Assembly: GCA_030615855.1 (NCBI GenBank)
Contig: JAUWYL010000003.1
Location: 6,236-70,235 of the forward strand
DNA length: 64,000 bases
Direction: 5' to 3'
Source of the DNA: a bacterium
GTDB lineage: Bacteria; UBP18; UBA7526
Shown one piece after another: positions 1 to 64,000 of the stretch. A program made the translations under genes and the position numbers. Position 1 is the first letter of the stretch, and each line of letters begins with the position of its first letter. Below the pieces are notes generated by a model. That model was not told the DNA's origin and searched no databases. It saw only the letters and a list, made by a program, of their open reading frames with translations.

Positions 1-329
1 TCCACATTAGCTGCCGTAGGAACGGAGTTTATCAGTTCTGTTAAGTAGGCTGCTCCCCCAATGGCCTCCAGGTCTCCCTTCCTCCTCAGTTCCTCAGTTA
101 TGGTCACCAGATCTGCTGGCTCATTCTTCATGAAGAGATCAATGATTGCCGAATAGATCTTCTTATGGGCTTCCTTATAGAAGGGCTCCTCATTCCCCAA
201 AACCTCGATGCCCTTTCCAATGGCCTCCTTCTCAACGAGCATGGAGCCGATTACCGATTTCTCGGCCTCAATATTCTGGGGAGGAACCCTTGCCGTCAAT
301 TCCTCTTTTCGCATTATTTCTGCGCACAT
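1..329 (-). CDS. dnaB: Replicative DNA helicase DnaB, N-terminal part (cut by window edge)
   Basis: About 110 residues of the DnaB N-terminal domain are visible. They include the segment 'PPQNIEAEKSVIGSML' near residue 16, the 'IYSAIIDLF' helix and the 'GGAAYLTELIN' segment typical of this hexameric fork helicase. The ATPase domain lies beyond position 1. The ATG at 327-329 has GGAGG about 7 bases upstream, so this start is preferred over the inner ATG near 314. It is the last gene of the rpsF-ssb-rpsR-rplI-dnaB operon, a common bacterial order. Confidence 0.93.
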   Translation of the reverse strand, partial: MCAEIMRKEELTARVPPQNIEAEKSVIGSMLVEKEAIGKGIEVLGNEEPFYKEAHKKIYSAIIDLFMKNEPADLVTITEELRRKGDLEAIGGAAYLTELINSVPTAANV

Positions 330-344
330 CTCTTACCTCCTTTT

Positions 345-395
345 ATACACGGATTATCACGGATTGTTTACGGATTCGCACAGATTAAAAGTAAA
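345..395. repeat. ATCCGTG-family repeat cluster
   Basis: Tandem degenerate copies of an ACGGATT word (reverse complement AATCCGT) lie between the membrane gene and dnaB. The same words recur in at least ten intergenic regions of this window (near 1690-1960, 7940-8030, 54555-54640, 57140-57210 and 61550-61615) and inside two genes. Confidence 0.7.
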
Positions 396-465
396 TTTTA
401 ACTTTTGGCTTCAGTGTCTCAGATTAGTTGTCAACTAACAGTATTTTAGCCAGTCAGACTATTTA

Positions 466-801
466 TTATTTCTTTAAAGAGCGAAGTCTTAAGATTATTT
501 TAACTAAAAGGTTTAGTTCACCGATAAGAATGAATAGGGTTCCTATGAAGCAGAGGAGATATCTTGTCTCCTCCTCCACCTCCCTCAGGTCCAGAGAGAT
601 GAGTCCGGAGATGAGGATGCCTGTTCCCAGAAGGAGAAAGATAGTCATAAGGGAGTCGAAGAGTGTCCAACATCTGAGGAGTTCTATTCCCAGGGAGGCT
701 GCTCCCCTACTCTTATAAAAGACCTTTAGAATAATTCCTATTATTCCCAAAAGGAGAAGACTGACTCCTCCAATAAGACCCCAGATCTGTGTTTCCGTCA
801 C
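466..801 (-). CDS. Small three-TM membrane protein, unknown function
   Basis: This protein of 111 residues has three hydrophobic segments, at about residues 7-28, 45-68 and 84-104, separated by short charged loops. I do not recognise the family. It starts at a GTG three bases after the rplI stop, with AAGGA overlapping the end of rplI, so it is probably translationally coupled. Bacteria with this operon often carry an unrelated membrane protein (YybS-like) near rpsR/rplI. This protein is much shorter and shows no clear match to it. Confidence 0.7.
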   Translation of the reverse strand: MTETQIWGLIGGVSLLLLGIIGIILKVFYKSRGAASLGIELLRCWTLFDSLMTIFLLLGTGILISGLISLDLREVEEETRYLLCFIGTLFILIGELNLLVKIILRLRSLKK

Positions 802-804
802 TAT

Positions 805-1248
805 CTATTCCTTTACCACCCAGACCTTTATCTTTGTCTCTACCTCAGGATGGAGTCTAATCAGGGCATGATAGATTCCCAAGGTCTTTATATTATCTAC
901 TAAGGATATATTTCTCTTATCGACATCTATTCCCTGGCTATCTAAGGCCCTCTTGATATCCAAAGGAGTGACCGAGCCGAATATCCGATCATCCTCTCCA
1001 GCCTTCACTTTCACAGTACAGGAGATATTTTCTAATTCTTTGGCTAAAGCAGCTGCCTTCTCTTTCTCCTTCTTCTTCGCTGCCTCTCTCATCCTCTTCT
1101 CATGTTCCAGAACCTTGAGGTTCTTGGGACTCGCCTCTAGGGCCAGGCCCTGTGGCATGAGAAAATTTCGGGCGTAGCCATCCTTTACTTCTATCACATC
1201 CCCAATATTTCCTAAATCCTCTATCTTTTCCTTTAAGATAATCCTCAT
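805..1248 (-). CDS. rplI: 50S ribosomal protein L9
   Basis: The N-terminal 'MRIILKEKIEDLGNIGD' and 'VKDGYARNFLMPQGLA' are diagnostic for L9, the elongated two-domain protein that binds 23S rRNA near the L1 stalk. A long charged helix (residues 45-75) joins the two globular domains, and the length of 147 aa is usual. I choose the ATG at 1246-1248 because GAGGT lies six bases upstream. An upstream in-frame start at 1272 would add eight residues with no ribosome binding site. The next gene follows after three bases. Confidence 0.96.
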   Translation of the reverse strand: MRIILKEKIEDLGNIGDVIEVKDGYARNFLMPQGLALEASPKNLKVLEHEKRMREAAKKKEKEKAAALAKELENISCTVKVKAGEDDRIFGSVTPLDIKRALDSQGIDVDKRNISLVDNIKTLGIYHALIRLHPEVETKIKVWVVKE

Positions 1249-1405
1249 TTTGACCTCACTATAATTAGTCAAAATAAAAACACCATTAGCTAAGAAGGTG
1301 GAATGTAGCTATCCTTAATCTATAGTGAACGATAGGGGAAGAGAAAGGAAGCAATGGTGGGATTCAAGAGGAAAAAGGAAGAGGAGTATGATGACAAAAA
1401 CTTAT

Positions 1406-1675
1406 CTACTCGCCCTTAAAAGGTAATAGAGCAATACTCCTTGCCCTCTTGATTGCTCGGGCAAGCTCCCTCTGATGCCGGGCACAGTTTCCGGTAAACC
1501 TCCTGGGCTTTATCTTTCCTCGATCACTAATGTAATTCCTTAAAGTAGTGGCATCCTTATAATCGATTATCAGGTCTTTTCTGACGCAGAAGCGACAGGG
1601 CCTCTTCCTCCTAAAAAAGCGGGGACGAGCACCCCTTCTCGGTCGAAATGCTCTCCCTCTTGCCTGATAAACCAT
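1406..1675 (-). CDS. rpsR: 30S ribosomal protein S18
   Basis: The core '[19 protein letters not shown]' followed by '[20 protein letters not shown]' is S18, which binds S6 on the platform of the small subunit. A very basic N-terminal tail (residues 1-24, rich in Arg) and a short C-terminal extension make it 89 aa, slightly longer than most. GGAGG sits just before the ATG. The Cys pair and a third Cys at 'GNCARHQ' suggest a zinc-binding form of S18. Confidence 0.95.
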
Positions 1676-1689
1676 TCTCTTTCCTCCTC

Positions 1690-1960
1690 TAACACGGATT
1701 TTTTCTTATTGCTTATTGTGTGGGTAGAAACCACGGATCAGCACGGATTTAGGACAACGCGCTTCGCTTACCTCGTCTAAATAGGAACCTTTCGCTAATG
1801 CCCAAGAACCCTGTTTTATTCGCTCTGCTCAGAAAATGAGTCAAGTAAGTTGTCTCTTTTATTCGCTTCGCTCATAAAATAAAGAGTAAACAAGGTTCTG
1901 CCAAAAGCAGGTTCTTATTTATCCGTGTCTATCCGTGTTGTAATCCGTGTCTATCCGTGT
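1690..1960. repeat. Mixed repeat block between rpsR and ssb
   Basis: This gap holds ATCCGTG-family words at both ends (1690-1750 and 1925-1960). Between them lie several copies of the AAGAACCTG...CAGAACCTTGTTTTATTCGC repeat (called family A here) in both orientations (1760-1920). The same family A unit is found inside ispE and gspL and in the gaps at 16240-16420 and 38830-39005. No gene is seen. Confidence 0.75.
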
Positions 1961-1961
1961 C

Positions 1962-2381
1962 TTAAAAGGGGATTTCTTCCTCTCCTTCCTCTTCTTTAGG
2001 TAATGCTTCTTCTACTGCCTTTTCTTCAACTGCCTCTGCCCGAGGAGCAGCACTCAAGAAGTGAACCCGAAATGCTCTTATCTCAACAACACTTCTCTTC
2101 TGTCCCTCTGGTGTCTGCCAGGAGCGCTGCATCAGCCTTCCTTCCACTAAGACCGGGCTCCCCTTTTTCAAGTATTCACTGCAGACCTCTGCCTGCCTTG
2201 CCCAAGCGACGATACGTATGAAGCTTGTCTCTTCTTTCCACTCCCCGGATTGATCGGGATATCTTCTGTTATTGGCAATGGAAAAGTTAGTTACCGCCTG
2301 TCCGCTGGGGGTATACCTCAATTCTGGATCGTGAGTTAGATTCCCAGATATGAATACCCTATTTATATTGATTCTTGCCAT
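1962..2381 (-). CDS. ssb: Single-stranded DNA-binding protein
   Basis: An OB fold occupies residues 1-110. It has the SSB signatures 'RININRVFISGNLTHDPEL', 'FSIANNR' and 'YLKKGSPVLVEGRL'. An acidic linker follows, ending in EEIPF, the tip through which SSB recruits replication and repair proteins (usual form DDDIPF). It protects ssDNA during replication. AAAGGAGAT precedes the ATG. It sits between rpsF and rpsR as in most bacteria. Confidence 0.96.
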   Translation of the reverse strand: MARININRVFISGNLTHDPELRYTPSGQAVTNFSIANNRRYPDQSGEWKEETSFIRIVAWARQAEVCSEYLKKGSPVLVEGRLMQRSWQTPEGQKRSVVEIRAFRVHFLSAAPRAEAVEEKAVEEALPKEEEGEEEIPF

Positions 2382-2442
2382 CTTTTATCTCCTTTCTTAT
2401 GAAGAATCAATAGAGGGGGCAAGTGATAACGCGCCCTCACAT

Positions 2443-2823
2443 TTATTCTCGCCATCTCTCCCTCCCTCCTCTCCTTTCATATTCTTGAACTCTCGGTCTA
2501 TATCTTTTCGGCTTCACCTTCTTTGGTTTTGGTTTTCGCTCCTCTATCCTCACGCTCAGGTATTTGATGATCTCCTCTATTGTTCTATAGCTCCTCTCCA
2601 GGCTTTCGATAACTGAGGGGCTAACCTCTAAATTCAAAAAGCAGTAGTATCCCTCTTCACATCCCTTTATCGGGTAGGCTAACCTCCTCACCCCCCACTC
2701 ATCGAGACCCAGAAGTTTTCCCCCACCTGAAGTTATTATTCCCTTTAACTTCTCAATGAGTTCCTTCCTCTTCTCTTCTTTCAATTCGGGATTTATTACG
2801 AATATTGATTCATACCTGTTCAT
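2443..2823 (-). CDS. rpsF: 30S ribosomal protein S6
   Basis: The N-terminal 'NRYESIFVINPEL' and the middle 'WGVRRLAYPIKGCEEGYYC' identify S6, the ferredoxin-fold partner of S18. Residues 95-126 form a basic, Arg-rich tail that is longer than in short S6 proteins. The ATG has GAGG four bases upstream. It is the first gene of the rpsF-ssb-rpsR-rplI-dnaB operon and has a candidate promoter about 150 bases upstream. Confidence 0.95.
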   Translation of the reverse strand: MNRYESIFVINPELKEEKRKELIEKLKGIITSGGGKLLGLDEWGVRRLAYPIKGCEEGYYCFLNLEVSPSVIESLERSYRTIEEIIKYLSVRIEERKPKPKKVKPKRYRPRVQEYERRGGRERWRE

Positions 2824-2836
2824 AAGGCCTCTTTTC

Positions 2837-2940
2837 GGAGTAACCAGTAACCAGTTTACAGTTTTTGAAAGAAGTAACCAGTTACCAGTAACCAGTTCTT
2901 TACTGTAAACTGTTCGCTGGTTACTGTAAACCTCTATTCT
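2837..2940. repeat. AACCAGT repeat cluster (5' region of rpsF)
   Basis: Short direct copies of the word AGTAACCAGT, and its inverse ACTGGTTACT, alternate with a TTTACAG word. The arrangement can fold back on itself. The same words occur at 29130-29160 and 29325-29360 beside gspE. Confidence 0.7.
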
Positions 2941-2954
2941 ACTATCTATTCTTT

Positions 2955-2983
2955 ATGTTAGCACACTAAGACTATCTGGTCAA
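2955..2983 (-). promoter_or_regulatory. Candidate sigma70 promoter for the rpsF operon
   Basis: On the minus strand TTGACC (2978-2983) and TAACAT (2955-2960) are separated by 17 bases. The -35 overlaps the last codons of ychF, and the transcript would enter the repeat block ahead of rpsF. Confidence 0.45.
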
Positions 2984-4075
2984 GTGAAATTTAATGGTAA
3001 TTATATCTCCCTCTGCTACTCTGTAATCTTTCCCTTCTATTTTCAAAAGACCCTTCTCCCTTGCTTGGGATAGGGAACCTATCTGAATCAAATCGGAGTA
3101 GTTGATCACCTCCGCTTTAATGAATCCCTTCTCCATATCTGAATGTATTCTTCCCGCTGCTTCCCTGACGTTTCTCCCCCCTTCCAGAGTCCAAGCGCGA
3201 AGTTTCTTCCTCTCCAAGGTGAAGAAGGTAATAAGGCGTAGTAATCTATAACTTTCTCTAATCAACTTCTCTAATCCTATCTCCCCTATTCCCAGCTCAG
3301 CTCGAAACTGGGCGCGCTCCTCCTCTGGTAGTTCCTGCATCTCAGACTCTAATTGAGCACAGATTCCTATTGCATTATACTTCTTCAAATCTTCTGGAAC
3401 TTCCTCTTCCTCACCCAGATTGGCAACATAGAGGACCGGCTTCAGAGAGAGAAGATGGTATTCTTTCAAAACCTCTCTCTCTTTTTCATTTAATTCTGGT
3501 AGTTCTCCCTGCTTGAGCGATTCCCCCACCTTCTCAAGTAACCTAAGTTCTTCCTTTGCCTCAGGGTCCTTCTTTATTTTCTCTCTTCTTTTTTCAATGA
3601 TCTCCAGATCCGCCAAGGCGAGTTCCAGATTGATGATCTCTATATCTTTTATCGGATTGAGGCCTCCGGCCTGGGCTCCGCCCCAAGAGGGGCTCTGTCC
3701 CGGTGGGAGGGGCCTCTGGCCTGGAAGGTCGGGAGTGATGTGGGCAATATTGGGATCCGGGAAGCACCTCACGATATGGACTATGGCCTCCACTTCCCTT
3801 ATCTTTGCTAAGAACCGATTTCCCAGTCCTTGCCCCTTGCTCGCTCCTTCAACCAATCCCGCGATATCCAAGAACTTAATGGTGGTTGGGGTCACCTCGG
3901 ATGCCTCAATGAGCTCTTTTAACTTCGCCAATCTCTCATCCGGGACCTCCACCACCCCGATATTGGGCTCTATGGTAGTGAAGGGATATCTCTCAACCTT
4001 AGCATGTCCCCTGGTTAGGGCATTGAATAGGGTTGTCTTCCCCACATTGGGAAGTCCCACGATTCCGATCTGCAA
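2972..4075 (-). CDS. ychF: YchF/Obg-type GTPase (OLA1 family) with repeat-derived insertion
   Basis: This is a ribosome-associated P-loop NTPase. It shows G1 'GLPNVGKTT' near residue 7, G3 'DIAGLVEGASKGQGLGN' near 70, a coiled-coil insert in the middle, and a C-terminal TGS domain with 'IHSDMEKGFIKAEV'. I choose a TTG start (4073-4075), because GTGAGG lies six bases upstream and the protein then begins directly at the P-loop strand. An alternative in-frame start at 4099 adds eight residues. A Pro/Gly-rich stretch at about residues 113-139 ('GQRPLPPGQSPSWGG') is absent from the family and is encoded by a GC-rich palindromic repeat. Confidence 0.94.
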   Translation of the reverse strand: MQIGIVGLPNVGKTTLFNALTRGHAKVERYPFTTIEPNIGVVEVPDERLAKLKELIEASEVTPTTIKFLDIAGLVEGASKGQGLGNRFLAKIREVEAIVHIVRCFPDPNIAHITPDLPGQRPLPPGQSPSWGGAQAGGLNPIKDIEIINLELALADLEIIEKRREKIKKDPEAKEELRLLEKVGESLKQGELPELNEKEREVLKEYHLLSLKPVLYVANLGEEEEVPEDLKKYNAIGICAQLESEMQELPEEERAQFRAELGIGEIGLEKLIRESYRLLRLITFFTLERKKLRAWTLEGGRNVREAAGRIHSDMEKGFIKAEVINYSDLIQIGSLSQAREKGLLKIEGKDYRVAEGDIITIKFHLTR

Positions 4076-4099
4076 GATAAGCCTCACTTCGTTCGGCAA

Positions 4100-4467
4100 G
4101 ACGCAGATTCAGACAGATGTCTGCGGATTCAAACGGATAATTCGTCGAAAAGGAGTTTTCCGTCTGCATTCGCCACAATCCGTTTGCATCCTTTTTCAAA
4201 AATTAATATAAATAAAAATTGGCCAAGAGGCCGATGAGACAGGATACTAGGTGATTAGGAGATTAGGATTTGGAAACTGGGATATTTGGATATTAGGAAC
4301 GCCTTTGTCCCCAATCCCCTAGTCCCCTAATCATCCATCCTCCGTAGCAGTTGCACTGCTACTGCGGAGGACGGGCCAAATCCCAGTCTCCCAGTCACCC
4401 AATCTCCTAAATTTACTAATCCACCTAATTATTCTGTTCACCGTTCACTGATCACCGATCACCGGAA
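4100..4467. repeat. Repeat-filled gap between hppA and ychF
   Basis: No gene is seen in these 368 bases. They hold CGGATT-type words (4107-4160) and AT-rich direct words of the TAGGAGATTAGGA type (4250-4420). There is a near-perfect hairpin at 4339-4370 (CCTCCG...CGGAGG with an AGCAGT/ACTGCT inner stem) and a TTCACCGTTCACTGATCACC cluster (4433-4465). Confidence 0.65.
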
Positions 4468-6531
4468 TTAGAATATCCTCTCAACCAGTGCCATAAGGTG
4501 CTCATTGAGAAATAGGATAACGGGCGAGAAGACCAGGGAGACAATGGCCATGAGCTTCAATAGAATGTTCAAAGAGGGTCCGGCGGTATCCTTGAAGGGA
4601 TCCCCTACCGTATCCCCGATAATAGAATCCTTATGGACTTGAGAACCCTTTCCTCCCAAGTTTCCTTCCTCAATGTACTTCTTGGCATTGTCCCAGGCAC
4701 CACCAGTATTGGCGAGCATGATGGCCAAAGGGACACCGGTCACTAAGGAACCGATTAGAAACCCGCCCAGGGTCTCCACTCCCAAAAGGATGCCAATTAT
4801 GAAGGGGATGATGACCGCCATGATCCCGGGAACAATCATCTCCCTTAGAGCGCCCCGGGTAGTGATGTCTACGCATTTATAGGAGTCAGGCATCACCTTC
4901 CCTTCCATGAGGCCTTTTATCTCCTTAAACTGCCTCCTCACCTCCTCCACCACCTTATGAGCCGTCCTCCCCACGGCCTGCATGGTCATTGAGCAGAAAA
5001 GAAAAGGAACCACTCCCCCTATAAATAATCCGGCAACCACCTTTGCCTTGAGGCAGTCGATGAGGGTGAGGTTCACTACTTTAGAATAAGCGACGAACAA
5101 GGCAAGAGCAGTCAGGGCAGCGGAACCGATGGCGAATCCCTTTCCAATGGCAGCCGTGGTATTCCCCACGGCATCCAGCCTCTCCGCCCTCTTTCTCACC
5201 TCTGGCCCCATACCAGCCATCTCGGCAATCCCGGCCGCATTATCGGCAATGGGACCATAGGCATCGACCGCCACGGTCATTCCCGTTATGGATAACATGC
5301 CAATGGCAGATAAGGCGACTCCGAAGATCCCTTCTAACCAGTAAGCGATAATGGTCGCCAGGCCAATGGCCACCATGGGAAGGGCAGTAGATCTCATCCC
5401 TATCGCCAATCCTTGAATGATATTGGTTGCCGGACCAGTAGTCGTTGCCTGGGCGATCTGACGCACCGCTTTTCCAGAGGTGAAATACTCTGCAGTGAAT
5501 CCCACAACGAGACCAGCTACCAGACCGGCTAAAACACTGAAAAAGGTATTGAATATTTTCCAGGATTCGTTATACCAGTAAGTAGTCAGAATGAAGGCCC
5601 CAATTATCAAGGCCAGGGCGCTCGATACCATACCGTTGCGCAGTGCTCTCTGAGGATCCTGGCCCTCCTTCATTCTCACGAAGAATACTCCAATAATGGA
5701 AGCGAGGATTCCCCAGCCAGCCAATAGCAGAGCAAGCATCATCCCCTTGGTATTGAGTGCTGCAGCAGCGATGATTAGACAGGCGATGATGGCCCCCACA
5801 TAGGACTCATATAGATCAGCGCCCATGCCCGCCACATCTCCCACATTGTCGCCCACATTATCGGCAATGACTGCGGGATTCCGGGGGTCGTCCTCTGGTA
5901 TTCCTCTCTCAACCTTTCCCACCAGATCAGCACCAACATCCGCAGCCTTAGTGAAGATTCCCCCTCCCACCCTGGCGAATAAGGCCACCAGGGAAGCGCC
6001 CATAGAAAATCCCACGATGAGTGAAGTAGCCTCTATGATTCTATTCGATAATTCCATCTCTCCTTTACCAATGAAGAGTAGAAAGACCAGGGAGAGGCCT
6101 AATAGGCCAAGGGAAACCACAGAGAGGCCCATCACCGCTCCTCCGGGAAAGGCGATGGAAAGCGCCTCGTTGAAGCTCTTCTTCGCTCCCTGGGCAGTAC
6201 GGGCATTGGACTTGGTGGCGATCTGCATCCCAAAGTAGCCAGCCAAAAGGGAGAAGAAGGCGCCCACTAAGAAGGCCAAAGCGGTCTTCTTCGCCACAGC
6301 GAAGAAAAGGATTAAGGCGATAGCCAGGATGAAGAAGGCGATCGCCTTATACTCTCGATATAAAAAAGCCATGGCTCCCCGATGAATGCTATCCGAGATC
6401 TGAACCATCCTCTCACTTCCCGCATCCTTCCTCAGGATTCTTCGGGAGAGAATGAGAACGAAGAAGAGACCCACTATCCCACAAGCCAGGGCAGCTATTA
6501 AAGATGTTAAATCACCGAATATCGGAATCAT
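4468..6531 (-). CDS. hppA: Membrane-bound ion-translocating pyrophosphatase
   Basis: This integral membrane enzyme of about 16 TM helices couples PPi hydrolysis to H+ or Na+ pumping. Hallmarks are '[18 protein letters not shown]' near residue 200, '[20 protein letters not shown]' near 225, and the C-terminal '[17 protein letters not shown]'. The family marker '[10 protein letters not shown]' carries Ala where K+-independent enzymes carry Lys. The family rule therefore predicts a K+-dependent enzyme, and the pumped ion (H+ or Na+) cannot be settled by eye. Length 687 aa is usual. The ATG follows GGGAGGGAG. PPi from prs, glmU and tRNA charging would feed it. Confidence 0.96.
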
Positions 6532-6552
6532 CTCTCCCTCCCTTCGGTCGGA

Positions 6553-6615
6553 GTGATCTGTGATCAGTGATCGGTGATCTGTATTTTTTGTTCACGGTTC
6601 ATGGTTCACTGACAT
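6553..6615. repeat. GATCAGTGATCGG / GTTCACGGTTCA repeat cluster
   Basis: Tandem seven- to eight-base words lie between pth and hppA. Related TTCACTG words occur at 4433-4465 and within the signal-peptide codons of two barrel genes (41098-41130 and 42030-42062). Confidence 0.6.
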
Positions 6616-7168
6616 TATATTTATTCATAGCGGGGATAATTCCTTCTTTCACAAGAAGGATCAGAGCCTCCCCTGCTCTATCTATCGCTTTTTTAACTAA
6701 TAAATTTTCTTCTCTTGTAAAATTCTTAAGGACGTAATCTTTAGGATCTATTCTTTGAGAAGGCCTTCCAATCCCTATGCGCAAGCGAGGAAATTCATTA
6801 CTTTTTAAATATCGAATTATGGATTCCAAGCCTTTATGGCCGCCAGATGTACCTTTTTTCCTTATTCTTATTCTTCCTAAAGGAAGGTCGATGTCATCAC
6901 AGACAATGATCAGATTCTTCAAAGGAATCTTCAGGCCTCTAACTAAGGAGGCCGCTGCCACTCCAGAGTTATTCATAAAGGTCAGGGGTTGGGCAAGAAC
7001 GATCCTTTTCCTTCCTATCCTTCCCCTTCCCATAAGGGATTTATATCTTTTGGTCTTTAAGTCGACCTTTAGTCTTCTGGCCAGGGAATCGAGGACCCGG
7101 AAGCCTAAGTTGTGACGACTCTTCAGATATCTCTTCCCCGGATTCCCCAGGCCGAGGAAGAGAATCAT
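6599..7168 (-). CDS. pth: Peptidyl-tRNA hydrolase
   Basis: 'LFLGLGNPGKRYLKSRHNLGF' places the catalytic His near residue 19. 'PLTFMNNSG' carries the conserved Asn, and 'VCDDIDLPLGRIRIRKKG' with 'GGHKGLESI' completes the family pattern. The enzyme recycles peptidyl-tRNA that has dropped off the ribosome. The ATG overlaps the stop of the upstream ctc gene (ATGA), indicating coupling. Length 189 aa is normal. Confidence 0.96.
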   Translation of the reverse strand: MILFLGLGNPGKRYLKSRHNLGFRVLDSLARRLKVDLKTKRYKSLMGRGRIGRKRIVLAQPLTFMNNSGVAAASLVRGLKIPLKNLIIVCDDIDLPLGRIRIRKKGTSGGHKGLESIIRYLKSNEFPRLRIGIGRPSQRIDPKDYVLKNFTREENLLVKKAIDRAGEALILLVKEGIIPAMNKYNVSEP

Positions 7169-7923
7169 TTCTTCTTTTCTTCTGCCTTCGGTGCTTTCTC
7201 TGGCTTCTTCTCTTCCTTAGCAGGAGGCTTGGCCTCTTTTACCTCCCTAGGAGGCGGAGCTGGTTTCTTCTTTGCTTCCTCTGCCTCCTCTGGTGGCACC
7301 TCCTTCTCCTCTCCGATTACCTCTGGCTCGGCCACCACCTCCTCTGGGGTGGGTGGGACCACCTCCTCCACTGTAGGAGGTACAATAGAGACTACGGATT
7401 CTTCTCCATCTGCCAATATCTCGATATCACCGATTACTCTCAAATCCTTGACGTGCAGAGAGTCCCCAATCCCTAATTCTGAGACATCGACGGAAATGGA
7501 CTCCGGGATCTCAGTGGGGAGGCACTCCACCTCTATCTCCCTCAATCTATGCTGAAGTATTCCTCCCTCTTTTACCCCAGGAGCCTCTCCCCTCACCTCA
7601 ATGGGAACCGAGGCCTTTAACCTCTCTCTCAGGGATATCTGGCAGAGGTCAACGTGGAGAAGATCTTCCCTCACGGGATCGGTCTGCAGGTCCTTTACAA
7701 TGACCGTCCTTGTCTTATCTCCCACCTTTAAAGATATGATGACATTCTCCCCTGCTTCAGAAGAGAGGGCTCTCTCCAAGTCCTTAGTATTTACAATCAG
7801 GGATTGGGCTTTCTCTTTTCCTCCATAGAGTATGGCCGGGATATAACCTCTTCTTCTCAGTCTTCCCGAGGAGCCCTTCCCCGTCTTCTCCCTGATCTCG
7901 GCCTCTAAACTTACTTTCTCCAT
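7165..7923 (-). CDS. rplY: 50S ribosomal protein L25/general stress protein Ctc
   Basis: The N-terminal L25 domain (residues 1-90, with 'SLEAEIREKTGKGSSGRLRR') binds 5S rRNA. The C-terminal TL5/Ctc domain covers about residues 95-185. The last 65 residues are a low-complexity tail of Glu, Pro, Ala and Lys, likely disordered. The gene lies between prs and pth, as in Bacillus. GAGTGAGGAAG before the ATG supplies the ribosome binding site and is part of a small recurrent hairpin (see findings). Confidence 0.95.
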   Translation of the reverse strand: MEKVSLEAEIREKTGKGSSGRLRRRGYIPAILYGGKEKAQSLIVNTKDLERALSSEAGENVIISLKVGDKTRTVIVKDLQTDPVREDLLHVDLCQISLRERLKASVPIEVRGEAPGVKEGGILQHRLREIEVECLPTEIPESISVDVSELGIGDSLHVKDLRVIGDIEILADGEESVVSIVPPTVEEVVPPTPEEVVAEPEVIGEEKEVPPEEAEEAKKKPAPPPREVKEAKPPAKEEKKPEKAPKAEEKKK

Positions 7924-7939
7924 TCTTCCTCACTCCGTT

Positions 7940-8029
7940 CGGATACACGGATTTGCACGGATTACAAAACGGATGAGCACGGATTAAATCAGTGCTAATC
8001 AGTGTAATAAAATCCGTGCTAATCAGTGC
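7940..8029. repeat. ATCCGTG-family repeat cluster
   Basis: About ten degenerate copies of GCACGGATT / AATCAGTGC words fill the gap between prs and ctc. Confidence 0.7.
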
Positions 8030-8959
8030 TTAATCAAAGAGGGAGCTTACTGACTCTCCCTTGTAAATGCGTTTTATTGCCTCTCCTAAGAGCGGGGCAA
8101 CAGATAGAACCTTTATCTTCTTGAGCCTCTTCTCCTTTGGCAGAGGAATGGTATCAGTGATTATCACTTCCTTAATTACCTTCTCCTTTAATATCTCTAT
8201 TGCTGGCGGAGAGAAGACCCCATGGGTGCAGGCAGCAGAGATCTCCCTTGCTCCCTCATCTTTCAAGGCCTTTACTGCCTTTATTAAGGTTCCCGCAGTA
8301 TCTATGATATCATCGACAATGACCAGGTTCTTATTCTTTACTTCACCGATGACATTCATCACTGTCGTCTTTCCCGATAGATCCCTCCGTTTATCAATGA
8401 TGGCTAAAGGAGCCTTCAACCGCTTGGCATAGAACCTCGCCCTAGCTACCCCACCAGCATCTGGAGCCACAACCACGAACCTCTTCTTCTTGAGATATCT
8501 GCAGATGCTTGGGGTAGCGAAGAGATGATCCACCGGGATATCGAAGAAGGACTGTATCTGAGCAGCATGTAGATCCATGGTAAGCACCCTATGGGCCCCA
8601 GAGCGGGCGATGAGGTTGGCCACCAGTTTGGCGGCGATGGAGACTCGGGGCTCCACCTTCCTATCCTGCCGGGCATATCCATAGTAGGGTAGAACAGCGG
8701 TGATCCTCTCTGCCGATGCCCTCTGGGCGGCATCGATCAAGAGCAATAGTTCCATCAGACTCTTATTCACTGGAGGACAGGTGGGCTGAAGAATAAAGAC
8801 ATCCTTTCCCCTTATATTCTCTAATATCTTGACATAGGTCTCCCCATCTGGGAACTGGGTGACCTCTGCTTTTCCTAAAGGAATCTTCAAATATCTGCAG
8901 ATCTCCTTTGCTAACTCTGGATTGGCATTTCCCGTAAAGACCTTCAACTTATCCTTCAT
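8030..8959 (-). CDS. prs: Ribose-phosphate pyrophosphokinase
   Basis: This enzyme makes PRPP from ribose-5-phosphate and ATP for nucleotide, His and Trp synthesis. Seen are 'FTGNANPELAKEI' at the start, the flexible-loop region 'YYGYARQDRK', the divalent-ion site 'DLHAAQIQSFFD', and the PRPP-binding loop 'VIVDDIIDTAGTL'. The ATG at 8957-8959 has GGAGG seven bases upstream. A longer reading from 8989 would add a Cys/Gly-rich segment that spans the ribosome binding site and is unlikely. Length 309 aa is typical. Confidence 0.96.
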   Translation of the reverse strand: MKDKLKVFTGNANPELAKEICRYLKIPLGKAEVTQFPDGETYVKILENIRGKDVFILQPTCPPVNKSLMELLLLIDAAQRASAERITAVLPYYGYARQDRKVEPRVSIAAKLVANLIARSGAHRVLTMDLHAAQIQSFFDIPVDHLFATPSICRYLKKKRFVVVAPDAGGVARARFYAKRLKAPLAIIDKRRDLSGKTTVMNVIGEVKNKNLVIVDDIIDTAGTLIKAVKALKDEGAREISAACTHGVFSPPAIEILKEKVIKEVIITDTIPLPKEKRLKKIKVLSVAPLLGEAIKRIYKGESVSSLFD

Positions 8960-9040
8960 CCCGTTTCCTCCTTTGCAATTATAACACACGAATCTATATG
9001 AATCAGAAACGAATTCACATGAATCTTTGACTTATTCGTG

Positions 9041-10429
9041 TCATTTCGTGTTTCTTTTTCGCTTCTGTGACCTCTTCTTTGCCCAGTCCTTTATATTCCT
9101 CTGTCTTCCCCGAGCAATGGCCAGGGCATAAGGGGGAACGTCCTCAGTAATGGTGGAGCCAGCTCCGATCACCGCTCCTCTCCCAATTTTGACTGGAGCA
9201 ATGAAGTTGGTATTGCTTCCCACGAACACCCCATCAGAAATCGTGGTGGGATACTTCTTGAAGCCATCGTAGTTACAGGTGATGGTTCCTGCCCCGATAT
9301 TGATCTCATCCCCTAAGGTAGCATCCCCAATGTAGGACATGTGGGCCACCTTGGACTCTCTTCCAATACTTGACTTCTTTATCTCTACAAAGTTCCCGAT
9401 CTTGGCTCTCTTCCCGATCCTGCTCTTTGGCCTCAGGTGGGCATAGGGGCCGATTCTGGCCTCTGATTCTATGATGCTATTCTGAATGGATGAGTTCTTG
9501 ATCTCAACCTTATTGGCCACTCTACTATCCCTTATCTGGACCGCGGGGCCGATGATACAGTCTTTTCCAATTCTACTCTTGCCCTCAATTATGGTGAAGG
9601 GATAGATTACGGTATCCCGATCGATCTCTACCTCCTGGTCAATGGTAGTAGTGAGAGGATCAACGATGGTCACCCCATTGAGCATGAGCCTATCCAGGAT
9701 GTGCTCCCTCATGATCCTATTGGCCAAGGCAAGATCCTTCCGAGAGTTAATCCCGATGATCTCATCTGACTCATCCGTGGTATAGGCACTGACCTTATGG
9801 CCCTTCTTGGTCAAGACCTCAATGGCATCTGTTAGGTAATACTCCTCCTGGACGTTCTCCGGCTTTATCTTCTCTAAGGCCTGGAAGATGGCTTCCTTCT
9901 TAAAACAGTAGGTCCCGGCATTCACCTCCTCATTGGCCAGTTCGATTATCGTGGCATCCTCCTCCTCTACTATCTTACGGATGGTTCCATCCCCATGCCT
10001 GATGACCCTCCCATATCCTGTAGGAGGCTTCAGGATGGCAGTAAGAATGGTGGCCAGGGCATCCTTCTCTCTGTGGGTCTCGATCAGTCCCTTCAGGGTC
10101 TGGGTTGTTAAGAGCGGGGTGTCCCCGCTTAAGACCAGAAGATCCCCTTTGAATTTAGTGAGGTCTTCTCTGTATTGGGCCAGGGCATGGCCGGTACCCA
10201 GCTGCTCCTTCTGCCAGATGTAATCTACCCTTTTGCCCAGGGCCTCTTTAACTAAACTTCCTTTATATCCAATGATGACTATCTTCCGATCAATATTTAG
10301 CTCTTTTAATCGGTCGATGAGATATTCTATCATGGGCTTGCCACAGACCTGGTGCAAGACCTTGGGCAATCTGGACTTCATTCTCGTCCCCTCGCCCGCT
10401 GCCAGGACAATGGCCACAATACTTTTCAT
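9041..10429 (-). CDS. glmU: Bifunctional GlcNAc-1-P uridylyltransferase/GlcN-1-P acetyltransferase
   Basis: The enzyme performs the last two steps to UDP-GlcNAc. The N-terminal uridylyltransferase has 'VLAAGEGTRMKSRLPKVLH' (residues 7-25) and 'VLSGDTPLL'. From about residue 250 onward the hexapeptide-repeat left-handed helix carries the acetyltransferase, with 'GNFVEIKKS', 'YIGDATLG' and 'NYDGFKK'. A basic tail ends the protein. Length 462 aa is usual. The spoVG-glmU-prs-ctc-pth order matches Bacillus. TAAAAGATG at the start is only a weak ribosome binding site. Confidence 0.96.
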   Translation of the reverse strand: MKSIVAIVLAAGEGTRMKSRLPKVLHQVCGKPMIEYLIDRLKELNIDRKIVIIGYKGSLVKEALGKRVDYIWQKEQLGTGHALAQYREDLTKFKGDLLVLSGDTPLLTTQTLKGLIETHREKDALATILTAILKPPTGYGRVIRHGDGTIRKIVEEEDATIIELANEEVNAGTYCFKKEAIFQALEKIKPENVQEEYYLTDAIEVLTKKGHKVSAYTTDESDEIIGINSRKDLALANRIMREHILDRLMLNGVTIVDPLTTTIDQEVEIDRDTVIYPFTIIEGKSRIGKDCIIGPAVQIRDSRVANKVEIKNSSIQNSIIESEARIGPYAHLRPKSRIGKRAKIGNFVEIKKSSIGRESKVAHMSYIGDATLGDEINIGAGTITCNYDGFKKYPTTISDGVFVGSNTNFIAPVKIGRGAVIGAGSTITEDVPPYALAIARGRQRNIKDWAKKRSQKRKRNTK

Positions 10430-10471
10430 CTTTTACTCCTCAATAAAAAGTCAAAAGTCAAAAGTCAATAG

Positions 10472-10861
10472 TCAATAGTCTTTTTCCGATTTTGGAAGAA
10501 ATTTTTCAGGATCGTTATGCATTACCCATAGCATAGAAATTATTTCCTGATAATCATTATCAATCTCGTGATATATGTCTTCATCCAAATAGCCATGCTG
10601 CAATGCATAATCAAGCCAATTTTGGGTTTCCTGTGCTTCTCCCATGGCATCTACCATTTTGACCTTAAATGCTTTAGGATACATTCGTTTTGCCCACCCC
10701 TCAGCAATTTGACCGCTTACAGAACGGGAAGATCTTAGGGTCTGATCTATAAGAGAATACCTTTCTTCCTTTGGCCAAGAACGAGTCAACTCATATAATC
10801 TGCAAGATAAAGCGAATGCTTTCTGCCATACCTTGAGATCACGAAACGATTTTATTTTCAT
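10472..10861 (-). CDS. Four-helix-bundle protein (S23/rRNA-intervening-sequence family)
   Basis: 'SFRDLKVWQKAFALSCRLY', 'LIDQTLRSSRSVSGQIAEGW' and 'GEAQETQNWLDYALQHGYL' are the signatures of the small four-helix-bundle family often encoded in 23S rRNA intervening sequences but also found alone in chromosomes. There is no rRNA here. Its molecular role is not known; diversity-generating-retroelement accessory proteins belong to the same fold, but no reverse transcriptase is present. It interrupts the conserved spoVG-glmU order together with tRNA-Gln, which suggests later insertion. Repeats of the CAATAGT/AAAGTCA type flank both ends (10443-10480 and 10877-10912). Confidence 0.85.
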   Translation of the reverse strand: MKIKSFRDLKVWQKAFALSCRLYELTRSWPKEERYSLIDQTLRSSRSVSGQIAEGWAKRMYPKAFKVKMVDAMGEAQETQNWLDYALQHGYLDEDIYHEIDNDYQEIISMLWVMHNDPEKFLPKSEKDY

Positions 10862-10918
10862 TCTTACTCTATTTTCTGACTATCGACTAATGACTATCGA
10901 CTAATGACTAATTGTAAG

Positions 10919-10989
10919 CTGCCGGGGATGGGATCGAACCATCACACCGGACTCCAAAGGCCCGTGTCCTACCATTAGACGACCCGGCA
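10919..10989 (-). tRNA. tRNA-Gln (UUG)
   Basis: The minus strand folds as a cloverleaf. The acceptor is TGCCGGG/CCCGGCA, the anticodon stem is CGGGC/GTCCG with loop CTTTGGA (anticodon TTG), and the T arm is GATGG-TTCGATC-CCATC. The discriminator base is G. CCA is not encoded (CTT follows), unlike the tRNA-Asn at 34255. Confidence 0.93.
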
Positions 10990-11029
10990 ACTCTTCCTTA
11001 AGGGCTCTCTCTTGAAAATCTTTAGAACC

Positions 11030-11105
11030 CTCTGATTACACAGATTTCAAAATGACTACACTGATTTTACTGTCGAAGTCTTAATCTGTGTAATCTATCT
11101 TTCAA
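11030..11105. repeat. ACACAGATT repeat cluster
   Basis: Copies of GATTACACAGATT and its inverse lie between spoVG and tRNA-Gln. The words resemble the ATCCGTG family but with the form AATCTGTG. Confidence 0.55.
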
Positions 11106-11115
11106 TCTTGTAATC

Positions 11116-11144
11116 AAAGATTTCTGACTTTTTCAGAAATCTTT
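11116..11144 (-). terminator. Hairpin directly after spoVG
   Basis: A perfect 12-bp stem (AAAGATTTCTGA/TCAGAAATCTTT) with a 5-base loop begins two bases after the spoVG stop codon. The T-run is stronger on the plus strand (CTTTTTTAC). On the gene strand only CTTTGATT follows, so it may attenuate rather than fully stop transcription into glmU. Confidence 0.5.
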
Positions 11145-11145
11145 T

Positions 11146-11496
11146 TTACTTCTTCTCTTCCTCCGGCTTCTCCCTTACCTCAGGGGCCTCTTCGTAGACC
11201 TTGGGTTCTTCAGGAACCACTGCCTCTGGGACTGCTCCCTGGGAGGCGAGCTCTTCCTGGTACTTCCCAATGACCTTCTCCTCAATCATCCTTCTGGTCT
11301 CGTTGTTCAGGGGATGGGCGATGTCCTTGAAGCTTCCGTCCTGGAGCCGCCTGGAAGGCATGGAGACAAAGAGTCCCCTCATACCTTTGATCACCTTTAA
11401 GCCCCTCACCACAAAGCAACCATCGAAGACGATGGAGGCAAAGGCCTTGAGCTTTTCCTCATCCCTGAGCGTGATGCGTATTTCCGTGATCTCCAT
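11146..11496 (-). CDS. spoVG: SpoVG family RNA/DNA-binding regulator
   Basis: Residues 1-90 match SpoVG: 'EITEIRITLRDEEKLKAFA', 'FVVRGLKVIKG' and 'FVSMPSRRLQDGSFKDIAHP'. SpoVG is a small site-specific nucleic-acid-binding regulator found also in non-sporulating bacteria. The last 25 residues are an acidic Glu/Pro tail. It follows ispE by 19 bases, as in the Bacillus ispE-...-spoVG-glmU order. GGTGGTGAGAA precedes the ATG. Confidence 0.96.
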   Translation of the reverse strand: MEITEIRITLRDEEKLKAFASIVFDGCFVVRGLKVIKGMRGLFVSMPSRRLQDGSFKDIAHPLNNETRRMIEEKVIGKYQEELASQGAVPEAVVPEEPKVYEEAPEVREKPEEEKK

Positions 11497-11515
11497 CTAG
11501 TTCTCACCACCTTCC

Positions 11516-12424
11516 TTATGCAAGATGCTTAAAAGATTTCAAGAAAAAGACCTTTCTAAAGTCTTTCTTTATCTTCTTATAAATCTCTTCTGCTTTCTGG
11601 TAGTCTTCCGCCAGACCAAAGACTGAAGGGCCAGAGCCACTCATCAAAGCGCCGCAGGCACCCAATTCCAAGAGCCTTTTCTTTATCTTACCAATTTGGG
11701 GATGCCTGGGAATGACCACTTCCTCTAATCTATTATATAGGCTATTACCTATTTTCTTTACGTTGCCCGATTTCAGGGCAAACAAAATTATTTTAATACT
11801 TTGCGCTTCTTTTGTCAAGTCCTTCAGGTTCTTATTTCTGAGCGAAGCGAAGAAACAAGGTTCTGACGAAGTCAGGTTCTTATAGGCCCACTCTGTAGAG
11901 ACCTCAAAATCAGGGGAGATGAGGACAAAGTAAAGGGTTGGGCTCTGGGGAAGAGGTTTTAGCTTATCCCCCCTACCTTTTCCTAAAACCCTTCCTTTTC
12001 TCAAGAAGAAAGGAGCGTCTACCCCTATCTCTCGGGCAAGACCGGCTAGTTCTTGATAACTTAAACCCAAGTTCCACAACCTATTCAATCCCAGAAGGAC
12101 ACTCGCCCCATTACTTGACCCCCCTCCCAGGCCACTGGCTAGGGGTATTTTCTTATCGAGGGTAATCTGGACTCCTCTTTTGATCTTGAGTCTCTCTTTT
12201 AAGAGGGAGGCTGCCTGGTAAGCAAGGTTCTCTTTCCCTAAAGGCAGTTCAGGAAGATCGCTCTTAATTTCTATCTCTTTCTCTATCTCTTTCAGTGTGA
12301 GACTATCGAAGAGGTCTACCGTCTCTAGGATGGTCTCCACATTATGGTAGCCATCCCCTCTCTTTCCCAGGACCTCTAAAAAGAGATTTACCTTGGCTGG
12401 TGATTCAATCCTTAGCTCTTTCAA
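11516..12424 (-). CDS. ispE: 4-diphosphocytidyl-2-C-methyl-D-erythritol kinase with in-frame 16-residue insertion
   Basis: This GHMP kinase belongs to the MEP isoprenoid pathway. 'SPAKVNLFLEVLGKRGDGYH' is at the N terminus, the ATP loop 'PLASGLGGGSSNGA' lies near residue 92, and 'GSGPSVFGL' is near the end. The TTG start (12422-12424) lies inside the last codons of the TPR gene, with GAAAGGAA before it. After 'EWAYKNL' there is an extra 16-residue stretch ('TSSEPCFFASLRN' plus a second KNL). It is encoded by a family A repeat at 11834-11881, flanked by perfect 10-bp direct copies of AAGAACCTGA. Without it the protein reads as a normal IspE. Confidence 0.95.
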   Translation of the reverse strand: MKELRIESPAKVNLFLEVLGKRGDGYHNVETILETVDLFDSLTLKEIEKEIEIKSDLPELPLGKENLAYQAASLLKERLKIKRGVQITLDKKIPLASGLGGGSSNGASVLLGLNRLWNLGLSYQELAGLAREIGVDAPFFLRKGRVLGKGRGDKLKPLPQSPTLYFVLISPDFEVSTEWAYKNLTSSEPCFFASLRNKNLKDLTKEAQSIKIILFALKSGNVKKIGNSLYNRLEEVVIPRHPQIGKIKKRLLELGACGALMSGSGPSVFGLAEDYQKAEEIYKKIKKDFRKVFFLKSFKHLA

Positions 12425-14339
12425 GTTCCTTTCTTGCTCTCTTTATCTTCTGCTTAACCTTCTTATCCTTCTTAAGTTTATAAGACTTCTCCCAAAAATT
12501 AAGTGCTTTCTCTAAGAGGCCCTTCTGCTGGTAGGCATCACCAAGATGGTCGAAGATGATGGGGTCATCAGAGACAAATCCAATGGCTTTCTCTAAGAGT
12601 TCTAAGGCCTTCTCATAATTTCCCTTCTGGTAGTAACCCCATCCCAGGCTATCCAAGAAGTAGCCATTCTCCGGTTCAATCTCCAAGGCCTTCTCCACTA
12701 ACTCCATGGATTCCTCAAGGTTTATTCCCCTCTCAATGTAGAGATAGCCCAGATAATTATAGGCATTGGCCAATTTGGGATCCAGTTCTATTGCCTTCCG
12801 GAAATTCTCTACCGTCTTCTCGAACTCCCCCCTCTTATCATAGGCCACTCCCAGGTTGAAGTGGACCGCTCCATCCTTAGGATTCAAGGAGAGGGATTTC
12901 TGGAAAGAGGAGATTGCTTTCTTATAATCCTCTATCCCATTGTAGGCCAGACCGAGGAAGAACCAGACCTGGGCATTATCTGGTTTTAGTTTGGTGGTCT
13001 TCTTGAATACCTTTAGCGTTTTCCTCTTCTCATCTATTTCAGAATAGATGTAACCCAGGTGGAGATAGGCCTCTAAGAAGTCCTTCTTTAAGTCGATGAC
13101 TTTCTTGAACTGGTCCCTTGCCTTCTGATAATCCTTCTTCTCTTCAAATAGGACTCCCAGATAGTAGTGAGCCCGCACATCCTCTGGTGCTATTTTCAGT
13201 ACCTTCTGGAAACCTTCTATGGCCTTATCTACCTCTCCCTGATAGTAATAGATCAAGGCTAATCTCTTAGTTACGCTTATCTCCCTGGGATTTATCTCCA
13301 GGATCTTTTCATACTGGGAGAGGGCCTCTTTTAGCTTGTTCTGATTGCAGTAGATCTGGGCCAGGCGGTTTCGGGCAGTGATATTCTTAGGATCCTTCTT
13401 CAATACCTCAAGATATGTTTTCTTTGCCTCTTCTGTCTCATCCTTCAGTTCATATAAGATGCCCAAGGAGAGGTGGGCCGGAAGGTATTCTGGATTGAGC
13501 TCTAAGACCTTCTTATAAGAAGCGATGGCTTTAGCAAACTCTCCCTTTCCACTATAGAGCAGAGCCAGGTTTAAATGGGTACTTGTATAATCCGGTTCCA
13601 GCCTCTCAACCTCCTCATAGGAGTCTATTGCTTTTTCAAAGTCCCCTTCCCTAGCATAGAGGTTCCCCAGGATGAAGTGGGCCTCAGCATAATCCGGCTC
13701 CAGATCTATTGCTCTCTGATAGCATTCCCTGGCTCTTTCTATTCTTCCTTCTTCAATACTTAGGGTTCCTAAGAAGAAGTAGGTCTGGGGGGAGAGGGGA
13801 TCAGTCCACATGGATCGGCGAAAGAGTCCTCTGGCTTCTTTGAACTCCTCTATTCTGAAGTAATCCTTCCCTAAGGCGGTGAGGATGGCACTGGAGTCCG
13901 GCTCATACTTTAAAGCCCGCTCATACTGCTTGATGGCCTTCTTGAAATCACCCTCCTCATCATAGATAACCCCTAGGCTATAATGAGCATAACCTAAGGG
14001 ATGAGCGATTCTTTTCTCTTCCTTGGGAGGAGTAAATGGTCTCTCTTCGATCTCAAAGGAGAAGGAAGCAAGGGGGAAGCAGAATAACCAAGAAACAAGA
14101 AACAATAGCCAAACAGAGAATTTCCAATATCCCCGCCTGCCAATCGCCTGAAGGCGATAGCCTGATGGCGGGCAGGCAATACCCAATTTCCAATGATCCG
14201 GATTAAACATTTGACATTTAAGAATTGAACATTTTGTTAGAAATTGGAAATTAGCCCCTCGCATTTGCTCGGGATAAACCTTGTCCCGAACCTTTAGGTG
14301 AGGGATAATTAGAAATTTAATAGAGTTGTCATTTCTCAT
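12405..14339 (-). CDS. Secreted/membrane-anchored TPR-repeat protein
   Basis: From about residue 105 on, the protein consists of roughly fifteen 34-residue tetratricopeptide repeats with recurrent 'A...LG..Y...G....A...Y..AL.L.P' spacing, for example 'AHFILGNLYAREGDFEKAI'. Such superhelices act as protein-protein scaffolds. A hydrophobic stretch 'VWLLFLVSWLFCFPLA' looks like a signal peptide or anchor. The 5' end is uncertain: about 70 codons ahead of that stretch consist largely of intergenic-type repeat DNA (14110-14260), so the real start may be an internal TTG near the signal peptide. The gene overlaps ispE by 20 bases. Confidence 0.85.
   Translation of the reverse strand: MRNDNSIKFLIIPHLKVRDKVYPEQMRGANFQFLTKCSILKCQMFNPDHWKLGIACPPSGYRLQAIGRRGYWKFSVWLLFLVSWLFCFPLASFSFEIEERPFTPPKEEKRIAHPLGYAHYSLGVIYDEEGDFKKAIKQYERALKYEPDSSAILTALGKDYFRIEEFKEARGLFRRSMWTDPLSPQTYFFLGTLSIEEGRIERARECYQRAIDLEPDYAEAHFILGNLYAREGDFEKAIDSYEEVERLEPDYTSTHLNLALLYSGKGEFAKAIASYKKVLELNPEYLPAHLSLGILYELKDETEEAKKTYLEVLKKDPKNITARNRLAQIYCNQNKLKEALSQYEKILEINPREISVTKRLALIYYYQGEVDKAIEGFQKVLKIAPEDVRAHYYLGVLFEEKKDYQKARDQFKKVIDLKKDFLEAYLHLGYIYSEIDEKRKTLKVFKKTTKLKPDNAQVWFFLGLAYNGIEDYKKAISSFQKSLSLNPKDGAVHFNLGVAYDKRGEFEKTVENFRKAIELDPKLANAYNYLGYLYIERGINLEESMELVEKALEIEPENGYFLDSLGWGYYQKGNYEKALELLEKAIGFVSDDPIIFDHLGDAYQQKGLLEKALNFWEKSYKLKKDKKVKQKIKRARKELERAKD
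14110..14260. repeat. Palindromic and CCAATTTCCAAT repeats at the 5' end of the TPR gene
   Basis: A GC-rich hairpin (CCGCCTGCC...GGCGGGCAGG around GCCTGAAGGCGATAGCC, about 14137-14182) is flanked by AATTTCCAAT words. These appear to be intergenic repeats now read through in frame. Confidence 0.6.
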
Positions 14340-14340
14340 T

Positions 14341-16221
14341 TTAACTTTCTTTATCAAACACTGCTGGAGCTATGTAGTCTCCATGTTCTGCTCTTGCCAC
14401 TTCTAACCTCTTTCTCTCTTCTTCCAATACCTTAAACAGGATATCCGGAGCATCAGGAACCTTTGTTCTATAGATCTCAACAATCCTTTCGTTTTTTGCT
14501 ACATTCTCCGGGATCCTTAAGGTGAACTGCTTTACATAATCTTCCTCACTATAATTCTTATCAAGGACCTCTTTAAATAATTTTTTAAGGTCTTTATACT
14601 GGGGGATATAACCAGTAGGAGTCTTAATGGCCTCAACCTCGCCATGTACTCTTCTCTCCATCCATTTGAGCCAGATGATCTTATCCTCCACAGCATTCAG
14701 ATACTCTCCCTCCTTATCCTTCAAGAAGTAATTTACGGAGAAGATGGATGGTGGATTATCTAAGGTGTTACCAAACTGAAGATTATTATTGATGTATCTG
14801 CCTAAGGGGATGGATAAAAAGTCCAGATTGGACATGAGGTTGAACTTCCTCACCCCTTCCTCTCCCAGAGTAGCGGCAGTAGTCTCTGACTCTAGGGAGG
14901 CCCCTTTGGTTATTATCCCATGTTTCCAATCAAAAGATTCTTGTACTGGAACCCAGGTATCTGAATCCCGACCCCCATAGATTATCCCCTTTATCTCTAC
15001 GCCTTGGGGATCGTCTAATTTAGGGTCACAATTCTTAAGGGCATAAAGACTGACGGTATATCTTGCGTTCTTATGGGCATGGGTTATTTCATTCCCTTTG
15101 GCATCCTTCTTTCCTTTAAACCATTCTCCCGAATAATTAACCCCTCTCTCAGGTATCTCTCTCCCATCCCCAAGCCAATAAGGAGTCCCCTCTTCAGTCA
15201 CTAAGATATTAGAGAAGATTACCTCTCCCGGAGAATTGAGAGCCTTCCAAATCAGAGGGTCGTCCTTGGGATTGACATCCCTGATAATCCCAAATATTCC
15301 ACATTCAACATTTACCGCATAGACTTTTCCATCCTTCTTTTTCAGATAGGCTATATCATCGCCAATGATGGTCTCCCCTTCTATCATAGAGGTTGATGTC
15401 TTGCCACAGGCGCTGGGAAATGCTCCCGTGAAATAAGTCACCCTCGCGCCTTTCCCATGGACCCCCATGATAAGCATATGCTCCGCCAGCCAGCCTTCCC
15501 GGGAGGCCTTATGGATGGCCAGGCGCAGGGAGAGCTTCTTGAAACCTACCGTATTTCCCGCATACTGGGTATTGGTACTATAAACAATGTGATCCTTTAA
15601 GTCTATGTATACTTTACGCTCATCGATGTTCTTACTTACCCCATTCTCAAGAGGACCGGCGCTATGAACAACCTTGAAGAATTCCCTGCTTGCTCCCATT
15701 CTTTTAAACTCCTCATACCCACTCCGATAAAGAATGCCTTCTGAGTGGGCAACATAAGCCGAATCGGTTAATTGGACAGCGGGGATGGAGAATTCAGAGT
15801 TCGTCGGTCCCAGAGAGAAGAAACAGACAAACATCTCCTTTCCTTCCATAATCTTTTTCAGATACTCATGCACCTCTTTGAGCCCCTTCTCTCTATCTAT
15901 AGCATTGACATCGGGACCTAAACTTACCTCAGGGGGAAGAAGATACTTGGTATTCTCCTTATCCCTCGCCTGGTCAAAGTAGCCATCGAAATGGATGGTA
16001 TGGCCATCTATGGCCAGTGACTTTTCTTCTTTCAATTCTTTGGCCCTATTCCTGACATACTGAGCATCCTCTAAGGAATCGGTGCGCACGAAGAGAGAGG
16101 CTGGATTACAATGCTCGACATACTTTGCTACAAAATCATGAAGCCTGGGATTATCTAACGCCATCAGTTTCTCATAGTTTTCTCGTTTGCATTTGGCCTT
16201 GAGTAACTCTTTATAATTCAT
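14341..16221 (-). CDS. pckG: Phosphoenolpyruvate carboxykinase (GTP)
   Basis: This enzyme interconverts oxaloacetate plus GTP and PEP plus GDP and CO2. The GTP-type P-loop 'FPSACGKTSTSMI' (about residue 268), the metal site 'GETIIGDDIAYL' and 'RGVNYSGEWF' identify the GTP family rather than the ATP family. Length 626 aa fits. The ATG lies at 16219-16221. Two bases separate it from the TPR gene. In an anaerobic heterotroph or autotroph it may work in gluconeogenesis or in PEP carboxylation. Confidence 0.95.
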   Translation of the reverse strand: MNYKELLKAKCKRENYEKLMALDNPRLHDFVAKYVEHCNPASLFVRTDSLEDAQYVRNRAKELKEEKSLAIDGHTIHFDGYFDQARDKENTKYLLPPEVSLGPDVNAIDREKGLKEVHEYLKKIMEGKEMFVCFFSLGPTNSEFSIPAVQLTDSAYVAHSEGILYRSGYEEFKRMGASREFFKVVHSAGPLENGVSKNIDERKVYIDLKDHIVYSTNTQYAGNTVGFKKLSLRLAIHKASREGWLAEHMLIMGVHGKGARVTYFTGAFPSACGKTSTSMIEGETIIGDDIAYLKKKDGKVYAVNVECGIFGIIRDVNPKDDPLIWKALNSPGEVIFSNILVTEEGTPYWLGDGREIPERGVNYSGEWFKGKKDAKGNEITHAHKNARYTVSLYALKNCDPKLDDPQGVEIKGIIYGGRDSDTWVPVQESFDWKHGIITKGASLESETTAATLGEEGVRKFNLMSNLDFLSIPLGRYINNNLQFGNTLDNPPSIFSVNYFLKDKEGEYLNAVEDKIIWLKWMERRVHGEVEAIKTPTGYIPQYKDLKKLFKEVLDKNYSEEDYVKQFTLRIPENVAKNERIVEIYRTKVPDAPDILFKVLEEERKRLEVARAEHGDYIAPAVFDKES

Positions 16222-16408
16222 GCTATGCTCCCGTAGTTTCTAAATTAGACGAGGCAAACGAAGTGCGTCGTCACAATTATAAATTGGACAAGGCAAACGA
16301 AGTGCGTTGTCATATCTTTCCATTACTTTCCTTCACTCTTGAAAGGGATAAGTAAGAGAGATAATCATGACTAAATAAGAACCTGACTTCGTCAGAACCT
16401 TGTTTTGC
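16222..16408. repeat. Family A and GAGGCAAACGAAGTGCG repeats upstream of pckG
   Basis: Two copies of the word AGGCAAACGAAGTGCGT(C/T)GTCA lie at 16249-16270 and 16292-16313. A family A unit follows at 16375-16410 (AAGAACCTGACTTCGTCAG...). No promoter or gene is recognised in this stretch. Confidence 0.65.
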
Positions 16409-16558
16409 TTATTGAAGTTCCGATACCTCAAAATAGCCACCAATGATCAGGATGGGAGCAGTAGTGAGGGAGCCTTTCTAGAGATAGAGAAATCCTAAAG
16501 CAGCGATCAAGAGGCCCAGTCCAAAAATCATTAGAGTTTTCTTAGTGTCTCTCTTCAC
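16409..16558 (-). pseudogene. Small membrane protein gene interrupted by an amber codon
   Basis: From a GTG at 16556-16558 the frame gives MKRDTKKTL followed by one hydrophobic helix ('MIFGLGLLIAALGFLYL'). A TAG follows at 16478-16480, then the same frame continues as 'KGSLTTAPILIIGGYF' to a TAA at 16409. A single-helix half followed by Gly-Ser and a second 'APIL..GY' helix is the shape of common two-helix small membrane proteins. The TAG therefore looks like a nonsense mutation. The last codons run into a family A repeat. A 26-residue peptide could still be made. Confidence 0.45.
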
Positions 16559-16620
16559 CCCGCACCTTCCCCTTGCTATAACTAAATTAGTTTAGCATAC
16601 TAAACTCTGGAATGCAAATA

Positions 16621-16675
16621 AAAAGAAAAAGCCCCACCAATATCCCCCTAATATCGAGGGATTCGGGAGAGGCTT
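16621..16675 (-). terminator. Rho-independent terminator of the small basic protein gene
   Basis: On the minus strand AAAGCCTC...GGGGCTTT with an imperfect extension is followed by TTTTTCTTTTT, starting 25 bases after the stop codon at 16700. Confidence 0.7.
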
Positions 16676-16699
16676 TCTCTTTCCTAAAATATTTCTTCC

Positions 16700-16915
16700 C
16701 TAACGGCGGGCCATCTTGGCTTCGGCAATGTAACCGGCCTTGTCCAGGTAGTACATATAGCCTTTTTTTCTAGTGATCTTCTCGGTGCCTACTCTCTTCT
16801 TTCTTCCGCCCTTGGTCCTCTTCATGGGTGCCTGCCAGACATAGCCGTCTTTCCCGATGTAGTAAAGATAGCCTTTCTGCCTCGCAATCTTTTCCTTACC
16901 GATTTTCTTTCCCAT
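16700..16915 (-). CDS. Small basic protein with two internal repeats
   Basis: These 71 residues contain two copies of a unit of about 34 residues: 'KIARQKGYLYYIGKDGYVWQ' and 'KITRKKGYMYYLDKAGYIAE', each followed by a Met-Lys/Arg segment. About 30 per cent of residues are Lys or Arg. I do not know a function; an abundant nucleic-acid-associated or structural protein is possible. The ATG at 16913-16915 is chosen because GGAGG lies eight bases upstream. An in-frame GTG further up overlaps that site. A consensus promoter and a terminator make it a strong single-gene unit. Confidence 0.8.
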   Translation of the reverse strand: MGKKIGKEKIARQKGYLYYIGKDGYVWQAPMKRTKGGRKKRVGTEKITRKKGYMYYLDKAGYIAEAKMARR

Positions 16916-16963
16916 TCCCTTCACCTCCTTCGTCTACTCTCGAAAATTTTTCAACCAAGAAAT

Positions 16964-16992
16964 AGTATACTCGAAAAAAGTTGTTTTGTCAA
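16964..16992 (-). promoter_or_regulatory. Sigma70 promoter of the small basic protein gene
   Basis: TTGACA (16987-16992) and TATACT (16964-16969) stand exactly 17 bases apart on the minus strand, about 50 bases ahead of the start codon. Confidence 0.85.
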
Positions 16993-17001
16993 GGAAAATC
17001 T

Positions 17002-17544
17002 TTAAATTTTTCTGGGAAGCAAGGTAGAGACTTCAAAGGTGACATTCAGCAGTTCACGTCTAATAGACTGAGGGGTGATGTGTAGCCTCCGTACTTCTAA
17101 GGAGTGGGGTGAACTCTCTACGGAATAAAGATACCTGGTCAATTGTTCCAAGGTAACCGCCCTTAACTTGACTCTAACCAGTGACCTCCGATACCTCTCA
17201 CTCACCACCCTCTCCTCTGGTTTTAGGTAGTCTATTCTCTCCTTAATCCCTGCCTGAGAGGCGAGGTCCTCTAAGTGAGAGAAAAGGGTAAAGTCGGGAG
17301 GCCTTGTGACCATTCTCTCATCAAAGGACTTCAATCTCTCCTCCAGAGTAAGATAACGGCTCTGGAGATGATACATCTCTTCCAGATCCTTCTCTAACTT
17401 TCTATTCACTCTCTCCAGAGTTCTCATTCTCTTGTGGCCAGAGGAGAGAAGTCGGAAGAAGATGAGAAGGAGGAGAAGGACTATTCCCCCGATAAGAAGA
17501 AGCCTCTCCCTTTTGGCTAACCTTATCTTGGGTAGTTTAAACAT
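17002..17544 (-). CDS. gspM: Type II secretion protein GspM/PilO-like
   Basis: The protein has a basic N-terminal segment, one TM helix (residues 16-34, 'LLLIGGIVLLLLLIFF'), a coiled coil (40-75) and a ferredoxin-like periplasmic domain (about 95-180). This is the GspM/PilO layout of the inner-membrane platform that pairs with GspL. Its ATG shares one base with the GspL stop (TAATG). It is the last gene of the T2SS run. Confidence 0.82.
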   Translation of the reverse strand: MFKLPKIRLAKRERLLLIGGIVLLLLLIFFRLLSSGHKRMRTLERVNRKLEKDLEEMYHLQSRYLTLEERLKSFDERMVTRPPDFTLFSHLEDLASQAGIKERIDYLKPEERVVSERYRRSLVRVKLRAVTLEQLTRYLYSVESSPHSLEVRRLHITPQSIRRELLNVTFEVSTLLPRKI

Positions 17545-19544
17545 TATTCCTTCCTGTGTTTCACAGTCATTCTGAACTCCACGCTTCTCCCCCTTCTACT
17601 CAGATGGGCATCGCTCACCGCGACTTCCGTGAAATAGTCTGAGGCCTCAAGAACCCTTTTGAAGCGATCGACGAGAGAGAAGTCGGGGAGTGAAGTGCTT
17701 CCCCTTATTCTGGTCTCGTCCCAGTCAATGGAAAGGTCCTCTAAACTTATTTCCAAATCTTGGGGAGTGAGGGAGGAGATTTCTTTCAGGATAGTCAGAG
17801 AAGAAAATTCTCTTGGTGAGAGGGCAAGGTCTTCTTCTCTCTTCTCTAAACTGCTCTTCATCTGGACTAAGGGATCGACAATATTGGTGACTTCAGGAAA
17901 GGTTTTTTTGAAGACTAAGCGAATCTCCTTTTTTAGTTTCGCGCTTCTTTTATTCTTGAGGTAGAGATGGAGATAGAAGTCCAGAAGGCCCAGGAGAAAG
18001 ATGGAAAGAAGTAGGATGGTGGCTGGCTTAAGAAGGGGCCGGGCCTCCTCCAATCTCTTGATGAGGGGCTTCTCCTCCCGGATGAAATTAAGGGATGCCC
18101 TGGTCCTGGCCATTCCACGCAAGGCAATCCCCATCGCCTGGGGGAGGAGGGGTCTAGTTTTCTCTAAAGTAGAGCTATCTAGCGTACTAGAGATCTCCCT
18201 TAAGGAAGGAGTAAGAAGCTCCTTTAGGCGCAAGAAAAATGGTCTAGGGAGGGATAGCTTAAAGAAAGGATTGAAGAGAGAGGTTTCTATATTGAGGCTC
18301 TTCTGGAAGTATTCAACTATTTCGGGCAGGCGGGCACTTCCTCCAGTCAATAGGATTTTTTCTATACTCTTATCTGGGTAGAAAGCCAGGAAGGATGAGA
18401 AGGTATGCTCTATCTCTTTTATAATTTCATCCAGAACAGGCTCTATCGCCTTTAACTTCTCCTCATCGAGCTCTTCCCTCTGGGGCAGAGGCCCTTCTGG
18501 GCCGGAGGCCCTCTTTAACTTCTCCGCCTCTTTGAAGCTTACCCCAAATCTCTCTGCCAAAACCTGGCTGACGTTATCCCCGGCCTTAGGGATACTCCGA
18601 GTGAAGAAGAGTCTCCCCTCACTTATAATATCGATTATTGTCTGGCCTGCTCCAAGATTGATAAGGGCAACGATCTCTTTATCCTCTTTCAGGGCATAGA
18701 TATTGAAGAGGCTAGTACTATCAAGGTCCACAACCTCTGGCCTAAGCCCCGCCTTATCCAAAATCCTAAGGTGTTTTTCGATCACTTTCTTGTTGAAGGC
18801 AAAGGCTAAGACCAGGGTCCTGTCTGGGAGACGATCATCTACGATATAGAAATCAATAATCGCCTCTTCCAGGGGAAATGGGAGATGGGGCTCTAACTCA
18901 TACCTTATTACCTGGCGGATCTTCCTTGAACCCTTAAAGGGCAGGGAGAGCCTCTTAATTACAGAAGAGGAGGCAGGAAGGGAGGAGATTACTCTTTCTT
19001 TTTCTCCTTTAACCCCGCCCATTGGTAAAGGGGCGGGGCGAGCCTGGGAGAGGAGTTCGGCTATTGTTCGGACAATTATCTCCTCCTCTGCTTCACCCTT
19101 CTCTTCCCTGGGAATCTCCTTCTCCCAGAAGTTAAGGAGTCTCACTCCCCTTCTGGTCTTCAATAACCGGGTAACTTTTATACTATTTGTCCCGATATCT
19201 AGGCCCAGGGCCTCTTTCCCTTTTAGGAATTTCTTTACCTTTACTCCTTTTATTTTCGAACGAAGTGAGAAAACAAGGTTCTTGAGTGTAGCGAAAGGCT
19301 TTCTTATTTTATGAGCAAGGCGAATAAAACAAGGTTCTGTGAAGCAGGTTCTTATTTTGGCCAGACCCTTCTTTATCAGGGGGTTTAACCTATTCCGAAC
19401 GAAATGAGACATCTTCTGGAAGACGGAAAGAAGAAAGCCTTTTACACGAAGAAGAAGAGTCTTACTTTTAGTAAAAATAGTGCTCGTTAGTCTCTTCATC
19501 CTTCCCATCTTTTCTTTTAGATTGAGTTCCCGAATCTTAAACAT
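17544..19544 (-). CDS. gspL: Type II secretion protein GspL (PilM-like plus PilN-like fusion) with repeat insertions
   Basis: Residues 112-460 form an actin-like PilM/GspL cytoplasmic domain ('ALGLDIGTNSIKVTRLL', 'ALINLGAGQTIIDI', 'ILLTGGSARLPEIVEYF'). A TM helix near 500 ('TILLLSIFLLGLLDF') and a PilN-type periplasmic domain follow. Together they equal GspL, which links the GspE ATPase to the platform. The first 110 residues are unusual and very basic. Residues about 60-95 are encoded by two family A repeats (19255-19360). A second insertion near residue 345 ('ASGPEGPLPQREE') matches the GC-rich family C (18483-18521). Confidence 0.88.
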   Translation of the reverse strand: MFKIRELNLKEKMGRMKRLTSTIFTKSKTLLLRVKGFLLSVFQKMSHFVRNRLNPLIKKGLAKIRTCFTEPCFIRLAHKIRKPFATLKNLVFSLRSKIKGVKVKKFLKGKEALGLDIGTNSIKVTRLLKTRRGVRLLNFWEKEIPREEKGEAEEEIIVRTIAELLSQARPAPLPMGGVKGEKERVISSLPASSSVIKRLSLPFKGSRKIRQVIRYELEPHLPFPLEEAIIDFYIVDDRLPDRTLVLAFAFNKKVIEKHLRILDKAGLRPEVVDLDSTSLFNIYALKEDKEIVALINLGAGQTIIDIISEGRLFFTRSIPKAGDNVSQVLAERFGVSFKEAEKLKRASGPEGPLPQREELDEEKLKAIEPVLDEIIKEIEHTFSSFLAFYPDKSIEKILLTGGSARLPEIVEYFQKSLNIETSLFNPFFKLSLPRPFFLRLKELLTPSLREISSTLDSSTLEKTRPLLPQAMGIALRGMARTRASLNFIREEKPLIKRLEEARPLLKPATILLLSIFLLGLLDFYLHLYLKNKRSAKLKKEIRLVFKKTFPEVTNIVDPLVQMKSSLEKREEDLALSPREFSSLTILKEISSLTPQDLEISLEDLSIDWDETRIRGSTSLPDFSLVDRFKRVLEASDYFTEVAVSDAHLSRRGRSVEFRMTVKHRKE
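19255..19360. repeat. Family A repeats inside gspL
   Basis: Two adjacent units with the family A words AACAAGGTTCT and AGGTTCTTATTTT are read in frame as 'KIRTCFTEPCFIRLAHKIRK' and a following 'TLKNLVFSLRSKI' segment. Confidence 0.75.
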
Positions 19545-19564
19545 CGTGTCCCTTTGTCACTCGG

Positions 19565-19679
19565 TTAGGGTTAAGGTTAGGTTGTTAGTTTGGTCGTTGG
19601 GTTAGGTTGTTAGTCTTTTTAAACACCTAACCCTCACCAAACTACCATACCCACTACTTTACCCTAACCCAACTACTAA
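19565..19679. repeat. GGTTAGG / CCTAACC repeat cluster
   Basis: The 115 bases between the C25 protease and gspL consist of GGTTAGGTTGTTAG words followed by their inverse (ACCTAACCCTCACC), so the RNA could fold into a long imperfect hairpin. Confidence 0.6.
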
Positions 19680-22508
19680 TCACTTCAGTATTTCCTTCGC
19701 GGCCCAAACCACGGGTTTGAAATAGAACCTTACCATCTTCTTCAAGGCTTCTTTGTTCCTTATAAAGTTAGCAACTGGTGGGCTAATTCTGTTATAGAAG
19801 GAAATGAAGGCTCTGCCTGCTCTATTGGGCAAAAGATATCTATCCCTGAATTCACAGAGAATTTTCTCTTCCTCTGCCATCGGTGTTCCATAGGCGGCAG
19901 TAGCGATGAGGCAGCCGCCTCCGCCACCTCCTCCGCCTCCGCCTCCGGCAGGGGCGGCGATGGTGGTGAATTGATAGTAGGAACCACCATTATTATCTGT
20001 GGTCTGGTTCTCAACTGTGTCGCTTGAGGTAACCTGATAGTAGTATAGGGTCGAGGAACTTAAATTAGAGAGGGTAACGGAGTGAGAAGTGGTCTGGGTG
20101 GGATCCTGAGTAGTGGAACCAGGGGGAGTGGTAGTTCCATGCTTCACGATACTATCACTCGCTTCATCTGTGGTCCAGGTGATGGTGCAGGTAGTGGAAC
20201 CAGGAGAGGCGCTGACATTAGTTATTACGGGGTCCTGAGCATCTATGGTAGCGGTGTCGGTTCTCTCTCCAGGAGGGCTGGCATCAGTATAGGTAGCGGT
20301 TATGGTATCTCCGTGGGCTACCTGTAATTCTCCGGTACCCGGAGCCTCCGTAGTCAGGGTTACTGAGCCTTTGAAGCAATTTGTAGTCCCTCCCGTCTCT
20401 TCTAGGATTATGGTCTCCGAATCACCAGTAAGAAAACTGGTCATAACTACTTCATCAGTGGTAAAACCAATGTCTGGGGTAGTATCTAAATTAGAATCCC
20501 AGAGGGTGATGTTTACTTTGGCAGAACCATTATAAACCCCGGCATCTAAATTGATTAAACCAGTAGGAACAGGTATATGGAAAGGGGTCTCGGGGTCACC
20601 GAAGAGGTTGAGAGCAAAGTAGCACCACCTTATCGCTCCTGTGCTGTCTACAGATCCATCGTTATCTTCTTTTGAATCTTGGTTAATCCTGCCCAGATTG
20701 GTTATTCCCTCATCGAATAAAGCATCCCAGAACTGGCGGTCGAACCTCTGAGAGGCTCCATTGGTGCTTCCCTGGACATACCAGCCATACCTTGAATTCC
20801 CCACAAAGGCGAAGGCACCATTGGCTTCGGTGGTGAAGTGTTCCAGGATAGAGTCATAATTATAATAATAACTACTGCTGGTACTACGATTGTCGAAGGC
20901 TCCGCAGTAACAGCCCTGGGTATAGCCAAAGAAGTAATCGGTATTGGTCAAGGCATCGACATCCGCGTTGTACATCTTCATATCATAGTTTACATTAGCA
21001 TGGCCCAGATGGTTTATAACGTGAAGGCCATTATTGATATATCCGGTGAGGGTGCTCTTCGACCAAAAAGCATCGTAATCATAGAGGGTATTGAGATCGC
21101 TGAAGAAGGAACAGTCAGTGAAGCCTTTGGTGGTATAGTAATTAATGGAGCCAGTTCGAACCTCTTCTTTATAATCCCTTCCCCAGGTTGGGTAACTATC
21201 CAGTTTTTCAGCGACCATATAAGCGGTGTGGAGATAATCAGTAGTAGCATCCTCATAGGCCAAGGTCTTCTTGACGAAGTTGGAGAGTTCTGTAGTAGAA
21301 TCAACGGGCGCTCTTCCCACATAGACCTCAGCGTAGAGGTCGATTTCTCCCCCGTCTACGCCATCGTTCGATTCCCCATATATTCCATCAGCATCGTTGT
21401 CAAACGTTCCATCGAGACAGGCATAGTACATATCGGCCGGAATATCGTTGTCTGCTGGTGTAGGAGGAGAACTTGACACATAGCCATAGAATCCACGATG
21501 GGGAATGATGGGTTCTGCCTCCCTCTCGCCATCGGCACTGCCACCTCCGTCACCGTCCCCAACCAAGAGGATATAATCGGTAGCCCAACCACCTTCAACC
21601 ACAGGTTTATTGGCATCGAAGATGAAGTTTCGAATCTTGGTCTGATTGTCCGTTCCTCCATCAGGACGGGTTCCGCTATAGTTGGCATATATCCATTCTG
21701 TGGTTACGATATTGGTAGTGATTCCGCGATTGTTCTTACTCTGAGTTAAATCCTGGAGATCATAGGTTCCGGAGTAGTTCTTGAAAGTATCATTGGTAAT
21801 GATGACATAATCGTAGGGACCTCCTGACAAGAGAGGGCCACCGTCTAAGGCGGTCTTAATGGCCCGGGAGTAGCTCTTTGTATCTTGAGGATTATTTACT
21901 ATCTTCCCGATTACTCTTTCATCCTTGGCTAAACCACGGTATAAGGGAGGAGCAGTTATTTCGCGGACGGGAATAGTCTCTACCTCAATGGTCATATTTT
22001 TATAATAGGAGAGCCTTTTCTCTTGAGGGATATATTCCATAGGATGGAGGTTGACGGGTAGGATGCGATAACCCCTCTTATTCTGTACGGACTTTGGAGT
22101 GTGGAGTTTGCCCGGGAAAGGATTCCTGGATTGATATATTCTCTTATCCGGTAGAGTCTTAGATACTTTCCCTCTATAACTCAAGGGCACCGGCCTCTGT
22201 CCCGGTTCGACGTTATAGGTGCCGGAGAGTTCTATCTTCTGTGCAGGAATAATATTTATTCCCTTGACCTTTTGGCCAAAGGGGATGAGGACTTTAACTG
22301 TCTTTATGGGAAGGACGGGCTCTCCAGGCTCGCCTATAGTGGATGAGCCCTTCATACTTATCCTGTGGTATTCACCAACCCTGTTAATCTGGGGAGAGGG
22401 GAAGGTTATTTCTATTCTGATGGAATTATTCCTTGCCTGCAAATAATAAGTTCCACTACTTAGAAGTAGCAGACTGATAATTATTACTAGGATGTTAACT
22501 ATTTTCAC
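19680..22508 (-). CDS. Secreted gingipain-like (C25) cysteine protease with FN3 and CFI-box-CTERM tail
   Basis: The domains run as follows: signal peptide (1-22); prodomain (about 25-220, with 'GEPGEPVLPIKTVKVLIPFG'); C25 catalytic region (about 230-680); a beta-rich segment; an FN3-like domain (about 775-850); an eleven-Gly linker; and a CFI-box-CTERM domain starting 'CLIATAAYGTPMAEE'. The likely catalytic His is in 'INHLGHAN' and Cys in 'GCYCGAFD', matching the C25 dyad pattern. It starts at a GTG four bases after the upstream prodomain gene. Its place among gsp genes suggests it is a T2SS substrate. The CFI-box may act as a sorting or anchoring signal, but its processing is unknown. Confidence 0.88.
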   Translation of the reverse strand: MKIVNILVIIISLLLLSSGTYYLQARNNSIRIEITFPSPQINRVGEYHRISMKGSSTIGEPGEPVLPIKTVKVLIPFGQKVKGINIIPAQKIELSGTYNVEPGQRPVPLSYRGKVSKTLPDKRIYQSRNPFPGKLHTPKSVQNKRGYRILPVNLHPMEYIPQEKRLSYYKNMTIEVETIPVREITAPPLYRGLAKDERVIGKIVNNPQDTKSYSRAIKTALDGGPLLSGGPYDYVIITNDTFKNYSGTYDLQDLTQSKNNRGITTNIVTTEWIYANYSGTRPDGGTDNQTKIRNFIFDANKPVVEGGWATDYILLVGDGDGGGSADGEREAEPIIPHRGFYGYVSSSPPTPADNDIPADMYYACLDGTFDNDADGIYGESNDGVDGGEIDLYAEVYVGRAPVDSTTELSNFVKKTLAYEDATTDYLHTAYMVAEKLDSYPTWGRDYKEEVRTGSINYYTTKGFTDCSFFSDLNTLYDYDAFWSKSTLTGYINNGLHVINHLGHANVNYDMKMYNADVDALTNTDYFFGYTQGCYCGAFDNRSTSSSYYYNYDSILEHFTTEANGAFAFVGNSRYGWYVQGSTNGASQRFDRQFWDALFDEGITNLGRINQDSKEDNDGSVDSTGAIRWCYFALNLFGDPETPFHIPVPTGLINLDAGVYNGSAKVNITLWDSNLDTTPDIGFTTDEVVMTSFLTGDSETIILEETGGTTNCFKGSVTLTTEAPGTGELQVAHGDTITATYTDASPPGERTDTATIDAQDPVITNVSASPGSTTCTITWTTDEASDSIVKHGTTTPPGSTTQDPTQTTSHSVTLSNLSSSTLYYYQVTSSDTVENQTTDNNGGSYYQFTTIAAPAGGGGGGGGGGGCLIATAAYGTPMAEEEKILCEFRDRYLLPNRAGRAFISFYNRISPPVANFIRNKEALKKMVRFYFKPVVWAAKEILK

Positions 22509-22512
22509 CTTG

Positions 22513-23157
22513 TTACTTCTCCTTTACTGGATAGGTCGCGATGGCCTGTGGGTTTTCCACCATCTTCTTAATCCTTTCTCTATCCTCTGGTTTTCCTCTA
22601 AATAACGTCGGCTTTGAAGCAGAAATTGTGGTTACCTCTATCTTTATGCTCTCATAATAAGAAAGTTCTCTTTTTCCCGGAATATATTTTACAGGATGAA
22701 GATTGAGAAGAAGTATTTTATATCCTCTCATACTCTGGATTGACTTATTAGAATATAACCTGCCCGGAAAGGGATGATTAGAACTATAGATTTTATCTTT
22801 GAGAAAAGGAAGGGGCACTTTCCCTCGATATCTTAAGGGAACTGGTCTTTGACCGGGTTCTACCAGATATTTTCCCTTTAAAATCCTTTCCTTTTTAGAA
22901 GATACCTTTATTCTCTTCACTTCCTGGCCAAAGGGAATTAGTATCTTGATCGTCTTTACTGGTAATACTGGTTCTCCCGGCTGGCCAAGACTGGGCATCC
23001 CTTTTATAGTCACCCGGTGATATTCCCTGACCTCAGTAATCGTGGGGGAGGGGAAGTCTATCTCGATTCTAATACCATGGTTTCTGATTAATAAAGAATG
23101 AAGACCACTTCCCAGAAATATTATACTGACCATGGCTACTATACCGATTTTCCTCAT
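22513..23157 (-). CDS. Stand-alone paralogue of the C25 protease prodomain
   Basis: This 214-residue protein has a signal peptide and then aligns with the prodomain of the next gene over its whole length. Shared blocks are 'IEIDFPSPTITEV', 'GQPGEPVLPVKTIKILIPFG', 'VEPGQRPVPLRYRGK' and 'HPVKYIPGKRELSYYESI'. It stops just where the catalytic domain begins in the protease. C25 prodomains normally inhibit and help fold the protease, so it could be a trans-acting inhibitor or a chaperone. It could also be a truncated tandem duplicate. The ATG at 23157 with GGGGAG upstream is preferred to a GTG at 23181. Confidence 0.78.
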   Translation of the reverse strand: MRKIGIVAMVSIIFLGSGLHSLLIRNHGIRIEIDFPSPTITEVREYHRVTIKGMPSLGQPGEPVLPVKTIKILIPFGQEVKRIKVSSKKERILKGKYLVEPGQRPVPLRYRGKVPLPFLKDKIYSSNHPFPGRLYSNKSIQSMRGYKILLLNLHPVKYIPGKRELSYYESIKIEVTTISASKPTLFRGKPEDRERIKKMVENPQAIATYPVKEK

Positions 23158-23186
23158 CTCAAACTCCCCCCTTTCCCTCACTCATG

Positions 23187-24188
23187 TTACATTACTCTCC
23201 AGTATTTTATCTCTAAACTTTTGCCTTGCCTCTCTAAGATGGTCTTTATTCTCTTCCTCGTCTCTCCCAAGGCCCCTTGAGAAAAGATAGAGAAGGAGTT
23301 GCTCTTCACAGTAATGAGAGGGCTAATCTTATTATAGAGTCTATCAACTATTCCGAAGACTTCCTTTAGGTCTGTAATCTTCTCAAAAGGGCGATCCTCC
23401 CGATATTTTACAATCTCTTGGGCCAAACCCTCATCAATATCAGAATGGAGGGCCTGAAGAACAATGGAAGGGGCGGTATTGATATTCACCTTACCATCCC
23501 CATAGACCGTAAGATAGGAATCCAGGGAGCCTCTTTCCTTTTCTTTTCCATAGAAGACTTCGTCATTGAAATCTTTTAGGAGGAAGAGTTCATCTATTGT
23601 GTTCAGAGGGCCGTTCTTACAAGGGTAGGGGTTTTCCAGATTAGAGTAATAATCATCCTCTGTCCCAAAATCCCTCACTTCATCATCCTCATCAAGCCAG
23701 TCGCAGATTATATCGACAAGCTCCTTATCGATCTCAAGGACCTCAAATAGCCTCTCTAACATTACCTTCTTTTTCTTATCAACCTTACCTTCCTTACCCA
23801 AAAGGGAGTTGATATTTATCTTACCACACTCATCTATAATGTGAAAAGTTATCGCTCCTTCCTCCATAGCAACCGGTGGCTTGGCTAAAGCCCAATCCTC
23901 ATCCAAGGAGTCACAACTTAAGTCATCATCATCCCTTAAGAGGAGATAGGCAAAGTTAATCCCAGAATTCGCCAGATAATAAGATTTGAGGCTATCCCGA
24001 TAATTTCCCGAGATCTCTGCCTCCACTCTCATGAGATAGTTAAACTCCAAGACCAAAACCGCTAAGATTGTAATAACCACCAGGGTGAGAACTAAGGCCA
24101 TCCCTCTTTGAGAATTAATCGGTGAATCGGGGAATCGGTGAATCGGTGATTTTCCCCGTTTCTCCCTTTCTCCCTGTCTCCGTTTCAT
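23187..24188 (-). CDS. gspK: Type II secretion minor pseudopilin GspK
   Basis: After a long leader comes the prepilin-type helix 'GMALVLTLVVITILAVLVLEF', then the two GspK subdomains with 'GKININSLLG' and 'GKVNINTAPSIVLQALHS' (SAM-like/HhH region). GspK caps the pseudopilus tip with GspI and GspJ. The residue at +5 is not Glu, as is usual in GspK. The 28-residue leader includes 'IHRFPDSPINS', encoded by GGTGAATCGG repeats (24118-24160), so the true start may be internal. Confidence 0.88.
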   Translation of the reverse strand: MKRRQGEREKRGKSPIHRFPDSPINSQRGMALVLTLVVITILAVLVLEFNYLMRVEAEISGNYRDSLKSYYLANSGINFAYLLLRDDDDLSCDSLDEDWALAKPPVAMEEGAITFHIIDECGKININSLLGKEGKVDKKKKVMLERLFEVLEIDKELVDIICDWLDEDDEVRDFGTEDDYYSNLENPYPCKNGPLNTIDELFLLKDFNDEVFYGKEKERGSLDSYLTVYGDGKVNINTAPSIVLQALHSDIDEGLAQEIVKYREDRPFEKITDLKEVFGIVDRLYNKISPLITVKSNSFSIFSQGALGETRKRIKTILERQGKSLEIKYWRVM

Positions 24189-24202
24189 AACCCACTCTCA
24201 CT

Positions 24203-24838
24203 TCATTCTTTTACTGTCTCACTCTTTCCTAAGGGGATAAAAGCCACAGTGGAAAGCTCCTTTTCTGAGAATTTCAAGGTAACCTTAACCGCCTGGGGCA
24301 GGCAGGATTCTTCTTTGCTATCCCACTCATCACGCCATTCTTCCCCATCATAATACTTAAACTCCAAACCCTCTAAGCCTTCTATTAGATTCTCTTTCTC
24401 TCCTCCCTCAAGAACATCATCATCCGGCGTTCCATCCTCCCTGCGCCATAGAGAAAGGTTCTTCCCCTCTTCCTCCGGTTCTGTGAAGTAGCCGATCTCT
24501 ACCAGATCATACTCCTTGCTATCTTTAAATATTCGCTCATGAGAAGAGGAGATAAAGTCTATCTTTCCTTCCTCTCCGGCAAACATCACATCCTCACTAT
24601 CTTCTGAAAAGAAAGAAGAGGTAATTTCATCATTCATCCTGCTTAAGGTGAGTCTTACCATAGAGAAGGCATCCATCTTTTTCCGGGTATAATTCATAGT
24701 ATCGATGCTTGAGGCATAGGAAGCGTAGATAATGGTGAGGATGAGGCTAACGATGGCCACGGCAATTAATATCTCAACCAAAGTGAAACCATTGCGGGTG
24801 AGCCGGTGAGAAAGTGAGAAAGTGAGCTTTTTACTCAT
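24203..24838 (-). CDS. gspJ: Type II secretion minor pseudopilin GspJ
   Basis: The prepilin motif 'RNGFTLVEILIAVAIVSLIL' with Glu+5 is followed by a globular domain ('RMNDEITSSFF', 'YYDGEEWRDEWDS') typical of GspJ. The leader 'SLSHRLTRNG' is encoded by tandem GTGAGAAAGTGAG words. The ATG at 24836-24838 is chosen, and a GTG at 24862 is the alternative. It lies between gspI and gspK as expected. Confidence 0.85.
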   Translation of the reverse strand: MSKKLTFSLSHRLTRNGFTLVEILIAVAIVSLILTIIYASYASSIDTMNYTRKKMDAFSMVRLTLSRMNDEITSSFFSEDSEDVMFAGEEGKIDFISSSHERIFKDSKEYDLVEIGYFTEPEEEGKNLSLWRREDGTPDDDVLEGGEKENLIEGLEGLEFKYYDGEEWRDEWDSKEESCLPQAVKVTLKFSEKELSTVAFIPLGKSETVKE

Positions 24839-24882
24839 TTTTACACACCTGCCTACTTTCACACCTGCCTGCTTTCTCCATT

Positions 24883-25245
24883 TTATTCACGTTTGGCAAG
24901 ATAAGTAACTACTTCAAGGTTCTTCTCATCCCAGGAGATGGTCAAGGTCACCTTCCTCAAATCTTCCATAGGAGTCTCGGCCACTCTTTCTCTCCAAGTA
25001 AAACCAGGGTACTCCTCTCCAAAGTCCCCTTCTTCTCCTCCTACCTCAGGGAATCCCTCTAATTCTATCTCAGCCATCTTTCCCTGAGCAAGCAAGGTAG
25101 CTAAGGAAAAGTCCTGGGACTCGTTAGCCATACTTATTCCCAGACCATAGGAATGGAGGATAACTACTAAAGCAATAGCGATAATGGCTATCGCGATCAT
25201 CACCTCAATCAGGGTGAAGCCTTTCTTCTTCCACATATCCTTCAT
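24883..25245 (-). CDS. gspI: Type II secretion minor pseudopilin GspI
   Basis: A short leader ends in 'KKKG', followed by 'FTLIEVMIAIAIIAIALVVI' (cleavage after Gly, Glu+5). A C-terminal domain contains 'ATLLAQGKMAEIELEGFPE', typical of GspI. The gene overlaps the end of gspH by 41 bases. The ATG at 25245 or the second ATG at 25236 could serve as start. Confidence 0.88.
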   Translation of the reverse strand: MKDMWKKKGFTLIEVMIAIAIIAIALVVILHSYGLGISMANESQDFSLATLLAQGKMAEIELEGFPEVGGEEGDFGEEYPGFTWRERVAETPMEDLRKVTLTISWDEKNLEVVTYLAKRE

Positions 25246-25723
25246 AGACCATAACCTGGCCCATGGTCCCCTTGACTAATAGGGTCTGGACCTCTTCCTT
25301 TTCATTCTGAAGATGGATGATGGATTTGGTAACATAGCCTTTGGGAAAAAAGAGGGTAAAGGCCTGACCATTATTTATCTTTCCCTCTGGAGTGACGACA
25401 TCCAGGAATTTGATCCCTTCCGGAAGGGCCTCCCTCCTTCCCAAGACGGTCTTCAACTCCTCGAACTCTCCCTCCTCATTCTCCTCTTCTATCCAGTACT
25501 CATTCTCATCTAAGTTATAACAGAGACGCAAGCGTTTTCCTGTAGTTGCTGAGCGATCGTGAAGATAGCGGATAGTCCCTATCAGTCGCCGGCTTGTGCT
25601 CTTCAGATAACCTCCGGATAAGAAAGCCTCCATCCTGGGAAAGGCAATGACCAAAACAGCACTCAAAACAATGAGAACGATGATTAACTCTATTAAAGTG
25701 AAGCCACAAGCTCCAAGCCTCAA
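25205..25723 (-). CDS. gspH: Type II secretion minor pseudopilin GspH
   Basis: 'GFTLIELIIVLIVLSAVLVIAFP' is the prepilin helix and the following domain ('STSRRLIGTIRYLHDRSA') fits GspH. I propose a TTG start at 25721-25723, giving the leader MRLGACG. Longer readings run back through GGCTACAGGCTACAGG repeats (25738-25785) into gspG. The start is uncertain for that reason. The product is a minor subunit near the tip of the pseudopilus. Confidence 0.8.
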   Translation of the reverse strand: MRLGACGFTLIELIIVLIVLSAVLVIAFPRMEAFLSGGYLKSTSRRLIGTIRYLHDRSATTGKRLRLCYNLDENEYWIEEENEEGEFEELKTVLGRREALPEGIKFLDVVTPEGKINNGQAFTLFFPKGYVTKSIIHLQNEKEEVQTLLVKGTMGQVMVYEGYVEEERLHPD

Positions 25724-25737
25724 GCCACAAGCTTCTT

Positions 25738-25787
25738 TGTAGCCTGGAGCCTGGAGCCTGTAACCTGTAGCCTGTAGCCTGTAGCCT
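25738..25787. repeat. GGCTACAGGCTACAGG repeat cluster
   Basis: Six or more tandem copies of the word GCTACAG / GCTCCAG form the gap between gspG and gspH. A related cluster lies at 57555-57590 before the ComEA-like gene stop. Confidence 0.7.
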
Positions 25788-26228
25788 TTACTTCTCCAGT
25801 GCCCAGCTCTGGATATCGGCATCATTCCCTTCCCCGCCTTCGGCTCCATCTGCACCATAGGAGACAATATCATACTCCTTATTGTGCACCCCAGGTGAGA
25901 TATAGACATAGGGGTTCCCCCAGGGATCGAAGGGAATCTCTTTGGCCTCTAAGTAGCCCCCCTCCTTCCAGTTCTTCGTCTCTCTTCCTGTAGTGGGCTT
26001 CTCAACCAGGGCCTTCAAGCTCTGCTCTGTTGAAGGATAGAAACCATTATCTAACTTAAAGAGCTTCAGAGCTCCCTCAAAGTTCTTGATCTGAATGATG
26101 GTTGCCGTCCTCTTTGCCTGCTCCTCCCGGCCCATGAATTTAGGCACTACAATGGTGGCCAGGATAGCCAGGATGACGATGACGATCATCAATTCAATCA
26201 GAGTAAAACCTCTTTCATTTTTTCTCAT
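25788..26228 (-). CDS. gspG: Type II secretion major pseudopilin GspG
   Basis: The leader MRKNERG is cut before 'FTLIELMIVIVILAILATI'. The body contains 'YPSTEQSLKALVEKP', 'IPFDPWGNPYVYISPG' and 'DIVSYGADGAEGGEGNDAD', with the Ca-binding C-terminal loop of GspG. It is the main subunit of the pseudopilus. Length 146 aa is standard. Confidence 0.96.
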   Translation of the reverse strand: MRKNERGFTLIELMIVIVILAILATIVVPKFMGREEQAKRTATIIQIKNFEGALKLFKLDNGFYPSTEQSLKALVEKPTTGRETKNWKEGGYLEAKEIPFDPWGNPYVYISPGVHNKEYDIVSYGADGAEGGEGNDADIQSWALEK

Positions 26229-26239
26229 AAGAACCCTCC

Positions 26240-26350
26240 TATAATTAATTTGTTAGTTTGCTGGTTATTTGATACCTTATCAACTTATTAACTTATTAAC
26301 TTATTAACTTGTTAACTAACCAATTATCCAACTATTTTACTAATCTACCT
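26240..26350. repeat. AACTTATT direct-repeat cluster
   Basis: AT-rich tandem words of the AACTTATTAACTTATT type lie between gspF and gspG. They could form weak hairpins but no terminator is obvious. Confidence 0.55.
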
Positions 26351-26377
26351 AATTTACTTAGCCGACTTTGTCGGCTA

Positions 26378-27589
26378 TTAGCGGATGGCTTGGCTCATTT
26401 CAAAGATAGGTAATAGAATGGCTAAGACGATAAATCCCACCACAAGTCCCATTAAGAGTATAAGAATGGGTTCCAAGAGAGCAGTCAGGGTACCAACCGT
26501 GGCCTCCACCTCGCTATCATAGGTATCCGCTGCCTTATAGAGTAAATCCTCTAAGTTCCCGCTCTTCTCTCCAGAGGCGATCATTCTGACCACGATGGGA
26601 GGGAAGACCTTATTCCTGGATAAGGGAGCAGCCAGGCTCTCCCCCCTCCTCACGCTCTCCCCCGCCTCTCCAATGGCTTCTGAGAGAACCCGATTGCCCA
26701 CGATATTCTTGACAATCTCTAAGGAACTCAAGAGGGGAACCCCGCCAGCCAGAAGGGTAGCTAAGGTGCGTGAGAACCTGGCCAGGGCGATCCCCTGGTT
26801 CAGAGGTCCAAAGAGAGGAACTCTTAGCCTCAGTCGATCGAAGATTTTCCCTCCTCCTTCTGTTTTGATATATCTCTTCATCCCAAAGATAAAGACAATG
26901 ACTATTAGTAAGAGAAGCCACCAGTAGCCTTTGAAGAAGTCGCCTAATTTAATCAGGATGATGGTGGGGAGGGGAAGAGAGGCCTGAAAAGTGGTAAATA
27001 GGCTAGTCACCCGAGGAATGACGAAGGTAAAGAGAAAGGATAGAACCAGGATGCCGATGGCCACAATGAAGAGGGGGTAGGCTAAAGCAGCCCTTATTCT
27101 ATTCTCTAAGCGTAGGTGCTTCTCATTATAATCTGCCAAGCGTTCCAGAACAAGTTCTAATGCTCCGGCACTTTCACCGGCTCTAATCATACTGACATAG
27201 AGGCCAGAAAAGACCTTAGGATATTGGCTAAGGGCACTAGAGAGGGTGGAACCTGACTTTACCCTTTCGCGAACATCAACCAGGGCCTTCTTCAAAGTCT
27301 GATTCTCTAACTGCTCGCTCACCCCAGAGAGGGCCTCAGTGAGGGGAAGGCCGGCACTCAATAAAGTGGCCAGCTGCCGAGTAAGAATGGCTAAATCTCT
27401 TATCCTTACCCTCTTAAATATCCTTATCTCTCGTGAGGGAATAAGGGAGGGAAGAGATTCCTTTAAGGAGGTGAGATGTAAACCTTCTTGATGGAGCTTA
27501 GCCCGGGCTTCGGCAGGACTATCGGCATCGATGATTCCCCTCTTCCTCTTTCCCGACTTATCAAGGGCCTGATACTCAAAGACTGCCAT
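26378..27589 (-). CDS. gspF: Type II secretion inner-membrane protein GspF
   Basis: This polytopic platform protein has two GspF domains (about residues 70-195 and 275-395), each ending in hydrophobic helices. Seen are 'FTRQLATLLSAGLPL'-like 'LTRQLATLLSAGLPLTEAL', 'SQYPKVFSGLYVSMIRAGE', and the second-copy 'MIASGEKSGNLEDLLYKAA'. The ATG follows GAGGGAGAG. The 33 bases around this start (27583-27615) are repeated perfectly at 29100-29132, beyond the HEPN/MNT module. Confidence 0.96.
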   Translation of the reverse strand: MAVFEYQALDKSGKRKRGIIDADSPAEARAKLHQEGLHLTSLKESLPSLIPSREIRIFKRVRIRDLAILTRQLATLLSAGLPLTEALSGVSEQLENQTLKKALVDVRERVKSGSTLSSALSQYPKVFSGLYVSMIRAGESAGALELVLERLADYNEKHLRLENRIRAALAYPLFIVAIGILVLSFLFTFVIPRVTSLFTTFQASLPLPTIILIKLGDFFKGYWWLLLLIVIVFIFGMKRYIKTEGGGKIFDRLRLRVPLFGPLNQGIALARFSRTLATLLAGGVPLLSSLEIVKNIVGNRVLSEAIGEAGESVRRGESLAAPLSRNKVFPPIVVRMIASGEKSGNLEDLLYKAADTYDSEVEATVGTLTALLEPILILLMGLVVGFIVLAILLPIFEMSQAIR

Positions 27590-27615
27590 CTCTCCCTCGC
27601 TGTCGCTCGGAGTAA
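27583..27615. repeat. 33-bp direct repeat, copy 1 (gspF start region)
   Basis: This is identical to 29100-29132. It contains the gspF ribosome binding site, ATG and first codon. The pair brackets the HEPN/MNT module. Confidence 0.9.
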
Positions 27616-27624
27616 GATAGTATC

Positions 27625-27760
27625 AAAGTAGGAAAGTAATGGTTGGGAATGGGTAGTAAGTAGTGAGTCGGGTAGTGAGTAGTGCGGGTGGGGTAAAGAG
27701 ACCTCACAACTCACCCCCACAACTCGACTCACAACCCATAACTCACCCTCATCCTTTGCT
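27625..27760. repeat. GTAGTGAGT / ACTCAC repeat cluster
   Basis: GTAGTGAGT words are followed by their inverse (AACTCACCC, CGACTCACAACC), giving a large imperfect hairpin. A very similar cluster lies at 36775-36890. Confidence 0.6.
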
Positions 27761-27793
27761 GTTACTCTTCTTCTCTTCTTCTTTCCTACTCTC

Positions 27794-28213
27794 CTACCTT
27801 TTGGGTTGAGGTAGCATAGATTTTACCCAAGCGAAAAAGCGCTCAGTATGCTTAATTATCTCTATTGCTTCTTTCTGGGTAAATAACCGCTCTTCATATT
27901 CTATGAGATTTTTCTTAGCGATGACCTTCCGCAGATGTTGAGCATTTCTCCTGGCATCAGGGGTTTTTATTGATTCGATTAATAAGCGTACTGCTTCTCT
28001 ATGATCTGGGCTGGTACTTCTCACCTTGCGATAAAAAGTAAGCAGGGCATCGTTAGCAGATATAACGCAGTGTACTGCTTCCAACCCTGCTGAATTCCAG
28101 TTGCCTTTTTCATAAGCCAATCTCATAGCCCGATGGAAATCCCGAGATTTCCTAAAGTAATTTAGATACTCGCCAGGTTCAATCTTTTTGAATTTAGTCT
28201 TCTTAGCTATCAA
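27794..28213 (-). CDS. HEPN-domain protein (putative toxin of an MNT/HEPN pair)
   Basis: This 139-residue helical protein has 'FHRAMRLAYEKGNWNSAGLEAVHCVISANDALL' spanning the typical HEPN helices, and 'TERFFAWVKSMLP' at the end. The strict RxxxxH RNase motif is not obvious ('RNAQHLRKV' is the nearest). It starts at a TTG inside the end of the upstream nucleotidyltransferase gene (11-base overlap), as in many HEPN/MNT toxin-antitoxin pairs. Activity as an RNase is inferred only from the family. Confidence 0.72.
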   Translation of the reverse strand: MIAKKTKFKKIEPGEYLNYFRKSRDFHRAMRLAYEKGNWNSAGLEAVHCVISANDALLTFYRKVRSTSPDHREAVRLLIESIKTPDARRNAQHLRKVIAKKNLIEYEERLFTQKEAIEIIKHTERFFAWVKSMLPQPKR

Positions 28214-28826
28214 TTGTTAGCACCTCAGTTAAACTTTTTCCTTGAATTACTTTTCCCTCTTTAATAATTCTCCCTATTAGCCTCTCTTTTGCCTTTTGCT
28301 TTTTAGTAAATTCCCTAAGGGTTAAGATATATGGGGAAACTACATTTCCAAAGGTATCCATTAATTCCATATTCAGGGAGTCGAATTTTCGCTCTACCTT
28401 CTTCTTTTCTTTCTGGCGGGAAACCAGTACTAAAAGGTCGATGTCGCTATCGGAACTTTCTCTACCTTGAGCAAAACTTCCAAAAAGTATTACGGAGACT
28501 ACTGTTCTATTAAAGGATTTAGTTATTTTCTTTAATGCTGTCTGAAGCAAGCCTGCCTCTTTTTTAAATAAAGGTTGGAGCACATGAGAGACTAAATAAT
28601 TTGTTTCTTTTAAACCGAATAAATGAGCCTTACCTACCTTCTGTCTAGTGACTATTCCTTCGTTTATCAATTCTCTTAATGCCAAATGGCAGGTTCTATG
28701 GTTCAGTCCGCTGAGTTGGGCTATTTGACGACCGGTTATTTCTATTTTACTTTTAAATAATACACGCAATATTTTAATCTTAGATCTCTGTCCCAATACC
28801 TCTTCCAAGACATTGTGCATACGCAT
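28203..28826 (-). CDS. wHTH plus MNT-type nucleotidyltransferase (putative antitoxin)
   Basis: Residues 10-80 form a winged helix ('GRQIAQLSGLNHRTCHLALREL'). Residues 105-200 hold a minimal nucleotidyltransferase with 'LFGSFAQGRESSDSDIDLLVLV', the GSxxxG...SDxDL active site. In known pairs the MNT protein modifies its HEPN partner to neutralise it. The wHTH suggests it also represses its own promoter, which lies just upstream at 28882-28910. Confidence 0.8.
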   Translation of the reverse strand: MRMHNVLEEVLGQRSKIKILRVLFKSKIEITGRQIAQLSGLNHRTCHLALRELINEGIVTRQKVGKAHLFGLKETNYLVSHVLQPLFKKEAGLLQTALKKITKSFNRTVVSVILFGSFAQGRESSDSDIDLLVLVSRQKEKKKVERKFDSLNMELMDTFGNVVSPYILTLREFTKKQKAKERLIGRIIKEGKVIQGKSLTEVLTIDS

Positions 28827-28881
28827 ACAACGGCCTCACTTTCTGGATAATTTTATTACCTATATGGCTAATTTATTAACC

Positions 28882-28910
28882 AATATATCATAGGATTATT
28901 TGATTGTCAA
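28882..28910 (-). promoter_or_regulatory. Sigma70 promoter of the HEPN/MNT module
   Basis: TTGACA (28905-28910) and TATATT (28882-28887) are 17 bases apart on the minus strand, 56 bases before the MNT start codon. Confidence 0.8.
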
Positions 28911-29099
28911 CCCCCTTAGACTTTTTAAAAATTTATTGTCAATTCATAAGATTCAGTAAACTAAAAAATTTCTGATCGAAAGTCTAATGGGATCAAGCGA
29001 TTGGTCAGTAAGCACAAATTACAACTCAAATCGAAACTTTTGTCAAGTAATTTCAATTGCAGTCGAAACTTTTGAGACTAAAGACACAGGATTAAAAAC

Positions 29100-29132
29100 C
29101 TGCCATCTCTCCCTCGCTGTCGCTCGGAGTAA
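29100..29132. repeat. 33-bp direct repeat, copy 2
   Basis: A perfect copy of 27583-27615. Read on the minus strand it has the gspF ribosome binding site and ATG-GCA, followed after two codons by TAA, so it is a relic of the gspF start. Confidence 0.9.
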
Positions 29133-29401
29133 CCAGTAACCAGTGTACAGTTTACAGCAAAAGAATATCAGATTACCAGTATATCAGATGGAGAGGGATA
29201 GATATCAGAAATCAGATAAATCTGATACTCTGACCATCTGAATTCTCATTCTGAGACTCTGATGTTCTGCATTCTGAGCATCGCGAAGAATCTAGCCAGT
29301 TTATCTGGCGTCTAATCTATAGTTTTACTGGTTACTGTTTGCTGGTTACTGTAAACCTCTATTCTACTATTCACTGATAGTAAGTATACCATACTCCTCT
29401 T

Positions 29402-29443
29402 AAAAAAGCAAAAAAGCCACTACATTCATGTGACATAGTGGCT
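29402..29443 (-). terminator. Rho-independent terminator after gspE
   Basis: The stem AGCCACTA/TAGTGGCT (29436-29443 with 29415-29422) is followed on the minus strand by TTTTTTGCTTTTTT, 38 bases after the gspE stop. Confidence 0.8.
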
Positions 29444-29480
29444 CTTACTTACTTTCCTACTTTTTTACTTTTATACTCTT

Positions 29481-31268
29481 TTAGACTACTATTTCCTGGG
29501 TGACGCGCAGGACTTCTTCTAAGGTGGTGATTCCAGATAAGATCTTCTCCACCCCTGCCTGCTGTAAGGTGGTCATCCCTTTGGAGACGGCCTTCTGCTT
29601 TATAAGGTTGGTCTCTTTCTTATTGGTAATCATATCCCTTATCTCATCATCTATTACTAATAGTTCGAAGATCCCGGTCCTTCCCCAATATCCAGTATCG
29701 AGACAAAAAGGACAACCCTTTCCTCTCCAGAGAACTCCCTCCGGGCCAGAGGCCCTCTGAGCCGGCGGCCCTTCCCTCCGGGGCAGAGCCCCCTCTCTCC
29801 GAGCCAGAGGCTCTTCCGAGCCGGAGGCTGGGGCGGAGCCTTTAAGGTCAGAAGGTTTCAATCCCACCTCTGCTAAGGACTCTGGCGTTGGAGTATAGGA
29901 CTCCTTGCATTTTGGGCAGATGAGGCGAACTAATCTCTGGGCCATGATCCCGATTATTGAAGAAGAGGCAAGATAGGGCTCCACCCCCATCTCGAGTAGT
30001 CTGGTAATGGCTCCGGCAGCATCATTGGTATGGAGAGTAGAGAAGACCAAGTGGCCGGTTAAAGCAGCGTGGATGGCAATCTCTGCGGTCTCGAAGTCTC
30101 GGATCTCACCCACCATCATAACATCCGGGTCCTGCCTCACAATAGACCTTAATCCAGAAGCAAAGGTTAAACCGATCTTGGGCTTTACCTGTATCTGTCC
30201 GATCCCCTCTAACTGATACTCAATGGGATCCTCCACAGTAATGATGTTTTTGTCCGGGGTATTAATGCGGTCTAAAGCACTATACAGAGTGGTCGTCTTA
30301 CCTGACCCTGTTGGCCCAGTATTCAGTATGATACCATGGGAACTTTTGATTAATTTGAGGAGCTTTTCCAGGTTCTTTTGAGAGAAGCCTAAGTTCTCCA
30401 ATCTGAAGGACATACTCGACTTATCCAATAACCTCATCACTACCCTCTCCCCAAAGAAGGTGGGAATTACTGAGACTCGGATATCAATGTCCTTTCCCGC
30501 CATCTTGATACTTATTCTTCCATCCTGGGGAAGCCTTCTCTCAGCAATATTTAAGCTGGCCATTACTTTTACCCGAGAGACGATGGCCGGTTGATGACTA
30601 CGCTCATTACGCAGAATATCATATAGCACGCCATCTACTCTATATCGTATCCTCAGTTCCTTCTCAAAGGGCTCGATGTGGATATCACTGGCCCTCTTCT
30701 TTAAGGCCTCAATAATGAGGGAGTCAACGAACTTAATAATGGGTGGTTTGGAAGCCAAGTCCAATAAATCCTCTGCCCCTTCAAATGTTCCTTCCCCTTT
30801 TCCAAAATCAACCTTCTCAAACTCCTTTATGATTTCAGTGGCGCTCTCTCCCTCCTGGGCACCATAACCCCTTTCAATCCCTTTGAGAATCTCCTCTTCC
30901 GGAACGATGACCATCCTTAGAGGATGGGTCAGGATAAGGCGGAGATTATCAATGGGACCAGGGTCCAAAGGATCAGAGGTAGCCACCCTCTCTCCTTTCA
31001 GGGGAAGAAGGCAACACCTCTTGAGGAAAGAATGGGAGAGTTCAGAGAGTCCCTCAGAATCGATATCCTCATCTGAGAGATGGTCCAAGTAGGGGACATG
31101 AAGTTTTTCACTCAAGACCCGCAGAATCTCTTCCTGAGTAAGAAACTTTAGTTGTAAGAGAACCTTATCTAATCTCTCATTGGTCCTTCCCTGTAAGTCT
31201 AAAGCCTCTTTTAATTCTTCCTTAGTTATCTTCTTATCCTTCAGGAGGATCTCACCCAGATTCTCCAT
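29481..31268 (-). CDS. gspE: Type II secretion ATPase GspE with insertion in the zinc-finger loop
   Basis: An N-terminal MshEN-type domain (residues 1-150) is followed by the secretion ATPase core. Walker A is 'GPTGSGKTTTLYSALD' (about 317), with 'EDPIEYQ' (Asp/Glu box), Walker B 'MMVGEIRDFETAEIA' and His box 'TLHTNDAAGAITRL'. The C-type zinc module has CPKC and later CPFC. Between the two Cys pairs lies an extra stretch of about 35 residues ('APASGSEEPLARREGALP' and more). It is encoded by GC-rich palindromic family C DNA (29733-29843). The gene starts two bases after gspD. Confidence 0.96.
   Translation of the reverse strand: MENLGEILLKDKKITKEELKEALDLQGRTNERLDKVLLQLKFLTQEEILRVLSEKLHVPYLDHLSDEDIDSEGLSELSHSFLKRCCLLPLKGERVATSDPLDPGPIDNLRLILTHPLRMVIVPEEEILKGIERGYGAQEGESATEIIKEFEKVDFGKGEGTFEGAEDLLDLASKPPIIKFVDSLIIEALKKRASDIHIEPFEKELRIRYRVDGVLYDILRNERSHQPAIVSRVKVMASLNIAERRLPQDGRISIKMAGKDIDIRVSVIPTFFGERVVMRLLDKSSMSFRLENLGFSQKNLEKLLKLIKSSHGIILNTGPTGSGKTTTLYSALDRINTPDKNIITVEDPIEYQLEGIGQIQVKPKIGLTFASGLRSIVRQDPDVMMVGEIRDFETAEIAIHAALTGHLVFSTLHTNDAAGAITRLLEMGVEPYLASSSIIGIMAQRLVRLICPKCKESYTPTPESLAEVGLKPSDLKGSAPASGSEEPLARREGALPRREGPPAQRASGPEGVLWRGKGCPFCLDTGYWGRTGIFELLVIDDEIRDMITNKKETNLIKQKAVSKGMTTLQQAGVEKILSGITTLEEVLRVTQEIVV
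29733..29843. repeat. GC-rich palindromic repeat (family C) inside gspE
   Basis: Alternating words such as GGCCAGAGGCC, GAGCCAGAGGCTC and GGGGCAGAGCCCC can pair with each other. Similar DNA is inside ychF (3660-3739) and gspL (18483-18521), and in gaps at 34690-34795 and 57470-57520. Confidence 0.75.
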
Positions 31269-31270
31269 AA

Positions 31271-33202
31271 TTACTTCCTCTCAAACTCCTCTATCTCTTC
31301 CCTCTTTCTCTCAGTCAGGGCTTCGACCTCCTCTGGAGTAGTAACCACATGAGGGGTGAGAAAGATGACCAAGCTTATCTTCTCTGTGACCTCTATCTTT
31401 CTCTTGAAGAGCCAGCCCAATCCCGGAATCCTTCCCAGTCCGGGGACCCTTCTCTCCACAACAGATTTATCTTCTCTCAGTAGGCCCCCAATAACAATGG
31501 TCTGGCCATCCCTGACCGTCACTGTGGTATCTGTCTCCCTCTTGGCTAAAACCGGAGCATCGTGTATCGTCTCTGCTAATACTTTCTGAATCTCCTGATG
31601 AATCTTTAAGGTAACAAATCCCTCAGGATTTATCTGGGGGGTGATCTTCAAGTTTATTCCCACATCCTCATAGGTATAGGTCTTTACCACCGTCTCATCT
31701 TCCGTTAGCCGAGAGGCAGTAACCATGGGGACCCTCTTCCCCACCTTGATCTCCGCCTCCTGATTATTATTCACCAAGAGATAGGGGGTAGATAGGATAT
31801 TGAATTCAGAATCAGTCTTATAGAGGTTAACCAGGGCAGCGATATTGGCTGGCTCATTCTTATATAATCCCAGGGTCATGCCATACAACGTCCCAGCCAA
31901 GTACTCTGGTCTCATCCCAAAGTGAGTCACCGCGAGGGGCCGATGGGCATGGTCGAGCCGAAATTCTTCTAATGCTGCCCATTCCACTCCTAAGTTCAGG
32001 AACTTCTCTAAAGTGACCTCTGCTACCAGAGCCTCCACTAAGACCTGTTGGCGGGGGATGTCTAGTTTCTCAATAATCTTCTCTAATTCTTCATACTGAG
32101 TGGGAGCAGCAATGATGATGAGGGCATTGGTCAATTTATCAGCCACGATAGTAGGCTTGGCCTCTATGGCCAGGGCCTTCCCCTTTCCCACTCTGCGAGC
32201 AACCATCTTGGCATACATCTCGGTCAAAACCTTGGCTAAGTCCTCAGCAGTCGAGTTCTTGAGATAGTAGACGTGGATCATCTCCTTCCCTGGAGGAGGC
32301 TTCTTATCGATCTCTTCCACAATGGTCATCATTCTCCTTATATTAGAGGAGACATCTGTAATGATGACCGTATTGGCAGGGGGATAGGTAATGAGATTTC
32401 CTCCCGGAGAGATTAAAGGGGTCAAGAGGCTTCGTACCTGATCGCAGGCAGCATACTCTAAGGGGATGAGCTGGGTGATAATCTTATCCTCTGGGCTTAT
32501 CCTTTCAACCTCTCTTCCCACTCTGGTCTCAATGCTCTTCCCTTTCGCTTCCCTTGAGGGAATGACCTTTATCACCTCTCCCGCCGGAACCGTGGTATAG
32601 CCCTTCACCTCTAAGATAGACTCTAAGACGTGATATACCTCTTCTAAGGGAATCTTGGTGGGGGAGATGATGGTTACCTTCCCCCTCACCTTCTCATCGA
32701 TGACGAAGTTCTTTCCGGTCAATTCGCTTATTGCTTTAATCACTACCTTAATATCAGCATCCTTGAAATCTAAGGAGACGAGATTCCGGGGTAAGGGTTT
32801 CTTAGTAACTTTCTTCTCCTTTGGTGAGATTCTCAAGGAGAGTCTATCTTTCTGGCTGGTTGCTTTATACTCTGCTGGTTTTTTCAGGTCTATGACCACC
32901 CGACTGATACTCTTCGGTCTATCCTTATACTGGGCAGACCTTATGCTCTTCACCAATGGATGATCGACTACCAATTCTCTCTTAGGCCAGGCATGGATGG
33001 TATTGGAAAGGTCTACTACCATACGATTCGGTTTGGTAAGGAGAAAGATATTATAATCATGGGGAGAAGGGAGGGTAATATTGACCATTGCCTCCTCTCC
33101 CTTGGGTAGAAAAGTTATTTTCGTTAATTTACCTACCGCCCCAGAAAGGCTACTTCCCAATAGCAGGAAAATTAAAGACGAAATTATTATTCTTGTTTTC
33201 AT
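31271..33202 (-). CDS. gspD: Type II secretion outer-membrane secretin GspD
   Basis: A signal peptide (1-22) is followed by an AMIN domain (about 28-125, 'LTKPNRMVVDLSNTIHAWP') that probably binds peptidoglycan. Next come N0/STN ('VSLDFKDADIKVVIKAISEL', 145-165), two or three N domains and the secretin barrel with 'VTVRDGQTIVIGGLLRED' and 'VPGLGRIPGLGWLFK'. An AMIN domain is more usual in PilQ, so the secretin mixes T2SS and T4P features. It forms the outer-membrane gate. Confidence 0.94.
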   Translation of the reverse strand: MKTRIIISSLIFLLLGSSLSGAVGKLTKITFLPKGEEAMVNITLPSPHDYNIFLLTKPNRMVVDLSNTIHAWPKRELVVDHPLVKSIRSAQYKDRPKSISRVVIDLKKPAEYKATSQKDRLSLRISPKEKKVTKKPLPRNLVSLDFKDADIKVVIKAISELTGKNFVIDEKVRGKVTIISPTKIPLEEVYHVLESILEVKGYTTVPAGEVIKVIPSREAKGKSIETRVGREVERISPEDKIITQLIPLEYAACDQVRSLLTPLISPGGNLITYPPANTVIITDVSSNIRRMMTIVEEIDKKPPPGKEMIHVYYLKNSTAEDLAKVLTEMYAKMVARRVGKGKALAIEAKPTIVADKLTNALIIIAAPTQYEELEKIIEKLDIPRQQVLVEALVAEVTLEKFLNLGVEWAALEEFRLDHAHRPLAVTHFGMRPEYLAGTLYGMTLGLYKNEPANIAALVNLYKTDSEFNILSTPYLLVNNNQEAEIKVGKRVPMVTASRLTEDETVVKTYTYEDVGINLKITPQINPEGFVTLKIHQEIQKVLAETIHDAPVLAKRETDTTVTVRDGQTIVIGGLLREDKSVVERRVPGLGRIPGLGWLFKRKIEVTEKISLVIFLTPHVVTTPEEVEALTERKREEIEEFERK

Positions 33203-33234
33203 TCTATCTCCTTGCCACCGCCGAATTACAAAAC

Positions 33235-33365
33235 AAGTTGGATTAGTGTATTAGGTAGACTTTTAGGATATTAGTTGGATTAGTGTATTAGGTGGATTAG
33301 GTGAAAGTTAATTCAACTAGTCCAACTCATCCAACTAATTTACCAGTCTAACTATCCTTTTCTGC
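33235..33365. repeat. GGATTAGTG / CCAACTAAT repeat cluster
   Basis: Direct words of TTGGATTAGTGTATTAGG type and their inverse lie between gspC and gspD, making a hairpin-prone gap. Confidence 0.55.
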
Positions 33366-33392
33366 GTCTTTGCTTCTTCAGCGCTTCTGCGT

Positions 33393-34235
33393 TTAATCTT
33401 TTATCTCATAGGTCAAAGTGATGGGACGACCGCCCCTCTCTACTTCCACACTGATGATCGGTCTATCCTTCACCTCTTTATACATCTGAATAGCCCTCTC
33501 AATACTGTCCAGCCTCTGGCCCTCAACCCCTTTGATGATATCTCCATCCCTCACGCCCAAGCTCTCAGCCAAGCTCCCCTTCTTGACATCATCTAACCTG
33601 AAGCCTCTTATCTGACCAGCCTCTAAGTAAGGTGCAACCTTCACCTGGGCAAGGAGCTGGTTGGGGTTACTGATCACTGAGGTGAATTTACTTCTGGAAA
33701 ACGACCATCTATTGCTGGCCACCTTTTCCACCAAACGGGAAGTATCAGAAGTCATACCAGGAAGAAAGTTCTCACCATAAACTGCCAGGGAGACCAGACC
33801 GGCTGAGGTCTTCAAGACAACATGGTCTCTCTCAATCTTGACTATCTCATTTTCCCCTACCAAGTCCCCTTTCTTGTAGACTTCCTCCTTCTTAGTATCA
33901 GGATCCTCAATGATGCATAGGGATTCCAGGCCCTCTACGACAATGGTCCCCTTCAGTTTTAGATTCGATACTATACCAGGTAGGGTTTCCAATAGCCCTT
34001 CTTCAAGTGAGACCCCTTCTTCCCCAGCAGCAAAGAGATTTCTTTCTATAATAATAGAATAATGTTCATAGAGCCTGGGTTCCTCTTTCACTTCCTCTTT
34101 TCCTGGAGGAAGCGGAGGAGGCTTAGGAACCGCTACCTTTCCCACGCGGGCAAAGGAAAGGGAGATATCAATAATAATGGTAAGTGCGATAACGATGAGA
34201 ACTACATTCAGGATCAGAAAATATTTCTTCAGCAT
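33393..34235 (-). CDS. gspC: Type II secretion protein GspC
   Basis: One TM helix (residues 5-25), a Pro-rich linker ('PKPPPLPPGKEE'), the HR domain (about 60-155, 'SLEEGLLETLPGIVSNLKLKGTIV') and a C-terminal PDZ domain ('GFRLDDVKKGSLAESLGVRDGDIIKGVEG') match GspC. GspC couples the inner-membrane platform to the secretin. It is the first protein gene of the T2SS run and begins 20 bases after the 3' end of tRNA-Asn. Confidence 0.92.
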   Translation of the reverse strand: MLKKYFLILNVVLIVIALTIIIDISLSFARVGKVAVPKPPPLPPGKEEVKEEPRLYEHYSIIIERNLFAAGEEGVSLEEGLLETLPGIVSNLKLKGTIVVEGLESLCIIEDPDTKKEEVYKKGDLVGENEIVKIERDHVVLKTSAGLVSLAVYGENFLPGMTSDTSRLVEKVASNRWSFSRSKFTSVISNPNQLLAQVKVAPYLEAGQIRGFRLDDVKKGSLAESLGVRDGDIIKGVEGQRLDSIERAIQMYKEVKDRPIISVEVERGGRPITLTYEIKD

Positions 34236-34254
34236 CTTTTCCTCTCTTCAAATC

Positions 34255-34565
34255 TGGCTCCGGAGGAGGGATTCGAACCCCCGACCAAGTGGTTACAGAT
34301 TCTCTCCAAATTTCTTTAGAGTCTGGACTCTCTCTTTCCCGTGTCCCATCTGGCTCTGCCAGACAGGATTTAGGGAGCGGGTGTATAGTCTCTGCACGTT
34401 CCCTCCGAAGCTTTAGCCTAGGAGGGCTTCGCTCAGGATTACCTTACCCGCCGATGAGACGGGGTTAGGCTTCCCTGAATTAGCCCGCTTTTTCAATCCG
34501 ACTTTCGACGGAAAGCTGCAACTTTCTGGTTACAGCCACCTGCGCTACCACTGCGCTACTCCGGA
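34255..34565 (-). tRNA. tRNA-Asn (GUU) interrupted by a group I intron
   Basis: Exon 1 is 34532-34565 and exon 2 is 34255-34295. Joined, they give a 75-base tRNA with encoded CCA. The acceptor is TCCGGAG/CTCCGGA, the D arm GCGC...GCGC, the anticodon arm GGTGG-CTGTTAA-CCACT and the T arm GGGGG-TTCGAAT-CCCTC. The anticodon GTT is split between its second and third bases. Reading the unspliced gene gives a six-base anticodon loop, so splicing is needed. A consensus promoter lies just upstream. Confidence 0.92.
34296..34531 (-). ncRNA. Group I intron in the tRNA-Asn anticodon loop
   Basis: The 236-base insertion follows a U (exon end ...CTGT) and ends in G, the group I rule. P1 forms between exon GCTGT and the internal guide GCAGC, with the required U.G pair at the splice site. 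AAC/GTT extends P1. Core elements resemble R (GTGCAGAGACTA) and S (AAGAGAGAGTCC), whose GACT/AGTC pair makes P7, and AATTCAGGGAAGCCTAA resembles P/Q. No endonuclease ORF is present. Confidence 0.88.
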
Positions 34566-34580
34566 GCATCCTTAAATAAC

Positions 34581-34609
34581 ATTATACCAAGCAATATCTT
34601 ATTTGTCAA
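34581..34609 (-). promoter_or_regulatory. Consensus sigma70 promoter for tRNA-Asn and probably the T2SS run
   Basis: TTGACA (34604-34609) and TATAAT (34581-34586) are exactly 17 bases apart on the minus strand. The tRNA begins 15 bases after the -10. No terminator is seen before gspC. Confidence 0.9.
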
Positions 34610-34612
34610 ATA

Positions 34613-34656
34613 TCAAAAAAAAGAGCACTTTGACCGTTTGGGATTAAGTGCTCTTT
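34613..34656 (-). terminator. Rho-independent terminator downstream of the HhH/barrel gene
   Basis: A perfect 11-bp stem (AAAGAGCACTT/AAGTGCTCTTT, 34620-34630 with 34646-34656) is followed by a T-run on the minus strand. It separates the preceding operon from the tRNA-Asn promoter. T residues on the plus side make it possibly bidirectional. Confidence 0.85.
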
Positions 34657-34674
34657 TTATCAGCATGATTTGCG

Positions 34675-34843
34675 TTCTTTTCTTTTGGCGTCTTTTAGTT
34701 TCAGCCTCAGCCAGAGGCTGATGAGCCTATGGCTCAAGAGGCTGATCTCCGCCACATTGATGGCGGACAGGCACCTTTGGCGGAAAATTTAGCGTCTTGG
34801 CGGCTGCAATTCGCGTCTTGTTTATTCGCGTTTATTCGCGTCT
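34675..34843. repeat. Repeat-filled 3' region of the HhH/barrel gene
   Basis: CAGCCTCAGCCAGAGGCTGATGAGC-type palindromes (34700-34745), a GCGGA palindrome (34747-34795) and TTGGCG/TTATTCGCG direct words (34795-34840) fill the gap. No gene is seen. Confidence 0.6.
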
Positions 34844-36724
34844 TTACCACTTAATATCTAATTGAACAAAGATTGTCTTCTTTGGCTCATCTGGCCTGGC
34901 GGTATAGTCTTCATTAGTGTAGTTCTTGCAGGTATATCTCACCCGCAACTTGATATCCTTGGTGAACTTCTCCGTAGCCTGGAGATAGTATTCATTATAC
35001 CTGGTGTGCCTATCGGTATGGATATCGGAGTCATAATACTTCATCCTTCCCTCTAATGTGAGGCCCTTGGGCTTAGGTAAGTCGTAGCGCACCTTGAAGT
35101 AGGCGGTCTGGTCCTCCTGAAATTTATTGGTATACTTGCTGGCATCCTTCTGGTAGAAGGTATAAGAAGTCTCTAACTTAAGCCTCTTGATGGGGCTATA
35201 TTTGCATTTGAAGTTATCGGTAATCTTCTCTCCCTCACTGATTGAGCGTCCCCGGCCGTTCCTATCGATGTCGTTATTCCTCCACTTGCGGTAGTAACTC
35301 AGGGTGAGTTTCTTTATTGGGGAGTAGTCTATCTTTCCCTTCCATTCATCATCGGTAACTAAGGTGGAGTGCTGCTTCCACTGCTTATAGTATCCCTGAA
35401 CCTTCCATCTCCTGCTGAACTTATAATCTCCTTTTATACGGTACCCCTTCTCATCGGTATCCCTTCCAAAGGACTTACTATGGGGATTTTCAAAGTCGGT
35501 ATCATAATCATAGTAGATGGTCTCTAATTTGAACCTCTCCAGTTCCGTGAGGGCCTTCAGAAGATAGGCATCCCCTCCATCCTTTCTCCGACCAAACTCA
35601 GCAAATAGATTGGTCCTCTTTATCTTGGTGGCGAAGTCCAACCCGGCCACAGAGAAGGTCCTCTTATCCGGGAACCTTGTCCAGTAACTACTCTTATATT
35701 CAAAGGGAAAGTCCCGATCTATCTTGCTTTGATACCAGGTGGCACCTAAGTGGGTTTTTTTATCCCAGCGGAAGGTGACATTGGCTCCCTCTATCTCTTC
35801 CCTATAGACATCGGGCAGGGTCTTCGATCCCAGGTTGGTGCTTACTGAGGGTAGGTCATAGTCATCCTGGGAATAGAAGACTGTAGTATCCAGCCATCTC
35901 TTCCCTAAGGGGATCTTCTTCCACCTGAAGGCTGCTCCAAAGAGGCGGTCAGTAGTGGTATCGTTATAGTAGATCCCATGGGCTTTACTTCGACCGGTCT
36001 CATTGAAGACCAGTCCCTGTCCAAAGCCCACCCCATAGTCACCAGCGATGGCACTCCATTGGGGTTCACTCATATAGATATACTTCCTTAAGAGGCGCAC
36101 CTCAGTATCCTCATTCTTGATGATAGCAGTCGATCCGGTAGCGGTATAACCATCCAATATCTCATCCCTCTCTCCCAGGAAGCCAAGATGCACCCGATCG
36201 TAGGCATGGAGGCGAAGCCTCTCGTACATATAGGGCCTCTCCCCATCTTTCTCGGTATTCTTAAATTTAAAGCGCGACTCCCCCTTCCAACCCCTCTCTT
36301 CCTTCTTCCTCTTCTTCTCTACCATAGCAAAGGGCTCTATCTGGTCGTAGATATCCTTAATCCCAGAGATCTTCTTCATATCTTCCATACTTTTAAATAG
36401 ACCATATCTTTCGCGGTAGGCAATAATCCTATCTGCTAAGGTGTAGGTTACTTCTGGAAGGTTATAAAGTTCCTTTCTACTGGCGGTATTGAGGTCCACC
36501 GGGTTATTGAATAGGTCCCTCAAGAGTTCGTAGCCCTCATGACTAATATCTCCATCCACATATTCTTCTTCGTCATAGTCCCATTCTCCAGCCAGGTCAC
36601 GCAGGTCGTCCTCACTTCCTACCCCGGATAGATCGACAGCATAGTCATAGGCCCAGAGGGGATAGGCGCCAAGTAAGAGAAGGCTGAATACTATTAAAAT
36701 AGTGAGCTTCTTCCTGCAGTCCAT
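34844..36724 (-). CDS. Periplasmic HhH domain fused to an outer-membrane beta-barrel
   Basis: A signal peptide (1-25) precedes an acidic segment ('SEDDLRDLAGEWDYDEEEY'). A ComEA-type HhH follows (about 72-135, 'PVDLNTASRKELYNLPEV', 'SMEDMKKISGIKDIYDQI'). About 480 residues of alternating beta-strands ending 'PKKTIFVQLDIKW' have the aromatic terminus of outer-membrane barrels. 'GDYGVGFGQGLVF' is typical of HhH/barrel proteins in Gram-negative bacteria. The barrel could present the HhH motif to DNA in the periplasm; DNA binding is inferred. The ATG at 36724 has GAGGAAG upstream. Confidence 0.82.
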   Translation of the reverse strand: MDCRKKLTILIVFSLLLLGAYPLWAYDYAVDLSGVGSEDDLRDLAGEWDYDEEEYVDGDISHEGYELLRDLFNNPVDLNTASRKELYNLPEVTYTLADRIIAYRERYGLFKSMEDMKKISGIKDIYDQIEPFAMVEKKRKKEERGWKGESRFKFKNTEKDGERPYMYERLRLHAYDRVHLGFLGERDEILDGYTATGSTAIIKNEDTEVRLLRKYIYMSEPQWSAIAGDYGVGFGQGLVFNETGRSKAHGIYYNDTTTDRLFGAAFRWKKIPLGKRWLDTTVFYSQDDYDLPSVSTNLGSKTLPDVYREEIEGANVTFRWDKKTHLGATWYQSKIDRDFPFEYKSSYWTRFPDKRTFSVAGLDFATKIKRTNLFAEFGRRKDGGDAYLLKALTELERFKLETIYYDYDTDFENPHSKSFGRDTDEKGYRIKGDYKFSRRWKVQGYYKQWKQHSTLVTDDEWKGKIDYSPIKKLTLSYYRKWRNNDIDRNGRGRSISEGEKITDNFKCKYSPIKRLKLETSYTFYQKDASKYTNKFQEDQTAYFKVRYDLPKPKGLTLEGRMKYYDSDIHTDRHTRYNEYYLQATEKFTKDIKLRVRYTCKNYTNEDYTARPDEPKKTIFVQLDIKW

Positions 36725-36774
36725 ATTATACTTCCTCAATTACGTTAATCGGTTACGGTTACTTGTATTAGGAG

Positions 36775-36892
36775 TGCGGATGAGTTGTGAGTAGTGGGTC
36801 GGGGATGAGTTATGAGGGTGAGGTAATAGAACTCAACCCCATCCCCACAACTCGACACACAACCCATAACCCACCCTCAACCTTTTAACCGG
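36775..36892. repeat. GAGTTGTGAGTAGTGGGTCGGGG repeat cluster
   Basis: Words matching those at 27625-27760 are followed by their inverse (CACAACTCGACACACAACCCATAACC). The element is similar in length and arrangement, so it is probably a dispersed hairpin repeat. Confidence 0.65.
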
Positions 36893-36899
36893 ATAGCCT

Positions 36900-37355
36900 T
36901 TATTTTTCTTCCATTCTCTGGAGGGCACATCCCCCACCCACTCGTCTTTCTCTCGCCTCAATGAAGGGCTCTATTTGCTCATATATCTCTAAGGTTATTC
37001 CAGGAATCTTCTTTATCTCTTCCTTACTTTTAAAAAGTCCATACTTCTTGCGATATTCTATAATCCTATCTGCTAAGTTGTAGCCTATCTCAGGAAGGTT
37101 ATAGAGCTCATCCCTATCTGCAGTATTGAGATTCACCTTATTATCAAATAGGTCTTTCAAGGTTTCATATTCCTCGTTAGTAATCTCCCCATCGACATAC
37201 TCCTCTGCATCATAGTCCCACTCTCCGGCCAGGTCACGTAAGTCGTCCTCACTGGTAACATCAGAGAGGTCAACCCCATAGTCATAGCCCAGGATGAGAG
37301 GAGCAAGGAATAGGAGACTAAAAATCATCAAAATAGTAATCTTTCTGTGATCCAT
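36900..37355 (-). CDS. Truncated paralogue: signal peptide plus HhH domain only
   Basis: This 151-residue protein matches the first 140 residues of the next gene ('DYGVDLSDVTSEDDLRDLAG', 'VNLNTADRDELYNLPEIGYN', 'GLFKSKEEIKKIPGI') but has no barrel. After 'IEPFIEARERR' the homologous frame is lost: the end reads 'VGGGCALQRMEEK'. Another frame gives 'SGWGMCPPENGRK', closer to the paralogue, so a frameshift probably cut the gene. It may still be a soluble periplasmic HhH protein. Confidence 0.7.
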   Translation of the reverse strand: MDHRKITILMIFSLLFLAPLILGYDYGVDLSDVTSEDDLRDLAGEWDYDAEEYVDGEITNEEYETLKDLFDNKVNLNTADRDELYNLPEIGYNLADRIIEYRKKYGLFKSKEEIKKIPGITLEIYEQIEPFIEARERRVGGGCALQRMEEK

Positions 37356-37394
37356 ATTACCCTACTTATATTCGCGACAATTCGTGTCTTGGCG

Positions 37395-38804
37395 TTACTC
37401 AATAGTAAAAGAACTTTTAAGAAAGCGGTAGGTCTCATCATCCATTCCCGGGACATCCTTCACTTCCCTCATACCCTTGAATGGACCATGGCTCTCTCTA
37501 TAATCGATAATAGAACGAGCCATCCCCGGCCCAATGGCCGGCATGGCGGATAACTCCTGAAAGGTAACGGTATTGATATCCATCTTTTCTACAGTGATGA
37601 GATCTTTAAGTTTCTCATAAGTCTTAGATCCGATACGGGGGACATTCTGGATCTCAATGATACTTCTAAACGGACGATATTCGATGATGCGCCTCGCAGT
37701 CTTGGGTCCGATGCCTGGGAGGTTCTCCAACTCTTTCTGAGAAGCGATGTTAATATTTACCTTTCGGGACACCCTCTTCCTCACCTCTGGCCTTTCTCCC
37801 GGAGGAACCTCACCAACAGTAATCAAGGGCCTCAGATTCTCCAAGGTCTTTGGCCCGATCCCCCTGGCCTTGGTCAATTCATCGATAGAGGCATAGGGTC
37901 GGGCATCTATGATGGCCCGGGCTTTCACCGGTCCAATCCCGGGAAGGGTCTGAATCTCTGAAGGAGAGGCGGTGTTGATATCAATCCTTGCTCTAACTGG
38001 AGGTGCTCTTTTTACAACCGGGACCTCCTTCTCGAGAGGGGCCTCGGGGGCTGGCTCTGCAACCTCACCAACAGTAACCAGGGGTCTCAACCTCTCCAGG
38101 GTCTTTGGTCCGATCCCTCTGACCCTGATCAGTCCATCAATGGTAGCATAGGGACGGGCATCTATGATGGCCCGGGCTTTCACCGGACCGATCCCGGGAA
38201 GGGTCTGAATCTGAGAGGCGCTTGCCGTATTGATATTGACCAAATAAGAAGGCGCGGTATTCCTCTCTGGTCTGACTTCTTCCTTCTTCGCCAAACTCTC
38301 CCGAGCAAAATTTACCTCTTTCTGGGGTAATATCCGCATCTGAGGAACCCTTACCACTTCTCCAGGATAGATGAGATCCGGGTTCTTGATCCTGTTATAT
38401 AAAGCCAGATTAGGAAAGGCTGAAGCTATCCCCAGATACCTTTTAGCAATCTTACTCAAGGTATCACCTTCCCTAACATAATGGGTTATTATTTCAATCC
38501 CCACTCCCGGAACCTGGAATGTTGCCTTTTCTAACTCAGGCTCCCTCTCCGGTCCAACAGTAACCAGGGGTCTTAACCTCTCCAGGGTCTTTGGTCCGAT
38601 CCCTCTGACCCTGATCAGTTCATCAATGGTAGCATAGGGACGGGTATCTATGATGGCCTGGGCCTTTACCGGACCGATCCCGGGAAGGGTCTGAATCTGA
38701 GAGGCGCTTGCCGTATTGATATCTATTTTCTCCTGACCCAGCCCGGTCTGGGTCACAATAAGCAAAAGAAGGAAAATTAAAAGAACCAAGCCCTTTCTCA
38801 TCAT
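37395..38804 (-). CDS. Secreted protein with five ComEA-type HhH modules and a LysM domain
   Basis: A signal peptide (1-23) is followed by HhH module 1 (about 25-85, 'DINTASASQIQTLPGIGPVK'), LysM (about 105-155, 'THYVREGDTLSKIAKRYLG', peptidoglycan binding), and HhH modules 2-5 (about 190, 270, 345 and 405) separated by Pro/Glu linkers. Modules 1-3 are nearly identical, indicating recent duplication. ComEA uses this fold to bind incoming dsDNA in the periplasm. LysM would tether the protein to the wall. GGAG lies just before two adjacent ATGs (38804, 38801). Confidence 0.88.
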   Translation of the reverse strand: MMRKGLVLLIFLLLLIVTQTGLGQEKIDINTASASQIQTLPGIGPVKAQAIIDTRPYATIDELIRVRGIGPKTLERLRPLVTVGPEREPELEKATFQVPGVGIEIITHYVREGDTLSKIAKRYLGIASAFPNLALYNRIKNPDLIYPGEVVRVPQMRILPQKEVNFARESLAKKEEVRPERNTAPSYLVNINTASASQIQTLPGIGPVKARAIIDARPYATIDGLIRVRGIGPKTLERLRPLVTVGEVAEPAPEAPLEKEVPVVKRAPPVRARIDINTASPSEIQTLPGIGPVKARAIIDARPYASIDELTKARGIGPKTLENLRPLITVGEVPPGERPEVRKRVSRKVNINIASQKELENLPGIGPKTARRIIEYRPFRSIIEIQNVPRIGSKTYEKLKDLITVEKMDINTVTFQELSAMPAIGPGMARSIIDYRESHGPFKGMREVKDVPGMDDETYRFLKSSFTIE

Positions 38805-38836
38805 TCTCTCCTACGGCTTCCATATGACACGAATCT

Positions 38837-38980
38837 TTATTATGAGGGCGCGCTTCGCTTGCCCCCTCTACTAAGGAAGCCCGAATAACAAGGTTCTCGA
38901 GCGTTAGCGAGAGGCTTCCTTATTATGAGGGCGCGCTTCGCTTGCCCCCTCTACTAAGGAAGCCCGAATAACAAGGTTCT
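38837..38980. repeat. Tandem duplication of a family A unit
   Basis: A 61-base segment (38837-38897) recurs identically at 38920-38980, a period of 83. Each copy has GGGCGCGCTTCGCTTGCCCC and ACAAGGTTCT words. Confidence 0.85.
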
Positions 38981-38987
38981 TCCCGCT

Positions 38988-39233
38988 TCATCGGGAAGGC
39001 ATCCTTATTTCCTGACCAGGATAGATACGATCCGGGTCTTTGATATTATTTTCCTTGGCTAACTCTTTATATTTACTGGCATCACCAAGATAACGTTCTG
39101 CAATTTTGGCCAAGGTATCTCCCTTCTTTACCACGTGGACTATCTCTTCAACCACTGGCTTGAGAACTTCTTCTACTTTCGGAGGAGCTACTTCTTCAGG
39201 AACAACCTCTGGTGCCGGAGGCTTTTCTTTTTT
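38988..39233 (-). pseudogene. LysM domain cut off by an in-frame TGA from the preceding gene
   Basis: Directly after the TGA that ends the 39234-41168 gene the same frame runs on for 81 codons. It gives 'EKPPAPEVVPEEVAPPKVEE' then a complete LysM ('HVVKKGDTLAKIAERYLGDA', 'NNIKDPDRIYPGQEIR') and a TGA in a repeat. The HhH-then-LysM order mirrors the neighbour at 37395. No ribosome binding site is seen for separate translation. TGA ends other genes here (for example pth), so a nonsense mutation is the simplest reading. Confidence 0.7.
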
Positions 39234-41168
39234 TCAAGGAGTCTCTTCGGGAGGGAGAATAAGAATCTCTGTCCCCGGTGGTTCCTCTTCTGGCTCCTCA
39301 ACCTTCTCAGGCTCTATGGTAATTAGATCCTTCAGAACCTCATATCTCTTGGCCCCGATGCCCGGGACGCTCCGTAGATCTTCAATCCTTTCATAGGGAC
39401 GGTGGGCGATGATGGCCAAGGCCTTTACTGGACCGATCCCGGGAAGGGTCTCCAATTGAGTCCGAGAAGCGGTATTGATATTGATTTTCTCTACGACCCT
39501 CTCTGGTTTGACTGGAACCTCGACCTCTTCCTCAGGGATGGACACCTCTTCCTCTATTTCTATAATCTGGATATCTGAGAGATCCTTCGGTCTTATCTCC
39601 AATTCATTAGCATAAGAACCGATCTGACCACTGACTTGAATACTCGTTCCTTGAACCAGGCTTTCCCTCTCTGGTATGCTCTCATATAGGTCCTTCCAGA
39701 TAACGACATTTATGGAGCCTGTTCCATCGTCTATCTTTAATGTTCTACCCTTCTCCTCTTTGAAGACCCTGACAGATATTATCTTCCCTTTAATGGTCAC
39801 CCTTTGACCGATGGAGGCCTCGGTTATCTTACCGATAGGAACCAGTTCCGTCTCCAGAATCTGGATGTCTGAGGGTTTCTTCAGTTTTATCTCGAATTTA
39901 TCCTTGTAAGATGCGACTCGACCACTGACCTGAATAGGCATTCCTTGAACCAGGCTTTGTCTATAGAGTAGGCTCTCGTATAGTTCCTTCCAGATAAGGA
40001 CATCTATGGAGCCTGTCCCATCGTTTAGCTCTAAAGTACGACCTTTCTCCTTTTTAAAGATCCTGACAGACATTATTTTTCCTTTAAGGGTTACCTTCTG
40101 ACCGATGGAGGCCTCAGTTATGCTGCTGATGGGAACCACTTTTTCCTCAGGAACAGGTACCACTTCTGGCTTCTCAATCTCTTCTGGCTTCTCAACAGGG
40201 ACTTCTTTAACCGGAACCTCTTCAACTGGGACTTCTTTAACAGGAACCTCTTCCACAGGAACTTCCTCAATCTCCACTATAGGAGGCTTTTCTTCCTTCC
40301 TTTTCTTTGGGCCCCCGAAACGAAAGGTCAGAGTGCCCAGATGGGTCTCATCGAGGTTATGGTGGGGAAGATAAGCATAATCAAAGGAGAGGAATCTATT
40401 CCTCAATCCCCATCCTACCATCCATCTGCCGGGATTATTAGCCACCCCGGAGCGAAGGAAGAGATACTTCAGCCAGTGGTATTCCAGGCCTAATCTGAAC
40501 TCGTCATCCTCCTCTTTCTCCTGCTTCTCATAGTGATAATCTACTGCCAGGATTAAGTCGGGGTCTGGTCGATAGGCGATCCCTCCCGCATACCTCTGGG
40601 GGAGGTCGTCACCGATATGGGGGGTATTAACGTTACCTCCGAATAAGCCAAGGCTCAACTTCCCGTCCAGGAGTTTATATAAGAGTCCTAAGTCCCCTCC
40701 ATAATCGAACTCCTTACCTACAGTCTCGATCTCGAGACGGAGGTACTTGGCATTTCCCCCAAGATAGATATCCTGTTTCTCAAAGGTGAACTTCCTTCCA
40801 TAGGAGAAGATATAGGCATCTTCTCTTAACTTCCTGTGGCCATAATTAGTCGTGGCCAATCCAATGGTACCCAGCCTCCCCATAGGCAGAGCGAGATTTC
40901 CTAACTTATACTCTAAGTCCTTCTCCCCATAGAGCATGGTATAGCTTCCAGATAATTCTATCATTTTCAATTGTCCCAGACCCGCCGGATTGAAGTAGAT
41001 GGCACTTGAATCATCTGCCACAGCAGTAAAAGCCCCTCCCATACCCCAGGCACGGGCAGAAGAGGGCCTCTCCTCAAATATAGCCCAAGCCGAGACAGTG
41101 AACAGTGAACAGTGAACAGTGAACAGTGATAAAAAAAATAAAATAAAAAATAATCGCTTAACCTTCAT
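39234..41168 (-). CDS. PorV/UPF0164-like outer-membrane barrel with two OB folds and an HhH module
   Basis: A signal peptide (1-29) is followed by a UPF0164/PorV-type barrel (30-285, 'GMGGAFTAVADDSSAIYFNPAGL') and a 'VPVEE/VPVKE' repeat linker (about 300-335). Two OB folds follow (about 350-430 and 440-520, 'TLKGKIMSVRIFKKEKGRT', 'NDGTGSIDVLIWK'). A ComEA-type HhH (about 555-615) ends the protein before an acidic tail. The OB unit is closely related to the one in the 59525 gene. The order implies a DNA- or RNA-binding arm hanging from the outer membrane. Part of the signal peptide is encoded by TTCACTG repeats (41098-41130). Confidence 0.85.
   Translation of the reverse strand: MKVKRLFFILFFLSLFTVHCSLFTVSAWAIFEERPSSARAWGMGGAFTAVADDSSAIYFNPAGLGQLKMIELSGSYTMLYGEKDLEYKLGNLALPMGRLGTIGLATTNYGHRKLREDAYIFSYGRKFTFEKQDIYLGGNAKYLRLEIETVGKEFDYGGDLGLLYKLLDGKLSLGLFGGNVNTPHIGDDLPQRYAGGIAYRPDPDLILAVDYHYEKQEKEEDDEFRLGLEYHWLKYLFLRSGVANNPGRWMVGWGLRNRFLSFDYAYLPHHNLDETHLGTLTFRFGGPKKRKEEKPPIVEIEEVPVEEVPVKEVPVEEVPVKEVPVEKPEEIEKPEVVPVPEEKVVPISSITEASIGQKVTLKGKIMSVRIFKKEKGRTLELNDGTGSIDVLIWKELYESLLYRQSLVQGMPIQVSGRVASYKDKFEIKLKKPSDIQILETELVPIGKITEASIGQRVTIKGKIISVRVFKEEKGRTLKIDDGTGSINVVIWKDLYESIPERESLVQGTSIQVSGQIGSYANELEIRPKDLSDIQIIEIEEEVSIPEEEVEVPVKPERVVEKININTASRTQLETLPGIGPVKALAIIAHRPYERIEDLRSVPGIGAKRYEVLKDLITIEPEKVEEPEEEPPGTEILILPPEETP
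41098..41130. repeat. GTGAACA tandem repeat inside a signal-peptide coding region
   Basis: Four to five tandem GTGAACA words are read on the minus strand as 'SLFTVHCSLFTV'. Confidence 0.85.
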
Positions 41169-41189
41169 CTATTCATCTTTCCCTTATCT

Positions 41190-41233
41190 GTGATCTGTGT
41201 CCATCTGTAATAAATCTGTGCCAATCTGTGTTC
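41190..41233. repeat. ATCTGTG-type repeat cluster
   Basis: Five copies of the word AATCTGTG/CATCTGTA lie between the two barrel genes. Confidence 0.6.
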
Positions 41234-42097
41234 TCAAAAGGCGAGGCCAAAGCCCAACCGATGGACTCCTTTCTCCGTTGCCCGGCGATACTGATAGGCA
41301 TAATCTATCTTATAGTCTATTCCTCTCCTTGTTATGATCTTTATTCCCAATCCTCCTGTGGGATCATCGTGATAGCCTCCAGCCCGAAAGGCAAAGTACC
41401 TGCTTAGCCACCACTCCATACCAAAGGAATGCTCAAGTCCTACGAAGTTTTCTAAGTCATAGATATCGTAGGCGATGAGGATCTTCTTATGGGGTCGAAA
41501 GGCAATTCCTGGTCGCACATTCATCCTCCTCAATACCCCAAAGACTTTAGGCTCATTCACATCCTGAGCTAAGAGACCAGCGCTGAACCATCTTATCGGT
41601 CTATAGTGAAGGCCGAGGTCTAAGGAGAGATCATCTTCCGTCTCTTCAGAGACTCCGCTTGTCTTATGCCGGGCATCAATAAACTGGCCTCCCGCACCTA
41701 TGGAGAACCCCCTGAAGATTTCCTTTCCCCAGGAAGCACCATACTGGTTTTCCGGCTCAGACCACCCTCTGCCTCTATAGCCGGCATTCAAGAAGTATAA
41801 TCCCCAGGCACCATACCTCCTATCCGGCTCAGCATAGATTACCGTATCATCATAATCTATCCTGTCCCTTTCTGCGTTATTCACAAGAGAACTAATCGAA
41901 AAGTCCCTCTTTTCTAATTGTGATAATCCCGCTGGGTTATAGTAGACAGCATTCGCATCATCTGCTACAGCAACCGCTGCCCCACCCATGCCCATCTGCC
42001 GGGTACCAACCTCAGCATAACTAACCGCAGTGAACAGTGAACAGTGAACAGTGAACAGTGAAAGGACCAAGAGTAAAAATTTAAATATGTTCTTCAT
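41234..42097 (-). CDS. PorV/UPF0164-like outer-membrane beta-barrel
   Basis: The 287-residue protein has a signal peptide (1-28) and then 'GMGGAAVAVADDANAVYYNPAGL', the UPF0164/PorV start. Successive amphipathic strands end in 'HRLGFGLAF', an aromatic C-terminus typical of outer-membrane insertion. Proteins of this kind act as lipid transporters or as surface attachment shuttles. It is a paralogue of the N-terminal half of the next gene. Its signal peptide 'SLFTVHCSLFTAVSYA' is again encoded by GTGAACA repeats (42030-42062). Confidence 0.85.
   Translation of the reverse strand: MKNIFKFLLLVLSLFTVHCSLFTAVSYAEVGTRQMGMGGAAVAVADDANAVYYNPAGLSQLEKRDFSISSLVNNAERDRIDYDDTVIYAEPDRRYGAWGLYFLNAGYRGRGWSEPENQYGASWGKEIFRGFSIGAGGQFIDARHKTSGVSEETEDDLSLDLGLHYRPIRWFSAGLLAQDVNEPKVFGVLRRMNVRPGIAFRPHKKILIAYDIYDLENFVGLEHSFGMEWWLSRYFAFRAGGYHDDPTGGLGIKIITRRGIDYKIDYAYQYRRATEKGVHRLGFGLAF
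42030..42062. repeat. GTGAACA tandem repeat inside a second signal-peptide coding region
   Basis: The same seven-base word as at 41098-41130, in the same frame and giving nearly the same peptide. Confidence 0.85.
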
Positions 42098-42169
42098 CTC
42101 TTCTCTTTTCCATAAAATCTCTTGCGTTAATAAGTCCCTTTTTGCCTTGTCTTTCTTTGCCTTATTCTC

Positions 42170-45100
42170 TTATTTTCGTATTAACTTATTCGCTCCCCAA
42201 ACCAATGGCTTCAATCCTGCTCTAACTACTGCCTTGAGTGGTTCTTTATCTCGGATGAAGTCCGCAATCGGTGGCGAAATTTTACAGTAAGTAAGAACAA
42301 ATGCCCGACCTAAGGGATTAGTGAGCAGATGCTGGTCTCGGAACTGCCGCAAAGCCATTATTTCAGGAGGACAGTTTAAAAAGTTGGTTAGTTGGTTAGT
42401 TTTATCCGTGCTAATCCGTGATTTTAATCCGTGCCTATCCGTGCAACTGCTGTAAGCAGCAGTAGCAATAAAGCATCCTCCACTCCCTCCACCACTCAGA
42501 GACTTGCCCACTGTGACCGTAGTCGTTGCCTCAGTGCTCGAGTTTCCATCTTCAGCAATGGCCTTGATATAAATGGTGTAGTAACCTATAGGAACAGAGT
42601 CGCCAGAACTGTTCTTCCCATCCCATTTTGTAGAGAAACTATCTGCAATATAATACTTATCTTCCCCTAAGGTTTTTACCACCCTTCCCCTTCCATCGAG
42701 GGCCTGAATGGTGACCTCAGACTCCTTATTAAGAGTGAAGGAGATCTTGGTATGTCTCCGATTGAGGTCGCTTCCATCCGATAGGAAGGGATCTTCAGAG
42801 ACTCCTAAACCCCTGATTCCCACTCCAGAAGGCATATCCGCATTATTTACCTTCCCTCTGGTAGGAGAGGAACAGACGCTCCAGTCACTATTTGCATTGG
42901 TATCACTTGAATCAGCGTCACGGGCGATGGAGTCATTAGCATCGACTGTAGTGCTATTAAAACAGTCAGATTCTGCCAGAGAAGCCCCAGCAATCTTCCA
43001 TTGTTCAGGATCAGCATCTACTAATGCTTGGACATCTGCTTCCTCACCAGAACCCCACGTCCCACTTTGATCTGCCCAGCAAACAGCATCCTCAATATTC
43101 CCCAATCCATCCTTGAAGATTACCTGTTCATCTGTAGAGGTCAACCCAGTATCATGGGCCCAGATATTGATGATTCCATCCGAACCAGCAGTGAGTTCAT
43201 CCATCCAGTAACTCATCCCATTAGTAAAGATCTCAATATTTCCCCTTCCTGTAGGAGCCCCGGTCCGTGAACCAGTTCCTGTGCAGTAGTAGGGAATACT
43301 TTTAGCCGACAGACGATCCAAACATTCAGTAGTCGGATGGTTATAGGGGTTGGAGCCGGTAGAGATGACGGCCTTATCCGGATAGACATAGGTGAGGAAG
43401 TTACTTGAGGTGGCATATCTAGCGCCATGATGGCCTACTTTTAAGATATCGCTCGTTAATCCTATCCCATACTTACTGATCAGGTTCTCCTCCACCTCGA
43501 ATCGGGGATCATTATCATGGCAGGCAGAGGATTCCGCATCACCAGTGAGCATAAAGGAGACATTCCCGTAGGTAAGGTAAATAACAATGGAACTATTATT
43601 CTTATAATCGGTTCCTTCCTCTTCAGTTGCTCCTGGCCAAGGACTGGTAGCATGGGCATTGAGCACCTTGGCAGTAATGTTATAGTCTTCATCCCAGGTA
43701 TAGGTCTGGCCAACGGTGGGAACGATACCCGGAATATCATTGACATCTGAGATGGTTGGGTAACCCAACTCATTCTTTACCGCGGTAACAAAGGCATCGG
43801 TATAATAACTCTCTGGCTGGCCAGAGAGCCAGATGGCCTCTACTGTCTTATTATTTAAAACATCTGTCAGGTCACCATAATGGTCGCTATCCGCATGGGT
43901 AGCGACCATACGATGGACAGTAGTAGAGACACCCACTTTATCAAGATAGGAATCAACGATTTCCTTATTTGGGTTTCCTCCATCGATTAAGATATTTTCT
44001 CCTCCCGGAGTCTGAACAAGAATGGAGTCCCCTTGTCCTACATCAATGAAGGTGACGGTCATGCAGCCTGAGGCTGGCTGGAGGACTAAATATTCCCCGG
44101 TCTTTATTGTTGTTCCCTTGGCGATGGTCTTTATTGTTCCATCATCTTCAAAGTAGCATTCCCCGATATCTACTCCGCTTCCATCGCTGGTTCCATCAGC
44201 CTCACAATATAACTCTACCCAGTCCTTGCTGCCTGAAGCATTAAACGATACCTCATTTATCTTAATGCTTACATCCAATTCTAAGGAAGAGGGGTTCTTC
44301 TTTCCCTTGGTAGGGGTAGTAATAAGATTCCAATCGCTCTCCTTATGGGTATCCGTTGCTCCAGAAGCATTATCTCTTCCTAAAGACTTTCCCTTTGCCC
44401 CACTCGTCCAGTTGGCAGACTGGCCTTCCTGAGTCTCATTACTGTAGGTATCCTCATCCCCGGCATCGCCAATCCATTGACGGGGACTGAGACTATCATC
44501 CGCTATCCTGTTGAAGGCCGTACGCTGGGTGCCTGCCCAGGTGCCATCCCTCTTGGCCAATGATACAGCATCGATGATGTTTCCCGAAGGATCCTCAAGG
44601 ATAATGACATTATCCGTTCCGGTAAGACCAGAATCCGTGGAATAGAAGTCACGATAGCCATTCCCATTGGTATCGCTATCCACCTCATCCGCAGTAGGGT
44701 CCTCCGGGTCATCCCTGAGACGAAGGACGATATACTCATCATCAGACATAGTATAATCTGGAAAGGTCTTGATATAGGCGCTTCTTTCCAAGACTCTCCA
44801 GGAACCGATATTCTGGGTTGTTCCCGAGACATTATGGAACTCAATCCACTCTGGGGTATCCTTGGTAGCAATCTCATTAATCAATATACTGCCTGGGTCT
44901 CCCTCATCTGGAGCAGTAGTATTTGTTGCTTTCGGTGACCCTCTTTCTGTGGCCCCGGCATCCCAGTTAGTAGTTCCTTCTTCATTGGCAGTATACCAGT
45001 TCTTGGCCTGCGTACCATCCCCGGGGGTGCTGCGACGCTCCATAGAATATTTCTTATCATTGTCACCTGCTAAAGGTGTTGAACTATCACCAGCGGTATC

Positions 45101-46438
45101 ATAAAGGATATCGCCATCCGTGTAGAGTTTTATCTGAAGAGTGCTATTGGATAATACTACATCAGTATCTATTACATTTGGAGTAACACTATCTTCTATT
45201 CTGGAGTTAGCTGCATCAAAGTTAGAAATGAGGAAGTAATCATCACCAGCCGGATCACCCGTGGCCTTTATGGTTCCAGAAAGGGTGACTTGCATAGGAG
45301 CTTCAGCTCCAGCAGAAAATTTAGTGAGATACCAGTTGGTCAAATCAATGTCTGAACTGCTGGTATTCCTCAGTTCAATCCATTCATCGGAACTGCTAAG
45401 CGTACTCCCTGTCCACATCAATTCGTTGATCACTACCGGCGCTCCTCCGTCATAATAGAGAGCAGTATCTGTGCGGTCAATAGAGGGGGCTGGTTCGGCA
45501 TCGGCATAGGTAGCGGTAATGGTAGAGCCATCGGCCACCTTAATCACATTATTGGCATCATTACTAGCAGTTGTAGAAACTCCTAACTCTGGCTCTGGAG
45601 ATTGAATGTTAAATATTCCGGTATCGTTTCCCGTTTCGGTTAGGGTAATACTTATCGTTACTGGGTCAGAGGTAGTGGAGATTATGCTGACCGTAAACGA
45701 CTGCTTACTTCCCGAATCGGTATTGCGATCATTATCAGTGACCGTAATATCGGAAGTTTGAGAAGTGCTGCTAAAGATTCCTCTATCAATATCTATGCTC
45801 CCCACATAGTTGCCGCTTCCATTTGCTGCTCCCGGAGTTCCCAATTCTGTAGCCCCGGAATCCCAGTTCAGGGAGGTCGTAGCAGTATACCAGTTCTCTG
45901 ATACCGTTCCATCACCCGGTGTAGTATTACGAGACATAGAGTATTTATTGGCATTATCCCCAGCAAATGGGGTTCCACTAGCATCATCAGCGGTATCGAT
46001 GATCGTAGTGGTTTCACCTGCATAGGGGCCATCATAGAGTTTTATCTGTAGAGCAGTATTGGCTAAAGAGACATCAGTATCTACCACATCTGGTATGACG
46101 TTCAACTTTGAACTACCACTGGTCTCGGCATAATTGGAGATGAGGAAGTATCCATTGGCTGGGATGGTGCCAGAGGAGATGGTGAGCATCAACGTCTCTG
46201 CGCCACTACTATACTTAGTAATATCCCAATTACTCAGATTGATGGGTGAACTGGTCATATTCCTCAGTTCGATCCATTCATCATAAGTACTGGCATTACT
46301 CCCCATCCACATCAACTCATTGATCACCACATCCCCGGGATCTGCTCCCCAGGCTCGCCCGCTCCCACAGAGAGCTATACTAATAATAAGGAATAGCATT
46401 AATGTTAAGTTCTTAGAAAATATTTTTCTTATCTTCAT
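42170..46438 (-). CDS. Secreted lamin-tail-domain protein with nested metallo-beta-lactamase domain and CFI-box-CTERM
   Basis: A signal peptide is followed by several lamin-tail domains ('VVINELMWMGSNAS', 'VVINELMWTGSTLSSS', 'ILINEIATKDTPEWIEFH', 'SIKINEVSFNASGSKDWVEL'). A ComEC-like metallo-beta-lactamase domain (about 805-1060) shows 'IDVGQGDSILVQTPGGENIL', 'ATHADSDHYGD' and 'VGHHGARY'. It sits inside the fourth lamin-tail domain, which resumes as 'IFKDGLGNIEDAVCW'. An FlgD-like Ig domain and a CFI-box-CTERM domain finish the protein. A repeat-encoded insert of about 26 residues interrupts the CFI box. A phosphodiesterase or nuclease role for the MBL domain is inferred. Confidence 0.85.
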   Translation of the reverse strand: MKIRKIFSKNLTLMLFLIISIALCGSGRAWGADPGDVVINELMWMGSNASTYDEWIELRNMTSSPINLSNWDITKYSSGAETLMLTISSGTIPANGYFLISNYAETSGSSKLNVIPDVVDTDVSLANTALQIKLYDGPYAGETTTIIDTADDASGTPFAGDNANKYSMSRNTTPGDGTVSENWYTATTSLNWDSGATELGTPGAANGSGNYVGSIDIDRGIFSSTSQTSDITVTDNDRNTDSGSKQSFTVSIISTTSDPVTISITLTETGNDTGIFNIQSPEPELGVSTTASNDANNVIKVADGSTITATYADAEPAPSIDRTDTALYYDGGAPVVINELMWTGSTLSSSDEWIELRNTSSSDIDLTNWYLTKFSAGAEAPMQVTLSGTIKATGDPAGDDYFLISNFDAANSRIEDSVTPNVIDTDVVLSNSTLQIKLYTDGDILYDTAGDSSTPLAGDNDKKYSMERRSTPGDGTQAKNWYTANEEGTTNWDAGATERGSPKATNTTAPDEGDPGSILINEIATKDTPEWIEFHNVSGTTQNIGSWRVLERSAYIKTFPDYTMSDDEYIVLRLRDDPEDPTADEVDSDTNGNGYRDFYSTDSGLTGTDNVIILEDPSGNIIDAVSLAKRDGTWAGTQRTAFNRIADDSLSPRQWIGDAGDEDTYSNETQEGQSANWTSGAKGKSLGRDNASGATDTHKESDWNLITTPTKGKKNPSSLELDVSIKINEVSFNASGSKDWVELYCEADGTSDGSGVDIGECYFEDDGTIKTIAKGTTIKTGEYLVLQPASGCMTVTFIDVGQGDSILVQTPGGENILIDGGNPNKEIVDSYLDKVGVSTTVHRMVATHADSDHYGDLTDVLNNKTVEAIWLSGQPESYYTDAFVTAVKNELGYPTISDVNDIPGIVPTVGQTYTWDEDYNITAKVLNAHATSPWPGATEEEGTDYKNNSSIVIYLTYGNVSFMLTGDAESSACHDNDPRFEVEENLISKYGIGLTSDILKVGHHGARYATSSNFLTYVYPDKAVISTGSNPYNHPTTECLDRLSAKSIPYYCTGTGSRTGAPTGRGNIEIFTNGMSYWMDELTAGSDGIINIWAHDTGLTSTDEQVIFKDGLGNIEDAVCWADQSGTWGSGEEADVQALVDADPEQWKIAGASLAESDCFNSTTVDANDSIARDADSSDTNANSDWSVCSSPTRGKVNNADMPSGVGIRGLGVSEDPFLSDGSDLNRRHTKISFTLNKESEVTIQALDGRGRVVKTLGEDKYYIADSFSTKWDGKNSSGDSVPIGYYTIYIKAIAEDGNSSTEATTTVTVGKSLSGGGSGGCFIATAAYSSCTDRHGLKSRISTDKTNQLTNFLNCPPEIMALRQFRDQHLLTNPLGRAFVLTYCKISPPIADFIRDKEPLKAVVRAGLKPLVWGANKLIRK
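42380..42455. repeat. ATCCGTG-family and GGTTAGTT repeats inside the CFI box of the 1422-aa protein
   Basis: Tandem ATCCGTG words and a TTGGTTAGTTGGTTAGTT stretch are translated as 'CTDRHGLKSRISTDKTNQLT' between 'ATAAYSS' and 'MALRQFRDQ'. Confidence 0.85.
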
Positions 46439-46455
46439 CCTGCACCTTTTGATAT

Positions 46456-47022
46456 TTAATTCCTTCCCTTCATGATCTTCTTCAGCCGATTCCAGACTCT
46501 TAAATCTTCCGCTTCATCACAGATCTTCATTGCCCATTCCTCAAGGTATTTAACATCCAGGCTTCTCCCATGACGGATAAATATGCTTTCTACGTCAATC
46601 ATATCTCGGCCTCTGCCTGGGATTAACTTGAGAAGAATTAAATCTTCGGGAGTAGGGATATAAATCTGCCGTCCCATAATTTTGGCTTTTCTTTTCCTTT
46701 GGAAGGCCGATTTTTCTAATGCTATTGATAGCTTGATGAAATCGATATGAAGTCTACTGTGGTATAGACGGAAGACCCCCCGGGTATCAAATGTCTCTTG
46801 GACCACTTCCCTGTCGAATTTGAAGCCTTTCCTTTGAGCTGTGGTTAGGAATGCCTCTAATTTTTTCCTGTTTATTAAGATGATGAAATCCGCATCATTG
46901 GTTACTCTTGGTTCGCCAATAATACCGACCGCCAAACCTCCTACCAGAAGATAAGGGGTGTTTGTTACCTTTAACAACCCCAGGGCTTTATGAAAGACTA
47001 CGGGAAATCTATTGGCTTTCAT
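46456..47022 (-). CDS. Nucleotidyltransferase (AbiEii/MNT-like)
   Basis: 'PYLLVGGLAVGIIGEPRVTNDADFIILI' near residue 24 is a GG-x-A...TxDxD nucleotidyltransferase core, and the following helical part is family-like ('TPEDLILLKLIPGRGRDMIDVE'). Such proteins are half of many toxin-antitoxin or abortive-infection pairs. Its ATG overlaps the stop of the small partner gene by four bases (ATGA). Confidence 0.78.
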   Translation of the reverse strand: MKANRFPVVFHKALGLLKVTNTPYLLVGGLAVGIIGEPRVTNDADFIILINRKKLEAFLTTAQRKGFKFDREVVQETFDTRGVFRLYHSRLHIDFIKLSIALEKSAFQRKRKAKIMGRQIYIPTPEDLILLKLIPGRGRDMIDVESIFIRHGRSLDVKYLEEWAMKICDEAEDLRVWNRLKKIMKGRN

Positions 47023-47210
47023 TCCTTCTTCATTTTTAACCCCAGCTTCGCACAGACTGGAAGGTGGGAAGCAAAATTCAAGGAATCTATTAGTTCTGAG
47101 TCTAATAGAAATTCCATGATCTCGGCACTCTCTTTAATGGTAAGTTTCCTCAGGGTTTCCCTTCTCTCTTTTTCGCTCTCTCTTCTATACTTTTCCGGAT
47201 TCTTAATCAT
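47019..47210 (-). CDS. Small partner of the nucleotidyltransferase
   Basis: This 63-residue charged helical protein ('EKYRRESEKERRETLRKL', 'AEIMEFLLDSELIDSLNF') matches the usual small gene next to AbiEii-like nucleotidyltransferases. The ATG at 47208-47210 lies inside the stop region of the CFI-box gene (8-base overlap) with AAGGAAG upstream. A role as antitoxin or subunit is inferred from the gene pairing only. Confidence 0.65.
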   Translation of the reverse strand: MIKNPEKYRRESEKERRETLRKLTIKESAEIMEFLLDSELIDSLNFASHLPVCAKLGLKMKKE

Positions 47211-50200
47211 CGCTTCTTCCTTCTTTAACAATTCTCTTTGCTCCCCAAACGATCGGTTTCAGATAGAATCTCACCATTGCTTTCAGTGGTTCTTTATCTG
47301 AAATAAAGCGAGCAACCGGTGGACTAAAGCGACAGTAGAACCTCACAAATGCTTTTCCCAGGGAATTAGTCAAGAGATGCTCATCCCGAAATCTCTGCAA
47401 AACAATAATCTGTGATCTGTGTGAATCCGTAATAAATCTGTGTGAATCCGTGCCGCTGCTATAAGCAGCGGTAGCGATGAAGCATCCCCACTTCTCTGAG
47501 GTGCTCTTCGCCTCTTCCTTGGCAGCTGCCGGGGTGGTAATGGTAACCACGGGAGTGCTCACCTCGGTGTCCGGACTTGATGAATATACCCCCCACAACT
47601 GTATGTAGTAGGTCGTTCCTCCTGAGAGACCAGTAATGGTGGTGGAGGTCGTCGCCCTGGTAGCCAGATCAACATCATTACTATCATCCCAGTAACTGGT
47701 TGCCTTGTTTTCCACTTCAGTTCGATTGGTCCCATAATAGATGCGGTAGCGGAGAAAGTCCTTATCTGAAGGAGTGAAGGGCGTCCAGGTCAACTTGCTA
47801 CTTGAGGATTTCGATTCGCTCTCCTGGACATCGGCCAAACCCACAGAAACAGAAGCAGTACCAGAAGGAGAAGTCGTCTCATTACCAGCGTTATCCATTG
47901 CCCATATTTTAGCATAGTAGATGTTAGGTGAGGTTAATCCTGTAACGATAGTTGAAGAGGTATCTATATCTGTCTCTTCCTTTTTAGTGGCTCCTTCTGG
48001 CGAACCCGTATTGTCCTTATCCTGCACCTTTGTCTGATCCTTCCCATACCAGATTTCATAGTGGCTGAAGTAGCTCTCTGTGCAGGCCGTCCAGGAGAAA
48101 GTAATACTCGTTGAAGTAGCAGAACTTGCCTTGAAATCCGCCAGACCACTGGGAACCACATTATCTATGCCAAAAGGAGTACCAGGAGAAGAAGCCGTAT
48201 CCCCCATATAACCATAACTACCATCATCCGCGCCATCATTGGCCTTCATCCTGAAGTAAACCGTGTCATCTTCAGTAGTGGGAAGATCAGTTGCCGTAGC
48301 CCAGGTGATGGTCTTCTCGCCTGGAGTGCCGATAGATTCCTCGGAGGCTGGGTCAGTAGAAGCGGTATGCCAATCTATTTCATCTCCGGTGGTAGAATAC
48401 TCTGGATACCCAGTGCAGGAGTGACTATCGGCATCTATCAAGGTATAGGAAATCTCCCAGTCTCCTCTTTTCCAACTGGGAACCGGTGACTCAGTAATGT
48501 TTATTAAAGGAAGATTATTGTCGGTTACCTCAATACTAATACTGATAGCCGAGGTATAACCTGCACTTGAGTCGGCATCAATCTGTATGGTTTCCCCGGT
48601 ATCATAATATATGCCGCTATAACTGGCCACCCCACTCACAACGTCTTCTGTAAGGGCGTCATTAGGTAATAAGGCACCAGCACCGGCGTGAAGTGCTAAG
48701 ATAACGGTACCTATGGCAGCGGGGGTCACATTACCATAGGTATCCTTTACGCTCACCTTTGGCTGGGTAGCAAAGGGGAAACCGACGATGGCCGCATCCG
48801 ATGGTGGAGTGGTAAAGTCTAATTTATTGGGATTATCAGGATCGACAGCAATATTCGTTGAGGTCCCATTAATTGCTCCATCATCGGCCTTAATCCAGGG
48901 GGTCTCTCCTGCGTTATAGAGAGTGAAACCAGATACCGTTGCCACACCATTCGCGAAGGTCTGGTTCCCATCAGCCGGCTTGGTCGGGTCATTAACGCCT
49001 ATGGCAGTAGCGTTCCAGGTCCAGGTAATGTAATGAGAACCAGTATAATCGGTGACCGTAGTATCGTCTTGCCTCTGAGCAGTAACCGTAACTGAGAAAG
49101 TAGTTCCCGCAGTCTCAGTTCCAGAATGCTCGGTCACTACACTGAACTTGGTGGCCAACCAACCACCTGGGGGTTCTCCGTCAGAAAGCCAGGCAGCACC
49201 CAAAATCAATCTTTCGCCAGTAGCCGCATGTCGGGTTAGTCCTATAGCTATCCCGCCATTAGTAGTCCCTTCTCCAGCGCCGATCACATAGGAGTGGCTG
49301 ATTTTTGTCCAGTCAGCACCATCTAAATCGGTGACACCCGACTCATCTATACCACCAGCATGCTCAACCCCTACTTTTACCTTACCAGTTCCTTTTGCCC
49401 AGACCACCACATAATAGGTTTTGCCCACTTCTAAATCTTTACCTAACTGCTTTAGATAACGCTCATCAGAATATGGTTCATGGGCAAAAGAAGCCTCCCC
49501 GACTAAAACCTCATCTGGGTCAGTAGTTCTTTCACCTCTATTGCCCCAGGTGTATTCATCAGGATCACTACCGGTAATATCATCAAAAAATTCGTTGTAT
49601 AGGTAATTCTCTCCTGCTTCAGGATGGGTCTGGAAGGTCTTGATATCCCCATATGCATGATCGCTGTCATATTCTACAACGCCTCTAAACTGATATTTGG
49701 TCTTTTTACTAAAACTCGGAGTAGCGGTATGTGAGCCAGCTACACCATAAGGTGTGTAGGTTGTCTCATTATCGGTTATGCTGCCTGAACTTTCCCCCCA
49801 TTGAAAGTAGACATCAACAGAAATCTCCTCCCCCATGGTAAAATCACAGTTAAGGGTAGCGGTAGTAGTCCCGATGCTTGAGGCATCCTGAGTGGTGACT
49901 GTAGGATAAGGGTAGGTGCCTGTAGTAGTCCAGATAATTTCGTCCGTAATGACCTTTCCCTCTGACCTATTGCCGATACACTTAAATACCACATTATTGC
50001 TTTCACTTATGGCAGTCAATGCCCCAGCCACCAGGGACCCATAGGTACCATCAGTGGCTGAGTAATAAGTCTGATCAACAGGAAGAGCACCGACATCGAT
50101 TACCGTTGTCAGATCAGAGTAGGCACCCCCATCAATACTATATTGGAACTTTACATCACCAGTAGTAGTACCAGCACGCATCACTTGGAAGTCAAAATTA

Positions 50201-50487
50201 GTAAGGGTTAATCCCCGGAAATCAAAGGTATCGGTTGTATAGGTAGATTCTCCTGTACCGGCTTTGATCATTGCTGCATTGGTGCAGTAGCTAATGTTGT
50301 ATGTTACGAAGTTACCATCAGCGGTCCAGCCCGACGGCCAATCGGGAGGATCTATACTTTCAAAATCCTCTGTATAGCCAGGCGAATGCGGTATAATGAG
50401 GGCCTGGGCACCCATACCCCAGCCCAGAAGCAACCCAATAGAGAGGGATATCAATATTAAGTTCTGGGAAAGTCTTCTTTTCTTCAT
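47203..50487 (-). CDS. Large secreted FN3/Ig protein with CFI-box-CTERM
   Basis: A signal peptide ('LILISLSIGLLLGWGMGAQA') is followed by a beta-rich N-terminal domain, a carbohydrate-binding-like segment (about 290-430), Ig-like repeats ('SVTVTAQRQDDTTVTDYTG'), and two FN3 domains (about 835-1020, 'FSWTACTESYFSHYEIWYG', 'TWTPFTPSDKDFLRYRIYYG'). A CFI-box-CTERM domain follows. No catalytic site is recognised, so it is probably a surface or adhesive protein. The CFI box carries a repeat-encoded insert ('GTDSHRFITDSHRSQ'). A consensus promoter precedes it. Confidence 0.82.
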   Translation of the reverse strand: MKKRRLSQNLILISLSIGLLLGWGMGAQALIIPHSPGYTEDFESIDPPDWPSGWTADGNFVTYNISYCTNAAMIKAGTGESTYTTDTFDFRGLTLTNFDFQVMRAGTTTGDVKFQYSIDGGAYSDLTTVIDVGALPVDQTYYSATDGTYGSLVAGALTAISESNNVVFKCIGNRSEGKVITDEIIWTTTGTYPYPTVTTQDASSIGTTTATLNCDFTMGEEISVDVYFQWGESSGSITDNETTYTPYGVAGSHTATPSFSKKTKYQFRGVVEYDSDHAYGDIKTFQTHPEAGENYLYNEFFDDITGSDPDEYTWGNRGERTTDPDEVLVGEASFAHEPYSDERYLKQLGKDLEVGKTYYVVVWAKGTGKVKVGVEHAGGIDESGVTDLDGADWTKISHSYVIGAGEGTTNGGIAIGLTRHAATGERLILGAAWLSDGEPPGGWLATKFSVVTEHSGTETAGTTFSVTVTAQRQDDTTVTDYTGSHYITWTWNATAIGVNDPTKPADGNQTFANGVATVSGFTLYNAGETPWIKADDGAINGTSTNIAVDPDNPNKLDFTTPPSDAAIVGFPFATQPKVSVKDTYGNVTPAAIGTVILALHAGAGALLPNDALTEDVVSGVASYSGIYYDTGETIQIDADSSAGYTSAISISIEVTDNNLPLINITESPVPSWKRGDWEISYTLIDADSHSCTGYPEYSTTGDEIDWHTASTDPASEESIGTPGEKTITWATATDLPTTEDDTVYFRMKANDGADDGSYGYMGDTASSPGTPFGIDNVVPSGLADFKASSATSTSITFSWTACTESYFSHYEIWYGKDQTKVQDKDNTGSPEGATKKEETDIDTSSTIVTGLTSPNIYYAKIWAMDNAGNETTSPSGTASVSVGLADVQESESKSSSSKLTWTPFTPSDKDFLRYRIYYGTNRTEVENKATSYWDDSNDVDLATRATTSTTITGLSGGTTYYIQLWGVYSSSPDTEVSTPVVTITTPAAAKEEAKSTSEKWGCFIATAAYSSGTDSHRFITDSHRSQIIVLQRFRDEHLLTNSLGKAFVRFYCRFSPPVARFISDKEPLKAMVRFYLKPIVWGAKRIVKEGRSDD
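47400..47462. repeat. ATCCGTG/ATCTGTG repeats inside the CFI box of the 1094-aa protein
   Basis: The words ATCTGTG and ATCCGTG alternate and are read in frame between 'CFIATAAYSS' and 'IVLQRFRDE'. Confidence 0.85.
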
Positions 50488-50504
50488 TTTGACTTAGGGC
50501 TCCA

Positions 50505-50519
50505 TATTCCTTAGGAATA
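50505..50519. promoter_or_regulatory. Possible operator palindrome at the CFI-box promoter
   Basis: TATTCCTTAGGAATA is a perfect palindrome directly downstream of the -10 hexamer, over the expected transcription start. Confidence 0.45.
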
Positions 50520-50547
50520 GTATATTATTTCACACATTATATGTCAA
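50519..50547 (-). promoter_or_regulatory. Sigma70 promoter of the FN3/CFI-box gene
   Basis: TTGACA (50542-50547) and TATACT (50519-50524) are 17 bases apart on the minus strand. The transcript could run through the nucleotidyltransferase pair into the lamin-tail gene. Confidence 0.82.
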
Positions 50548-50635
50548 ATGTTCTTAGTCATTACTCCTGTATTTAATGTATTACCTTATTATTAGAGACT
50601 ATCTCTTCCAAAAAGTTCCAAAATTATAGGGACTT

Positions 50636-51421
50636 TTAAAGGGCTTGGGAGAGACGGGAGAGGAGATCTTTAAGTTCTTTGCGACTTTCGAAGGTGACCA
50701 ATAGTCTTTCTGCCTTCTTACCGGTTCGGATATTGATCTTCTTCTTCCATTCCTTCCTGAGATGCCTCATGATATCTCTTTCGATGGCATTGAGTTCCTT
50801 CTCTCTTTCTGTCAACTCTTCCCCGGGTCGTGCTAAATCGACCAGAACCATAGTATCTTCAACGGAGAGGCCTCGCTTAATTACTTCTTTGGCAAAGGAG
50901 AGCTGTTTATTCTTGTCCTCAAGTCCCATCAATACCTTGGCATGACCAAAGGTGATCCTACCCTTATGGAGATATTCTAACACCTTATGATGTAATCTCT
51001 TCAGAAGACGAAGATGATGACTGATATCTGATTGGGTGCGTCCGGTCTTCTTAGCGATCTCTTCTTCCTTAATCTTATAGGAATCCTTCAATTCCTGAAA
51101 GCCTTTGGCCCTCTCCAAAGGGGTAAGATCCAGCCTTTCTATATTCTCCACAATGGATTTAACTAGTAGGTCCTCACCCCCTATTTCTCCTAAGATAGCA
51201 CAGGGTAATTCCTTCCAGCCCAATTTCTTTATTGCTTTAAGACGCCTATTGCCAGAGATAAGATAATATTTATTCCCCCTTTTGGAGACCGTGGGAGGAC
51301 AGATGAGGCCATTCTCTCTAATCGACCGGGCTAAATCTTCGATATTCTCCCTACCGCTTTCAAAACGTACCTTATATCCCTTGGTAGAAATCTCTTTTAA
51401 AGGCAGAATTCTAAAACGCAT
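50636..51421 (-). CDS. ParB/RepB/Spo0J-family DNA-binding protein (no ParA neighbour)
   Basis: The N-terminal ParB/sulfiredoxin-like CTPase fold has 'ENIEDLARSIRENGLICPP' and 'YYLISGNRRLKAIKKLGW' (box II, here GNRR for the usual GERR). A central HTH follows ('EEEIAKKTGRTQSDISHHLRLL', about 115-140). The C-terminal region (about 190-261) is helical and basic. It may be a regulator or a partition protein; no parA is nearby. A perfect palindrome lies 27-48 bases upstream. Confidence 0.85.
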   Translation of the reverse strand: MRFRILPLKEISTKGYKVRFESGRENIEDLARSIRENGLICPPTVSKRGNKYYLISGNRRLKAIKKLGWKELPCAILGEIGGEDLLVKSIVENIERLDLTPLERAKGFQELKDSYKIKEEEIAKKTGRTQSDISHHLRLLKRLHHKVLEYLHKGRITFGHAKVLMGLEDKNKQLSFAKEVIKRGLSVEDTMVLVDLARPGEELTEREKELNAIERDIMRHLRKEWKKKINIRTGKKAERLLVTFESRKELKDLLSRLSQAL

Positions 51422-51447
51422 TTTTCTTCACCCTCGAAAAAAGAGGC

Positions 51448-51469
51448 AAATATGCCATATGGCATATTT
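51448..51469. promoter_or_regulatory. Perfect 22-bp palindrome upstream of the ParB-like gene
   Basis: AAATATGCCATATGGCATATTT reads the same on both strands. It is a strong candidate for the binding site of the adjacent ParB-like protein (autoregulation or parS-like role). Confidence 0.55.
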
Positions 51470-51539
51470 TGGTAGCAATAAGAGTCAGGCCCGCCTTCGT
51501 CCGTCCGTCTCCGACGGGCCGAACTTCGGCGGGTAAGCA

Positions 51540-51600
51540 TTTGACAATAAATAAGTTCTGGAAAAGTCTTCTTTTCTTCATCCCGCACCTTTTGATAAGT
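51540..51600 (-). pseudogene. Relic of a CFI-box gene leader (signal-peptide start)
   Basis: The minus strand reads TCAAAAGGTGCGGGATG then MKKRRLFQNLFIVK. This closely matches the start of the 50487 gene (MKKRRLSQNLILIS) and, in its untranslated leader, the start of the 46438 gene (ATCAAAAGGTGCAGGATG). After about 14 codons similarity stops at a GC-rich repeat (51487-51535). Confidence 0.55.
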
Positions 51601-51975
51601 TGATTAGTTGACAAGTTGACAAGTCAATAAGTTTGCAACCGCCTATACGCAAATTGTTACAAATTTTTTTGTTACATTTTTAAGTGCAATATAAAAAGAC
51701 ACTTTTATTAAAGATTTTCCACAATGGAGATGGGCTCCTGACCAGTTCATTATTTATCTTCCTGGATGAGAGCAAACAAGATAGGCCTCACTCCATTCGG
51801 CAAAATCCTAAATTCTAATATCGAAACTCTAAACAATATCTAAATTCAAAATTCAAATGTTCCAAACCCGTTTAGTTTTGGATTTTTGTCATTTGAGATT
51901 CGGATTTGTTTAGGATTTAGTGCTTCGGATTTAGTATTTAACATTATCCAAATTCCGATGCCTCAAGGGTATCGA

Positions 51976-52461
51976 TCATCTTTTCTTCCTTAGACGTAGC
52001 TGAGCTCTTAGAAGTCGGGCATCCTTCTTATCTCGGGGACGGCCACTCCACTCCTTAAGATGAATAAGGTCAATGATCTCAGGAAGGGGGATCACCAGGC
52101 CAGCAAACTTTACCCTAATTCTATACTGATACATAAAGTCAAATTTGGCCTGGGAAAGGGTTAGGAGATCGATCCTCTGAGTATTAGTAATACGCAACAT
52201 TTTTTTCTTTAACAGCCATTCTTTCCAATTGACAATCTTTCTCCCTTTCTCATCCATCGCTTTAGAATATCCCAACCTCTTTATGATCTTTAGAGTAAGG
52301 GCAACTTCCTTCTCATCCTGAGGCAAGAGAAGATCTAGGTCAAAAGTAGCCCTCTCTACCCCGTATAAAACAACAGCAACTCCTCCAATAACGAGATACC
52401 TCAGCCTTCTTTTATTAAACGCTCTGATAATCTTTTTAATTTCTTCCTTTTGGTTCGCCAC
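51976..52461 (-). CDS. Nucleotidyltransferase (AbiEii/MNT-like)
   Basis: 'RYLVIGGVAVVLYGVERATFDLDLLLP' near residue 21 is the nucleotidyltransferase core (GG...TxDxD type), and 'RIDLLTLSQAKFDF' and 'LIHLKEWSGRPRDKKDARLL' follow as in this family. The start is a GTG (52459-52461) with GGGAGG 11 bases upstream. This is the third nucleotidyltransferase of toxin-antitoxin type in the window. Confidence 0.78.
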   Translation of the reverse strand: MANQKEEIKKIIRAFNKRRLRYLVIGGVAVVLYGVERATFDLDLLLPQDEKEVALTLKIIKRLGYSKAMDEKGRKIVNWKEWLLKKKMLRITNTQRIDLLTLSQAKFDFMYQYRIRVKFAGLVIPLPEIIDLIHLKEWSGRPRDKKDARLLRAQLRLRKKR

Positions 52462-52583
52462 GGTTTTACCGCCCTCCCTAACAGTTGGTTGAATAAAAAT
52501 ACTTTCTCCAGATTTTCTGGATAAAGTTTTAGTCTTAGATACTTCCTTCGTCTATTCAATTTAAGATATTTTTCACTCCTCAT
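52401..52583 (-). CDS. Possible small partner of the nucleotidyltransferase
   Basis: This 60-residue, very basic reading frame ('MRSEKYLKLNRRRKYLRLKL', 'ENLEKVFLFNQLLGRA') lies directly upstream of and overlaps the nucleotidyltransferase start by 61 bases. Position and size fit a partner gene. The long overlap and absence of a clear ribosome binding site leave doubt. The last 20 residues may be spurious. Confidence 0.4.
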   Translation of the reverse strand: MRSEKYLKLNRRRKYLRLKLYPENLEKVFLFNQLLGRAVKPWRTKRKKLKRLSERLIKEG

Positions 52584-52591
52584 CTTCCTAT

Positions 52592-53279
52592 CTCAACCCT
52601 AGAATGGGGATCAGGTCCCATTGGATAGTAAACATCCAACGGGATAAATCTTGACCCCGAAGGACAAGCCCCGAAGAACAAGTCTACGGGGTAAACCTAC
52701 GGGGCTCTGCACCGTATGGTTCAGGGCGGGGCAGGCAAATCTTGAAAAGCGTAATAAAACCCTTTCTGAATCCTTCTTTTACAGTTATTTCTTGCTCTTT
52801 TGAGTCTAAGCAGATACTTAAGGTCTTTTAAATCCTGCGGTTTTCCCGCACTACGTTTCATCCTAATGGAGATCGTTACCCTATGTCCTTTTATAGATTA
52901 CTGAAAAACCACTGAATCCACTGAAATCACAGAAAATTTGTTATTCTGTTTCTTTATTTTTTAATATCTTTTGTTCAGTGTTCTCAGTGCCCTCTGTGGT
53001 TAAAGACTTTTCAGCGGTCTCTTTTAATAATTTGAGAAGGCCTTCAGTGTCCACTTTTCTTCCTGTTTATTGACAGGAAGGCCCGCCTGCCGGCGGGCCC
53101 TGTAGATATGAGAATCATCAACAGGGTAGAGTGATCATTTACCCCGCTCGCTCCATTAGAGATAGGAAACGCTTCTTTCTGATTATCTTACTGAAAGCGT
53201 TTCCGTCATCTCTATTCAAGCTGCTTAGCATCTCTAATGGAGGGAATGGCGAAGCCCGTCTATCTGCCAAGATCACCGT
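52592..53279. other. Repeat-rich non-coding region
   Basis: No secure gene is seen. Present are a palindrome with loop AGTAAAC (52617-52643) and a GGGGCTCTGCACCGTATGG palindrome (52699-52735, also at 57247-57283). A short frame of 46 codons (52721-52861, 'YLLRLKRARNNCKRRIQKG') is of doubtful meaning. Words of the CACTGAA/CAGAAA type (52900-53010), a GCCCGCCTGCCGGCGGGC hairpin (53090-53107) and a nested inverted repeat (53151-53242) complete the region. Confidence 0.6.
53151..53242. repeat. Nested double inverted repeat
   Basis: An outer perfect 13-bp inverted repeat (CTCCATTAGAGAT at 53151-53163, ATCTCTAATGGAG at 53230-53242) encloses an inner perfect 10-bp one (GGAAACGCTT at 53165-53174, AAGCGTTTCC at 53195-53204). 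It lies 38 bases after the stop of the membrane hydrolase gene. It may be a folded RNA 3' end or a small mobile repeat. Confidence 0.7.
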
Positions 53280-54539
53280 TTAGATGCTGTCGGTAATGAA
53301 CTCCTCTTCGTTCTCCATCTGTTGTTCGTCAGTGATGGCCTCGGCTATGGTCTCCTCTTCCTTCCCTCTCATAAAGATCTGCAGCAGGAGATAGATGATA
53401 GCCCCTATTCTTCTTATTCCTTTAGTCCTTTCTATTGTCTCCTGAACCTTCTCTCTCCATTCCTCTCCAAAGAGGAGTATCAAGGGGATACTCTTTATAG
53501 CTAGCTTGCTCTTTTTGACCAATTTTGCAATTGGCTTCTTCTCCTCAGAGATGCGAGCGATAAGCATGATGAGGAAGAAGGGTAGGAGCCAGAAGAAACC
53601 AAAGAGTTTCCCAGGAGAGAGAGTGAAGACCAGCGGATCAGCTACCCGATTCAAATTGAAAACCACCAGTATAGCACTCCCCCAGATGACGAAGAGGTTC
53701 CCTAAGGGATTACTGGCCTTCAAGAACCTTCCCCCTTCTGTTCTCTTATGCATAAAGGGCCAGGCGATATTGGCTCCCATGAAACCCGTGAAGTCGAATA
53801 GCAGGTGGGAGAAGTAGCCACAGGTAATGACCGCCCCATAGACCCAGGCCTTGGCAAAGGAGCCTAAGACCAATCCCATAATGAGCCAGCCCAAGAGGCC
53901 ATAGAATAGCCCTAAGATAGCGGAATGGCTCCACTGCCTATGCCAGGGAAGAAAGACAATATTTACTCCCTCTTCCTTTTTAGTAAACAAAAAGGAGGGA
54001 CCGTTGAAGATATCTATGGAAGAGGGTCTTGCCTGGGCCATTAATATCTTACACTTTGTCTTGCCCCTTCCTTCTTTTGGTCCAGTGAGTTCTGTTCCTT
54101 CAATATGCACCGGGAGCTGGGACATAGAGACCACCGGTCCTAACTTTACCATGGTCTCATTTTTTTCCACATCATAGCCCACCTGATACTGTCTCCAGTT
54201 ATCAGCCCCCATCTGGACGGTGTGCATCTGAAGGGTGATGTCCTTTCCCGTATCCCAGCATTTATTGATAGCCTCGGCCATCTTATCCGCCACCTTCTGG
54301 GCATCGATAGAACTGGGGTTGCGGGAATCGAGAAGATATTCCGGGGTTGCCGGATCGATGATGTAGTCGTTCTTGGCCAACATCATGGCCAATTTGAAGT
54401 CCTGGGTATCGGGAAGTATGCCGAATAGTCCTCCTAAGACCAGGATCCAGGAATGGGGGGTGGCCATAGACATAGAAAGAGCTTTGGTAAAACAGGTGGC
54501 TGCCGCCACCCCAGTACAAAAATGGGTAAGTCCTTTCAT
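53280..54539 (-). CDS. YdjM-like membrane-bound metal-dependent hydrolase
   Basis: The family pattern is present in order: 'MKGLTHFCTGVAA' (His near residue 6), 'LGGLFGILPDTQD' (Asp pair near 43), 'PWHRQWSHSAILGLFYG' (HRxxxHS near 200) and 'GYFSHLLFDF' (HxxxD near 242), with TM helices between. An extra soluble domain (about residues 70-190) separates the first and second halves. The substrate is unknown. It is the last of three membrane genes (57090-53280), spaced 97 and 3 bases apart. Confidence 0.82.
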   Translation of the reverse strand: MKGLTHFCTGVAAATCFTKALSMSMATPHSWILVLGGLFGILPDTQDFKLAMMLAKNDYIIDPATPEYLLDSRNPSSIDAQKVADKMAEAINKCWDTGKDITLQMHTVQMGADNWRQYQVGYDVEKNETMVKLGPVVSMSQLPVHIEGTELTGPKEGRGKTKCKILMAQARPSSIDIFNGPSFLFTKKEEGVNIVFLPWHRQWSHSAILGLFYGLLGWLIMGLVLGSFAKAWVYGAVITCGYFSHLLFDFTGFMGANIAWPFMHKRTEGGRFLKASNPLGNLFVIWGSAILVVFNLNRVADPLVFTLSPGKLFGFFWLLPFFLIMLIARISEEKKPIAKLVKKSKLAIKSIPLILLFGEEWREKVQETIERTKGIRRIGAIIYLLLQIFMRGKEEETIAEAITDEQQMENEEEFITDSI

Positions 54540-54554
54540 CTTTACCTCCTTTTA

Positions 54555-54636
54555 TACACTGATTATTACTGATTGATTACGGATTAGCACGGATAATCCG
54601 TGCCCATCCGTGTTGTTATCCGTGCCTATCCGTGTA
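54555..54636. repeat. ATCCGTG-family repeat cluster
   Basis: Eight or so ACGGATT/ATCCGTG words fill the gap between the hydrolase and the TctA-like permease genes. Confidence 0.7.
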
Positions 54637-55962
54637 TTAGAAGAGTTTCAAAGCCATGCAGATGGGTGCGCCCAATCCCGCCATATTGAGGCACATGGGG
54701 ATTAAGAGAATCCCCAGGCAGTTCATCCTCCGGGAATGCCACATAACCGGGATGAGACCGATGGCGGTACCGATGAGCATGATGAAGAGCCCTATCCAGC
54801 CCGTTATCCCAATCACCGTTAGGGGAAGGATGACCAAAGTAATCCAGGAGATCATCCGATAGTTTATCTTGGCGATGAGGTTGATCATGAAGCGGGAGAA
54901 ACGCAGAAGGAGAAAGAAGGATAGTCCCCCGCTTATGGCCATCACTGCCATAGCCAACCAGTAGTCCCCAATGTTGTAAGCCGCGTAGTAGGGTTTGAGC
55001 ATCCAGGCCAATCCCCCTCTGGTAAGATGGTTCAGGGGGGGGATAAAGAAGAGGAGGAAGGCCCCCACATAGTAGATAACCTTGGAAGTCCCCTGTGACA
55101 AAACGAAGATCCGCTCATCCCTCTGGGCAATGGCATGGCCGGATAAGAGGCCTCCGATACCACCCGTTACCCCGGGCATGAGAGCCGCAAACCCTCCTCC
55201 TAAGGTACCGGCCACCGTTCCCCTGATAATCACAGAGAAATTAACATCTACAGAGGCGCCTGCAGTATACTGCTTAGGAATCTCTGTCTTAGAGATGATG
55301 TTGGTAATCACCCAGGGGACAGCAAAGAGCCCCACAAAGGCGGGCATCAGGGATTGAAAGGCTTTCTCCACCGGGATGAGGGTTCTATTCATGACGACCA
55401 ATCCCAGGGCGCCAGAGAGAAGAAGGGTGAGAAGGCCTGCTCCACAGGACTTCAGCCCCTCCAATGTCCTCCCTAAGGCGGTCTTGGCTCTTAAGGTGGC
55501 CTTGGGCCATTCTGAGGCAATGATGTAGACAATGATCAGACCCAGAATCCAAAAGAAGTGGGGAGCGATTAATTTCTTGACATACTTTATGAGGTGAAAA
55601 CTGACCGGGAACAGGAGCCAGAGGGCGATAATCCCCCCTAAGGAACCCAGTCCGGTCAGGATGGCTGCCTCATATCCCTTGCCCTGGAGCATATACTTCT
55701 GTCCGGGAAGGACAACAAACATGGCGCTCTCATCCGGGGCTCCTAAGAACATGGCGGGAACAGTGTTGATTATTGCCCAGGAGACGATCCCCGCCATGAA
55801 CATGACCGCAACATACTCCGCCGGGATGAGATGCAGGTGAGCCCCATACCACAGCAAGAAGTAGCCCATCACACCGTAGAGATGCAATCCCGGAATGAGG
55901 GCCAAGACTCCGGCCACTACAGTTCCCAGAATAGTCCAGAAAAGAAGGTTTAGGAATATCAT
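54637..55962 (-). CDS. TctA-like (DUF112) membrane permease
   Basis: This hydrophobic protein has about 11 TM helices. 'VVAGVLALIPGLHLYGVMG' and 'PAMFLGAPDESAMFVVLPGQ' match the TctA/DUF112 family, and the mirrored second-half motif is 'ALMPGVTGGIGGLLSGH'. No TctB or TctC is adjacent. The FLGAPDE form is like the archaeal-type single-component members. A carboxylate or other organic anion substrate is only a guess. It begins three bases after the OB-fold gene. Confidence 0.75.
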   Translation of the reverse strand: MIFLNLLFWTILGTVVAGVLALIPGLHLYGVMGYFLLWYGAHLHLIPAEYVAVMFMAGIVSWAIINTVPAMFLGAPDESAMFVVLPGQKYMLQGKGYEAAILTGLGSLGGIIALWLLFPVSFHLIKYVKKLIAPHFFWILGLIIVYIIASEWPKATLRAKTALGRTLEGLKSCGAGLLTLLLSGALGLVVMNRTLIPVEKAFQSLMPAFVGLFAVPWVITNIISKTEIPKQYTAGASVDVNFSVIIRGTVAGTLGGGFAALMPGVTGGIGGLLSGHAIAQRDERIFVLSQGTSKVIYYVGAFLLFFIPPLNHLTRGGLAWMLKPYYAAYNIGDYWLAMAVMAISGGLSFFLLLRFSRFMINLIAKINYRMISWITLVILPLTVIGITGWIGLFIMLIGTAIGLIPVMWHSRRMNCLGILLIPMCLNMAGLGAPICMALKLF

Positions 55963-55965
55963 TTC

Positions 55966-57090
55966 TTACCCCCTTTCCCCAGTCAATCTGATATCCTCGG
56001 AATGGAGGACCTTGACCTGCATCATTCCCCGATACTGGGTTACCTTACCTTTTACAGAGATTGAGGCTCCGGGAATAGTAACCAACCTATCCACTCCCTT
56101 CTCCACCTCTGGCCAATAGACGACTTCTATCTTGCCCGTGTTATCAGCAATAACTACATTAGTAGGGTTTGTTCTTCGCTTAAGAGTTAAAACCTTTCCG
56201 CTACATTCTACTATCTTCCCCATCCTTTCACTGGTAATGAGGCCGATATTGAACTTGGAAACCCTCTCTTCCTTAGAGAGGGCCTCGGCCCGGGTAATCT
56301 TAAACCTATCCAGCCTTATGAGAGTAAGCGATCTTTTTCCTTTCCTATCTACATATACCCTTCCAGAGAGTTCTACCTTATCCTCTATCCTGGGTACCTT
56401 ACCGAATTTCTTAAGATCTTGGTAGGTCCACTTAGGAGCGAATACCTTGATCTTACCTGTCTCATCCTCAACCCAGAAGTTTAGATTCACCTTCTTATAA
56501 GGACGTGGAGGATATTTCACCTTTCCTTTAATGCTCACCAAAGTACCAGCCTCTAAGGGATAGACCTCTTTAACCTTGAGTGAGGAGAAAACGGCTGGTT
56601 TTATGGTAAGCAGATCCGCACTCTGTAACGAAAGTGAGGTGCCATATACTTCATCTATCTTTATGGCTCCCGTGGCCTCCACCTCATCCTCTACCCTGGG
56701 GATCCTATCCAGCCTCGCGATGTCCTCTGTAACATCCCCCCAGGCAGTGATCCTTATTTCTCCTGTCCCATCATCCACGGTAATGGAAAAAGATCTCTTA
56801 CCTTTCTTGCCTCTCAGGGGCTTTACCTTCACTACTTTCCCTACTATCTTAGCGTTGGCAAAGTTATAGAGTCCGGTAATATCGCCCACCTTCACTACCG
56901 GAACATGAATCACCTTGATAGCAACCAAGTAAAGGATCACTACCCCGATAATGGCCATCCAGACACTGCCATACTTGAAGAGTCTTAGTGAAAGGCGATG
57001 CTTAATGTGGGCTCCACAGTAAGGGCACTTGTAATGGGCTCCTACAAAGCGACCACAACTGGGACATCTGACCTCTTCTTCTACTACCAT
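55966..57090 (-). CDS. Membrane-anchored zinc-ribbon protein with three OB folds
   Basis: A zinc ribbon (CPSCG...CPYCG, residues 9-26), one TM helix (about 42-62) and three consecutive OB folds (about 75-165, 180-265 and 285-370) are seen. The folds share 'DDGTGEIRITAWGD', 'EDETGKIKVFAPKW' and 'ADNTGKIEVVYWPE'. These are nucleic-acid-type OB units facing the side opposite the ribbon, so the OB arm is probably outside and the ribbon inside. The function is unknown. It is co-directional with the permease and hydrolase. Confidence 0.8.
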   Translation of the reverse strand: MVVEEEVRCPSCGRFVGAHYKCPYCGAHIKHRLSLRLFKYGSVWMAIIGVVILYLVAIKVIHVPVVKVGDITGLYNFANAKIVGKVVKVKPLRGKKGKRSFSITVDDGTGEIRITAWGDVTEDIARLDRIPRVEDEVEATGAIKIDEVYGTSLSLQSADLLTIKPAVFSSLKVKEVYPLEAGTLVSIKGKVKYPPRPYKKVNLNFWVEDETGKIKVFAPKWTYQDLKKFGKVPRIEDKVELSGRVYVDRKGKRSLTLIRLDRFKITRAEALSKEERVSKFNIGLITSERMGKIVECSGKVLTLKRRTNPTNVVIADNTGKIEVVYWPEVEKGVDRLVTIPGASISVKGKVTQYRGMMQVKVLHSEDIRLTGERG

Positions 57091-57591
57091 AATTCTCCCT
57101 CCTTTCTTAAACGCAGATTTCTTTATTCTGCTTACTGCGTGGGATTAAATACACGGATAATCACGGATAAAACCTTAAACACGGATTATCACGGATTGGT
57201 TACGGATTCACACCCCATACCACTCCGACTCTAAGTTGGAGGCTACGGGGCCCTGCACCATATGGTTCAGGGCGGGGCAGGTAGATCACAGATACTGGAT
57301 ACTTGATTCTAGATATTAGGAAACTCAGATAGACGCCAGACAATCTGGCTAGATTCTTCGTAATACTCAGAATGTAGGATCGGGAAACTGGGATATCAGG
57401 CACTTCGTTTCAATGCAAAGTGCAAAATTAACTGCTCACTCATTTTGCATTGTTGTTTATTCCCAGTTTCCTCCGCCCCATCCGCCCCGGAGGGGCGAGA
57501 CCTCGCCTCTGGCGGGCAATCCCCTAATCACCAATAACTGATAACTTTCTCCTGTAACCTGAGGCCGGCAGCCTGTAGCCTGAGGCCTGAA
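57091..57591. other. Repeat-filled region upstream of the zinc-ribbon gene
   Basis: ATCCGTG words (57140-57210), a palindromic CCCTGCACCATATGGTTCAGGG unit (57250-57271), ATACTTGATTCTAGATATT words (57290-57420), a GGGGCGAGACCTCGCC palindrome (57491-57508) and CCTGTAGCCTGAGGCC words (57550-57590) are present. No gene is seen. Confidence 0.65.
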
Positions 57592-58080
57592 TTACTCTAC
57601 AGTAATCAGGTCCCTCCACTTCGCCAGGGTCTTGGGCCCCACTCCCTTTGCCTTGGTGATATCATCAATACTGGTGTAGGGTCGGGCAGCGATGATTGCC
57701 TGGGCCTTAGCCGGGCCCACTCCAGGAAGGGCCTGAAGCTCACTAGCAGAAGCGGTATTGATGTTGATCTTTACTCCCGGAGCAAGGGGCTTCTTCTTGG
57801 CTGCTTTGGGCTTGCCAACCACCTCTGTGGCACCCTCTACAGTAATCAGGTCCCTCCACTTCATCAGGGTCTTGGGCCCCACTCCCTTTGCCTTGGTGAT
57901 ATCATCAATACTGGTGTAGGGTCGGGCAGCGATGATTGCCTGAGCCTTGGCCGGTCCCACCCCGGGAAGGCTCTGAAGCTCTGCACTGGTAGCGGTATTA
58001 ATGTTCACCTTGGCCTGAATTAGGGTCGCTCCAAAGATTAGAAGACCTAAAGCAAGCACCAGAATCAATCCTTTTTTCAT
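57592..58080 (-). CDS. ComEA-like secreted protein with two HhH modules
   Basis: A signal peptide (1-22, 'LILVLALGLLIFGATLIQA') is followed by two HhH modules (about 24-84 and 105-162), each with 'NINTA.SAEL..LPGVGPAKA' and 'DDITKAKGVGPKTL'. The second halves of the modules are nearly identical at the DNA level (57598-57700 and 57838-57940), so duplication is recent. ComEA binds dsDNA in the periplasm during transformation. The ATG at 58080 is preferred over a start at 58104, because GGTGAG precedes it. Confidence 0.9.
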   Translation of the reverse strand: MKKGLILVLALGLLIFGATLIQAKVNINTATSAELQSLPGVGPAKAQAIIAARPYTSIDDITKAKGVGPKTLMKWRDLITVEGATEVVGKPKAAKKKPLAPGVKININTASASELQALPGVGPAKAQAIIAARPYTSIDDITKAKGVGPKTLAKWRDLITVE

Positions 58081-58104
58081 TCTTCTCACCCCCCTTCTAA
58101 ACAC

Positions 58105-58344
58105 AGATTTTCACAGATTTTTTACAGCTGGGCACAGATCACAGATCTTGAAAGCCTGCTGAATTTTGAAAATTGTTTGTATCTTGTTTCTTGGTGTTTG
58201 TATCTTGTCAACGGTTTTCTATTCTCTCTTTTCTCTACTGATTTCCGTTCTCTGCCAACTGATTTCTGTTTTCCCTGCCCCGTAGGCTTGTCCTTCGGGG
58301 TAACAACCGATTTCTATTTTTATAGTCAATCACCGATCACCGTA
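58105..58344. repeat. Repeat-filled gap between corA and the ComEA-like gene
   Basis: CACAGATTTT words (58104-58145), GTTTGTATCTTG words (58171-58210), ACTGATTTC words (58238-58270) and a CCCCGTAGGCTTGTCCTTCGGGG hairpin (58278-58301) are present. No gene is seen. Confidence 0.6.
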
Positions 58345-59328
58345 TTAGAACCATCTCTTCCTACGACAGTAGACGTAGATCAGGAATCCGGTTAAGCAGA
58401 TAATGCCCCAGGCGAAGAGGTAGCCGAGGCGCCACCTGAACTCTGGGATAAAGACAAAGTTCATCCCCCACAGTCCGGTAAGAAAGGTCATGGGGATGAA
58501 GATAGTGGCCACAATGGTCAGTACCTTCATGGTATTGTTCATCCTATGAGAAAGAAGGGAGAGATGGGCCTCCATTACTGAGGTTAACAACTCCCGAAAG
58601 GTCTCGATCATACTATGGATCCTGATCAGATGATCGTGGATATCCCTATAGTAGACGGCCATCTGAGGATGAACGAAGGGATAGTCCCTTCTGCAGAAAC
58701 GGGCGATGAGCTCTCGTTGGGGAGCCATGACCTTCCTCAGGGAAATAATGTGTCTCTTATAGGAAAAGACCTTATTTAAAAACTTCTCTGGCTTAGCAGT
58801 AGAAACAGTGTCTTCCAATTCATCTATCCGATCCTCAATGAGGTTCAGGATATAGAAGTAGTTATCCATAATGTCATCCAGAATGGAATAGAGGAGAAAG
58901 TCGCATCCCTTAGAAAGTATTTCAGGATTTTTCTTTAACTCTTCCATTATGGTATTTATATTCCATATCTTCTCCTTATGTAAGGTGAGGATATAATTCT
59001 TTCCTAAGATAACGTCTATCTCTCGGATGCTCAAGGGCTCCTCCCCTCTCTCTTCCTTATCCTTATAGAAGTAGACAGAGTGCATGATCATAAAGAGGTA
59101 ATCGGAGAACTCATCAACCTTGGGCTCTTCTTGAGGAACACGGCAGGCATCGATCACCAGAGAATGGAGATAGATGGCCGCTCTTAAGAATTCAAAATCT
59201 TCTTCACTGGGATCGAAGAAGTCAAGCCACAGGACGTTCTTCTCATTCTTAAGAAGTTTCTTGACCTTCTTAAGGTCGATCCCGGTCTCTAACTTCTTAC
59301 CTTCTCTTAGGAGAAAGGAAGTAATCAT
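58345..59328 (-). CDS. corA: CorA-type magnesium/divalent cation transporter
   Basis: A cytoplasmic alpha/beta domain (1-150) and a long stalk helix lead to two C-terminal TM helices. The loop signature 'GLWGMNF' (GMN motif) is near residue 288 and 'YLFAWGIICLTGFLIYVYCRRKRWF' ends the protein. CorA forms a pentameric Mg2+ channel. The segment 'KVLTIVATIFIPMTFLTGL' is typical. Length 327 aa is usual. Confidence 0.94.
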   Translation of the reverse strand: MITSFLLREGKKLETGIDLKKVKKLLKNEKNVLWLDFFDPSEEDFEFLRAAIYLHSLVIDACRVPQEEPKVDEFSDYLFMIMHSVYFYKDKEERGEEPLSIREIDVILGKNYILTLHKEKIWNINTIMEELKKNPEILSKGCDFLLYSILDDIMDNYFYILNLIEDRIDELEDTVSTAKPEKFLNKVFSYKRHIISLRKVMAPQRELIARFCRRDYPFVHPQMAVYYRDIHDHLIRIHSMIETFRELLTSVMEAHLSLLSHRMNNTMKVLTIVATIFIPMTFLTGLWGMNFVFIPEFRWRLGYLFAWGIICLTGFLIYVYCRRKRWF

Positions 59329-59334
59329 CTCTCA

Positions 59335-59470
59335 ACCCCTAATCATAGATTATCAGAACATCAGAATGAGAATTCAGGAATCAGATTTCAGATTCAATCT
59401 GACCTTCTGATAACTGACCCTCTCCATCTGATACTCTGGTAATCTGATATTCTAATTATACGAGCAGCGC
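59335..59470. repeat. ATCAGA/TCTGAT repeat cluster
   Basis: Words such as ATCAGAATGAGAATTCAG and CTGATACTCTGGTAATCTGAT recur from 29165-29285 beside gspE. Confidence 0.6.
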
Positions 59471-59524
59471 CCGTCTGGCCGCCGGACAGGCAACCGCAAT
59501 CAATTAACGTAACTTGCAGCCTAT

Positions 59525-61261
59525 TTATTTTACAGTAACCAATGGTCTCAATTTTTCCAGGGTGGCAGGTCCGATTCCCCTTACCTTAAGTAAATCATCA
59601 ACTGTAGCATAGGGTCTACCAGCGATGATTGCTTGGGCCTTGGCTGGCCCAATCCTAGGGAGAGTCTCTAGCTGGGGGACAGAAGCGGTGTTGATATTTA
59701 TCCTGGCCCCTGGAACCACTCTCTTCTCTGCGGGAGTTACTCTCTTCGCTGGAGGTTTCTTTATCACTGGTGCTGCACTTAGTATCTGGATATCAGAAGG
59801 CTCCTTGGGCTTTATTTGTAGCCCTCCTCTATAGAAACCGATCTGGCCAGTGACCTGGATGGAGGTGCCGGTCTTTAGGCTTTCTCTCCGGGGTAGGCGC
59901 TGGTATAGGCTCTTCCAGATGAGAACATCTATGCTTCCGGTGCCGTCGTTAATCCGCAAAGTGCGGCCCTTCTCTTCCTTGAAGACCTTGATGCTTGTTA
60001 TCTTTCCTTTGAGCCTTGCCCTCTGCCCCACGTTCGCCCGGGTCATACTCCCAATAGAGGAGACCTCTGGGGCGGGAAGAGCCGGCGCCTTCTTTTTCGG
60101 AACCACTTTCTTTTCTGGAACTACTTTTTTCTCCGGGATACCTCCGCGCACCGTAACCAGAGGTCTCAACCTCTCTACAATCTTGGGCCCGATCCCGGGC
60201 ACTCTCCTCAGATCATCAACTGAGGAATAGGGTCGACGGGCAATGATGTCCAGGGCCCGAGCAGGTCCTATCCTGGGCAGGGTCTTAAGCTCAGCAGCAG
60301 AAGCAGTATTGATATTGATCTTCTCCTCTTCAGTGAGAACCCTTACATAATCCCATCTTTCCTCCAGTGGCGGAGCCTTCCTCTCTGTTACTACCTCATA
60401 GGTCTTCCCATCTGTAGTAATGGTAATCATTCCCTGATAGTCTGTGCGATATATCTTGGCTCCCGTAGCATTCAGCCTATCCAGGGCCTCTTTAAAGGGG
60501 AGTTTGTGCTTATTGCCTTCTCCTACACTAATTGTCACCACCTCAGGCTTGACACAATTGAGGAATGGGGTACTACTAGAATGGGCCGAGCCATGGTGGC
60601 CAGCCTTTAATATAGTAGACCTTAGTTCATTACCATATCTACTAATCATATCCCTTTCTGATTCCTTAGCCGCATCAGCAGTCAACATGAAAGAGACATT
60701 TCCGTAGGTAAGTTTTACCACAATGGAAGAGTTATTGGCATCGCCATAATTCGGGCCGCCACCCACCACCTGGGCGGTCACTCCCTTACCAAAATCGAGG
60801 AATTCTCCCACCTTTGGCTGGCGATACTTTATCTCCTTCCTGCCTCTTACCGCTTTCAAAAGGTCCTGATAAAGGTAAGTAGTCCCAGGCCACCCGGGGT
60901 CAAGGAATTCTACAATCTCAAGGGGGCTCTTAAGAATATAGATCAATCCTCCAATATGGTCGAAGTCTGGATGGGTCATTATCATCATATCGAGTCTCTT
61001 GATCCCCTTCTCTTTCAAGAAGGGAAGGATGACTGTTCTTCCCTTATCCTTACTTACATATCCTGGTCCTCCCATGCCACCATCGATTAGAATGTTCTTC
61101 CCATCTGGGGTGGTAATGACCGTAGAATCCCCCTGACCAATATCTAAGTAATAGACAGTAAGGGGGGCTTGCCGTCTAAAGGCATCTACCTGGCTAGTAA
61201 GACTAACTAAAAGAAGGGCAACGGAGAGGGGAACCAAAAGCCATAGTTTTTTCTTTATCAT
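59525..61261 (-). CDS. Secreted ComEC-like metallo-beta-lactamase with HhH, OB and HhH modules
   Basis: A signal peptide (1-27) is followed by an MBL domain (about 33-290) with 'YLDIGQGDSTVITTPDGKNIL', 'MTHPDFDHIGGL' (H-x-D-x-D-H site) and 'LKAGHHGSAHSSST'. HhH 1 (about 320-375), an OB fold (about 410-490, 'NDGTGSIDVLIWKSLY') and HhH 2 (about 520-578) follow. In ComEC this MBL type is the putative nuclease that degrades one DNA strand; here it is secreted and carries its own DNA-binding parts. The ATG overlaps the DUF3006 stop (ATGA). Confidence 0.9.
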   Translation of the reverse strand: MIKKKLWLLVPLSVALLLVSLTSQVDAFRRQAPLTVYYLDIGQGDSTVITTPDGKNILIDGGMGGPGYVSKDKGRTVILPFLKEKGIKRLDMMIMTHPDFDHIGGLIYILKSPLEIVEFLDPGWPGTTYLYQDLLKAVRGRKEIKYRQPKVGEFLDFGKGVTAQVVGGGPNYGDANNSSIVVKLTYGNVSFMLTADAAKESERDMISRYGNELRSTILKAGHHGSAHSSSTPFLNCVKPEVVTISVGEGNKHKLPFKEALDRLNATGAKIYRTDYQGMITITTDGKTYEVVTERKAPPLEERWDYVRVLTEEEKININTASAAELKTLPRIGPARALDIIARRPYSSVDDLRRVPGIGPKIVERLRPLVTVRGGIPEKKVVPEKKVVPKKKAPALPAPEVSSIGSMTRANVGQRARLKGKITSIKVFKEEKGRTLRINDGTGSIDVLIWKSLYQRLPRRESLKTGTSIQVTGQIGFYRGGLQIKPKEPSDIQILSAAPVIKKPPAKRVTPAEKRVVPGARININTASVPQLETLPRIGPAKAQAIIAGRPYATVDDLLKVRGIGPATLEKLRPLVTVK

Positions 61262-61488
61262 TTCTCGCCTCTCTTTAAAAGCTCCTCTTGTAATTTCTTA
61301 ATCTCTTCTCTTCTCTCCTTCTCTCTTTCTGGATTTATTCTGAAGATAATGTCCAGTACGTTCCCTTCCCTGGTCCCTTCTGGGAGATACTTCAAGGGAA
61401 TATTGACTACCTCCCTCCATTCCAACTCCACTACGGCTAAATCTCCTTCTATTCTATCGACCACTCCCTCGCTCTTCGATTCCTTCAT
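61258..61488 (-). CDS. DUF3006 family protein
   Basis: This 76-residue protein ('GVVDRIEGDLAVVELEW', 'IPLKYLPEGTREGNVLDIIF') fits DUF3006, a small beta-rich family commonly encoded next to secreted ComEC-like metallo-beta-lactamases. The C-terminal 25 residues are a charged helix. It overlaps the next gene by four bases, indicating coupled expression. The molecular function is unknown. Confidence 0.8.
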   Translation of the reverse strand: MKESKSEGVVDRIEGDLAVVELEWREVVNIPLKYLPEGTREGNVLDIIFRINPEREKERREEIKKLQEELLKRGEK

Positions 61489-61549
61489 CCCGTTAGACCT
61501 CCTTTCTCAATTTTCCAAACTCTTTTTAAGCACCAAGTTAAAGGTTTTA

Positions 61550-61616
61550 TCCGTGATAATCCGTGTATTCAAGCCCAAGCAGTAAGCAGAATAAAAAAAT
61601 CCGTGTCTAGAGTATC
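61550..61616. repeat. ATCCGTG-family repeat cluster
   Basis: ATCCGTG words separate the HAD phosphatase gene from the DUF3006 gene. Confidence 0.6.
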
Positions 61617-62162
61617 TTAATCTGAAAAGGGAAGCACAAACTCCTGGTACTGGCCGGGATGGTATTTTCTCTTATTGTCACTCTTCGGGCTCCTCTTCAC
61701 CCTTATTGGTCGAACACCTGCTTCCCTGGCCTCTGTGATATCTGAGTCACTATCCCCGAAGTAGGCAACAAATCTTCCTTTCTCTAAGATGGATGACTTA
61801 TTTCTCTCGAAGTAGAATTCCCGGGCAAGCCACTTCCAGTTCTTCTTCAACTCCTCCCCTCCATATCCCTGGCGAGAAGTGATGATTACTGCATCATAGC
61901 CCAGGGCCTTATAGACCAAGGCAATAGTCATTGGGACCAGTTTCTTCTTATCCAGATGGAAACTACTATTCACTACCCTCCAATATTCCTCTGAATAGGG
62001 GCGGGCTCCACTCTCCGCGGCCTCCCTAAAAGATAAGGTGGAGAAGACTAAAGTATCATCGTAGTCAAAGCCCACCTTCAGATCTCTAATATTCACGGAA
62101 GTGAGAACAAGGGCATAGATGCAGACAATGGAGAGCAAGGTAATCTTAACTTTTCTCTTCAT
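61617..62162 (-). CDS. Secreted HAD-superfamily acid phosphatase (class B-like)
   Basis: A signal peptide or anchor (4-24) is followed by the HAD motif I 'VGFDYDDTLVFST' (DxDxT near residue 33), motif II in 'AVIITSRQGYGGE', and motif IV 'AYFGDSDSDITEA'. The order fits class B acid phosphatases (AphA-like), periplasmic enzymes that dephosphorylate nucleotides. Next to a secreted DNA-binding MBL protein, this suggests scavenging of nucleotides, which is inferred. A structured leader with terminator precedes it. Confidence 0.82.
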   Translation of the reverse strand: MKRKVKITLLSIVCIYALVLTSVNIRDLKVGFDYDDTLVFSTLSFREAAESGARPYSEEYWRVVNSSFHLDKKKLVPMTIALVYKALGYDAVIITSRQGYGGEELKKNWKWLAREFYFERNKSSILEKGRFVAYFGDSDSDITEAREAGVRPIRVKRSPKSDNKRKYHPGQYQEFVLPFSD

Positions 62163-62187
62163 TTTTCTAGACTCCTTTTATTCGTGT

Positions 62188-62219
62188 TAATAAAAAGGTC
62201 AGTCTATAAGACTGACCTT
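62188..62219 (-). terminator. Rho-independent terminator in the leader of the HAD phosphatase gene
   Basis: A perfect 11-bp stem with a 3-base loop (AAGGTCAGTCT/AGACTGACCTT, 62195-62219) is followed by TTTTTATT on the minus strand. It ends about 26 bases before the phosphatase start codon. Confidence 0.85.
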
Positions 62220-62366
62220 AATCAAAAACTTCTGGAGAAGATTTTTTCTGTATTTCTTAATTAATGGATGTAAATTTAGCACCGGACTTACCCCCTGGGC
62301 AGACCCCATTAGATGTTTACTATCTAACGGGGTAAGGCGATCTCAAGGTGCTACTCTCTTCATTAT
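62188..62366 (-). ncRNA. Structured leader or small RNA with its own promoter and terminator
   Basis: Between the promoter at 62373-62401 and the terminator lie paired segments. AGCACC pairs with GGTGCT (62347-62352 with 62278-62283). CTTACCCC pairs with GGGGTAAG (62329-62336 with 62287-62294). A hairpin CCCCGTTAGAT/ATCTAATGGGG with loop AGTAAAC (62304-62332) is incompatible with the second pairing. The layout is that of a riboswitch/attenuator or a small RNA. I recognise no known class. Confidence 0.45.
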
Positions 62367-62372
62367 AGAAGT

Positions 62373-62401
62373 AGTATATCACTTCAATTATTCTTTGTCA
62401 A
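62373..62401 (-). promoter_or_regulatory. Sigma70 promoter of the leader RNA
   Basis: TTGACA (62396-62401) and TATACT (62373-62378) are 17 bases apart on the minus strand. The -35 overlaps the CBS gene stop region. Confidence 0.85.
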
Positions 62402-62841
62402 GTTTTTTTAGAAATTTTTTCGCTCAATAATTCAAGCGTATACTTAGCGATGTCCATAGTGGAAATGATTCCCACCACCTTCTTCTCCCTTAACACGGGT
62501 ACCCTATGGATATGATTCTTGACCATGATCTCACATATCTCTTTCAGGGACGTCTCCTCGTTCACCGAGAGCACCTCCTTAGTCATGATCTCCTCCACCC
62601 AGACGCGATACTCATAGGGGAGGCGGAAGGCATAGTGCTCTACCTCCTCTCCCCTTATATCATAGATGGAGAGGAGGTGCTTCTCTGATATGATGCCCAC
62701 CATCTCTCCCTTCTTATCTATTACTGGAAGGCCGGTGATCTTATTCTTCTTCAAAATCTCATCCGCCTCTCTGATGCTAGTATTACGGCTTATGGTAATT
62801 ACTTTCTTAGTCATGATATCCCTTGCCTTTATCTTCTCCAT
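62398..62841 (-). CDS. CBS-domain pair protein
   Basis: Two CBS domains (about 8-62 and 84-140) are seen with 'RDIMTKKVITISRNTSIREA', 'TGLPVIDKKGEMVGIISEK' and 'EEIMTKEVLSVNEETSLKE', 'HRVPVLREKKVVGIISTMD'. CBS pairs bind adenosyl nucleotides and regulate partners. As a stand-alone protein directly after a cation/proton antiporter, it may sense energy charge for it (inferred). Confidence 0.9.
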   Translation of the reverse strand: MEKIKARDIMTKKVITISRNTSIREADEILKKNKITGLPVIDKKGEMVGIISEKHLLSIYDIRGEEVEHYAFRLPYEYRVWVEEIMTKEVLSVNEETSLKEICEIMVKNHIHRVPVLREKKVVGIISTMDIAKYTLELLSEKISKKT

Positions 62842-62890
62842 CTCATACCCCCTGGATTTTGTGTTTCGTGTTTTTTCGTGTTCCTACCCG

Positions 62891-62913
62891 CCCCGCACCT
62901 ATGAGGTGCGGGG
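62891..62913. repeat. Perfect hairpin CCCCGCACCT/AGGTGCGGGG
   Basis: A 10-bp perfect stem with an ATG loop lies between the antiporter and CBS genes, among TTTCGTGTTT words. No T-run follows on either strand, so it is an extragenic palindrome rather than a terminator. Confidence 0.6.
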
Positions 62914-62948
62914 TAAATGTGGTTTCGTGTCTCATTTCTCTTACTTCC

Positions 62949-64000
62949 TTATCTCTTAAAGGCCTCACCCGACTTGGTTATAGCCACCTTTGCTGCTAAG
63001 GGGCCGAGCAACTCATTCAGGGCTACCCCGGCCAAGACGACATTGGTAATAATTGTAGCATACTGAGAAAAATCGGGATTCTGTTGGATAAACAAGATAA
63101 GTCCAATGGCCACCCCTGCCTGGGGCACCAGACCCAATCCCAAATACCTCTGGACCGATTTTGGCGCTTGGGCCAGCCGGGCTCCCATCCCAGCTCCTCC
63201 TATTTTACCCACTACCCGAGAAATAAAGTATATTCCTCCTAAAAGCCCTATTTTTAATAGGAGGTGGAGGTCGAGATGCATACCGGCAATGGTGAAGAAA
63301 GCCACATAGATGGGAGGCTCGATGCCCTGGATAGAACCTGCCACCAGATGAATCTTCTTGGAGACATTGGCTAAGGTAAAGCCTAAGGCCATATTGGCTA
63401 AGAGGGGAGATAGATGATGCATAGTGGCTATTCCACTACATACCATGACCATTCCCAGCATCACTATCAGGGCCCCGCTCCTCCCCCTTACCAAGTGTAA
63501 GAAGAGGAGGGAGACTAAAGCTAAGAAAACACCGAGGATTAGAGAGCCCAGTATCTCTAATAGGGGGTGGCCTAAAACAAGAAGAGGGAGAAACTCTCCA
63601 CCTCCACTTGCCAGGCCATTCATAATGCCATAGACGATGCCAAAGATTATGATGCAGAATCCATCATTCAAAGCAACCACTGCTAAGAGGGTATCGGTGA
63701 GTGGTCCCTTGGCCCGGTATTCATTCATCACCGCTAAGGTAGCTGCGGGGGCGGTAGCGCTCGCTATGGCTCCCAAGAGCAGGGCCAGAGGAAGGACCCC
63801 GAGCAATGCCCCTTCAGGGTTTAACCCACAGAGGGAAGGGAAGAGCATCCCAAATATTAGAACCATGAGAGAGACAAAAAAGAAAGCTCCTAAAGACTCC
63901 AGGGGAGCGATGTATTTGATATTTCTTCCTAACTCCTTTATCTTCCTTATTCTGAGTTCACTGCCTATGGTAAAGGCGATGAGGCCCAGGGCCAAAGTGG
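62949..64000 (-). CDS. CPA2/Kef-type cation:proton antiporter, 5' end beyond the window
   Basis: About 350 residues of a polytopic antiporter are visible. 'LALGLIAFTIGSELRIRKI' at the start fits the second to third helix of the family. 'ASATAPAATLAVMNEYRAKG' and 'ALNDGFCIIIFGIVYGI' (ND in place of DD) lie in the core, and 'GLGLVPQAGVAIGLILFI' is near the end. No TrkA-N domain follows within the gene. The reading frame is open through position 64000, so the first helices are missing. Confidence 0.88.
   Translation of the reverse strand, partial: TLALGLIAFTIGSELRIRKIKELGRNIKYIAPLESLGAFFFVSLMVLIFGMLFPSLCGLNPEGALLGVLPLALLLGAIASATAPAATLAVMNEYRAKGPLTDTLLAVVALNDGFCIIIFGIVYGIMNGLASGGGEFLPLLVLGHPLLEILGSLILGVFLALVSLLFLHLVRGRSGALIVMLGMVMVCSGIATMHHLSPLLANMALGFTLANVSKKIHLVAGSIQGIEPPIYVAFFTIAGMHLDLHLLLKIGLLGGIYFISRVVGKIGGAGMGARLAQAPKSVQRYLGLGLVPQAGVAIGLILFIQQNPDFSQYATIITNVVLAGVALNELLGPLAAKVAITKSGEAFKR

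Follow-up and report, generated by a model that had tools for sequence, protein, structure and literature searches.

A Short Palindromic Repeat in Frame in ispE, and Small Families of Similar Elements in Core Genes of an Uncultured Bacterial Lineage

The ispE Gene and Its Insert

The window, by which we mean the whole stretch of 64,000 nucleotides that was analysed, corresponds to contig C44 of a 1.375-Mb draft genome which is about 94% complete. Its ispE gene is recognised by the model TIGR00154 with 253 bits (cut-off 138.7) and contains a 48-bp unit of a repeat which we call family A. The features of the locus are:

11516-12424, minus strand: ispE, host of the insert (302 aa)
11824-11871, minus strand: 48-bp family A insert in ispE, absent from relatives; it could equally be placed anywhere within a shift of 12 bp, as far as 11883
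11872-11883, minus strand: left copy of the 12-bp word ATAAGAACCTGA
11824-11835, minus strand: right copy of the same word
11863-11875, minus strand: hairpin 1 of the insert (CTGACTTCGTCAG), from the fold; stem kept and sequence varying among copies
11835-11855, minus strand: hairpin 2 of the insert (TTTCT...AGAAA), from the fold and from comparison among copies

A first-pass annotation, made from the sequence alone, described an in-frame repeat unit which adds 16 codons to ispE and recreates KNL at its end. The translation, EWAYKNL-TSSEPCFFASLRNKNL-KDLTKE, confirms this: there are 16 extra codons and the last three are KNL. The direct repeat of 10 bp which it placed at both edges of the unit is present, AAGAACCTGA being found on the minus strand at 11824-11833 and 11872-11881 with a spacing of 48 bp, but the word extends further and its true length is 12 bp.

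The five nearest relatives comprise G001 and G002, which are species of the window genome's own genus, and G003-G005, which share its family. The ispE genes of G001, G002, G004 and G005 are without the 48-bp insert, and the empty site of G004 reads GCCTACAAGAACCTGAAGGGG, with a single AAGAACCTGA. Alignment of IspE from relatives had been proposed as the test of an insertion, and its outcome supports one; the 16 residues are absent from all 21 other IspE proteins aligned, distant ones included. Our best explanation is that a family A copy would have entered the ispE gene of the window lineage after its split from the sister species.

The AlphaFold model of the protein has a mean pLDDT of 91.7, the exceptions being a disordered loop at residues 188-197, which falls in the insert and has a pLDDT below 50, and the C-terminal end. 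The predicted structure matches solved IspE structures; in the model the enzyme is intact apart from the insert, which forms the disordered loop. A scan of the insert region with Rfam matched no known structured RNA.

Structure and Distribution of Family A

A BLAST search of the 1.375-Mb genome with the ispE insert gives 39 matches at E<=10, of which the ten best after the insert itself have E values from 4e-15 to 4e-9; the early observation that the unit occurs elsewhere thus holds for the genome as a whole. In the window the sequence AACAAGGTTCTG is found seven times with at most one mismatch, where 0.27 are expected. Three further sites in the window are:

16375-16435, plus strand: intergenic family A unit, 58 bp after its ATA, with the same hairpin 1 and another second half
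1888-1918, minus strand: intergenic family A copy, hairpin 1 module
19252-19356, minus strand: two adjoining family A units (48 + 54 bp) close to the N-terminus of pilM, both in frame; absent from pilM of G001 and G002

The copy at 16375 had been taken for the same unit as the one in ispE. This is exact for the first 31 bp (16375-16405), which make up the hairpin 1 module, and fails for the second half, which is a different module. Elsewhere in the genome the rsmG gene (L023:999-1790, minus strand) carries in frame a 63-bp family A unit bounded by ATA.

A family A unit consists, from ATA to ATA, of AGAACCT, hairpin 1, AGAACCTTG, hairpin 2 and the final ATA, and is 45-63 bp long. ATA flanks every complete unit, including those in ychF of G002 and in carB of the unrelated genome G188. 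Hairpin 1 appears as GACTTCGTC, GCTTCGC, GCGCTACGCGC, CCGATTTCATCGG and other variants. Its outer stem has on average 2.0 pairs against 0.32 in shuffled letters, and the stem of hairpin 2 has 4.6 against 2.0. Since in both hairpins the sequence varies while pairing is retained, we conclude that the stems are kept. Stems were compared between copies because the folding energy of single copies, which is only weakly better than that of shuffles (one family B unit excepted), is weak evidence alone.

Family A is present in all six related genomes and also in two genomes outside the lineage, among 193 genomes searched. In the copies outside the lineage the first module is identical or nearly identical, the second module is different, and ATA stands at the ends; a copy of G188 lies in frame in carB. 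These copies may reflect either horizontal spread or a mobiliser in common. The same carB gene (L194:3393-6725, minus strand) has a second odd stretch, KKLDTGHWTLDTALL, which looks like a tandem-repeat insert.

Families B and C and Other Inserts

Comparison of the window genes with the syntenic stretches of the five relatives revealed further inserts, and core genes of the six related genomes were seen to hold tiny palindromic elements in frame, which fall into at least three families (A, B and C). The empty sites shown directly are those in ispE, ychF, pilM, gspE, gspJ and rpoB. Family B has a 39-bp and a 33-bp form. Family C is a GC-rich hairpin of 33 bp which covaries, the stem being preserved among copies, and 19 of the 24 fetched loci (one of the 19, L170, is doubtful) are inside open frames of at least 190 aa. 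Hosts identified by family models are rpoB, gyrA, recR, tsaD, truA, dapA, trpC, aspartate kinase, dnaX, argJ, a histidine kinase, a trypsin/PDZ (DegP-like) protease, a penicillin-binding protein and others. The remaining inserts in the window are:

3662-3727, minus strand: family C in ychF, 66 bp made up of two 33-bp units, one nested in the other; absent from G001-G005
18477-18509, minus strand: 33-bp family C insert in pilM; absent from G001, G002 and G003
18998-19024, minus strand: 27-bp in-frame insert in pilM, of uncertain family, which together with adjoining host sequence forms a palindrome; not present in G001 or G003
29741-29839, minus strand: 99-bp insert in gspE of three 33-bp family C units, one common to G001, one nested and one adjacent

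A near-identical composite of the ychF insert is found in recR, and G002 has a 54-bp insert at a different site of ychF. A further in-frame insert was seen in gspJ, and the rpoB gene of G001 has a 33-bp insert which the window genome's own rpoB does not have. The ispE gene has been hit in other relatives as well: G003 has a 51-bp insert near the site used in the window genome, and G002 (72 bp) and G005 (39 bp) have inserts at one site. In G002 the 33-bp form of family B is nested inside the 39-bp form, and each also occurs alone elsewhere, the 33-bp form in the window genome, close to where gyrB begins. Inserts are found in both orientations and in several frames, and they differ between sister species.

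Although G002 and G005 belong to different genera, one family B element occupies an identical position of ispE in both, while closer relatives are without it. In the 5' part of the gene G001 is 0.93 identical to G005, which is higher than its identity to its own genus, and the pairwise identities along ispE suggest recombination between lineages. The common site may come from an allele spread by recombination or from repeated insertion at a favoured site. A gene named RqcH-like on sequence likeness, without a model hit, shows two different inserts at one place: a family C element in G001 and a family B-like one in G004.

At three rpoB loci (L186 in G001:C39, L187 in G000:C29 and L188 in G004:C55) rpoB and rpoC appear fused, the frame over rpoB being 2627-2677 aa long; in L186 this frame also includes the rpoC motif NADFDGD.

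Reading Frame and Junctions

The length is a multiple of three in all 12 inserts analysed. For ATA-bounded family A units this is true of 6 of 6 inside genes against 9 of 35 elsewhere (Fisher P = 0.0011), an excess such as would be expected if insertions were random and purifying selection then acted on them.

Added up over the 12 junctions, direct repeats come to 40 bp where 8.3 are expected, and to 28 bp against 7.3 (P = 5e-5) when ispE is left out; the 12-bp match at ispE has P = 0.0005. Their lengths range from 0 to 12 bp, those of families B and C from 0 to 6 bp, with almost none in family B. When junctions were checked for a duplication containing TA, ATA was found at both ends in family A, and not in families B and C. 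The first-pass annotation had offered target duplication or a recombination footprint as the origin of the ispE repeat. Plain target duplication did not hold up: the word was already present in the host, as seen in G004, and in other copies it is also part of the conserved left end of the element. In ispE, pilM and rpoB alike, the word that is repeated can be traced to the host before insertion and also to the usual end of the element. The flanking repeat is therefore most readily explained by a target that matches the element end, and ATA would be the minimum of such a match in family A. A target duplication of ATA plus a coincidence at ispE is possible but less likely.

Other Features of the Window

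Several features are recorded here in their own right. Rfam identifies a group I intron (81.9 bits) at 34304-34541 on the minus strand. Its flanks, about 34255-34570, resemble tRNA halves (GCTCCGG...CCGGAGCCA, loop CTGTAAC, perhaps anticodon GTA), and ARAGORN does not report such a tRNA. A repeat of about 115 bp at 19552-19691 has dozens of matches in the relatives' genomes and is unrelated to family A. Proteins with repeated segments resembling helix-hairpin-helix (INTASASQIQTLPGIGPVKA; repeat families D1 and D2) are encoded at 37395-38804, 39234-41168, 57592-58104 and 59525-61261. Three large secreted-looking proteins (19680-22508, 42170-46438 and 47203-50487) have in common a C-terminal motif like CFIATAAY...RFRDxxLLxNxxGRAF, perhaps a sorting signal. 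Dispersed arrays of short repeats of the CACGGATTA type (D5) lie between genes at 333-385, 54542-54594, 57165-57217 and 58087-58139.

Origin and Mobility of the Elements

The empty sites, the recurrence throughout the genome, the ATA bounds and the stems kept despite sequence change lead us to regard family A as a mobile repeat. We hold with considerable confidence that what entered ispE was one copy of a mobile repeat which is short, non-autonomous and able to form hairpins, and that families A-C are found in frame through selective survival. Nested units which are also found alone and the excess of junction repeats speak for this explanation. Insertion would be fairly indiscriminate, favouring sites which share a short word with the end of the element, and a copy in a gene would persist only if its length is a multiple of three, if it is free of stops in the frame used and if it falls in a permissive loop, so that the protein works. 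The copying step is the least certain. It could be carried out by some nuclease or transposase acting on the hairpin, or proceed by microhomology-driven template switching into single-stranded DNA.

Candidates for a mobiliser were sought as three domains in the draft genomes. Y1_Tnp (PF01797) was found in none of six, while the control was positive in five known genomes; DDE_3 (PF13358), the sole DDE family searched, was likewise found in none of six, and the RVT_1 (reverse transcriptase) profile was not found in the related drafts. Carriage of the elements by viruses was considered and rejected: exact patterns of families A and C gave no match in 2.9 million viral contigs, and no viral relative of ispE was found.

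The strongest competitor is a classical MITE moved by a DDE transposase of the IS630/Tc1 type with a fixed TA or ATA target duplication, the longer word at ispE being a coincidence. Such a transposase would produce the ATA that bounds each complete family A unit on both sides, and several known bacterial MITEs end in TA (PMC2229807); the result for DDE_3, the B and C junction repeats of varying length and the low probability of the ispE match make us think it rather unlikely all the same. REP sequences moved by a RAYT (a Y1 tyrosine transposase) would account for the size, the hairpin shape and the occasional in-frame location, as in intragenic REPs (PMC3733652). The Y1_Tnp result speaks against them, as does the lack of a GTAG/CGTC terminal tag in the consensuses of A and C and in the sequences of B, and we judge this origin improbable. 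If no mobile element were involved, slippage of replication or a local tandem duplication within ispE would leave a direct repeat around the insert, which is seen; this origin is rejected as next to impossible, because the insert has dispersed copies at many loci across the genome and its relatives and, the word itself excepted, is not copied from ispE.

Two further explanations concern the recurrence of the inserts and the data themselves. The inserts could have been retained for some use, either of the protein segment or of a hairpin in RNA or DNA, for which their recurrence in core genes, the preserved stems and the repeated hits at two different ispE sites, and probably at one RqcH-like site, would speak. 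Against usefulness stand the two orientations, the several frames, the differences between sister species and the predicted disorder of the ispE insert, and we give this explanation little credence. The GenBank records that match are bins assembled from metagenomes, and misassembly can arise from repeats. An assembly artefact is nevertheless very improbable: the inserts are multiples of three with both gene flanks intact, and they occupy different sites in several separately assembled genomes, one gspE unit being common to G001 and the window genome.

Going further than the mobile-repeat explanation, we tentatively suggest, as something possible and hardly yet probable, a class of mini-hairpins of 33-60 bp which have no recognised transposase, spread by word matching, cross phyla and have coding DNA as an ordinary habitat since fixed lengths divisible by three and nearly stop-free frames make them harmless there.

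Comparison with Known Systems

Literature searches on such elements in candidate phyla found nothing relevant, and a 2024 review calls a similar process in other prokaryotes merely "conceivable" (PMC10969869). The palindromic elements of Rickettsia and Wolbachia (RPE and WPE) comprise several families per genome, lie between genes and in frame in conserved genes, at exposed sites, and are tolerated by the protein (PMC3767692, PMC2229807, PMC10969869). The elements described here are also palindromic and found in both kinds of location, and an insert in an exposed, tolerated part is predicted by the model made for IspE, the one protein modelled. The likeness to the Rickettsia elements which was noticed at the outset has been upheld as one of behaviour. 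RPEs are about 100-150 bp long and belong to Rickettsiales, whereas our elements are mostly 33-63 bp, occur in an unrelated lineage and have ATA or short-word junctions.

Intragenic REPs of the GTAG/CGTC superfamilies are hairpins of 20-40 bp in many copies, single or combined, some of them in frame, e.g., in uvrA (PMC3733652). Families A, B and C form similar hairpins but have no GTAG/CGTC end tag, and no RAYT was found. The TA-ended MITEs (Correia/NEMIS, ERIC and RUP) are small, non-autonomous and sometimes fused in frame to genes (PMC2229807); compared with these our elements are shorter and without long terminal inverted repeats, and DDE_3 was not found.

We file the elements as behaving like RPE/WPE and intragenic REPs yet as members of neither family; their size, consensus and junction pattern differ, and no REP tag or RAYT was found. 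In-frame palindromic elements have hitherto been treated as a speciality of Rickettsiales and of a few REP-rich bacteria. Here several very small families in an uncultured lineage reach rpoB, gyrA, gyrB and dnaX, and the sister species provide empty sites, nested insertions and junctions by which the movement of such elements and the gain of peptides in essential proteins become testable by comparison.
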